Shown here: piece after piece, positions 1 to 36,231 of the stretch | Numbering within the stretch: the stretch's first letter is position 1 | Layout of the letters: each line of letters begins with the position of its first letter | Source: Paraglaciecola sp. | Lineage (GTDB): Bacteria; Pseudomonadota; Gammaproteobacteria; Enterobacterales; Alteromonadaceae | Reading direction: 5' to 3' | DNA: 36,231 nucleotides | Assembly (NCBI GenBank): GCA_009993955.1 | Contig: JAACSL010000033.1 | Coordinates: forward strand, 1 to 36,231 | Program-made: the position numbers and the translations under genes | The notes under the pieces: generated by a model | The model's input: only the letters and a program-made list of their open reading frames with translations | Told to the model about the DNA's origin: nothing | Databases searched by the model: none

Positions 1-74
1 AAATAAGCCATCCCTTAATATTAGCGACGTTGAGAGAAATGCGATGGTGGCTGCTTAAACCGATCTCAGGTTAC

Positions 75-2690
75 TTAGTGCAGGGTGTCGTTCAAGCGAT
101 GTTTGAACTCGACTTGTTGATTCTGGGTTAAGGGTAAATTTTGACTGTTGCTGACGATGAACAAATCTTCGGCCCGTTCACCAATGGTGGATATTTTGGC
201 CATGTGCAAGTTGATGTCTAACTCCACAAACAATTCGCCAATTTTTGCCAACAAACCCGGTGCATCGAGGGCTTCTAATTCCACTAAGGTCACGTTGCCG
301 TGTCCGGGATAAAAACGCACTTTTGTGGGGACTTCGAGTTGTTTCATTTGTCGCGACATTTTGCGTTTATTACTGTGATCTTGCCCAGGTTTGGTTAATT
401 GATTTTCAACCGCACTTTTTAGGCTGTTGAGGCGAGAGGTAGAGCTAATTCGCTCGCCGTTGTGCTCTAAGATAATAAAACTATCAAAGATATAACCATC
501 GTGGGTGTGCATTATTTGCGCGTCATGAATCGACACATTACGGCTGTCTAACACCGAGGCAATTTGTGCAAACATGTTCTTTTTATGTTTGCCATAGACA
601 ATCAATTCAGTACCCGATGTGGCGGTGGTTTCGTTTGCTTCAACCAATAAAAAGTCATCGGTCATCGGATGTGAAGCTAGGATCACACTGGCATGCCAAG
701 CAATTTGGTCAGGTTTAAAGCGCGCAAAATAGTCATCACTCAGACGCCGCCAAAATTGTTCGATTTGAGTATCGTTCATGCCTTTGCTTAACATAATGGC
801 TTTGGCGCGGCTTTGATGCTCTTCCACACGGTCTTGAATGGCGTCTTTACACTCAAGTCCATTGTCTAGCGCTTTCTGAGTTAGCAAATACAACTCACGT
901 AATAATGAAGCCTTCCAATCGTTCCATAGGTTGTCATTGGTGGCGCGAATATCAGCAAGGGTTAACACATAAAGATGATTTAAATTGTTATGCGAACGCA
1001 CCTGAGTGGCAAAATCGTTAATGACGTCTGCATCGTAAATGTCCCGGCGCTGAGCAATGACCGACATAAGCAAGTGATTGTCAACCAACCAACGGCACAA
1101 CTCTGCATCACGTGGTTCAATGTGATGGGCTTGGCAGAATTCAGCCACATCTGCAGCGCCTAGTTTGGAGTGGTCGCCATTTCGCCCTTTGCCAATGTCA
1201 TGAAATATAGCCGCAATGTAGAGTAATTCAGGTTTATCTAAATTTTTTACAATCCGTCCACAACGTGGAAAGTCTTTGTTTTCCGGTAAACTATAGTGGT
1301 GCACATTTTTGACTAAACGATGGGTGTGTTCATCCACCGTGTAGGCATGGAACAAATCAAACTGCATCATGCCGACAATTTGATCCCATTGTGGTAAATA
1401 GGCTTGTAAGATGCCATGTTTATGCATCACGTCCCAGCCGAGGGCAAAAAAGCGTGGATGGCGCAACAGGCGCATAAACAGATGGCGACAAGCTTCCCGC
1501 TCACAAAAATATTGGCTATGAAAACGGCGTCGGGCCGCCCGCAATTGGCGCAGGCAATTGGAATGCAAACCACTGATCTGAGGATGGTCAGCGATGATCA
1601 GCAAAAACTCGAGGATCTTTTCTGGGCTGTCGAAGCCCTTGTCATGCAGTGGTGCCACCAGACCGTCTAAAATGTCAAAATCGTCGTTAAGGTGAGTACT
1701 GTGTTTGACCTTTGTTGCCAACACATCGTGACTAAACCGTTGCAACAACATTTCGTTTAATTCACTGACTCTGCGCACGGTGCGAAAAAAGGCCTTCATC
1801 ATGCGCTCAACGGACGCTTTGCCCTCGTCCCCATAACCGAGTTTGGCAGCAATATCAGTTTGATAATCAAATAACAGCCGGTTTTCACTGCGTCCAGCAA
1901 TCAAGTGCAAGGCGAAGCGCATGCGCCACAGGTGGTCACGACATTCAATTAACTCTTCAAATTCCTGTTCATTGAAGTAGCCTTTTTTGACTAACTCGGT
2001 GCCATCCACCACTTTAAAGTGTTTTTTGGCCACCCAACCTATGCATTGAATATCTCGCAAACAGCCCGGACTTTCTTTGATGTTGGGCTCCAGATTGTAG
2101 GAGGTGCCCTTAAATTTGGAATGCCGTTGCACTTGCTCATCCATTTTCGCCAGGAAAAAATCCTTGCTACTCCAGTAGGCACGGCCATGTAATTTGCTTT
2201 GCAGCTCTTCAAAGGTGGCTTCGCTACCATCCAGTCGACGCGCTTCCACAAGATTGGTGGCGATGGTGACATCTTTTGATGCAAGGCTAACGGTTTCTTT
2301 GACGGTGCGCACAGCCTGGCCAATATCTAAACCAATGTCCCATAATAAAGCGATAAACTGACTGATGGCGCTTTGTTGTTCGCGAGAGAAACTTTTATCA
2401 CTGAGGATCAGCAAATCAATATCAGAATAGGGTTGCAACTGTCCGCGGCCATAACCGCCCACGGCCACCAAACACAAATGACTGTGCTGTTGCAAACCGG
2501 TAAGTTGCCAAAGGTGTTTAAGCAGGCCGTCGACAAAGGTGGCGCGTCCTAATACCAAGCTACGAATATCAGCGTGCCCAAATTCACTGCCCAACCATTC
2601 ATAGCTGTTAGCAATGCATGTTTTGAAGCCGGCGATGTTATCCGCCGAGTTGATCAATTTAATCTGACTCAACAAACTGTGTAATGACAC
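75..2690 (-). CDS. glnD: Bifunctional uridylyltransferase/uridylyl-removing enzyme GlnD
   Basis: GlnD uridylylates PII signalling proteins when glutamine is low and deuridylylates them when it is high, controlling nitrogen assimilation from the cytosol. The 871-residue product is near the usual ~890. Visible in order: the nucleotidyltransferase motif GGYGRGQLQPYSDIDL (about residues 78-93); an HD phosphohydrolase domain with HTHRLV and FHDIGKGRNGDHS in the middle; and two C-terminal ACT domains, the first beginning near TELIVYGKHKKNMFAQIA and the second near TLVELEALDAPGLLAKIG, which sense glutamine. It lies downstream of map on the same strand with a 149-bp gap, in the same map/glnD neighbourhood as in enterics. 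It looks intact. I see no clear terminator in bases 1-74 beyond its stop codon. Confidence 0.97.
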   Translation of the reverse strand: MSLHSLLSQIKLINSADNIAGFKTCIANSYEWLGSEFGHADIRSLVLGRATFVDGLLKHLWQLTGLQQHSHLCLVAVGGYGRGQLQPYSDIDLLILSDKSFSREQQSAISQFIALLWDIGLDIGQAVRTVKETVSLASKDVTIATNLVEARRLDGSEATFEELQSKLHGRAYWSSKDFFLAKMDEQVQRHSKFKGTSYNLEPNIKESPGCLRDIQCIGWVAKKHFKVVDGTELVKKGYFNEQEFEELIECRDHLWRMRFALHLIAGRSENRLLFDYQTDIAAKLGYGDEGKASVERMMKAFFRTVRRVSELNEMLLQRFSHDVLATKVKHSTHLNDDFDILDGLVAPLHDKGFDSPEKILEFLLIIADHPQISGLHSNCLRQLRAARRRFHSQYFCEREACRHLFMRLLRHPRFFALGWDVMHKHGILQAYLPQWDQIVGMMQFDLFHAYTVDEHTHRLVKNVHHYSLPENKDFPRCGRIVKNLDKPELLYIAAIFHDIGKGRNGDHSKLGAADVAEFCQAHHIEPRDAELCRWLVDNHLLMSVIAQRRDIYDADVINDFATQVRSHNNLNHLYVLTLADIRATNDNLWNDWKASLLRELYLLTQKALDNGLECKDAIQDRVEEHQSRAKAIMLSKGMNDTQIEQFWRRLSDDYFARFKPDQIAWHASVILASHPMTDDFLLVEANETTATSGTELIVYGKHKKNMFAQIASVLDSRNVSIHDAQIMHTHDGYIFDSFIILEHNGERISSTSRLNSLKSAVENQLTKPGQDHSNKRKMSRQMKQLEVPTKVRFYPGHGNVTLVELEALDAPGLLAKIGELFVELDINLHMAKISTIGERAEDLFIVSNSQNLPLTQNQQVEFKHRLNDTLH

Positions 2691-2839
2691 GCGGGATCCT
2701 TATTTGGGTTGCAGCGCAAAGTTAACAAGATGAGGCATGGAACTGGGCTGGCCACTGAGTGGGAAAACTGGAAACTACGCACAGCGAGTTGGTATTAACC
2801 GGACTCGCCATGTGTTGGAGGAATATGAGCTGATCAATA

Positions 2840-3640
2840 CTAATGGTTAATGATCCGTTCAAGATTCTCGTCATCACGCAAGGTTAATACTTCGACACCA
2901 GTGGGTGTGACCAGCAGAGTATGTTCCCATTGTGCACTCAAACTGCGATCTTTTGTCACCACCGTCCATTTATCCGGCAGCACTTTTGAGTGGCGCTGAC
3001 CGGCATTGATCATCGGTTCAATGGTAAAACACATGCCTGCTTCTAAGCGCTCACCCGTGCCTTGTTTTCCATAGTGCACAACCTGAGGTTCTTCATGGAA
3101 GTTAGCGCCAATACCATGACCACAATATTCCCTCACAATGGTGTAAGAATGTTGTTCAGCATATTGTTGGATAACATGGCCAATATCGCCGAGTCGCACC
3201 CCTGGTTTTACCATTTTAATCGCCAGATAGAGAGACTCTTGGGTAACGCGAATTAAACGTTCAGCCAAGATGCTGGGTTTCCCTACCACAAACATTTTTG
3301 AGGTATCGCCGTGGTAACCATCTTTGATGACCGTGACATCGATGTTAACGATATCGCCGTCTTTGAGGCTTTTATCAGAGGGAATACCATGGCAAATCAC
3401 ATGGTTTACCGAGGTGCAAATGGATTTTGGAAACGGTGGGTGGCCATAGTTTAATGGTGCAGGAATAGCCTGTTGCTCATTGACGATGTAGTCGTGGCAC
3501 CGTTGATTCAATTCATTGGTGGTCACCCCTTTTTGCACATAGGGGCCAATCATTTGCAATACATCGGCAGCCAGACGCCCGGCTACGCGCATTTTTTCAA
3601 TTTCAGCAGCAGTTTTAATCGTTGCAGACAAAGCTCTCAT
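2840..3640 (-). CDS. map: Type I methionine aminopeptidase
   Basis: Removes the initiator methionine from nascent proteins; cytosolic dinuclear metalloenzyme. The 266-residue length matches E. coli Map (264). The expected metal ligands are all visible: two Asp in NIDVTVIKDGYHGDTSKMF, His in GHGIGANFHEEPQVVHYG, Glu in CFTIEPMIN and Glu in SAQWEHTLLVT. The chosen start (MRALSATIKT) fits the family N-terminus. It is divergent from rpsB across a 312-bp gap, an arrangement conserved in many Gammaproteobacteria. A map promoter must lie in that gap, but I could not find a convincing minus-strand -35/-10 pair. Confidence 0.97.
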   Translation of the reverse strand: MRALSATIKTAAEIEKMRVAGRLAADVLQMIGPYVQKGVTTNELNQRCHDYIVNEQQAIPAPLNYGHPPFPKSICTSVNHVICHGIPSDKSLKDGDIVNIDVTVIKDGYHGDTSKMFVVGKPSILAERLIRVTQESLYLAIKMVKPGVRLGDIGHVIQQYAEQHSYTIVREYCGHGIGANFHEEPQVVHYGKQGTGERLEAGMCFTIEPMINAGQRHSKVLPDKWTVVTKDRSLSAQWEHTLLVTPTGVEVLTLRDDENLERIINH

Positions 3641-3756
3641 TCCAATCTGTTTTTTCTGCCACTATCTTAACTTTTCACCATCCTGATGTATACCCGAAGC
3701 GCGTATACTCAGCGATAATCAACACAAGATTTACTCAGCTTCTTGGGGTGCGAAAC

Positions 3757-3785
3757 TTGAATGTTGCATGGGCTCGTGATATAAA
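3757..3785 (+). promoter_or_regulatory. Probable sigma-70 promoter of rpsB-tsf
   Basis: A -35 hexamer TTGAAT (3757-3762) and a -10 hexamer TATAAA (3780-3785) are separated by exactly 17 bp. The bases after the -10 are very GC-rich (GCGCCCCGC). Such a discriminator is typical of ribosomal-protein and rRNA promoters under stringent (ppGpp/DksA) control. The predicted start near 3792 would give a leader of about 160 nt before rpsB. This was called by eye from hexamer match, spacing and position, and was not tested. Confidence 0.6.
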
Positions 3786-3791
3786 GCGCCC

Positions 3792-3952
3792 CGCTGAAAT
3801 CGTTGCTGGTATTTTTATCAGTGAGATTGTCGCGAAACTAACTAAATAACACACATATATCGACACAGTGTTCGGGGTGTTTTCTGCTTAAACCGGCAGG
3901 GGATCGAGGACTGGGATATATGGAGGCCTAACCCCATATTGAGGAAAGTATA
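3792..3952 (+). promoter_or_regulatory. rpsB 5' leader, likely S2 autoregulatory element
   Basis: The rest of the 312-bp map-rpsB gap is the untranslated leader of rpsB. Just before the start codon is a hairpin with stem ATATGG (3918-3923) / CCATAT (3934-3939) and a 10-nt loop, followed at once by the Shine-Dalgarno sequence GAGGAAA (3941-3947). In E. coli and relatives the rpsB leader carries a conserved structure (t44/tff RNA) by which S2 represses its own operon. Position and hairpin make this leader the likely counterpart, but I could not align it to the known consensus. The short plus-strand reading frame across 3622-3849 is not coding. Confidence 0.5.
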
Positions 3953-4684
3953 ATGGCAAACGTATCTATGCGCGACATGCTGCAAGCAGGCGTACACTTT
4001 GGTCACCAAACGCGTTACTGGAACCCAAAAATGAAACCTTTCATTTTCGGTGCACGTAACAAAGTTCATATCATCAACTTAGAAAAAACCGTTCCAATGT
4101 TCAATGACGCGTTGAGCTTTGTGCAAGGTGTTGCAGCTAAGAAAGGTAAAATCTTGTTTGTTGGTACCAAACGCGCAGCAAGCGAAGCGGTAAAAGAAGC
4201 AGCAGAAAAATGCGACCAGTTTTATGTAAATAAGCGTTGGTTGGGTGGCATGTTGACTAACTGGAAAACAGTACGTCAATCAATCAAGCGTTTAAAAGAT
4301 CTTGAACAACAAAGCCAAGACGGCACGTTCGACAAATTAACCAAAAAAGAAGTGTTAATGTTACAACGTGAAATGGCTAAGTTAGAAAGCAGCTTAGGTG
4401 GGATCAAAAACATGGGCGGTTTACCTGACGCTTTGTTTGTTATTGATGCTGACCATGAGCACATTGCTATCACTGAAGCCCGTAACCTTGGTATTCCTGT
4501 CATCTCTATCGTAGATACTAACTCTAGCCCAGACGGCGTAGATTTCATCGTACCTGGTAACGATGATGCTATCCGTGCAGTTCAATTATATTTGAACGCC
4601 GCGGCAGCAGCAGTACTTGAAGGTGGTGAGAAAAACCTGGTTGCTCAAGCTGAAAACGGCGACTTCGTAGAAGCGGCCGAGTAA
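3953..4684 (+). CDS. rpsB: 30S ribosomal protein S2
   Basis: Small-subunit ribosomal protein needed for S1 binding and translation initiation. The 243-residue product begins [19 protein letters not shown] and has the family hallmarks [44 protein letters not shown] and [19 protein letters not shown]. The length is standard (E. coli 241). A strong SD (GAGGAAA) lies 5 nt before the ATG. It is the first gene of the rpsB-tsf unit, followed by a hairpin with a T-run that probably attenuates readthrough into tsf. Intact. Confidence 0.98.
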
Positions 4685-4747
4685 GCTAGAAACTCGATCT
4701 TATCGCAATCCTGTGCAGCACTGGCTGCATGATTGAAAAAATAAATT

Positions 4748-4771
4748 CAGGGGCATGGGCCCCTGTTTTTT
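4748..4771 (+). terminator. Hairpin/attenuator between rpsB and tsf
   Basis: A perfect 7-bp stem CAGGGGC (4748-4754) / GCCCCTG (4759-4765) with a 4-nt loop is followed by six T (4766-4771). It has the form of a Rho-independent terminator. Because tsf follows only 40 bp later, it probably acts as a partial terminator setting the S2 to EF-Ts ratio. Confidence 0.8.
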
Positions 4772-4810
4772 AATAGTTAACCAAGAATTTTATTTGCTGA
4801 GGATACCAAA

Positions 4811-5683
4811 ATGGCAGTGACTGCAGCCCAAGTTAAAGAACTGCGCGAGCGCACCGGCGCCGGCATGTTAGATTGTAAAAATGCATTGGTTGAAGCCAAT
4901 GGTGACATCGAGCTTGCGATTGAAAATATGCGTAAATCAGGTCAAGCCAAAGCCGCTAAGAAAGCCGGCCGTATCGCTGCTGAAGGCGTGATCTTGACTA
5001 AAGTTGCTAACGGTGTAGCAACAATGATGGAATTGAACTGCGAAACTGATTTCGTGGCCCGTGACCAAGGATTCTTGGCCTTCGGTGAACAATTAATTAA
5101 TTTAGCGTCAGCCAACAAAGCTAACGACATCGAAACTCTCAACGGTTTTGATCTCAACGGTAGCAAAGTGAGTGAAGTACGTGACGCCTTGGTTGCCAAA
5201 ATTGGTGAAAACATCAGCCCACGTCGTGTTGTGTCGGTTGAAGGTGATGTATTAGGTGCCTACGTTCACAGTGCTCGTATCGGCGTATTGACCATCTTAA
5301 AAGGTGGTGACGAAGAGTTAGCAAAAGACATCGCCATGCATGTTGCTGCAGCCAACCCACAGTTTGTTAAGCCAAGCGACGTGCCAGCTGAAGTAGTTGC
5401 AAAAGAAAAAGAAATTCAACTAGACATCGCCATGCAGTCTGGCAAACCTGCCGACATCGCTGAAAAAATGGTGTCTGGTCGTATGAATAAATTCACCGGT
5501 GAAATCAGTTTAACTGGCCAGCCTTTCATCAAAGATCCAAGCATGCTGGTGGCTGACTTATTGAAGTCAAAAGGTGCTGAAGTGATCAACTTCGTCCGTT
5601 TCGAAGTGGGTGAAGGTATTGAGAAGAAACAAGAAGATTTCGCGGCTGAAGTTGCTGCACAAATGGCAGCGGCGAAGAAATAA
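4811..5683 (+). CDS. tsf: Translation elongation factor Ts
   Basis: Guanine nucleotide exchange factor that regenerates EF-Tu-GTP in the cytosol. The N-terminal UBA-like module is clear ([19 protein letters not shown]), followed by the core signature [12 protein letters not shown] and, in the C-terminal part, [14 protein letters not shown]. The 290-residue length is normal (E. coli 283). It is downstream of rpsB behind an attenuator-like hairpin and ends at a strong terminator, so rpsB-tsf forms its own unit. Intact. Confidence 0.98.
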
Positions 5684-5730
5684 AATGTGCCTTTGGCTTT
5701 TGCCAATAGCCATTGTCATATAAACTACGG

Positions 5731-5757
5731 GCACCTCAATTTGAGGTGCTTTTTTTT
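5731..5757 (+). terminator. Rho-independent terminator after tsf
   Basis: Inverted repeat GCACCTCA (5731-5738) / TGAGGTGC (5742-5749) with a 3-nt loop, followed by eight T (5750-5757). It lies 48 bp past the tsf stop and separates rpsB-tsf from pyrH. pyrH therefore needs its own promoter within about 5758-5850, where I found no convincing hexamers. Confidence 0.88.
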
Positions 5758-5856
5758 AAGTATAAGTGGCATCACCCCGTTTATTTTCCTGAGTACTAAC
5801 AAGATTAACGCGGTGTTGCATCTTCTACGCTGATTAACCTAAGGAATTGCCTATCT

Positions 5857-6588
5857 ATGATTACTGCTCCTAAATCCATGTATCGCAGAATTTTATTGAA
5901 GTTAAGTGGTGAAGCATTAATGGGTGAAGAAGGCTTCGGCATTGATCCAAAAGTGTTAGAACGCATGGCTCAAGAGATCAAAGAATTAGTTGAATTGGGC
6001 ATTCAAGTCGCCTTGGTGATTGGTGGCGGTAACCTGTTTCGTGGTGAAGGATTAGCCAAAGCGGGCATGAATCGTGTGGTAGGTGATCACATGGGCATGT
6101 TAGCGACGGTCATGAACGGTTTAGCGATGCGTGATGCCTTACATCGAGCATTTGTTAACGCTCGATTAATGTCAGCGATACCCTTAAACGGTGTGTGTGA
6201 CGCCTACAATTGGGCAGAGGCTATCAGTTTGTTAAAATCTGGCCGCGTAGTGATTTTTTCAGCCGGCACCGGCAATCCATTTTTCACTACTGATTCAGCG
6301 GCGTGTTTACGCGGCATTGAAATCGAGGCCGATGCAGTGCTCAAAGCCACTAAAGTGGACGGCGTTTATGACGCTGACCCAGTTAAAAACCCCAACGCAG
6401 TGTTATACAAAACCTTGTCGTATCATGAAGTGCTCGACAAAGAGTTAAAGGTGATGGACTTAGCTGCGTTCACCTTAGCGCGTGACCACAATATGCCAAT
6501 TCGGGTATTCAACATGAATAAACCCGGATGTTTAAAAGCCGTGGTTATGGGTGATGACGTGGGTACCTTAATTTGCCATCCAGAATAA
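5857..6588 (+). CDS. pyrH: UMP kinase
   Basis: Phosphorylates UMP to UDP in pyrimidine nucleotide synthesis; hexameric amino-acid-kinase-fold enzyme. The 243-residue product has [74 protein letters not shown] and [18 protein letters not shown], all diagnostic. The start at [11 protein letters not shown] is preceded by TAAGGA with suitable spacing; the internal ATG at 5878 is possible but lacks the usual N-terminal tail. It heads a string of closely spaced genes (frr follows after 26 bp). Confidence 0.98.
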
Positions 6589-6614
6589 AGTCAAAAAAAA
6601 TAGGAAGATAAATT

Positions 6615-7172
6615 GTGATTGATGAGATTAATGATGACGCGCGTCAGCGTATGGAAAAAAGTATCAGTGCCCTGCGTAGTCAGCTTTCGAAAATTCGCAC
6701 TGGCCGAGCCCATCCAAGCTTACTCGACAGCATTATGGTGCCCTATTACGGCACGCCAACCCCAATTCGCCAATTAGCAAACATCATTGCCGAAGATTCA
6801 CGGACACTGGCATTGACGGTTTTTGATAAAAGCGCCGCCGCGGCCGTAGAAAAAGCCATCATGCAGTCAGACTTGGGTCTTAACCCAATGAGCGCCGGTT
6901 CGGTAATGCGTATACCCATGCCAATGTTAACCGAACAGCGTCGTAAAGATTTGATCAAAATAGTTCGTGCAGAAGCTGAAACCGGGCGTGTGGCTATTCG
7001 TAGTGTGCGCCGTGACGCGAACAGCGACATTAAAGAGCTGGTGAAAGACAAAGAAGTAAGCGAAGACGATGGTCGTCGTGGTGAAGACGCTGTGCAAAAA
7101 TTAACGGATACATTTATCAAACAAGTGGATGAAATCTTGGCTCAGAAAGAGCATGAGTTGATGGAAGTATAA
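6615..7172 (+). CDS. frr: Ribosome recycling factor
   Basis: Releases ribosomes from mRNA after termination together with EF-G. At 185 residues it equals the E. coli length. Hallmarks are [61 protein letters not shown] and [22 protein letters not shown]. The start is GTG at 6615 with SD TAGGAAGA upstream; no ATG gives a better N-terminus (family MI..I..DA). It is 18 bp from uppS. Confidence 0.98.
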
Positions 7173-7190
7173 GGACGTTTTGATTCGCTA

Positions 7191-7928
7191 ATGGACACTG
7201 AAAGTCAGCTACAGCCTATGCCTCAACACGTCGCCATTATCATGGACGGCAATGGGCGTTGGGCCAAACAAAAAGGTAAAATTCGCACCTTTGGTCACAA
7301 GGCCGGTGTTGATGCGGTGCGGGCTTCTGTGTCCTTTGCCATTAAACAAAAAATAAGTGCGCTCACCCTCTTTGCGTTTAGCAGTGAAAATTGGAACCGT
7401 CCCGCCGAGGAAGTGGGTGTGCTCATGGAGCTGTTCACCTTAGTGCTGAGTAGTGAAGTGAAGAAGTTGCACAAAAATAACGTTAAGTTGCGCATTATTG
7501 GTGACACCAGTCGATTTGATGCAAAACTGGTGGAAAAAATCAATAAAGCGCAAGATCTCACGGCAAGCAATACGGGCCTCACGCTAAATATTGCTGCCAA
7601 CTACGGTGGACGTTGGGATATTGTCAACGCCAGCCGCAACCTGTGCCAGCAAGTAATCGATGGCAATATGCGAGTTGAAGACATCAATGAACAAGTCTTT
7701 CAGCAATACACCTGTGCGCAAGATTTAGCGGCGGTGGATTTGCTCATTCGTACCGGCGGTGAGCAACGCATCAGTAATTTTTTATTATGGCAGTTAGCTT
7801 ATGCTGAACTGTATTTTACCGAAGTTTTTTGGCCTGATTTTAATGAAGCGGAATTTTCGAGGGCCGTGACTAATTTTGCCGAACGTCAACGACGTTTTGG
7901 TCTGACTGGCGAACAGGTGAGTGGCTAG
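7191..7928 (+). CDS. uppS: Undecaprenyl diphosphate synthase
   Basis: Cis-prenyltransferase that extends farnesyl diphosphate to the C55 carrier for peptidoglycan and O-antigen synthesis, acting at the cytosolic membrane face. Catalytic Asp lies in AIIMDGNGRWAKQ; other hallmarks are FGHKAGVDAVR, LTLFAFSSENWNRPAEEV, NIAANYGGRWDIV and LLIRTGGEQRISNFLLWQ. The 245-residue length is normal. The TAG stop falls inside the first unit of a 14-bp tandem repeat, so the last two residues (SG) are encoded partly by repeat DNA. Confidence 0.97.
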   Translation: MDTESQLQPMPQHVAIIMDGNGRWAKQKGKIRTFGHKAGVDAVRASVSFAIKQKISALTLFAFSSENWNRPAEEVGVLMELFTLVLSSEVKKLHKNNVKLRIIGDTSRFDAKLVEKINKAQDLTASNTGLTLNIAANYGGRWDIVNASRNLCQQVIDGNMRVEDINEQVFQQYTCAQDLAAVDLLIRTGGEQRISNFLLWQLAYAELYFTEVFWPDFNEAEFSRAVTNFAERQRRFGLTGEQVSG

Positions 7929-7990
7929 CACCTAGTGGCTAGCATCTAGTGGCTAGTACTTAGAAGCTAGCACCTATTACATGGCACCTA
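7921..7990 (+). repeat. Five-copy 14-bp tandem repeat across the uppS end and cdsA leader
   Basis: Units are GTGGCTAGCACCTA (7921-7934), GTGGCTAGCATCTA (7935-7948), GTGGCTAGTACTTA (7949-7962), GAAGCTAGCACCTA (7963-7976) and the diverged TTACATGGCACCTA (7977-7990). The uppS stop codon lies in unit 1, and the array ends 21 bp before the cdsA start. Copies become more diverged towards cdsA. CTAG recurs in units 1-4 and at several unit junctions. Role unknown; it may simply be a slippage-prone minisatellite. Confidence 0.9.
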
Positions 7991-8011
7991 GTACCATATT
8001 TGGAAATTAAC

Positions 8012-8875
8012 GTGTTAAAACAACGAATTATTACTGCTTTGATATTGGCGCCCTTGGCGCTTTTTGCCATTCTATTTTTACCTCTCAACGGATTCCAGAT
8101 TTTGATTGCCCTTGTGGTTGGTTTAGGTGCTTGGGAATGGTCGAGCATGGCAGGTATGACTCGCTGGGGCAGCAAGTTTAGTTATGCCGCAATGATGGTG
8201 GCTGGTTGTGGCGCTTTGGCCTGGGCATTGCCGGTTAACGCCATTTGGTATCAAGGCCAATTAAATGCACTTTATCATTACATCTTATCGGTGGCGGCAT
8301 TGTGGTGGGCCATTTCGTTTGTGATGATCATGCTCTACCCCAAATTCAGTTCGATTTGGCACACGAGTAAAATATTACGGGCATTTTTTGGGGTCTATAC
8401 TCTCATCCCCACTTGGGTCGCTATTGTGTCGTTACGCACCCATATTTACGACGTAAATGAATTTTATGGTGCCTCGCTGATATTTTATGTGCTGGGTATT
8501 GTTTGGGCCGCCGATATTGGTGCGTTTTTTGTTGGCGTTAAATTTGGTAAACACAAACTTCGCCCTAATGTTTCACCTGGTAAAACGGTGGAAGGTCTGA
8601 TGGGCGGTATTCTTGCCTCCACCATGATCATTGCCTTTGCTGCCCTGCATTTTAGCTACGAAGCCTCGCGTATCTGGTTGCATGTTGTTGTCGGCGCTTT
8701 AACCGTGGGTGTATCTGCTTTGGGTGATTTAAACGAAAGCATGTTTAAACGGTGCGCGGGTCTCAAAGACAGTGGCACTCTGTTACCTGGGCATGGCGGC
8801 ATCATGGATCGAATTGATAGTTTAACCGCTGCCTTTCCCATGTTCGCTTTTTGCTATGTCACGTGGATGGCATAA
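8012..8875 (+). CDS. cdsA: Phosphatidate cytidylyltransferase (CDP-diglyceride synthase)
   Basis: Integral inner-membrane enzyme making CDP-diacylglycerol from CTP and phosphatidic acid, the branch point of phospholipid synthesis. The CDS signature is complete near the C-terminus: [13 protein letters not shown] followed by [25 protein letters not shown] is also present. There are many hydrophobic segments. I chose GTG at 8012, giving [14 protein letters not shown] like the E. coli start, with GGAA upstream, rather than the TTG at 8000. This yields 287 residues (E. coli 285). The stop overlaps the dxr start (TAATG). Confidence 0.95.
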
Positions 8876-10089
8876 TGCAAACCTTATGTATATTAGGGGC
8901 AACCGGCTCAATTGGGCAAAGTACCTTGGACGTCGTCCACAGGCACCCCGCTAAATTTAGTGTTTTTGCCCTCACTGCGCACAAAAACATCAAGTTATTA
9001 GTTGAGCAAGCTAGGCTCTGCCAACCGCGCTACATTGTGGTAGCCGAGCAAACGGATTACTCCTTATGCCAATCGTTAGTTGAGCAACACGGTTTAAGTT
9101 GTGAGGTGTTAGCTGGCAGTGATGCCCTCGCACAAGTCGCTGCTGCCTCAGAAGTGGATACAGTCATGGCTGCCATTGTCGGTGCCGTTGGATTATTACC
9201 CACCTTGGCCGCTGTGCATGCAGGTAAAAAAGTATTATTAGCGAATAAAGAAGCCTTGGTGATGTCGGGTGAACTGTTTATGCAGGCCGCGCAAGCCAGC
9301 GGTGCGCAAATTTTGCCGATAGACAGCGAGCACAATGCGATATTCCAGTGTTTGCCCAAGGATTATGCCTATGGCGACCTAGAGCGCAGTGGCATCAGTA
9401 AAATATTGTTGACGGGTTCAGGTGGGCCATTTCTGCACTTGCCTTTGAGTCAGTTAGATGATGTCACGCCCGCACAAGCCTGCGCCCATCCAAATTGGAG
9501 CATGGGACGCAAAATTTCTGTCGATTCAGCGACGATGATGAACAAAGGTTTAGAATTTATTGAAGCTCGTTGGCTGTTCGGCTTAGCCAGTGAAGATATT
9601 CAAGTGGTCTTGCACCCGCAAAGTATTATTCACTCCATGGTGCAGTACTGTGATGGTTCGGTAATTGCGCAATTAGGTAATCCGGATATGCGCACACCCA
9701 TCGCACATGCTTTAGCTTACCCAGAACGCATTGACTCCGGTGTTGCCGCTTTGGATTTTTGTCAGTTGGCTAATTTTACCTTCACCCAGCCAGAATCCGC
9801 ACGTTACCCGAATTTGCACTTAGCCATTGAAGCCAGCAAGGCTGGGCAAAGTGCCACGACGGTGCTGAATGCCGCCAATGAAATCGCCGTTGCGGCCTTC
9901 TTAAATGGACAAATCGGCTTTATGCAAATTGCTCAGGTAAATGACTACTGTTTACAACACAGTCCATTGAAAGCAAGTGACACTATCGACGCTATCATTC
10001 ACCTCGATAAACAAAGCAGGGAAACCGCGCTTGCCTATGTGCAGCGTCTCGGTCCATCTGGTCACAACAAGGTGGCACAGCATGCCTAA
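8875..10089 (+). CDS. dxr: 1-deoxy-D-xylulose 5-phosphate reductoisomerase
   Basis: Second enzyme of the non-mevalonate isoprenoid pathway: converts DXP to 2-C-methyl-D-erythritol 4-phosphate with NADPH. The N-terminal NADPH-binding motif [16 protein letters not shown], then [15 protein letters not shown], the metal/substrate motif [14 protein letters not shown], and [20 protein letters not shown] are all present. The ATG at 8875 overlaps the cdsA stop by one base and gives 404 residues (E. coli 398); an upstream in-frame ATG inside cdsA would add an unlikely tail. Its product feeds uppS through farnesyl diphosphate. The end overlaps rseP by 8 bp. Confidence 0.97.
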
Positions 10090-11434
10090 TATCCTGTTCA
10101 CGGTTGCCGCTTTTATTGTTGCATTAGGTATTTTAGTGGCCGTGCACGAGTGGGGGCACTTTTGGGTAGCAAGACGCTGTGGCGTGAAAGTGCAGCGCTT
10201 CTCCATCGGTTTTGGTAAAGCGCTGTGGCGTCGAACTGATAAACTGGGCACGGAATACGTGATTGCGGCTATTCCACTGGGCGGCTACGTGAAGATGCTC
10301 GACGAGCGTGTTGAAGACGTGGCGGAAGCGGATCTTCCTTTTGCCTTCAATCGCCAAAATGTGTGGAAAAAAATCGCCATCATCGCCGCCGGTCCTCTGG
10401 TTAACTTCATTTTTGCAATTTTTGCTTTGTATCTCATGTATTTGCTTGGCGTAATGACCAGCAAACCCATGTTGGGCAACGTTGCTCCTGACAGCATCGC
10501 TGGAAAAGCGGGGTTGACTGCTGAGTCGGTGATTACACAAATTGGTGAGCACCGTACACGTGATTGGGAAGAAGTTAACATGGAGCTGATGTCCCATATC
10601 GGTAAATCGCGCATGGCAGTAAAATGGCGTGAACCAAACAGTCAATGGGAGCGCAGTGCTAGTTTGGATATCAGCCAGTGGCAATTTGATCCTGACCAGC
10701 AATCGGCCATCGCGGCCATAGGCTTTAGCATATTTCGCCCCGACATTTTGTTAGTCTTAGGAAAAGTGGAAGAAAATTCAGCCGCTCAGCAACTCGGCCT
10801 GCAAGTGGGCGACAAAATTCTGCGCCTAGATGGAACTACTGTGCAAAATTGGGAACAAATAGTCAGTTATGTGCAACAACGCCCTAATATCATCATAAAC
10901 GTTGATATTGAGCGTTCAGGTCAAGCACTGAGTTTGACTGGTAAAGTCGGACAAATCACTGAGAATGGCGTAACCCGCGGTTATATGGGTTTTGTGCCTA
11001 CCTTAGACACATGGCCAGAAGGCGTATTGTTCACTCAGCAGTACGGGTTAATTGAAAGTTTTAGCAAAGCTGTGCAGCGCACTTGGCGATTGATGACCTT
11101 AAGTGTAGAGATGCTGGGTAAATTGCTGACTGGCGATATTTCAGTCAAAAACCTGAGTGGCCCAATAGCCATAGCACAAGGTGCAGGAGCGAGTGCTAGT
11201 TCAGGTTTAGTGTACTTTTTGAGCTTTTTAGCTCTAATTAGCGTCAACTTAGGTATTATTAACCTTTTACCTCTGCCAGTGCTTGATGGCGGCCACTTAG
11301 TCTATTACTTTATAGAGCTAATTAGCGATCGACCAGTACCCGATGCGGTGCAGGAAATAGGCTTTAAAATAGGCGGCATACTTCTGCTGCTAGTGATGAG
11401 CATCGCGATTGTCAATGATATTACGCGTTTGTAG
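10082..11434 (+). CDS. rseP: Site-2 protease RseP
   Basis: Inner-membrane zinc metalloprotease that makes the second cut in RseA to release sigma-E during envelope stress, and clears remnant signal peptides. The zinc motif is in [14 protein letters not shown] near the N-terminus, two PDZ-like regions follow (the second contains [18 protein letters not shown]), and the C-terminal motif is [16 protein letters not shown]. Starting at ATG 10082 inside the end of dxr gives exactly 450 residues, the E. coli length. It is next to bamA, so the sensor protease sits beside the outer-membrane machinery it responds to. Confidence 0.96.
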
Positions 11435-11494
11435 TTTTTATCGACCGATTTGGTCTTGCGCAATGTGTTGTGCGTTTAGGAAGAATATTAATAA

Positions 11495-13972
11495 ATGAAG
11501 TTCAAACCCTTAGTTGTTGCCGGATTTTTTCTTGCCATTACCTCCTTTGCCCAAGGGGCCAGTAATACTGAATTTGTGGTTCAGGATATTAAAGTTGAAG
11601 GCTTACAGCGTGTTGCACTAGGTGCAGCGTTAACCTATTTGCCAGTTAAAATTGGCGATGAAATGAACAGCTTTAGGATCGCACAACTGATCCGTTCATT
11701 ATATTCATCTACCCACTTTGAAAATATTCAAATCTTACGCGATGGCGGCACATTGTTAGTTCGCGTAAAAGAGCGTCCAACCATCAGCAGTATTATTTTT
11801 GATGGTAATGACGACATTAAAGACGAGCAACTCCAAGAAAGCTTAGATGGTAGCAATATCAAAATAGGTGAGCCCTTGGATAAAACCGTGCTGACGTCCA
11901 TCGAAAATGGCTTGAAGGACTTTTATTACAGCATCGGTAAATATAACGCTGATGTCAGCGCCATCATCACACCGCTGCCACGAAACCGTGTGGACCTCAA
12001 ATTACTGTTTGAAGAGGGTGACGCGGCCAAGATTCAACAAATCAACATCGTCGGCAATAAAACCTTCACCGATAAAGAATTACTCGAACAAATTGAACTG
12101 CAGTTTGATACCCCATGGTGGGATTTTTTGTCTGAAACCCGTTACCAGAAACAGAAATTATCGGGTGACATGGAAACCATCACCAGTTACTACAAAGACC
12201 GTGGATACTTGAAATTCAATATTGAATCTACTCAAGTGTCGATGACACCAGAGAAAAACGGTATTTACATCTCGTTAAACGTAGATGAAGGCGAGCAATA
12301 CACGATCTCTGATGTTGAGTTGGTTGGGGATTTGTTGGGTTTCGAAGACTACATTAAGTTGGTCCTACCCCTCACCAAAGGTGAGTTATACAACCAAGCC
12401 GAAGTGACGTATACCGAAGAATTCATCAGCAAATACTTGGGGCGTTATGGTTATGCCTATCCCACGGTTACCACGATTCCAGATATCAATGAAGAAGATA
12501 AAACGGTTAAATTAGTGCTGTCGGTTGATCCAGGTAAGCGTATTTATGTGCGCCGGATTAACTTTGAAGGCAATGCCAGTACGTCTGATGAAGTGTTGCG
12601 TCAGTCTGTGACACAAATGGAAGGTTCATGGTTATCCAATGCCACGTTAGAATCGTCGAAAAACAGTTTGTCACGCTTGACATACATGGAAAAAGTGGAT
12701 TTTGAAACCATTCGTTTACCCGGTGAAGATGATAAAGTTGATGTGAATTTTACCGTAAAAGAGCAGGCCTCCGGCTCCTTTAATGCGGGCATTGGTTACG
12801 GCGACCGCACCAAGCTCAGTTTACAAGCGGGTATTCAGCAGGATAATTTTTTGGGTACCGGTAAACGTATTGCCTTCAACATCAGCACGGTGTCTTACCA
12901 AAAGAGTGTGCAAATCTCTTACACCGACCCGTATTTCACCATTGATGGCATCAGTTTGGGTGGCACCATTGCTTACAGTGAGTTCGACGGAAGCTCAGCA
13001 AACCTAATCCAATACAACAGTAAACAATATTCTTTAGGGGGAAACATTGGCTACCCCATCGATGAATTTAACCGTATTAATTTTGGTCTGACCTACAGCA
13101 GTGTGGAATTATTCCAGAACACACCCTACGTGCAAACCACGCGTTTTAACAATCAATTTATCGACCCGAATAACCCAGATGCGGCCATTAACTACGACAG
13201 TTATTTAGCCTCGGTAGCGTGGTTGCGCTCTACCCTCAACCGAGGTGTATTCCCTTCTGCGGGTTCGTCGCAGCGCGCATCGTTTAGTATTACAACTCCA
13301 AATTCTGATGTGAATTATTTCAAAACTGAATTGGATACGAAGTGGTATTTCCCTTTATCGCGGGATCAACGCTGGTCATTTTTAGCGCGCATGAAGTTGG
13401 GCTACGGTAATGGCTATGGCAGCGTCAATGGCATCGACCAAATCCTACCCTTTACTCAGCATTTCACTGCCGGTGGTGGCGATTCCTTACGTGGTTTTGA
13501 AAACAACACCGTGGGCCCACGTGGTATCCAACTTTCCCCGACGGCCATTGGTACGGATCCAAACGGCGTGCCCATATATTCAGGGCCAGAAAATGATGTA
13601 GTCTCCATATCCAGTCGTTCACTGGGGGGTAACGCCATGGCATTGGGTGGTGTAGAACTTATCGTTCCCACACCTTTTGTTGAGGCGGACTTTGATAATT
13701 CTGTGCGTACCAGCTTGTTTGTTGACGTGGGTAACGTGTGGGATACCGAATTCGATTACAACCGCTATAAAGATTTGCGTATCAATAAACAGTTTAACAA
13801 CGATGGTTTATTAGATTATAGCGACCCAACTCTGTATAGAGCTTCTTACGGACTTTCTGTACAATGGCTGTCACCCATGGGACCTATGGTGTTCAGCTTT
13901 TCAAGAGCAATAACCGAGCGCGATGGGGATGACATTAAGTTCTTCTCGTTCAACATTGGTCAAACATTTTAA
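11495..13972 (+). CDS. bamA: Outer membrane protein assembly factor BamA
   Basis: Omp85 insertase of the BAM complex, folding beta-barrel proteins into the outer membrane. The 825-residue precursor has a signal peptide (MKFKPLVVAGFFLAITSFAQG), five POTRA domains over about residues 25-425, and a 16-strand barrel. The barrel carries the loop-6 motif in GGDSLRGFENNTVGPRG and ends in FSFNIGQTF, with the terminal Phe used for BAM recognition. Length is normal (E. coli 810). It lies 60 bp after rseP and 50 bp before the periplasmic chaperone skp. Confidence 0.97.
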   Translation: MKFKPLVVAGFFLAITSFAQGASNTEFVVQDIKVEGLQRVALGAALTYLPVKIGDEMNSFRIAQLIRSLYSSTHFENIQILRDGGTLLVRVKERPTISSIIFDGNDDIKDEQLQESLDGSNIKIGEPLDKTVLTSIENGLKDFYYSIGKYNADVSAIITPLPRNRVDLKLLFEEGDAAKIQQINIVGNKTFTDKELLEQIELQFDTPWWDFLSETRYQKQKLSGDMETITSYYKDRGYLKFNIESTQVSMTPEKNGIYISLNVDEGEQYTISDVELVGDLLGFEDYIKLVLPLTKGELYNQAEVTYTEEFISKYLGRYGYAYPTVTTIPDINEEDKTVKLVLSVDPGKRIYVRRINFEGNASTSDEVLRQSVTQMEGSWLSNATLESSKNSLSRLTYMEKVDFETIRLPGEDDKVDVNFTVKEQASGSFNAGIGYGDRTKLSLQAGIQQDNFLGTGKRIAFNISTVSYQKSVQISYTDPYFTIDGISLGGTIAYSEFDGSSANLIQYNSKQYSLGGNIGYPIDEFNRINFGLTYSSVELFQNTPYVQTTRFNNQFIDPNNPDAAINYDSYLASVAWLRSTLNRGVFPSAGSSQRASFSITTPNSDVNYFKTELDTKWYFPLSRDQRWSFLARMKLGYGNGYGSVNGIDQILPFTQHFTAGGGDSLRGFENNTVGPRGIQLSPTAIGTDPNGVPIYSGPENDVVSISSRSLGGNAMALGGVELIVPTPFVEADFDNSVRTSLFVDVGNVWDTEFDYNRYKDLRINKQFNNDGLLDYSDPTLYRASYGLSVQWLSPMGPMVFSFSRAITERDGDDIKFFSFNIGQTF

Positions 13973-14022
13973 TCATGTAGCTGACCCACAGGGCAGCCAA
14001 CAAATAGAAGTAGGAGAGAGTT

Positions 14023-14541
14023 TTGAATAAGTTCAGTAAGAGTTTAATTGCCAGTGCATTGTTATCAACGAGCATGGCGACAAGTGTGGCTTTGGCTGCC
14101 GAGCAAAAAATCGGTGCGGTGAATGTTCAGGGTGTTTTTCAAGCGATGCCACAGTCAGCGGCTATTCAACAAACTATCGCTGCTGAATTTAAAGACCAAA
14201 CTGAAGAAGTCAGTCGTCTTGAAAAAGATATCAAATATTATCTTGAAAAAAATCAGCGTGATGCCGCGACCATGAGCGCAAAAGAGAAAAAAGAGTTGGA
14301 AGATAAAATCATTGCGTTACGTGAAGAATACACCAACAAAGCGCAACCCTTGCAACAGCAAATCCAGCAACGTTTGAAAGATGAGCAAAACAAATTGTTG
14401 GGTTTAATCAAGCAAGGCATCGATGTGGTTGCTGCCAAAGAAAAGTATGATGTTATTTTGAATGCCAACGCTGTGGCATTTATTAAAGAAGATCACGACA
14501 TTTCTAAATTGGTACTCGACCAAGTTTCTAAAGTAAACTAA
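14023..14541 (+). CDS. skp: Periplasmic chaperone Skp/OmpH
   Basis: Trimeric chaperone that holds unfolded outer-membrane proteins on their way to BamA. The N-terminus is a Sec signal peptide (MNKFSKSLIASALL...ALA, cleavage before AEQKIG), then the family core with GAVNVQGVFQAMPQ and a long charged coiled coil (about residues 60-135). At 172 residues it is slightly longer than E. coli Skp (161). The only start giving a complete signal peptide is TTG at 14023, placed correctly after SD TAGGAGAG. Confidence 0.93.
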   Translation: MNKFSKSLIASALLSTSMATSVALAAEQKIGAVNVQGVFQAMPQSAAIQQTIAAEFKDQTEEVSRLEKDIKYYLEKNQRDAATMSAKEKKELEDKIIALREEYTNKAQPLQQQIQQRLKDEQNKLLGLIKQGIDVVAAKEKYDVILNANAVAFIKEDHDISKLVLDQVSKVN

Positions 14542-14567
14542 CCACCTTAGGTTTAAGCAAGGTACCC

Positions 14568-15602
14568 TTGATTAATGCCATTAGTTTAAAAACTATCGCC
14601 ACAGCCATTGATGCAGAATTGCGTTTGGCTGCTGGTGATAGCGAAGATTCACTTATCCACGGTATCGGCACGCTTGCTAAAGCAGGCAATGGTCAGATTT
14701 CCTTTCTGGCCAATAGCAAGTATCGTGTCGACCTTTCAACCACCGCTGCCCAAGCAGTCATTGTCCACCCCAATGAAGTTGAACACTGTCCGTGTACGGC
14801 ACTTGTTATGGCCAATCCTTATGTGGGTTTTGCCAAAGTTGCACAACTGCTTGACTCAACGCCGCATGCGGCAGACGAGATATCGCCATTGGCGGTGATT
14901 GCCAGTGACGTAAGCTTGGGAAACAATGTGAAAATTGGCTCACATGCTGTGATTGAAAGCGGCGTGAGCTTAGCAGACGGTGTACAGATTGGCGCTGGCT
15001 GTTTTATCGGTAAACATGCCAAGATTGGCGCCAATACAAAGCTTTGGGCCAATGTTAACGTTTACCACTCGGTGGTTATTGGGGCAGACTGTTTGTTTCA
15101 GGCAGGGGCAGTGATTGGTAGCGATGGTTTTGGTTACGCTAACGATCAGGGTCAGTGGTTGAAAATACCGCAACTAGGTCGAGTTGTTATCGGCGATAGA
15201 GTGGAAATCGGCGCAAATACAACTATTGATCGTGGCGCCCTAGATGATACTGAAATTCATGACGGCGTGATTATCGATAACCAAGTACAGATTGCCCACA
15301 ACGTGATCATTGGCAAAAATACTGCCATTGCTGCGTGTTCTGTGGTGGCAGGTAGCACCACTATTGGCGCTAATTGTACAATAGCCGGCCTAGTGGGGAT
15401 CAATGGTCACATCGATGTCTGTGATGGTGTCGTCATAACGGGTATGAGTATGATTACTAAGAATATTACCCAAGCAGGGGTGTATTCTTCTGGTATGCCA
15501 GCCCTAGCTAACAAAGAATGGCGTAAAAATACGGTCATGCTCAGAAATATAGATAAACTAGAGCAGCGTATTAAAACGCTTGAGCAAGGTCAGTCTAAGT
15601 AA
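14568..15602 (+). CDS. lpxD: UDP-3-O-(3-hydroxyacyl)glucosamine N-acyltransferase
   Basis: Third step of lipid A synthesis: adds the N-linked hydroxyacyl chain from acyl-ACP. The 344-residue protein (E. coli 341) has an N-terminal uridine-binding domain containing GNGQISFLANSKYR, a left-handed beta-helix of hexapeptide repeats (about residues 105-300), and the catalytic His in VQIAHNVIIGKNTAIA. A C-terminal helix ends LEQRIKTLEQG. The start appears to be TTG at 14568 (MINAISLKTIA) after AAGGTA; no upstream ATG is available. 26 bp after skp. Confidence 0.95.
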   Translation: MINAISLKTIATAIDAELRLAAGDSEDSLIHGIGTLAKAGNGQISFLANSKYRVDLSTTAAQAVIVHPNEVEHCPCTALVMANPYVGFAKVAQLLDSTPHAADEISPLAVIASDVSLGNNVKIGSHAVIESGVSLADGVQIGAGCFIGKHAKIGANTKLWANVNVYHSVVIGADCLFQAGAVIGSDGFGYANDQGQWLKIPQLGRVVIGDRVEIGANTTIDRGALDDTEIHDGVIIDNQVQIAHNVIIGKNTAIAACSVVAGSTTIGANCTIAGLVGINGHIDVCDGVVITGMSMITKNITQAGVYSSGMPALANKEWRKNTVMLRNIDKLEQRIKTLEQGQSK

Positions 15603-15614
15603 GCACATGCAGTA

Positions 15615-15653
15615 CCTTTGGTGTCTCAACATCGACACATCAAAGGGCTTTTT
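15615..15653 (+). terminator. Hairpin with short T-run between lpxD and fabZ
   Basis: CCTTTGGTGTC (15615-15625) pairs with GACAC (15634-15638) and CAAAGG (15641-15646), an 11-bp stem with a 2-nt bulge and an 8-nt loop. Five T follow at 15649-15653. The 103-bp gap here is the widest among the lpx genes. It could be an attenuator or an mRNA-stabilising structure; a full stop to transcription is unlikely unless fabZ has its own promoter in 15654-15695, where I see no clear one. Confidence 0.5.
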
Positions 15654-15705
15654 AGCATGATAAAGGTTATCGAGCGCTACCATATTTCGTGAAGGAGAGG
15701 CTTTT

Positions 15706-16152
15706 TTGGCAAATGAAATAAACACTATCGAGATAGAAGAAATATTAAGTCTTCTTCCCCATAGGTATCCATTCTTGTTAGTAGACCGGATAACAGATTA
15801 CACCCTGAATAAGTCCATTAGCGCGTATAAGAATATCACCTTCAACGAACCATGTTTTACCGGGCATTTTCCGGGTAAGCCGATTTTCCCTGGGGTATTA
15901 ATTCTCGAGGCCTTAGCGCAAGCCGCTGGGGTGCTGGGATTTAAAACCGCCGGTAACTCTGATGAGTTGTATCTTTACGCGGGTATCGACAAAGCCAGAT
16001 TTAAACGTCCAGTGGTGCCCGGTGATCGCATGGACATGCAAGTCGATTTAATTAAAGAACGTCGCGGGATTTGGGTATTTCATGGGGTCGCCAGTGTTGA
16101 TGGCAAAGACGTGTGTGAAGCTCAATTTATGTGTGCAATGCGGAAAATGTAA
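15706..16152 (+). CDS. fabZ: 3-hydroxyacyl-ACP dehydratase FabZ
   Basis: Dehydrates 3-hydroxyacyl-ACP in fatty-acid elongation; it competes with LpxA for hydroxymyristoyl-ACP, which explains its place in the lpx cluster. The hot-dog fold protein has catalytic His in [14 protein letters not shown] and Glu in [15 protein letters not shown], with [11 protein letters not shown] between. At 148 residues it matches E. coli (151). The start is TTG at 15706 ([14 protein letters not shown]) after SD GAAGGAGAGG; the nearby ATG at 15714 runs into a stop at once. The stop overlaps the lpxA start (TAATG). Confidence 0.96.
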
Positions 16153-16922
16153 TGTCGATTCATCCAACTGCCATCATTCATCCTAAAGCTGAACTGGGCA
16201 ACAATGTCACGGTGGGGGCATTTTGTTATGTTGATGCCCATGTGACCATTGGTGACAATTCGGTATTAAACTCCCATGTGGTGGTTAAGGGTAAAACCAC
16301 TATTGGTCGCAACAATCATTTTTTTCAATTTGGCTCCATTGGTGAAGATTGCCAAGACAAAAAATACAAGGGTGAGCCCACTGAACTAATCATTGGCGAT
16401 AATAATGTGATTCGCGAAGGTGCCACCATTCATCGAGGCACGGTTCAAGACAAAGGTATTACTCAGATTGGCGATAACAACCTGATCATGACATACGTAC
16501 ACGTCGCCCACGATTGTGTGATTGGCAGTAATAGCATCCTTGCCACCCATGCAACACTGGCTGGTCATGTGCATGTGGGTGATTGGGTTATTTTAGGTGG
16601 CATGACGGCGTTTCATCAGTTTTGTCAAATTGGCTCTCATGCCTTTGTTGGTGGCGGTGTAATTGTATTACGCGATGTGCCTCCCTATGTGATGTTGGGC
16701 GATGGCAGCGTGCCACGCGGCATTAACTCAGAAGGCCTACGTCGTCGTGGGTTTAGCGAAGAAACCATTATGCAAATTAAACGTGCCTACAAAGCCGTGT
16801 ACAGAAATGGTAATCGTGCTGAAGAAGCGGTGATCATCTTGCGTGAAATGGCTACTCAAGTTCCAGTAATAGGCATTATGGCCGATTTTATTGAACATTC
16901 TTCACGAGGGATCGTGCGCTAA
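16152..16922 (+). CDS. lpxA: UDP-N-acetylglucosamine O-acyltransferase
   Basis: First step of lipid A synthesis: transfers 3-hydroxyacyl from ACP to UDP-GlcNAc. Starting at ATG 16152 ([16 protein letters not shown]) gives 256 residues (E. coli 262). A left-handed beta-helix of hexapeptide repeats fills about residues 5-185, with the catalytic His region around VAHDCVIGSN and GGMTAFHQFCQIGSHAFVGG; an alpha-helical C-terminal part starts near EGLRRRGFSEETI. It overlaps the fabZ stop by one base and precedes lpxB by 3 bp, so translation of the three is likely coupled. Confidence 0.97.
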   Translation: MSIHPTAIIHPKAELGNNVTVGAFCYVDAHVTIGDNSVLNSHVVVKGKTTIGRNNHFFQFGSIGEDCQDKKYKGEPTELIIGDNNVIREGATIHRGTVQDKGITQIGDNNLIMTYVHVAHDCVIGSNSILATHATLAGHVHVGDWVILGGMTAFHQFCQIGSHAFVGGGVIVLRDVPPYVMLGDGSVPRGINSEGLRRRGFSEETIMQIKRAYKAVYRNGNRAEEAVIILREMATQVPVIGIMADFIEHSSRGIVR

Positions 16923-16925
16923 GTC

Positions 16926-18068
16926 ATGAGTCAAACACCCTTAAGGATAGGTATCGTTGCCGGCGAAGCCTCTGGCGACTTGCTGGCTGCTGGCCTGATT
17001 GCCCAACTCAAAGCGCGCTTTCCAGATGCTCAGTTCGTTGGAATTGCCGGCCCCAAAATGCAAGCCCTTGGCTGTCATTCACTATTTGAAATGGAAGAGT
17101 TGTCGGTGATGGGTTTGGTTGAGGTGTTGTCACGCATCCGCCGGTTACTCTTTGTCAGAAAAACCCTAGTTGCCTATTTTTTAAATAATCCTGTTGATGT
17201 ATTTATTGGCGTTGATGCCCCAGATTTTAATCTTGGCTTAGAGCGCAAGCTCAAAGTCAAAGGCATCCCAACTGTGCATTATGTGAGTCCAACGGTATGG
17301 GCATGGCGCGAGAAACGTATCTCTAAAATCGCCAAAGCCACCAATCTTGTATTAAGTATTTTTCCATTTGAAAAAGCCGTGTACGACAAACACAATATTC
17401 CCTGCGAATTTGTGGGGCATACGTTAGCCGATCAAATAGCCGTAGAGCCCGACAAAAATGCCGCGCGTAAAGCCTTGAACTTAGATGTTAACCAAAAAGT
17501 ACTGGCTATGTTGCCTGGCAGCCGTCAAAGTGAGGTGGCGACACTCCTCGATATCTTCTTGCAAAGCGCAGAGCTGCTTAATCAGCACGTCAGTGATCTC
17601 AAAGTATTGATCCCAGTGGTGAATAAACAGCGCAAACAACAAGTAGAAAGTTACTTAAAAGCCACCCAGCCAAAAGTTGAACATCGTGTAGTGATTGGCC
17701 ATTCTCGAGAAGTGATGATTGCTGCAGATGCGGTATTGTTAGCCTCAGGTACTGCGGCCTTAGAAGCGATGTTATGTAAACGCAATATGGTGGTGGCATA
17801 TCGTCTGAATAAAATGACCCATCAAATGATGAAGTGGTTATACAAAGCAAAATATTTTGCCTTGCCTAACCTGTTGGCTGACGAACAAGTCGTGCCAGAG
17901 TTATTACAAGAGGCGGTCAATCCTCATGATATTGCCGCACTGCTGCAACCCATGTTAACCGAAGCCAATCCTCTTTTAGCGCGTTTTCGTGAAATACACC
18001 TGAGTTTAAAAAAGGGCGCAGATCGCCAAGCAGCTTCAGCTGTCGCCAAACTCTTAGGCCGGGTATAG
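16926..18068 (+). CDS. lpxB: Lipid A disaccharide synthase
   Basis: GT-B-fold glycosyltransferase family 19 enzyme joining UDP-2,3-diacylglucosamine and lipid X to the disaccharide precursor at the inner membrane face. It shows the N-terminal GIVAGEASGDLLAAGL, GVDAPDFNLGLERKLK, HYVSPTVWAWREKRI, MLPGSRQSEV and the C-terminal LASGTAALEAML signatures. The 380-residue length is standard (E. coli 382). It is followed without any gap by rnhB. Confidence 0.97.
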   Translation: MSQTPLRIGIVAGEASGDLLAAGLIAQLKARFPDAQFVGIAGPKMQALGCHSLFEMEELSVMGLVEVLSRIRRLLFVRKTLVAYFLNNPVDVFIGVDAPDFNLGLERKLKVKGIPTVHYVSPTVWAWREKRISKIAKATNLVLSIFPFEKAVYDKHNIPCEFVGHTLADQIAVEPDKNAARKALNLDVNQKVLAMLPGSRQSEVATLLDIFLQSAELLNQHVSDLKVLIPVVNKQRKQQVESYLKATQPKVEHRVVIGHSREVMIAADAVLLASGTAALEAMLCKRNMVVAYRLNKMTHQMMKWLYKAKYFALPNLLADEQVVPELLQEAVNPHDIAALLQPMLTEANPLLARFREIHLSLKKGADRQAASAVAKLLGRV

Positions 18069-18659
18069 ATGATGAGATTGGTGGCGGGTGTCGACGAAGT
18101 GGGGCGCGGCCCCTTAGTGGGGGATGTGGTGACAGCGGCTGTAATACTCGATCCTGCTAGGCCAATTAAAGGTCTTGCCGATTCTAAAAAGCTGTCGGCT
18201 AAGCGCCGAGAGCAACTCGCTGATATCATCAAAGAACACGCCTTGTGTTGGGCCATTGGCCGGGCTACGCCATTGGAAATCGACAAACTGAATATATTAC
18301 ACGCCACCATGTTGGCTATGACCAGAGCCGTGGATGCCCTAACAATGTGTCCTGAACATGTTATGGTGGATGGAAATCGCTGCCCCAGTTGGCAATACTC
18401 CAGTGAAGCGGTGGTAAAGGGCGATAGCCTTATTGCTGAAATATCCGCCGCTTCTATTCTTGCTAAAGTGGCAAGGGACACAGACATGCAAGCTTTAGAT
18501 GCTGCCTTTCCTGATTATGGCTTTGCCCAACATAAGGGCTATCCAACAGCCCTACATTTAGCTAAATTAGCCGAGTTAGGTCCACTTTCTTCTTATCGTA
18601 TGAGTTTTCGTCCCGTTCAGCACTCGCTTGCTTTACGCAACGGACAAATAGCAGGTTGA
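18069..18659 (+). CDS. rnhB: Ribonuclease HII
   Basis: Cleaves RNA in RNA/DNA hybrids and starts removal of misincorporated ribonucleotides. Catalytic acidic residues are visible in [16 protein letters not shown] and MVDGN, with [13 protein letters not shown] between. The 196-residue length is normal (E. coli 198). The start is one of two adjacent ATGs (18069, 18072) directly after the lpxB stop. dnaE follows 3 bp later; this lpxB-rnhB-dnaE order is conserved in enterics. Confidence 0.96.
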
Positions 18660-18662
18660 TTC

Positions 18663-21600
18663 ATGGCAGATAAGCCAATTAGTTTTGTGCATCTGCGCGT
18701 GCACAGTGATTATTCGATGCTTGATGGCTTAAATAAAGTTAAGCCGATTATTTCTGCAGTGAAAAAAATGGCCATGCCCGCCGTGGCGATCACTGACCAA
18801 ATGAATTTTTGTGGTCTGGTTAAATTTTACAGTGCTGCCCATGAACAAGGTATTAAACCTATAGTCGGCGCCGATTTTTGGGTACAAAGTCCAGAATTAG
18901 ACACGAGCTTGTTTCGACTCACCCTGTTGGCGATGAATAATCAAGGCTATAAAAATATTACCCTATTGATCTCCAAAGCCTACCTACGTGGTAGTGTGCA
19001 GAATCGTGCGGTAATTGATAAAGAATGGCTAATTGAACACGCCGCAGGCGTGATTATCCTGTCTGGTGGGCGTTCTGGTGATCTTGGTCAAGCTTTGACC
19101 AAAGGCAATCAAGAAGCGGCCAGCCGCATTAGCCAATTTTATCAGCAGCATTTTGCTCATCGATATTTTCTTGAATTAGTACGTACAGGCCGAGCAGGCG
19201 AAGAAGATTACATTCATCGCGCAGTAGCCTGGGCTGAACAAAACGACTTGCCAGTGGTGGCCACCAATGAAGTCTGTTTTATCGAACAAAAAGGCTTTGC
19301 CGCTCATGAAATCCGTGTAGCGATTCATGACGGTTATACCCTCAATGATCCGCGCCGCCCCAAAAACTACAGTGAACAACAATACTTACGCTCCAGCGAG
19401 GAAATGCTTGAGCTCTTCGCCGATATTCCTGAAGCCCTGCAAAATACCGTGGAGATCGCCAAACGCTGTAATGTCACCATCACCTTAGGCGAATACTTTT
19501 TACCTAAATTTCCCACAGGTGGAATGTCTGACGCAGATTATTTGGTTAAGGTCTCTAAAGAAGGGTTGGAAAAACGCTTAGCTTTTTTATTCCCTGATGA
19601 AGCTGTGCGTGCAGCGCGGCGTCCAGAATACGATGAACGTTTACGCATCGAAATGGACGTTATCAACCAGATGGGCTTTCCCGGTTATTTCTTAATCGTG
19701 ATGGAGTTTATTCAGTGGAGTAAAGACAATGGCATTCCGGTGGGGCCGGGACGTGGCTCTGGTGCAGGATCACTGGTCGCCTATGCACAAGGGATCACCG
19801 ATTTGGATCCTCTGGAGTTTGATTTACTGTTCGAGCGATTTTTGAATCCTGAACGGGTCAGTATGCCCGACTTCGACGTCGATTTTTGCATGGACAGACG
19901 CGACGAAGTGATCGATCACGTGGCGGAATTGTATGGCCGTCAGGCGGTATCGCAAATTATTACCTTCGGCACCATGGCGGCAAAAGCCGTGGTGAGAGAT
20001 GTTGGCCGCGTCCTCGGTCACCCTTACGGCTTTAATGATCGCATTTCCAAATTGATCCCACCGACACCGGGCATGACCTTAGAAAAAGCGTTTGAAGAAG
20101 AGCCGCGTTTGCCCGAACTGTACAACAGCGATGATGATGTAAAAGAACTCATCGACATGGCACGTATTTTAGAGGGGGTTACCCGAAATGCCGGTAAACA
20201 CGCCGGTGGTGTGGTGATAGCACCTACCCAGATTACTGATTTTGCGCCCCTTTATTGTGATGACGAAGGCAATAACCCGGTCACGCAGTTTGATAAAAAT
20301 GACGTGGAATATGCAGGCTTAGTTAAATTCGATTTTTTGGGTTTGCGCACCCTGACTATCATCCAGTGGGCAATTGACATGATCGCCGCGGGACGTGGTG
20401 TGCAGGTTGATATCACCGCCATCCCGTTGGCCGATCCCAAGTGTTTTCGCTTGCTACAAAATGCCGAAACTACTGCGGTATTCCAGCTAGAATCGCGGGG
20501 TATGAAGGAACTGATTAAGCGACTTCGCCCTGATACCTTTGAAGATATCATCGCTTTAGTGGCGTTATTTCGTCCTGGTCCTTTGCAGTCCGGCATGGTT
20601 GATAACTTCATTGACCGAAAACACGGCCGTGAAGCGATTTCTTACCCTGACGCTGAATACCAACATGAATGTTTGAAAGAAATTCTGCAGCCCACTTACG
20701 GTATTATTTTATACCAAGAACAGGTCATGCAGATTGCTCAGGTGATGTCGGGTTATAGCCTCGGCGGTGCTGACTTGTTGCGTCGAGCCATGGGTAAGAA
20801 AAAACCTGAAGAAATGGCCAAGCAGCGTGAATCATTTGAGACCGGCGCCAAAAACAATGGCATAGATCCCAACTTGGCGATCAAGATATTTGATCTCGTG
20901 GAAAAATTCGCCGGCTATGGTTTTAATAAATCACACTCAGCCGCTTATGCCTTGGTGTCCTATCAAACCTTATGGCTGAAAACCCATTATCCGGCTGAAT
21001 TTATGGCGGCGGTGATGTCGGCTGATATGGACAATACCGATAAAATTGTCACATTGGTGGATGAATGTAATCGCATGGGGCTGACTATCTTGCCTCCCGA
21101 TTTAAATGCCGGTCGTTACAAATTTACCGTGGATGAGCAAGGGCGCATTGTTTACGGCATCGGCGCCATCAAAGGTGTGGGCGAAGGCCCCATTGAGGCC
21201 ATCATTGCCGCGCGAGAAAAACACCAGAAATTCACTGACCTCTTCGATTTTTGCGCCAAAGTCGATTTGAAAAAAATTAATAAACGCGTCTTAGAAAAAC
21301 TGGTATATGCTGGTGCCTTTGATTCCTTTGGTACTCATCGCGCTTCGATGATGGCCACCTTGCCAGATGCCTTAGCGGCAGCCGATCAACACGCCCGCGC
21401 CGAATCATTTGGTCAGTCAGACATGTTTGGTTTGCTCACCACTGAGCCTGAATTAGTCAAACAAGCCTTTGTAGATGTGCCGCCGTGGCCAGAAAAAGTT
21501 TGGTTGCAGGGCGAAAAAGAAACCTTGGGTTTATATCTCACGGGGCACCCTATCAATCAGTATCTAGATGAGATTAAACACTATGCCCCCGTGCGTTTGG

Positions 21601-22136
21601 TGGATTTAAAACCCACCAACAAAGATCAAACATCTTATGCGCTTGGTTTAGTGATCGGTGTACGGGTCATTACAAATAAACGTGGCAAACGGTGGGCCCT
21701 CGTCACTCTTGATGATAAAAGCGCGCGCATCGATGTGCGTTTCTTCCCCGAGCTTTTTGAGCAGCACGAAACGCTGCTGCAAGAAGATAAAATCTTGCTG
21801 GTGAGTGGACAGGTCAGCTTTGATGAATTCTCTGGTGGCAATACAATACAGGCCCGCGACGCGATGGACATCGTGCAAGCCCGTGAAAAAAACACCAAGG
21901 GCCTGCAAATTCAGTTGGACTCTAGCTGGTGCAATTCTGCTACACTCGCTAAACTGCAAGCGAGTTTGCTACCCTATCAGGGCGGTTCGTGTCCAATTGA
22001 CGTGTACTACCGGCATCCTGATGCAGAAGTTAAGCTGACATTGGGGGCACAATGGTATGTTAGCCCTGAAGATGAACTACTATATGACTTACAGCAAATG
22101 CTGGGTGCGAGTCAGGTGAAACTGGTGTTTCACTAA
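18663..22136 (+). CDS. dnaE: DNA polymerase III subunit alpha
   Basis: Replicative polymerase subunit. The 1157-residue protein (E. coli 1160) begins with a PHP domain ([19 protein letters not shown]), followed by the polymerase palm with [15 protein letters not shown] and the catalytic Asp pair in [13 protein letters not shown]. Next come the fingers ([49 protein letters not shown]), a helix-hairpin-helix region, and an OB fold near the C-terminus ([12 protein letters not shown]-like region around 21790-21840). Intact over 3.5 kb. Confidence 0.98.
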
Positions 22137-22157
22137 ATACAACAAATTAGGTGTGGA

Positions 22158-23114
22158 ATGACTGTAAGTTTTCTGGAATTCGAAAAACCCATTGCCGTAT
22201 TGGAAGCAAAGATTGAAGAATTGCGTTTAGCCAATCAAGGTGGTGAGTTTGATGTCAGTATTGAAGAAGAAATCACAAAACTTCGCGAAAAATGTGCTGA
22301 ACAAAGTAAAAAGATTTTCGCCGATTTAGGCGCATGGCAAATTTCGCAATTGGCACGTCATCCGATGCGCCCGTATACCCTTGACTACATTCCTCGTTTA
22401 TTCACGGATTTTGAAGAATTGGCGGGTGACCGAGCGTTTGCTGACGACAAAGCCATCGTCGGTGGTTTGGTGAAATTTGATGGCAGACCGATCATGGTGA
22501 TTGGCCATCAAAAAGGCCGTGATACCAAAGAAAAAATTCGTCGTAACTTCGGCATGCCAAAACCAGAGGGTTATCGTAAAGCCTTGCGTTTGATGGAAAT
22601 GGCCGAACGTTTTAACATGCCGATTATCACTTTTATTGATACGCCTGGCGCATATCCCGGTGTAGGTGCGGAAGAACGTGGACAAAGTGAAGCCATTGCC
22701 CGTAATTTGAAGGTCATGTCTGGGTTGAAAGTGCCTGTGATATGCACCGTAATTGGGGAAGGTGGCTCTGGTGGGGCCTTGGCCATTGGTGTCGGTGACC
22801 GAGTGAATATGCTGCAATACAGCACGTATTCAGTGATCTCGCCTGAAGGTTGTGCGTCCATTTTGTGGAAGAGTGCCGAAAAAGCACCGTTAGCCGCTGA
22901 AGCCATGGGCGTGAGCGCCAAGCAAATTAAAGCCTTAGACTTGATCAACCAAATTGTTGAAGAGCCTTTAGGTGGTGCACACCGTGACCACGATAGTATG
23001 GCCGCTAATCTCAAAGCCACCTTAAAACAGCAATTATCCCAGCTATCCAGTTTGTCGACTGAGGAGTTACTGTCGCAGCGTTACGAGCGCCTGATGTCAT
23101 TTGGGTATTGTTAG
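22158..23114 (+). CDS. accA: Acetyl-CoA carboxylase carboxyltransferase subunit alpha
   Basis: With AccD forms the carboxyltransferase that makes malonyl-CoA, the first committed step of fatty-acid synthesis. The 318-residue protein (E. coli 319) starts [18 protein letters not shown] and contains [52 protein letters not shown] and [15 protein letters not shown]. It lies 21 bp after dnaE with SD TTAGGTGTGG and is probably co-transcribed. Confidence 0.97.
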
Positions 23115-23199
23115 TTCAGCTCATGCAAATCGCGCAAGTGTGGTGGCTTTGTGCCCCAGCGCTTGCGTACTGCTTTGTTGAATCCCATTCAGCCTAGCC

Positions 23200-24567
23200 A
23201 TGTCTATTACTGACCGCCTTCGCATCGCACTGCTGCCTCGGCTAGTCGATGCTGAGCATAGCCTTGTTGTGGCCTATAGTGGTGGACTCGACTCCCATGT
23301 CTTGCTGCATGCCTTGGTTGAATTAAAAGCACAAAAACAATTCGCCAACCCACTGACAGCCATCCATGTTCATCATGGCCTCAGCCCCCATGCTGACGAT
23401 TGGCTAGTGCATTGCCAAACAAGCTGTGAAGCGTTAAATGTGCCATTGCAATGGGCAAAAGTGCAAATTAAGGCTAAACCAAGACACAGCTTGGAAGCCC
23501 AAGCTCGAGAGGCTCGCTATCAGGCATTGTTAACATTGGCGCCAGCCAACAGTCTAGTTCTGTTAGCGCAGCACCAAGACGACCAATTAGAAACGGTGTT
23601 ATTGCAATTAAAACGCGGCTCAGGTCCAAAGGGGTTGGCAGGCATGGCGGAACATTCCAGCCAGCAACTAGCTGGCAAAATAGTCAATTTTTTGCGCCCC
23701 TTGTTAGATGTCACTCGCCAACACATCCACGATTATGCACAGCAACATGGTTTGCGCTGGGTTGAAGACGAGTCAAATCACAACCACCAATTTGAACGTA
23801 ATTTTTTACGCCATGAGGTGATCCCCGTATTAACTAAAAAATGGCCGTCGTTGGGGCAAACGGTGAGGCGCAGCGCCAGTTTATGTGCCGAACAACAAAC
23901 ACTATTAGAGCAAGTGAGTGCAGAAAAACTGGAGGCTGTGCGGGCGAGTCACCATACCCTCCACATTGACGCCCTAAAAAAACTCAGCGCAGAATGGGTG
24001 CAGCAAGTAGTAAGGTATTGGTTGGCAGAATTGGGCATCAGCAGTCCGGCGCACTCGGTATTAACACGCTTATATGCTGAACTCATCAATGCACGAGTTG
24101 ATGCCAATCCCATTATTCAGTGGCAAGGTTGGCAATTCCGACGCTTTGATAAGCAACTGTATGTCATCCCCTTAGTTGAAGACGTGCTCCCGCACACTTT
24201 GCTCTGGCAAGGGCAGAAAGAGCTTGTGCTGCCAGCGACACTTGGCACACTGGTATTTAAGCCACCCCTGAGTGATGAGCAACACAATGTCCCGGTTTTT
24301 CAGCCTGATTTGGGGCCCTTGCGCTTACATTTTGGTCAGTTTTCCCAACGTTTTAAGCCATACAATGCTCAGCATTCAAAACCCTTAAAACAATGGTACA
24401 AAGCCTGGGAAATTCCACCGTGGCAACGCGATAAAATTACCGTGGTCAGTCAAAATGCTGAGCCACTGGCTTTGTTGATAGAAGGCGCATGGGTATTGGC
24501 TCAACCAAAAACGATGCCATCAAATTCGAACAAGCAGCCTTCCCTCATGGCGATCCACCACCGCTAG
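23200..24567 (+). CDS. tilS: tRNA(Ile)-lysidine synthetase
   Basis: Modifies C34 of the CAU-anticodon tRNA-Ile to lysidine so that it reads AUA. The N-type ATP pyrophosphatase P-loop is SGGLDSHVLLHAL, near residue 29, and LLAQHQDDQLETVLLQLKRG follows; the middle has RNFLRHEVIPVL; the C-terminal tRNA-binding domain ends with KQWYKAWEIPPWQRD and LIEGAWVLA. The 455-residue length is close to E. coli (432). It is the last core gene; the accessory operon starts about 120 bp downstream without a clear terminator between them. Confidence 0.95.
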   Translation: MSITDRLRIALLPRLVDAEHSLVVAYSGGLDSHVLLHALVELKAQKQFANPLTAIHVHHGLSPHADDWLVHCQTSCEALNVPLQWAKVQIKAKPRHSLEAQAREARYQALLTLAPANSLVLLAQHQDDQLETVLLQLKRGSGPKGLAGMAEHSSQQLAGKIVNFLRPLLDVTRQHIHDYAQQHGLRWVEDESNHNHQFERNFLRHEVIPVLTKKWPSLGQTVRRSASLCAEQQTLLEQVSAEKLEAVRASHHTLHIDALKKLSAEWVQQVVRYWLAELGISSPAHSVLTRLYAELINARVDANPIIQWQGWQFRRFDKQLYVIPLVEDVLPHTLLWQGQKELVLPATLGTLVFKPPLSDEQHNVPVFQPDLGPLRLHFGQFSQRFKPYNAQHSKPLKQWYKAWEIPPWQRDKITVVSQNAEPLALLIEGAWVLAQPKTMPSNSNKQPSLMAIHHR

Positions 24568-24631
24568 CAATTAAGGTCAGTCTGCGCTTCAGGCCGTTTC
24601 CAAGATCCTGTTATTTCATATCCTTTCAATG

Positions 24632-24682
24632 CAGTAATGCATTTTACAGTTATTGCATGTTGCCACATTGCATGCTTTACTG
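24632..24682 (+). promoter_or_regulatory. Inverted and direct repeats upstream of the accessory operon (possible operator)
   Basis: CAGTAATGCAT (24632-24642) and ATGCTTTACTG (24672-24682) form an 11-bp inverted repeat with one mismatch and 29 bp between the arms. Between and overlapping them, TTGCATG occurs twice as a direct repeat (24653-24659 and 24668-24674), 15 bp start to start. The block ends 5 bp before the likely start of the first gene, whose N-terminus may bind DNA. An autoregulatory operator would fit. No confident -35/-10 pair was found. Confidence 0.4.
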
Positions 24683-24687
24683 TTGTA

Positions 24688-25344
24688 ATGAATAAACATA
24701 ATCACGATTTCTCCATGGCATTTAAAGCAAATAATGCAACCCAAGAATTACGCCGTTATCTGTTGTCGGAAACGCTGTTGGAAGATTCAACAGAGTATAT
24801 TCCCCTGGCTGCGGTTGTAGAATTATTGGCCACAACCACACAAACCATAAAACACCGAATTAAAGAAGGCAGACTCAAAGAGAAAACCTTTTTTTTATTG
24901 GAGCCAAAACGCAAGGCGTGGCATGGGGTAGAGGCGGGTGGTGTCAAAACACTGTTGATGGAAAAAGCGCAGCGCCGCGAAAAAATTATGCAACAGGTAG
25001 AATGGTGTGCCCAGCACGGGCAATACACGACGTATTCACAGATCATGCAAGAAGCAGGAATGGATTGGAATTCCCCGCCTGATCGCAAATACGTCAACCA
25101 AATTTTAGAAGAGATAAATCATCAGTCATTTAACGAAACGGTGGATTCTGCGACCACTTGTCTGAAGGGCTGTGTGGTTGTCAGCGTGAATGAGGGGATC
25201 CCAACGGCGTCTTTTTATGACTGTGCCATTGAATTGGGACTAGCAGAACCTGCTGATTTACGTGATATGCTACAAAAACGTGAGTTTTGGCAAGAACAGT
25301 TTGATTTGACCAAGGAGTTATACGGGCATGGAAAACAAAGCTAA
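24688..25344 (+). CDS. Unrecognised two-part protein, possible DNA-binding regulator
   Basis: I do not recognise this gene. From ATG 24688 it has 218 residues; ATG 24715 (MAFKANNATQEL) is equally possible and neither has a good SD. Residues around YIPLAAVVELLATTTQTIKH look like a helix-turn-helix or excisionase-like segment (a helix, a turn and a TTTQTIKHRIKEG recognition-like helix). The second half (GQYTTYSQIMQEAGMDWNSP ... CVVVSVNEGIPTASFYDCA ... LGLAE) resembles from memory a small uncharacterised domain with a YTTYxxL...VVVxxxxGxPxxxF pattern. It overlaps the ABC ATPase gene by 17 bp, so it belongs to the operon, perhaps as its regulator. Function unproven. Confidence 0.6.
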   Translation: MNKHNHDFSMAFKANNATQELRRYLLSETLLEDSTEYIPLAAVVELLATTTQTIKHRIKEGRLKEKTFFLLEPKRKAWHGVEAGGVKTLLMEKAQRREKIMQQVEWCAQHGQYTTYSQIMQEAGMDWNSPPDRKYVNQILEEINHQSFNETVDSATTCLKGCVVVSVNEGIPTASFYDCAIELGLAEPADLRDMLQKREFWQEQFDLTKELYGHGKQS

Positions 25345-26197
25345 GCACTTAGTGCATCTTGAAGATGTTTATAAGGGTTATAATGGTAAAATCATTCTCA
25401 AAGACATCGACTTAAAAATACGCGAAGGTGAATTTTGTGCGGTAGTTGGCCCTTCAGGTTGTGGTAAAAGTACCTTATTACGCTTGATTTTGGGACAGGA
25501 GTTGCCAGATTCCGGCACTGTTGCCATTGATGGCCAGCCCATCACCGAACCCGACCCATCCAGAGGGGTGGTGTATCAAAAATATAGTTTGTTTCCCCAT
25601 CTCACGGTATTGCAAAACGTGATGCTTGGGCCACGTTATTTGGGGCTCAATGGCAACAAAAAAGCCAGTAAAGCAGAGCTGCGTGATCATGCCATGTATT
25701 ATCTCGAGCGAGTGCGCCTGCAACATGCCGCTGAGCAATATCCTGATCAATTGTCTGGAGGCATGCAGCAGCGCGCTGCCATCGCCCAAACCTTGATTGC
25801 CAAGCCCAAAATTTTACTGATGGATGAACCCTTCGGGGCCCTTGATCCTGACACTCGAGAGCAGTTGCAGGTGTTCCTGCTTGAGTTGTGGGAAAGCCTC
25901 AAGTTGACTATTTTGTTTGTCACGCATTCCCTCGAAGAAGCCTGTTATGTGGGAACTCGACTCCTCGCGTTGAGTCAGTATTACCGTGACGACCATGCAG
26001 ATATTAGCCAACACAACGGGGCCAAAATTGTTGAAGATCACCCCCTGAGCAAACATGCGGCAGCCACACGCAGCAAAGATCAGCCAGAGTTTATTGAGTT
26101 GATTAACCGGGTGCGCAGCAACGCTTTTGACCCTAAAATTTTGCAACACATTCACGACTTCAATCTCAGTCATCCCGATAGTTTTAGAACGCTATAA
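25328..26197 (+). CDS. ABC transporter ATP-binding protein, nitrate/taurine/urea type
   Basis: Cytosolic ATPase driving an importer. In 289 residues: Walker A GPSGCGKST (41-49), Q-loop region VVYQKYSLFPHLTVLQNV, signature LSGGMQQR (142-149), Walker B ILLMDEPFGALDP (162-174) and H-loop His200 in FVTHSLEEA. The family is that of SsuB/TauB/NrtD. About 80 residues follow the H-loop, including a polar tail with QPEFIELINRV. The partner permease is at the far end of the same operon, about 7 kb away, and the soluble binding protein is just before that permease. It starts inside the preceding gene and is 13 bp from the next. Intact. Confidence 0.92.
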   Translation: MENKAKHLVHLEDVYKGYNGKIILKDIDLKIREGEFCAVVGPSGCGKSTLLRLILGQELPDSGTVAIDGQPITEPDPSRGVVYQKYSLFPHLTVLQNVMLGPRYLGLNGNKKASKAELRDHAMYYLERVRLQHAAEQYPDQLSGGMQQRAAIAQTLIAKPKILLMDEPFGALDPDTREQLQVFLLELWESLKLTILFVTHSLEEACYVGTRLLALSQYYRDDHADISQHNGAKIVEDHPLSKHAAATRSKDQPEFIELINRVRSNAFDPKILQHIHDFNLSHPDSFRTL

Positions 26198-26210
26198 CAA
26201 GGAACCGCTC

Positions 26211-27913
26211 ATGTTTATTAAGATGTCTCATTTATTGATCGTTGGCCTCAGTTGTTTACCAATGTTGGTTAATGCGGTGACACCCATTCAAGTGGTGCCA
26301 GTAGAAAAACGGACCCTACCCCCTCTGCAAAGCTTAAAATCGGGGCCCTATGAATTACCGATTATTACGTGGGGGGGGACATTGCCACTATTCTTGCCAA
26401 TGGCAACGATGCGGTAACCCAAGCTAACTCGATCTTTGCGCAAAATAATCTGCGCTTTAAGCTCAAGCGAGTCGACGTGTTTGAACAACAACTTAATGAC
26501 TATATCAGTGGTAAAACGCCCTATTTACGCGGCACCATGAGTATGATCAACATGGCTGCTGCCGCCGTTAAAAAACACCCAGAATTAACTCCACATGTTT
26601 TTTATCAGTTAACCTGGTCGGCCGGTGGTGATGCCTTGGTGGCAAAAGGCTCGATTCAGCGCCCCGCAGATCTGTGTGGTAAAAGCATTGCCATCAATTA
26701 CGACGGTCCGCACTTAAATTATGCTAACAAGGTATTAACGGATGCCGGTTGTAAGCTCAGTGATGTTCAATTTGTGTGGACCAAAGATTTAACTGGCACC
26801 GCTGAAACCCCCATGGAAGCCTTGCGCCAAGACAATGTTGATGCGGCGTTTGTGATCATACCTGACGCCCTTGCCCTTACATCTGGAGGTGGCACGGGTG
26901 ACGGGTCTGAGTCGTCCATCAAAGGTGCGCGTATTTTATTGTCAACCAAAACGGCCAACCGTGTGATTGCTGATGTTTATGCAGTCAGGCAGGACTTTTT
27001 GCAGCAACATCGCGATCAAGTGGACGCGTTGGCGGCTTCGTTGTTCAAAGCACAAGAACAGTTACAGTCGTTGAGCAAAACCAAAGTGTCGGGTTATCAA
27101 ACGCTAATGCAGGCATCCGCTCGTTTATTGCTCGATGCCCCTGATGCCATAGCAGACACAGAAGGCTTATTGGCTGATGCTGAAATTGCTGGTTTTACAC
27201 AAAATGTGCAGTTTTTTCAAAACGGCAATAACTTTCGTAATTTCACCAATGTCGCAAAAGAATCCGCTGATGGGGTTCAGGCACTCGGCCTAATTTCTGC
27301 CCCAGGGACCCTTAAAAATGCAGGGCTAAATTACGCCCTGTTAGCTTCAGGTATCGCCACCGCTGCGCCAGAAAAACCAAAGTTTGATAGTAACGCTGTG
27401 GCGCAAGTCTTGGATAACAAACAAAAGCAAGGCAGCCTTGAGAATGCCACGATTTTTGAATTTGAAGTGTATTTTAAACCGAATCAACAAGTGTTTGATG
27501 CTTCACTGTACGCCAATGAATTCCAAAAAGTTTTTGAGATGGCCAGTACTTATGGTGGCGCGATTATCACCGTGGAAGGGCATTCGGATCCTCTGGGCTA
27601 TCTTAAAAAGAAAAAAGAAGACGAATCTAATTTTGTGCTCAACCAAATCAAAACCAGCGCCAAGAACTTGTCACTGACCCGCGCCAATCAAGTGCGTCAG
27701 TCGATTGTTGACTATATGCAAGGGAAAAAAGGTGCGGGGATGGATGAATCTCAATTTGGTGTCATTGGTCACGGCATCGAACTCCCCAAAACCGGTATCT
27801 GCGGCAGTGATCCCTGTGCCCCTAAAACGGAAAAAGAATGGCTGTCGAATATGCGGGTGGTCTTTCGCATTTTGCAAGTTGAAGCAGAAGAATCAGTCTT
27901 TACACCACTTTAA
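26211..27913 (+). pseudogene. Periplasmic substrate-binding/OmpA fusion protein 1, frameshifted
   Basis: The N-terminus is a signal peptide (MFIKMSHLLIVGLSCLPMLVNA). A type 2 periplasmic-binding fold of the phosphate/NMT1-like class follows, then a C-terminal OmpA-like peptidoglycan-binding domain with IFEFEVYFKPNQQVF, ITVEGHSDPLGY and LSLTRANQVRQS. Frame 26211 ends at 26417. The reading continues in a second frame from a G run at 26371-26378: one extra G would read ITWGGDIATILANGND and give a 567-residue protein. The OmpA contact Asp (GHSD) and Arg (LTRA) remain, but about 20 additional residues lie between them. It probably tethers a binding protein to the cell wall. The frameshift may be real decay, slippage or a sequencing error. 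Confidence 0.75.
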
Positions 27914-27940
27914 CAGCAACCGGCAAGGAAGGAGACAAGC

Positions 27941-28708
27941 ATGAAAATTAAAATTATTGTCCTGCTGGTAATAGCAGGATTGGTTTGGCAACGATTTTTT
28001 AGTGGCAATGAAGCCGAGACCCCAGCCTTTGATGAAGTGAATGTAAGCGATACTTACGCTAAGCGTGGCGTTGATTACAGCTGGCCCGGTGTGAGTCAAA
28101 ACAATCAGCAATTAGCCAGTAATAAACTGGCAAAAAACTTCTACATTGTATTTGATGGTTCAGGCTCAATGGAGCATCAAAGTTGTGAGAGCGCAGACAG
28201 TAAAATTGATGTGGCTAAACAAGCACTGAGTACATTTTTTGGCACTCTTGCTGCTGATGTGAATGTCGGCTTGTTTCTGTTCGACAATAATGGCGCCGGT
28301 GAAGTATTGCCTATCTCTGCATTAAATACGCAAAAACTTGAGCTTATAATTGCCCGCATTCGCGCCGGTGGTGGCACACCTTTGGGCGAATCCATGCGCA
28401 AAGGGTATCAGTCGTTGTCACAACAGGCCCTGCGGCAGCAGGGGTATGGCGAATATAATTTGGTGGTGATCACTGACGGTGAAGCCAATGATGGGGCAGT
28501 GATGAATGCCATGGTTAGCCAAATTACCCAACATTCATCCGTCAATATTCACACCCTAGGTTTTTGCTTAAGCGGTGACCATGCTCTCAATGTTCGTGGT
28601 GTAGTGAATTATATTTCAGCCAACAATGCAGAGCAGTTATTGCAAGGCCTTAAAAATGTTGCGGCTGAAGCTGAAAGTTTTGATATCCGTGCCTTTGATG
28701 GAGTGTAG
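27941..28708 (+). CDS. Membrane-anchored von Willebrand factor type A protein
   Basis: 255 residues. An N-terminal transmembrane anchor (IIVLLVIAGLVWQRFF, residues 5-20) after MKIK implies a periplasmic domain. The vWA fold has a complete metal-ion-dependent adhesion site: DGSGS at 72-76, Thr146 in GGTPLG and Asp179 in ITDGE. Such domains bind a protein partner through Mg2+/Mn2+. A good SD (GGAGA) precedes the ATG. It stands between the two substrate-binding/OmpA genes, 5 bp from the second, so it likely works with them in the envelope. Partner and substrate are unknown. Intact, unlike both neighbours. Confidence 0.85.
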   Translation: MKIKIIVLLVIAGLVWQRFFSGNEAETPAFDEVNVSDTYAKRGVDYSWPGVSQNNQQLASNKLAKNFYIVFDGSGSMEHQSCESADSKIDVAKQALSTFFGTLAADVNVGLFLFDNNGAGEVLPISALNTQKLELIIARIRAGGGTPLGESMRKGYQSLSQQALRQQGYGEYNLVVITDGEANDGAVMNAMVSQITQHSSVNIHTLGFCLSGDHALNVRGVVNYISANNAEQLLQGLKNVAAEAESFDIRAFDGV

Positions 28709-28713
28709 TCAGC

Positions 28714-30234
28714 ATGAATAAGACCATTGCTGGGATTGTCTTGGTCATTGGCTTACTGATTGTGGGCTATGTAAAATTTTACAGCGTTGAACAATCCAAG
28801 GACATCACGGTAAATACCTCGGATGCGGCGAATTTTAAGTATTCCTTAAAAATTGGCGTAGACAGTTGGACCGGTTATTACCCCTTGTGCAGTAAGTATT
28901 TTCGTTCTTCGTTGCGTAACGCGGGCATCCAATTGCAATGTGTTAATGACAGCAACGCTTCGCTGCACTCAAACGAGGCGACCTCGACTTTGCGGTTACC
29001 ACCGTGGATGCCTACCTAGCATTGGGTAAAGCTGCACAATTTCCCGGTACGATTGTTAGCGTGATTGATGAATCCAAGGGCGGTGATGCGCTGGTGTGTT
29101 ATCGCGACATGGTGGCCTCCATCGATGAGTTAAAAACGCTGCCATCTATTCGTGTTGCACTCACACCTGATAGTCCGAGTGAACATTTATTACGAGCCTT
29201 AGCCGTGCATTTTGACGTGAGCTTTTTTCAGCAAGGCGGCCAATGGAAGGTGCCAGCAAATGGCTCAGATGACGCCTTAAACAAGCTAAAAAATAAGCAG
29301 GTTGATTGTGCGGTGGTGTGGGAGCCAGATGTAACCAAGGCCCTGCAACTCGTTGGTACACATTAAAAAATTGGTAGTGAAGACACCGAAAAACTGATTG
29401 TTGACGTGTTACTGGCCAGTCGAAAACTGGTGCAAAACAACCCACAACTGATCGAAAGCATGTTGTCAGTGTATTTTGATACCTTGCAGTACTATCAACA
29501 AAATCCGGCCAGCTTTATCGAAGAACTCAGCAAGACAAGTGAGTTGTCAAGCAAGGCAGCCCAAGACATGTTAAATGGTGTGCGCTGGGTCACGTTGTCG
29601 GAAAACGCCATTGATTGGTTTTCATCCAAAGGCAGTACACGCAAAGAATATTTAGTGGAGTCGATTCAAAGCGCTAATCACATATTAAATGCGGTGGGTG
29701 TTCTGAAAGGCAATCCATTACCTGCCAGCGATGCCTATTCCATTCTCAATAGCACCTTTGTTACCACCTTGTTTGACCAGCAAGTCATGGCCAGCCCCCT
29801 TACCAAGGAGAGTACTAGTAAAGCCACGTTTCAAAGCTTAACACCCAGTGAATGGGCAAAGCTTGCCAACGTCGGTACCTTAAAAATTCGCAAGGTTAGT
29901 TTTTCGCAATCTAGCAGCGACTTATCCATGGATGCAAAACGCCAACTGGATGAGGCCGCTAGTGATTTATCGCATTATCCTAACTTTCGCATCTTGATCA
30001 AAGGGCATACAGGCACTAACGGCGATGTCGAAGCTAACCTTAAGTTATCCAGCAGTCGTGCAAAAAGCGGTGTTGCGTTACCTTAACATTGTACATGGCA
30101 TCGATGAGGCACGAATGTTGGCTCTTGGTGTTGGCATGCAAGAACCGTTATTGCAACAGCCAAATGAAAACTTACGCGCCTATCAGGCACGGTTGCCACG
30201 AGTGGAACTGCAGCTCAAGGTTGGAGATCGTTAA
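28714..30234 (+). pseudogene. Membrane-anchored substrate-binding/OmpA fusion protein 2, multiply disrupted
   Basis: Reconstructed length is about 506 residues. An N-terminal membrane anchor (TIAGIVLVIGLLIVGYVKFY) leads to a type 2 periplasmic-binding domain (LKIGVDSWTGYYPLCSKYF ... LDFAVTTVDAYLALGKA ... VDCAVVWEPDVTKALQLV) and a C-terminal OmpA-like domain (FRILIKGHTGTNGDVEANLK). Three lesions: a frameshift near 28971-28973 (AAA, restored by one extra A), an in-frame TAA at 29364-29366, and a frameshift in AAAAA at 30062-30066 (restored by removing one A). In the OmpA motif the usual GHTD Asp is Gly (GHTG), while the Arg (SSSRA) is kept. The stop ends one base before the XpaC-like start. Confidence 0.75.
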
Positions 30235-30235
30235 G

Positions 30236-31036
30236 ATGGCAATGCCACAACTTGAGATGTCAGACAAAGAGCTATCCAAACGTTTGCTCAAAGACGCAGG
30301 CAACGCACCGTTGACCCTGGCGTCTGGGGTGAGCACTGTGTTGTTGGGTGTGTCTAGCGTGTTGTTTATGAGCTCTGAGTGGCTGGTAGTATTGGCGGGG
30401 TTAACAGGGCTAAGTATCGCAACATTAACCGGCTATTTGTTAAAAAAAACGGTGTTTGGTCGGCATGCAGCGATGCTGAAAATCATTGAAAAAGTGCGTA
30501 GTGAGACCATGCAAGAACGCACACAAATGATGGAGCTGGTGAAAAACAAACTTGCTGAACTTTCTCATCGTGTTGGCCTGGCACAGATGAGTCAACTGGA
30601 AAGCAAGTTTAGTGCTTTTAGCCAAGTACTCGACCTGCAGTTTGACCGTGATGAATTGACCCATAAACGTTACTTGACGGTGGCCGAGCAATTGTACTTT
30701 GGCGCCATTGATAATTTACGCACGGTAACCACCTTGCAATTAGGCATGCAAGCCATCGATGTGGATGGTATCCAACAATCCTTAAACAAACCTGATCTCG
30801 ATGCTGCGCGCCAAGAGGCCTTGCAACAACGTCTCACTATTTTTGAGCAGTCAGCGCAACGTGAACAAAGTATTTTAGCCAGCAATGAACAAGTCATGAC
30901 CAAATTGGATGAGGTGACCAGCCGCCTCAGTGCTATTCAATCAAGGGAAGGTCTCAGTTCATTAAAACTAGACAGTGCCATGCGTGAAATCAGGCACTTA
31001 ATTGAACGTGTAGATGATTACGATAGACAACAATAG
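30236..31036 (+). CDS. XpaC-like membrane protein
   Basis: From ATG 30236 (MAMPQLEMSDKELSK), 266 residues. Two hydrophobic segments form a hairpin near the N-terminus (about 26-46 and 49-69), followed by a long, charged, mostly helical cytosolic part with coiled-coil character that ends DSAMREIRHLIERVDDYDRQQ. Size, topology and position directly before a TelA-family gene match XpaC (named for 5-bromo-4-chloroindolyl phosphate hydrolysis), which pairs with a TelA homologue in Bacillus and elsewhere. Biochemical role unknown; a membrane partner or anchor for TelA is an inference. Intact, with a possible start in an upstream frame rejected because it overlaps the preceding OmpA domain. Confidence 0.7.
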   Translation: MAMPQLEMSDKELSKRLLKDAGNAPLTLASGVSTVLLGVSSVLFMSSEWLVVLAGLTGLSIATLTGYLLKKTVFGRHAAMLKIIEKVRSETMQERTQMMELVKNKLAELSHRVGLAQMSQLESKFSAFSQVLDLQFDRDELTHKRYLTVAEQLYFGAIDNLRTVTTLQLGMQAIDVDGIQQSLNKPDLDAARQEALQQRLTIFEQSAQREQSILASNEQVMTKLDEVTSRLSAIQSREGLSSLKLDSAMREIRHLIERVDDYDRQQ

Positions 31037-31046
31037 GACTTTTGTT

Positions 31047-32249
31047 ATGCAAGAAATAGCCACAAAAACAGCCACCAAACTCGATGTTGCGCCTTTGACT
31101 ATGCCTAAAATACAAGGTTTAGAGGGTGAACTGATGGTCACCGCAAGTACCGCCGTGGTTGCCCCTGAGATTCAACAGCAAGCCGATAGTTGGATTGACA
31201 GTGTTTTGGCCATTGAGCCAAAAAATCTTGAATCCCAGCATGCCGCCAGTGTGGAAATGAAAAACTTGGGCAGCAGCTTGGAAAATGAATTGCTGGAGTT
31301 GTCACAACTGTTGCAAACCCCGATGTCAGAATTAATGGAAGACGCGGAGAACGGCGGTGACGTAGCACGTGACTTACTGAAACTTGAAGAAACCGCGCGC
31401 TCTATTGATCCCAATGGCTACGACTTTTCGAATATCTCTGGGATCCGCGCTTTTTTAAGCAAACTCGGCATACTACCGACACCTCTGAAAATGTGGATTG
31501 CCAAGTTTCAATCTACCGAATCGGTGATCAAAAGCATCGAAAAAGGTTTGCGCCAAGGTAAAGACAAGTTGGCCCGCGACAACATGACCCTGAAAAGTGA
31601 TCAAATCCGCTATCGCCAACACTTGCTAAAACTGGATGACTACATTCAATTTGCCCGCTATGTGGATGAGCAGTTTGAAGCCAAATTGGCGACGGTTACT
31701 GATGCCGAACAAAAACGTTTTTTGACTGACGAAATCATGTTTCCGATTCGTCAGCGTCATCAGGATTTACTGTCGTCAAAAACCGTCTTTCAGCAAGCGT
31801 GGGTGACCTCGGAATTCATTATCAAAACCAATGAAGAATTAATCCGCGGGGTTGATCGTGCCCTTAAACATACTTTGGTGGCGCTGAGTGTTGCTTCATC
31901 ACTGGCCATTGCCCTAGCACGTCAGAAGAAAGTGATTGTCGCGCTGCAAAGTACCAAGGAAGTCACGGAGAAGATGATCAGCGACATTTCTAACCAGTTA
32001 CTTGAGCAAGGCACGGCGATCATGGCACAGGCATCCGAACCCTTTTTACAGGTGGAAGTCATGAAAGCTGCCTTTACCAAAACCTTGCAAGCCATGGAAG
32101 AAGTCAGCCAATATCGCAGCAATGCTTTGGGTGAAATGAAAAAATCAGTGGCGGATCTGCGCGGCTTAACCTCAGACATGGATAAAAATATCCAACGTAT
32201 CGAACGTGGTCATGAGGCCAAAAAAGAATTTCAGGTATTACTCGGTTAG
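31047..32249 (+). CDS. telA: TelA-family (toxic anion resistance) protein
   Basis: 400 residues from ATG 31047, preceded by AGGACT; the longer frame from 31014 would run back into the upstream gene. The protein is soluble and almost wholly alpha-helical. Family-like stretches are NELLELSQLLQTPMSEL, LGILPTPLKMWIAKFQSTESV, IKSIEKGLRQGKDKLARDN and IALARQKKVIVALQSTKEV. TelA is named after the tellurite-resistance locus kilA-telA-telB of plasmid RK2; chromosomal relatives occur widely and their activity is not known. Here it follows an XpaC-like gene by 10 bp and precedes a transport binding protein by 26 bp. A link to tellurite is not implied by the context. Intact. Confidence 0.85.
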   Translation: MQEIATKTATKLDVAPLTMPKIQGLEGELMVTASTAVVAPEIQQQADSWIDSVLAIEPKNLESQHAASVEMKNLGSSLENELLELSQLLQTPMSELMEDAENGGDVARDLLKLEETARSIDPNGYDFSNISGIRAFLSKLGILPTPLKMWIAKFQSTESVIKSIEKGLRQGKDKLARDNMTLKSDQIRYRQHLLKLDDYIQFARYVDEQFEAKLATVTDAEQKRFLTDEIMFPIRQRHQDLLSSKTVFQQAWVTSEFIIKTNEELIRGVDRALKHTLVALSVASSLAIALARQKKVIVALQSTKEVTEKMISDISNQLLEQGTAIMAQASEPFLQVEVMKAAFTKTLQAMEEVSQYRSNALGEMKKSVADLRGLTSDMDKNIQRIERGHEAKKEFQVLLG

Positions 32250-32275
32250 TCTTTTACATAAACAAGGAGAAACGT

Positions 32276-33331
32276 ATGTTTAATTTTAAAAAAGGTCTAT
32301 TTGCCAGTGCATTAGTTGTCATGTCTATGGCCAGCAGTCTCAGTGTTCATGCCGCTGATAGCTTTAAAGTATGTTGGTCGCATTATGCAGGATGGGAGCC
32401 GTATGCCCTGTTAGAGAGCACCGGCATCTTAAAAAAATGGGAGCAAAAATACGGTATTGATATCGAAGTGGTGTTGATCAATGACTACATAGAATCCATT
32501 AACCTTTACACCGCAGGTGAGTTTGACGCATGTACCATGACTAATATGGATGCGCTAACCATCCCAGCGGTAGGCGGCATTGATACCACGGCCATTATTT
32601 TGGGCGATTATTCCAACGGTAACGACGGGATCGTGCTGAAAAATGGCAAGAGCGTCATGGATTTGAAAGGTCGTACCGTGGACTTAGTGGAGTTTTCTGT
32701 TTCTCACTACCTGTTGAGCCGCGCATTAGATATGAACGGTATGAGTGAACGTGATTTGAAAGTGCGCAATGCCTCCGATGTGGATATTCCAAGCATTTTT
32801 AAAACCGAAAAAAATGCGGCAGTGGTCACGTGGAATCCGCCTTTGCAAACGGTACGCAACATGGAAGATGCGCAACTAGTGTTTGATTCGAGTCAGATCC
32901 CCGAAGAGGTGATGGACTTATTGGTGGTGAAGTCCTCTGCTGATGAGCGTTTTAAAAAAGCCATCACCGGGGCGTGGTATGAGTTAATGCAGAAATTGAG
33001 CACACCCGGCAATGAAGCCAGTCGGCTGATTTCGCTGATGGCGGCCAACGCAGGGGCAACCGATGCAGAATTTCGTGCGCAATTACGCACCACCGCGATG
33101 TTTTACAATCCAGCCGAGGCGGCAGCGGTGTTTGCTTCAGACAAAGCCGCCAAAACCCTCGACTTTATTCGGATTTTTTCCTTCGAAAAAGGTTTGTTTG
33201 GTCAAGGGGCAAGCTCGGCTAATTTTGTTGGTATCGCCTTACCCGGCTACAAAGTATTGGGAGACAAGATCAACATAAAATTGCGTTTTGACCCAAGCTA
33301 TATGCTGATGGCGGCTGAAGGTAAGCTTTAA
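32276..33331 (+). CDS. Soluble ABC substrate-binding protein, 'urea carboxylase region' type
   Basis: 351 residues with a clear Sec signal peptide (KKGLFASALVVMSMASSLSVHA, cleaved near 26) and a type 2 periplasmic-binding fold. FKVCWSHYAGWEPYALLEST, VLINDYIESINLYTAGEFDA and TMTNMDALTIPAVGGID recall the putative urea ABC binding proteins usually found near urea carboxylase (NitT/TauT superfamily). There is no urea carboxylase here, so the ligand is uncertain. The strong SD AAGGAGAAA and the hairpin after the gene suggest high expression relative to the permease, as is usual for binding proteins. Intact. Confidence 0.82.
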   Translation: MFNFKKGLFASALVVMSMASSLSVHAADSFKVCWSHYAGWEPYALLESTGILKKWEQKYGIDIEVVLINDYIESINLYTAGEFDACTMTNMDALTIPAVGGIDTTAIILGDYSNGNDGIVLKNGKSVMDLKGRTVDLVEFSVSHYLLSRALDMNGMSERDLKVRNASDVDIPSIFKTEKNAAVVTWNPPLQTVRNMEDAQLVFDSSQIPEEVMDLLVVKSSADERFKKAITGAWYELMQKLSTPGNEASRLISLMAANAGATDAEFRAQLRTTAMFYNPAEAAAVFASDKAAKTLDFIRIFSFEKGLFGQGASSANFVGIALPGYKVLGDKINIKLRFDPSYMLMAAEGKL

Positions 33332-33351
33332 ACACACTTTGTAATGACTCA

Positions 33352-33367
33352 GGCGAGGAAACTCGCC
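33352..33367 (+). promoter_or_regulatory. GNRA hairpin between binding-protein and permease genes
   Basis: A perfect 6-bp stem GGCGAG (33352-33357) / CTCGCC (33362-33367) with the stable tetraloop GAAA. There is no T-run. It may protect the upstream binding-protein message from 3' decay, as stem-loops do in other importer operons. It also contains GAGGAAA, a possible SD for an ATG at 33368, so it could occlude that start. Confidence 0.6.
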
Positions 33368-33391
33368 ATGTTGACGGAAAAGGATAACACC

Positions 33392-34222
33392 ATGGCTAGA
33401 CCCAAGCTCTTTGGCTTACATGCTCAACCTGGAAAATGGACAGGGCGCTTGTTGGCTCTAGTGCCATTTATAGTGGTGATAGGGTGTTATGCATATTTCA
33501 GTCATCTGCGCTTGTTAGACAACCCCAATGATAAACTTTTGCCATCACTGACCAGCATGGCGGATACAGTTTATCGCATGGCATTTACTGAAGACACGCG
33601 CACTGGCGAGTATTTAATGGTCAACGATACACTTGCCTCAGTTAAGCGCATAGCTGCTGGGGTAGGTATCGCCACCGTTGTTGCGCTGTTGCTGGGTTTG
33701 AACATGGGTTTGTACAGGGGCATGCGTAGTTTGTTTAACCCCTTTGTTAACTTTATGTCTATGATCCCCCCCTTGTCGATTTTGCCTATTTTGTTGATCA
33801 CCTTTGGAGTAGGGGAGTTGGGTAAAATCATGCTGATATTTTTGGGCACGGTGTTAATCATGACACGCGATGTGACCTTGTATGTGCGCAACATCCCTAT
33901 TGAGATGATCATCAAAGCGCAGACACTCGGTGCTGGACCTTTGGCCATTACCTATCGAATTATCCTGCCTCAAGTTGTGCCGAGGCTGTTGGACAGTTTA
34001 CGTCTATGTTTGGGCGGAGCGTGGTTGTTTTTAATTGCCGCCGAGGCCATCGCGGCCAGTGAGGGATTAGGTTATCGCATCTTTTTAAGTCGCCGTTATA
34101 TGGCCATGGACATCATCATTCCTTATGTGTTCTGGATCACCTTTCTGGGGTTTACCTTTGATCTATTGCTGCAAACCGCCATCAAAAAACTCTACCCTTG
34201 GTATGCAAAAAATAAGGATTGA
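33392..34222 (+). CDS. ABC transporter permease, nitrate/taurine/urea type
   Basis: 276 residues from ATG 33392 (MARPKLFGLHAQPG), chosen for the SD AAAGGAT just before it; starts at 33344 and 33368 are possible and would add 16 or 8 residues. About six membrane segments are visible, including LLALVPFIVVIGCYAYF and IATVVALLLGLNMGL. The cytosolic EAA-type coupling loop is AQTLGAGPLAITYRIILPQ. It pairs with the ATPase at the start of the operon and the soluble binding protein just upstream. Last gene of the operon. Intact. Confidence 0.9.
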   Translation: MARPKLFGLHAQPGKWTGRLLALVPFIVVIGCYAYFSHLRLLDNPNDKLLPSLTSMADTVYRMAFTEDTRTGEYLMVNDTLASVKRIAAGVGIATVVALLLGLNMGLYRGMRSLFNPFVNFMSMIPPLSILPILLITFGVGELGKIMLIFLGTVLIMTRDVTLYVRNIPIEMIIKAQTLGAGPLAITYRIILPQVVPRLLDSLRLCLGGAWLFLIAAEAIAASEGLGYRIFLSRRYMAMDIIIPYVFWITFLGFTFDLLLQTAIKKLYPWYAKNKD

Positions 34223-34224
34223 TC

Positions 34225-34273
34225 AAAAAACTTAGGTGTTATTGTGCTAAATAGCAGCGTGTTTTTTGCACCT
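34225..34273. terminator. Convergent intergenic terminator region
   Basis: The 87-bp gap between the permease and the kinase contains, on the plus strand, the small hairpin TGCTA-AA-TAGCA (34245-34256) and then six T at 34262-34267. On the minus strand an outer stem AGGTG/CACCT (34234-34238 with 34269-34273) is followed by six T (A6 at 34225-34230 on the plus strand). Stems are short, so this is a weak bidirectional terminator, supported mainly by its position between convergent genes. Confidence 0.45.
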
Positions 34274-34309
34274 TAAATAAGAGTGCTAACCTATAACTGC
34301 CTGCTATGT

Positions 34310-35539
34310 TCACCACGCAAGGCGGGCGACAACACGTTTACCCTCTGCATGCAGCAAAAACGACCAACCATTGCGCTCACACAATCGTTGTACTATGCCC
34401 AAGCCAAGACCATAACCTTGGGAAGCGGTTTCGCTTGGTGAATGCTGCTCGTCAGCAGCACTGCTAACCTGGTTGGTGACACATAATTCGTGTTCTTCAA
34501 TACGAATAGTGATGGGCCCTTGTGCATCAAGTGTGTGCTCGAAGGCATTGCGCACCAGATTATTCACCGCAATAAAAAACGCCTGAGGATGGCCGCAGAC
34601 GCTGGGTGAGGCGTATTTGTCAATTTCAACATCGAGGAATTTGCCATTCAGTAAATAACGCTGCTGTTCTATGGCTTTGTCAACCAGCGGCATCACTAAA
34701 AACTGCTCGTCATACAAGCCATCGTCGGTTTCGCGGGCGAGGCACAAAAACATTTCAATGGTGGTTTTCATGTCGAGGGTCGCTCGCCTTACCCGATCTA
34801 ATACCTTAACATCGGCTGCTGACAACTGGCTTTGTTCCAGTAGTTCAAGTGCCCCTGTTATCACCGTGATGGGCGTGCGCAATTCATGACTGGCTGAACT
34901 GGTAAAGTAGCGTTCTCTGGCAACAAAGGCGCTGATACGCTCGAGTGTCTTTTCAATGGTTTCGGCGAGCACACCCACCTCATCATCGCCAAATTGGCCA
35001 GACTCTACCCGTTTATGATCGTCGTCCGATAGATGCTCCAAGTCGATGTCTGCCACCACTTTAGCGAGCATTACAACAGGGGCAACCGCTCTGCGCATCA
35101 CAATAATACCCAGCCCGAAACCTAAGGTGCCGAGTGTACCCACAACACTGGTTATAACTAGCAGCAGCCACCAATCCTCTGACGATGCTGCTTCAATGCC
35201 GGCCACGTCGAACACCACAAAAGCCTGTTGCTGTGCATTGCCAGAAAAAAGCACTGCGACATGTAATTCTTCAGCTTCAAATTCGTACAAACCCTCTGCG
35301 GGCTTGGTCTGCGCCCACTCTCTGAGGGATTCTGGCAAGCTGGCAAGCGAGTTGTAGGCGCGAGGATTCACCGGTATGGCGGGATAGCTTTGGGCAGCAA
35401 CCTGCAACTGCTGAGTCAGTACTCGGTCTTCGCTTAACCTGATGGCGGCGAAAAACGCAAAGCCCCAAGCGATGCTGAGCAAGGCAACACAAATCGCAAA
35501 GGCAATGGCCACATGTTTGCGTAAACTGTGCCTAAACAT
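34310..35539 (-). CDS. Two-component sensor histidine kinase
   Basis: 409 residues. Two transmembrane segments (about 11-31 and 123-147) flank a periplasmic sensor region of about 90 residues. A HAMP-like linker follows, then the H-box SASHELRTPITV with phospho-acceptor His218, the N-box NNLVRNAFEHT and a G-box GYGLGLGIVQRLCERNG. No PAS domain is seen and the signal cannot be inferred. Its ATG abuts the stop of the upstream regulator with no gap, so the two are one unit. It is convergent with the ABC/TelA operon, so control of that operon is possible but unsupported. Confidence 0.92.
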   Translation of the reverse strand: MFRHSLRKHVAIAFAICVALLSIAWGFAFFAAIRLSEDRVLTQQLQVAAQSYPAIPVNPRAYNSLASLPESLREWAQTKPAEGLYEFEAEELHVAVLFSGNAQQQAFVVFDVAGIEAASSEDWWLLLVITSVVGTLGTLGFGLGIIVMRRAVAPVVMLAKVVADIDLEHLSDDDHKRVESGQFGDDEVGVLAETIEKTLERISAFVARERYFTSSASHELRTPITVITGALELLEQSQLSAADVKVLDRVRRATLDMKTTIEMFLCLARETDDGLYDEQFLVMPLVDKAIEQQRYLLNGKFLDVEIDKYASPSVCGHPQAFFIAVNNLVRNAFEHTLDAQGPITIRIEEHELCVTNQVSSAADEQHSPSETASQGYGLGLGIVQRLCERNGWSFLLHAEGKRVVARLAW

Positions 35540-36231
35540 TTAGTGGGCATCCTCGGCAATGCGGTAGCCGATGCGATGCACGGTACGAATTAATATGTTG
35601 TCAAACGGCTTGTCAATAGCCTGACGCAACTTATACATGTGTGATCGCAGTGCGTCACCATCAGGGGGCTCGTCAGCCCATAACAAGGTTTCAAGATCTT
35701 CGCGAGTTACTACAGAGGGGGTTTCTTCCATCAATCGTTGCAGCAGTTTCATGCCTGCGGGGTTGACATCGATGTGTCGACCCGCACGATGCACTTGCAG
35801 TGTCGACTTGTTCAAGGTCAGATCAGCAACCGTTAACAGCTTGTCGGTTTTTCCGCGTCTACGTTTGTACAGGGCCTGTAATCGTACATGCAGTTCTTGC
35901 AAGGCAAAGGGTTTGACCAAGTAGTCATCAGCGCCTGCCGCAAATCCCTTCAGTTTATCATCAAGTGTATCTCGTGCCGTTAGCATCAGCACAGGCGTAT
36001 CTACGTTGCCATCGAGGCGCAGTTTTTTGCAGAAGCTGAGGCCATCCATGCCGGGCAGCATCAAATCCAGCACAATAACATCGTAGGAATGGGTTAACGC
36101 TAGGTGCATCGCACTGATACCGTCATAAGCAAAATCCAGAATATAATTAACCCCAATCCTGTTTAAGAAATTGAACTAAATGCCTGTTCCAAGATCCGAT
36201 CTTTCGACCAAGAAAGTGGGAACCAACAGAG
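35540..36231 (-). pseudogene. OmpR/PhoB-type response regulator, disrupted receiver, cut by window edge
   Basis: The open part from ATG 36109 (189 residues) has the phospho-acceptor Asp in VIVLDLMLPGMDG, LMLTARD and the switch Lys in GADDYLVKPF, then a winged-helix DNA-binding domain (PAGMKLLQRLMEETPSVVTR ... LRSHMYKLRQAIDKPFDNI ... VHRIGYRIA). It lacks the first ~35 residues. Receiver-like sequence does continue upstream in the same frame (FLNRIGVN, DFAYDGISA), but a TAG at 36176-36178 interrupts it. Beyond that, LVERSDLGTGI reaches toward the edge and the usual paired acidic residues are missing. Either the gene is broken or bases are wrong here; the true start is outside the window. Confidence 0.7.

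Follow-up and report, generated by a model that had tools for sequence, protein, structure and literature searches.

Results

Composition of the operon

A set of nine genes in Paraglaciecola sp. joins an ABC importer and two binding-protein/OmpA chimeras to a vWA protein, a helical membrane protein and TelA. This gene set recurs in conserved order in unrelated genomes, which is more than chance would give, and is a real envelope system, apparently one without a description so far. No description of the nine-gene composition was found in the open-access literature searched, of which the broad listings were covered in part. The window, that is, the whole stretch of DNA analysed, is 36,231 nucleotides long. 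Positions 24688-34222 carry nine consecutive genes on the + strand with overlaps or gaps of up to about 60 bp (Table 1), so the arrangement of closely spaced, same-strand genes in the initial annotation holds. The spacing is what suggests a single transcript: promoter and terminator scans gave sites no more numerous than in shuffled sequences. The earlier labels of ABC ATPase, vWA protein and TelA agree with the respective Pfam matches, and those of soluble binding protein and permease agree with a TIGR03427 score over the cut-off and with the TauC/SsuC type. Among the loci examined, the profile of the first gene matched only Vibrio plasmids and an Alteromonadaceae MAG locus (L012).

Table 1. 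Genes of the Paraglaciecola sp. operon, with positions in the window
Gene	Position	Strand	Features
First gene (possible regulator)	24688..25344	+	No Pfam or NCBIfam family
ABC importer ATPase, TauB/SsuB/NrtD-like	25328..26197	+	PF00005, 122.6 bits; Walker and signature motifs by eye
Binding-protein/OmpA chimera 1 (SO1), interrupted	26211..27913	+	Open pieces 26211-26417 and 26369-27913
vWA protein	27941..28708	+	PF00092; N-terminal hydrophobic anchor; complete MIDAS
Binding-protein/OmpA chimera 2 (SO2), interrupted	28714..30234	+	Four pieces: 28714-29019, 29004-29366, 29406-30086 and 30025-30234
XPA	30236..31036	+	Two predicted TM helices and helical bundle; in the XpaC position, outside Pfam XpaC
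TelA	31047..32249	+	PF05816, 155-156 bits against a gathering score of 30
Soluble periplasmic binding protein, SsuA-TauA type	32276..33331	+	TIGR03427, 470.2 bits against a cut-off of 333.9
ABC permease, TauC/SsuC/NrtB type	33344..34222	+	Alternative start possible at 33392

Recurrence in other genomes

The nine-gene order was identical in the three Vibrio plasmids that were opened. A scan seeded with SO1, which relied on a pair of short peptide patterns drawn from four sequences and misses distant members, gave 63 loci in several phyla, and 24 of them have all eight core genes. Hosts whose operon is intact include Rheinheimera baltica DSM 14885 (L021) and Motilimonas eburnea (L057). The initial annotation had made its reading depend on the genes being found together elsewhere, and the reading survived this check. 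Presence was counted from 4 kb upstream to 9 kb downstream of SO1. Setting aside 15 of the 63 loci for a short downstream flank (25 in a stricter recount) left 48, each with 7.5 kb or more downstream. In these, vWA was found in 46, SO2 in 47 (including short OmpA-only forms), XPA in 36, TelA in 33, and the soluble binding protein, the permease and the ATPase in 31 each. Two loci (L061 and L062) have SO1 and TelA with no vWA match.

In the sample seeded with TelA, for which 51 of the 61 listed operon-like neighbours were scanned, one locus (L106) has all eight core genes. It should be mentioned that L109 gave no match with the TelA profile used, that L112 and L015 are one contig, judging by length and coordinates, and that L005, L010 and L007-L009 were left out of several counts as duplicates or as lacking the operon.

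The system is distributed sporadically. At E 1e-40, 3 of 369 gammaproteobacterial genomes gave a match, the present one included, and it was absent in 21 genomes of the same genus and 37 of the same family. TelA itself is widespread: of 299 sampled proteobacterial genomes, 50 gave a match at E 0.001, and 45 of these scored over the cut-off. The SO1 tree tracks the phyla closely, with 10 phylum-label changes against a minimum of 8. Transfer is suggested by this tree together with the absence from related genomes. The GC content does not point to a foreign segment, being 46.0% against 46.3% on the left and 49.7% on the right, and a viral-contig scan for SO1 gave no match. The operon genes co-diverge with r values of 0.68-0.91, which stand without a background control.

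Interruption of the chimera genes

Two of the nine operon genes are interrupted, by four breaks in all, one of which is at a homopolymer. SO1 changes frame at an eight-G run (26371-26378); SO2 contains two frame changes and an in-frame TAA (29364-29366). Both chimeras of the initial annotation are thus present, but their reading frames are not intact; the frame changes and the stop had been overlooked. Each of 20 housekeeping genes of the window that were tested is open in a single frame against its NCBIfam model; the match covers 395 of 439 model positions for TilS and almost the full length for the other 19. Because of this, and because the four breaks are confined to two operon genes, sequencing error alone is a less likely explanation of the breaks. 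The pieces of SO1 and SO2 share 44-66% identity with their counterparts in three loci (L011, L064 and L012) and 29-57% with the plasmid copy (L004). The intact operon genes share 44-73% with the same three loci. This Paraglaciecola copy is probably decaying, and any decay would be recent, as the identities of the broken pieces resemble those of intact genes.

Chimeras and vWA protein

The binding domains of SO1, SO2 and the soluble binding protein are homologous (hhalign, 98.2% and 97.5%), and alignments show conserved residues in them. The alignments A7, A10, A14 and A16 are diversity-chosen subsets of 36, 39, 27 and 24 rows, respectively.

An Asp and an Arg belong to the peptidoglycan site of OmpA-like domains. 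In SO1, D461 and R492 are invariant in 27 of 27 aligned sequences. The GH[ST]D pattern gave Asp in 54 of 67 proteins, two other readings and 11 unmatched; the Arg pattern was found in 60 of 67. The SO1 domain is therefore a predicted peptidoglycan-binding domain with both residues in place. In SO2, the Arg is invariant in 24 aligned sequences and its pattern occurs in 47 of 52 proteins, but of these 52 one has the Asp, 46 have a different residue and 5 were unmatched, and the piece in the window reads GHTG. As judged from these residues, SO2 does not qualify as a predicted peptidoglycan-binding domain. It is therefore doubtful that both chimeras bind the wall.

The MIDAS residues DxSxS, T and D of the vWA protein are invariant in 39 of 39 aligned relatives, which upholds the description of this protein as MIDAS-complete. 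A pattern scan gave 41 of 64, being too strict at the Thr, and the alignment is the better test. A simple hydrophobicity scan detected one hydrophobic segment in 44 of 63 vWA proteins and in 48 of 52 SO2 proteins.

XPA and TelA

The label "XpaC-like" of the initial annotation fails at the sequence level. The XpaC family PF10112 (XpaC / Halogen_Hydrol) gave no match in XPA of the window or elsewhere in its own genome. It was absent among the 24 families listed for four XPA members (E up to 10) and among the best 25 of 51 families for 36 members (E up to 0.1). An hhalign comparison of XPA with ten proteobacterial XpaC proteins gave a probability of 0.9%. XPA is, as far as these profile comparisons reach, a separate family of helical membrane proteins adjoining TelA, with no detectable homology to XpaC. 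The structure model (pLDDT 89) has two TM-type helices and a bundle; the hydrophobicity scan found two hydrophobic segments in 25 of 39 members and one in 14.

XPA is the positional equivalent of XpaC. Six variant loci in which SO1 and vWA are retained (L047, L049, L052, L055, L058 and L072) encode true XpaC (PF10112, 74-102 bits), and in two of these, L052 and L055, it sits between vWA and TelA. XPA likewise adjoins TelA, as in three loci (L103-L105) where the XPA-TelA pair stands without the remaining operon genes.

To our knowledge, TelA has no settled biochemical role. Its structure model was poor (pLDDT 65), and none of the solved relatives gives a mechanism. The earlier placement of TelA in the cytosol was an assumption: 22 of 39 TelA proteins have one hydrophobic segment that exceeds the threshold.

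Importer and ligand

Where it is present, the importer shows mean identities of 55-60%, and this good conservation fits plain uptake too. No other component is as conserved as the soluble binding protein, whose mean identity is 60% across 24 loci. Of 38 loci whose flanks extend 4 kb or more upstream and 9 kb or more downstream, 12 carry no importer gene within the locus. This means that ligand uptake, which had been proposed as a function of the operon, may not be obligatory. For the same reason the core seems to be chimera, vWA, chimera, membrane bundle and TelA, with the importer optional.

The idea of a transporter for guanidine or urea is unsupported. The host genome gave no urease match, and its urea carboxylase match stays under the cut-off, so that the "putative urea" in the name of TIGR03427 lacks support; at Rfam gathering thresholds the window contained only t44 and no guanidine riboswitch.

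Discussion

Relation to known systems

The Firmicutes XpaC-TelA (YaaN) pair likewise combines TelA with a small helical membrane protein, and genuine XpaC joins chimera and vWA genes in the six variant loci described above. The present system differs in that XPA lies outside PF10112. According to PMC3498285, xpaC-yaaN belongs to the sigma-W regulon of B. subtilis, and no binding-protein/OmpA, vWA or importer gene is named in the operon as listed there. A disruption mutant of Listeria TelA (lmo1967) is more sensitive to nisin and tellurite, as PMC12791056 states, citing Collins 2010. These Gram-positive phenotypes can be transferred only by way of TelA and of position, because XPA is not detectably homologous to XpaC.

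In one proteobacterial locus (L088), TelA, a fusion of a binding protein with vWA, and XpaC stand in a row with no importer, and on Sphaerotilus and Variovorax plasmids TelA lies near a vWA gene or such a fusion gene. In this type SBP_bac_11 is fused directly to vWA, and no OmpA domain or ABC importer was seen. A further exported protein of L088 matches SBP_bac_11 only below the cut-off (17.3 against 25 bits). The Ter/TelA stress systems also have TelA and vWA-type components at the membrane (PMC7824862). They differ from the present operon, whose scanned proteins gave no TerC, TerD or TerB match and whose vWA protein has an N-terminal hydrophobic segment. The binding protein, permease and ATPase resemble the TauABC and SsuABC importers. 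However, the present operon sets a single permease gene and a single ATPase gene beside three binding-protein domains, of which two are fused to OmpA, and adds a TelA core.

Proposed mechanism and alternatives

We tentatively propose, with somewhat less than even confidence, that the operon encodes a trans-envelope module responding to a ligand, with TelA as the inner effector and the importer optional. SO1 would be secreted and anchored to peptidoglycan by its OmpA domain. The vWA protein would be membrane- or lipid-anchored and SO2 membrane-anchored, both outside the inner membrane. All three might recognise a small ligand as well as one another, the metal site being the point of contact in the vWA protein, and so form a putative periplasmic complex. 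XPA would relay the bound state to TelA, a possible helical scaffold on the cytosolic side that would act on the membrane. Where present, the SsuA/TauA-type importer with its soluble binding protein may import this ligand or a related one, which could tune or end the signal. The output of TelA would probably be membrane or envelope homeostasis. The layered topology first suggested is broadly consistent with the hydrophobicity scan, less clearly so for TelA. Against the first reading stand the failed XpaC label, the loci that have no importer gene nearby, the doubtful wall binding of the second chimera and the two broken components of the present copy, the last of which also speaks against the module proposed here.

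Another function might be tolerance to membrane- or wall-acting toxics such as antimicrobial peptides, bacteriocins or toxic ions: the periplasmic proteins would capture the agent, and TelA and the membrane bundle would protect the membrane. The links of TelA and XpaC to nisin, tellurite and envelope stress, as given in the sources above, point in this direction, as does the hypothesis of submembrane TelA structures in Ter systems (PMC7824862). These data come, however, from Gram-positive pairs or from Ter systems of other composition, and import of a toxic agent would be odd; we regard this explanation as unlikely.

Ordinary high-affinity ABC uptake of the TauABC/SsuABC kind, in which tethered extra binding proteins concentrate the substrate and TelA and XPA stabilise a membrane complex, also seems unlikely, and slightly more so. 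It would agree with the high conservation of the soluble binding protein, with its score over the NCBIfam equivalog cut-off, and with the permease near SO1 in 31 of 48 loci. It agrees less with the 12 long-flank loci that keep the binding-protein/OmpA core with no importer gene nearby, with TelA operons that have no importer, or with the failure of the urea label in the host. We know of no TauABC or SsuABC importer of which vWA or TelA is a part, which also counts against uptake as the whole function.

The OmpA-type domains and hydrophobic segments of the chimeras could also fit a mechanical tether from peptidoglycan to membrane, in which OmpA and vWA would hold the wall to an XPA-TelA scaffold and the binding domains would be structural remnants. 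This is improbable: the conserved binding-domain residues and the conserved importer argue for real ligand binding, and the Asp expected in the OmpA domain is missing from the second chimera. More improbable still is a role in phage defence or plasmid competition on mobile DNA, to which the Vibrio plasmids, the sporadic distribution and the discussion of TelA in Ter systems as defence (PMC7824862) might point. PADLOC matched only ATPase models and one MotB/ZorB-type model, with no system-specific component of known anti-phage defence found (SO1 and SO2 scanned by one piece each), and the SO1 tree keeps close to the phyla, in contrast to defence genes that are rapidly shuffled.

Implications

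Two names are called into question by these results, the "putative urea" of the database and the "XpaC-like" of the initial annotation. TelA is repeatedly tied to exported binding proteins and vWA, whether or not an importer is nearby, which provides it with testable partners, a topology and a candidate ligand class. A broader reading, which we consider doubtful, is that of an ancient, multi-phylum class of trans-envelope ligand-sensing machines, in which tethered binding proteins and a metal-dependent vWA adaptor would govern TelA from the outer side by way of an exchangeable XpaC-type bundle. If this is true, TelA would find its long-sought role as inner effector for periplasmic receptors in their ligand-bound state.

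Organization and condition of the operon

The operon consists of nine genes, all on the plus strand, in the order unclassified first gene, ABC ATPase, SO1, vWA, SO2, XPA, TelA (PF05816), SBP, and permease. SO1 and SO2 are binding-protein/OmpA chimeras, SBP is a soluble periplasmic binding protein (TIGR03427), and XPA is the membrane protein preceding TelA; the ABC ATPase, permease, and SBP form the importer. Gene coordinates and most family matches agreed with the initial annotation, which described nine same-strand genes with overlaps or short gaps; the spacing is operon-like. The operon is flanked by tilS and a convergent histidine kinase/response-regulator pair (Table). No promoter or terminator signals of the operon rose above shuffles in a scan of the sequence. 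Elsewhere in the window, a t44 sRNA-type RNA (RF00127, 71.6 bits) lies directly upstream of rpsB.

The initial annotation treated both chimeras as whole; however, each is interrupted in the window. SO1 is in two open pieces, with a frame change at eight consecutive G, and SO2 is in four, with two frame changes and an in-frame TAA. Every piece, by itself, matches relatives, and both genes are intact in the Vibrio plasmids and many chromosomes. Of the window's housekeeping genes, 20 were tested; all of them match an NCBIfam model in a single frame, 19 nearly end to end and TilS over 395 of 439 positions. This copy of the operon is damaged, with two genes broken.

Coordinates in the window and of recurrent neighbors in other loci
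Sequence	Feature	Positions	Strand
Window	t44 sRNA-type RNA	3832-3932	
Window	tilS	23200-24567	
Window	Nine-gene operon	24688-34222	+
Window	SO1 frame change	26371-26378	+
Window	SO2 in-frame TAA	29364-29366	+
Window	Histidine kinase/response-regulator pair	34310-36109	
L016	~200-aa family	6499-7101	-
L020	~200-aa family	7536-8120	
L029	~200-aa family	16100-16717	
L033	~200-aa family	18802-19389	
L034	~200-aa family	10642-11298	
L039	~200-aa family	19010-19618	
L071	~200-aa family	7403-7972	
L023	AAA ATPase	604-2073	-

Recurrence of the gene set

A TelA search of a plasmid collection matched 17 records, six of them from Vibrio. Three of the Vibrio records were opened, and all have these nine genes in identical order; they name single genes and give no system. 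A scan with SO1, one genome per species, gave 63 loci, in which genes were assigned by per-gene profiles. All eight core genes are present in 24 of these, with the importer genes on the opposite strand in two (L036 and L050). The genes occur together in other genomes, a check that the initial proposal survived, and the set is real and widespread. By record title, the loci span Pseudomonadota, Thermodesulfobacteriota (Desulfobacterota), Spirochaetota, Nitrospinota, Nitrospirota, Myxococcota, and candidate phyla. Downstream sequence of at least 7.5 kb is available for 48 of the SO1 loci. Of these, 46 have vWA, 47 have SO2 or a short form, 36 have XPA, and 33 have TelA, and the importer genes are each found in 31; in the profile search, vWA or TelA matches were missing from some SO1 loci. 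Two Nitrospinota loci (L041 and L042) have two tandem vWA genes instead of one.

TelA itself was detected at E 0.001 in 50 of 299 proteobacterial genomes. A TelA-seeded set comprised 20 regions plus three from an XpaC search, and 22 of the 23 gave TelA by profile. One (L106) contains all eight core genes, and in L103-L105 XPA adjoins TelA, the other core genes being missing. Of 61 TelA neighbors listed, 51 were scanned: six gave a match to XpaC (PF10112), and four to SBP_bac_11 as well as vWA. In L088, TelA, an SBP-vWA fusion, and XpaC are consecutive and no importer is present; next comes an exported protein whose SBP match stays below threshold.

Several other proteins recur beside the operon. 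A family of ~200 aa is found in seven loci; of two members scanned, one gave a sub-threshold match only (Coq4, E 0.006) and the other none. Another neighbor occurs in six loci (L023, L028, L032, L059, L060, and L066), the L023 member being an AAA ATPase (PF00004, 109.7 bits). A ~335-aa protein occurs in four (L044, L045, L050, and L067), the L050 member having no Pfam match at E 0.01. The Vibrio plasmids (L004-L006) encode small proteins, apparently membrane-bound as judged by eye, after the permease, and also bear PRTRC and RctB-type replication genes.

XPA and the binding, OmpA-like, and vWA domains

The label "XpaC-like" given earlier to XPA was not upheld at the sequence level. PF10112 had no match in the window protein, was not listed for four members, and was not among the families shown for 36 members; the hhalign probability between XPA and XpaC was 0.9%. 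By these comparisons, XPA is not XpaC. The predicted model of XPA (pLDDT 89) shows two TM-type helices and a helical bundle in addition to a short first helix; on a simple scale, two hydrophobic segments are seen in 25 of 39 members and one in 14. Genuine XpaC is in place together with SO1 and vWA in six variant loci (L047, L049, L052, L055, L058, and L072), immediately before TelA in L052 and L055. XPA and XpaC are read as putatively exchangeable.

SO1, SO2, and SBP have homologous binding domains (hhalign, 97.5% and 98.2%) of the SsuA/TauA type. The "putative urea" name of the SBP family is unsupported in the host, because urease had no match in its genome and urea carboxylase did not reach the cut-off. 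In seven variants (L052, L054, L055, L056, L061, L062, and L072), a short OmpA protein stands in for SO2; by eye, it has a hydrophobic stretch at its N-terminus. Three of them, from Halomonadaceae/Desulfobacteraceae (L054, L062, and L072), additionally have a glycine-betaine-type SBP (OpuAC), adjoining SO1 and TelA or XpaC. Here SO2 is split into its two predicted functions, and OpuAC points to osmolytes as ligands in these variants. L061 and L062 each have two SO1 copies.

Peptidoglycan binding by OmpA-like domains is expected to require an Asp and an Arg. Both are kept in 27 of 27 aligned SO1 domains (by pattern, the Asp in 54 of 67). SO2 domains retain the Arg, but the Asp could be read in just 1 of 52. 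Across all 39 vWA proteins aligned, the metal site does not vary, confirming the complete MIDAS noted initially.

Inheritance and possible transfer

The branching of the SO1 tree stays close to the phylum-level groups, with 10 label changes where the minimum is 8 and shuffled labels average 26.1. Support is 100/100 for the group that unites the window with two Vibrio chromosomes, the two Vibrio plasmids in the tree, and an Alteromonadaceae MAG. Two loci titled Bordetella parapertussis (L033 and L035) are metagenome bins, and their position in the tree next to a Nitrospiria bin (91/91, not starred) makes these titles doubtful. Divergence is correlated among the core genes (r 0.68-0.91, 24 loci); as this comparison had no background set, it is taken to show shared inheritance rather than contact.

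Nearby occurrence is sporadic. Searches of 21 genomes from the genus and 37 from the family found no TelA of the operon type, and SO1 was found at E 1e-40 in 3 of 369 gammaproteobacterial genomes, the window's own included; the other two also have the core, one without an SBP match. Of three same-genus tilS regions obtained, one ends near tilS; 12-13 kb scanned in the other two contained none of the operon genes. The best match of the adjacent histidine kinase in the 21 same-genus genomes had 32% identity (E 5e-29); for TilS, the best match per genome had 47-61%. Together, these observations fit an old system that has moved locally by horizontal transfer. With no close kinase match in those 21 genomes, the foreign segment may reach the contig end.

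Proposed mechanism

No description of the nine-gene composition was found in the open-access literature searched, broad listings being covered in part. We file the operon as an apparently undescribed composition, placed with the TelA-XpaC type.

That the soluble SBP is so well conserved would also be compatible with a plain nutrient importer. A search of the flanks found no importer near the core in 12 of 38 long-flank loci, and XPA-TelA also occurs alone. From this, the core is taken as a putative receptor-effector module, with the importer as a frequent add-on. In such a module, the parts outside would be SO1, attached to the wall, plus vWA and SO2, both attached to the membrane. The binding domains, all of one family, probably see related ligands. 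The XPA bundle and TelA would be on the inside. One hydrophobic segment over threshold in 22 of 39 TelA members means that TelA may contact or enter the membrane; its predicted structure was poor, and a structural search found no informative relatives. Published work connects TelA with envelope stress, through xpaC-yaaN in the sigma-W regulon (PMC3498285) and the Ter hypothesis (PMC7824862), and Listeria TelA with nisin and tellurite sensitivity (PMC12791056). These links suggest that the output of TelA may concern membrane integrity.
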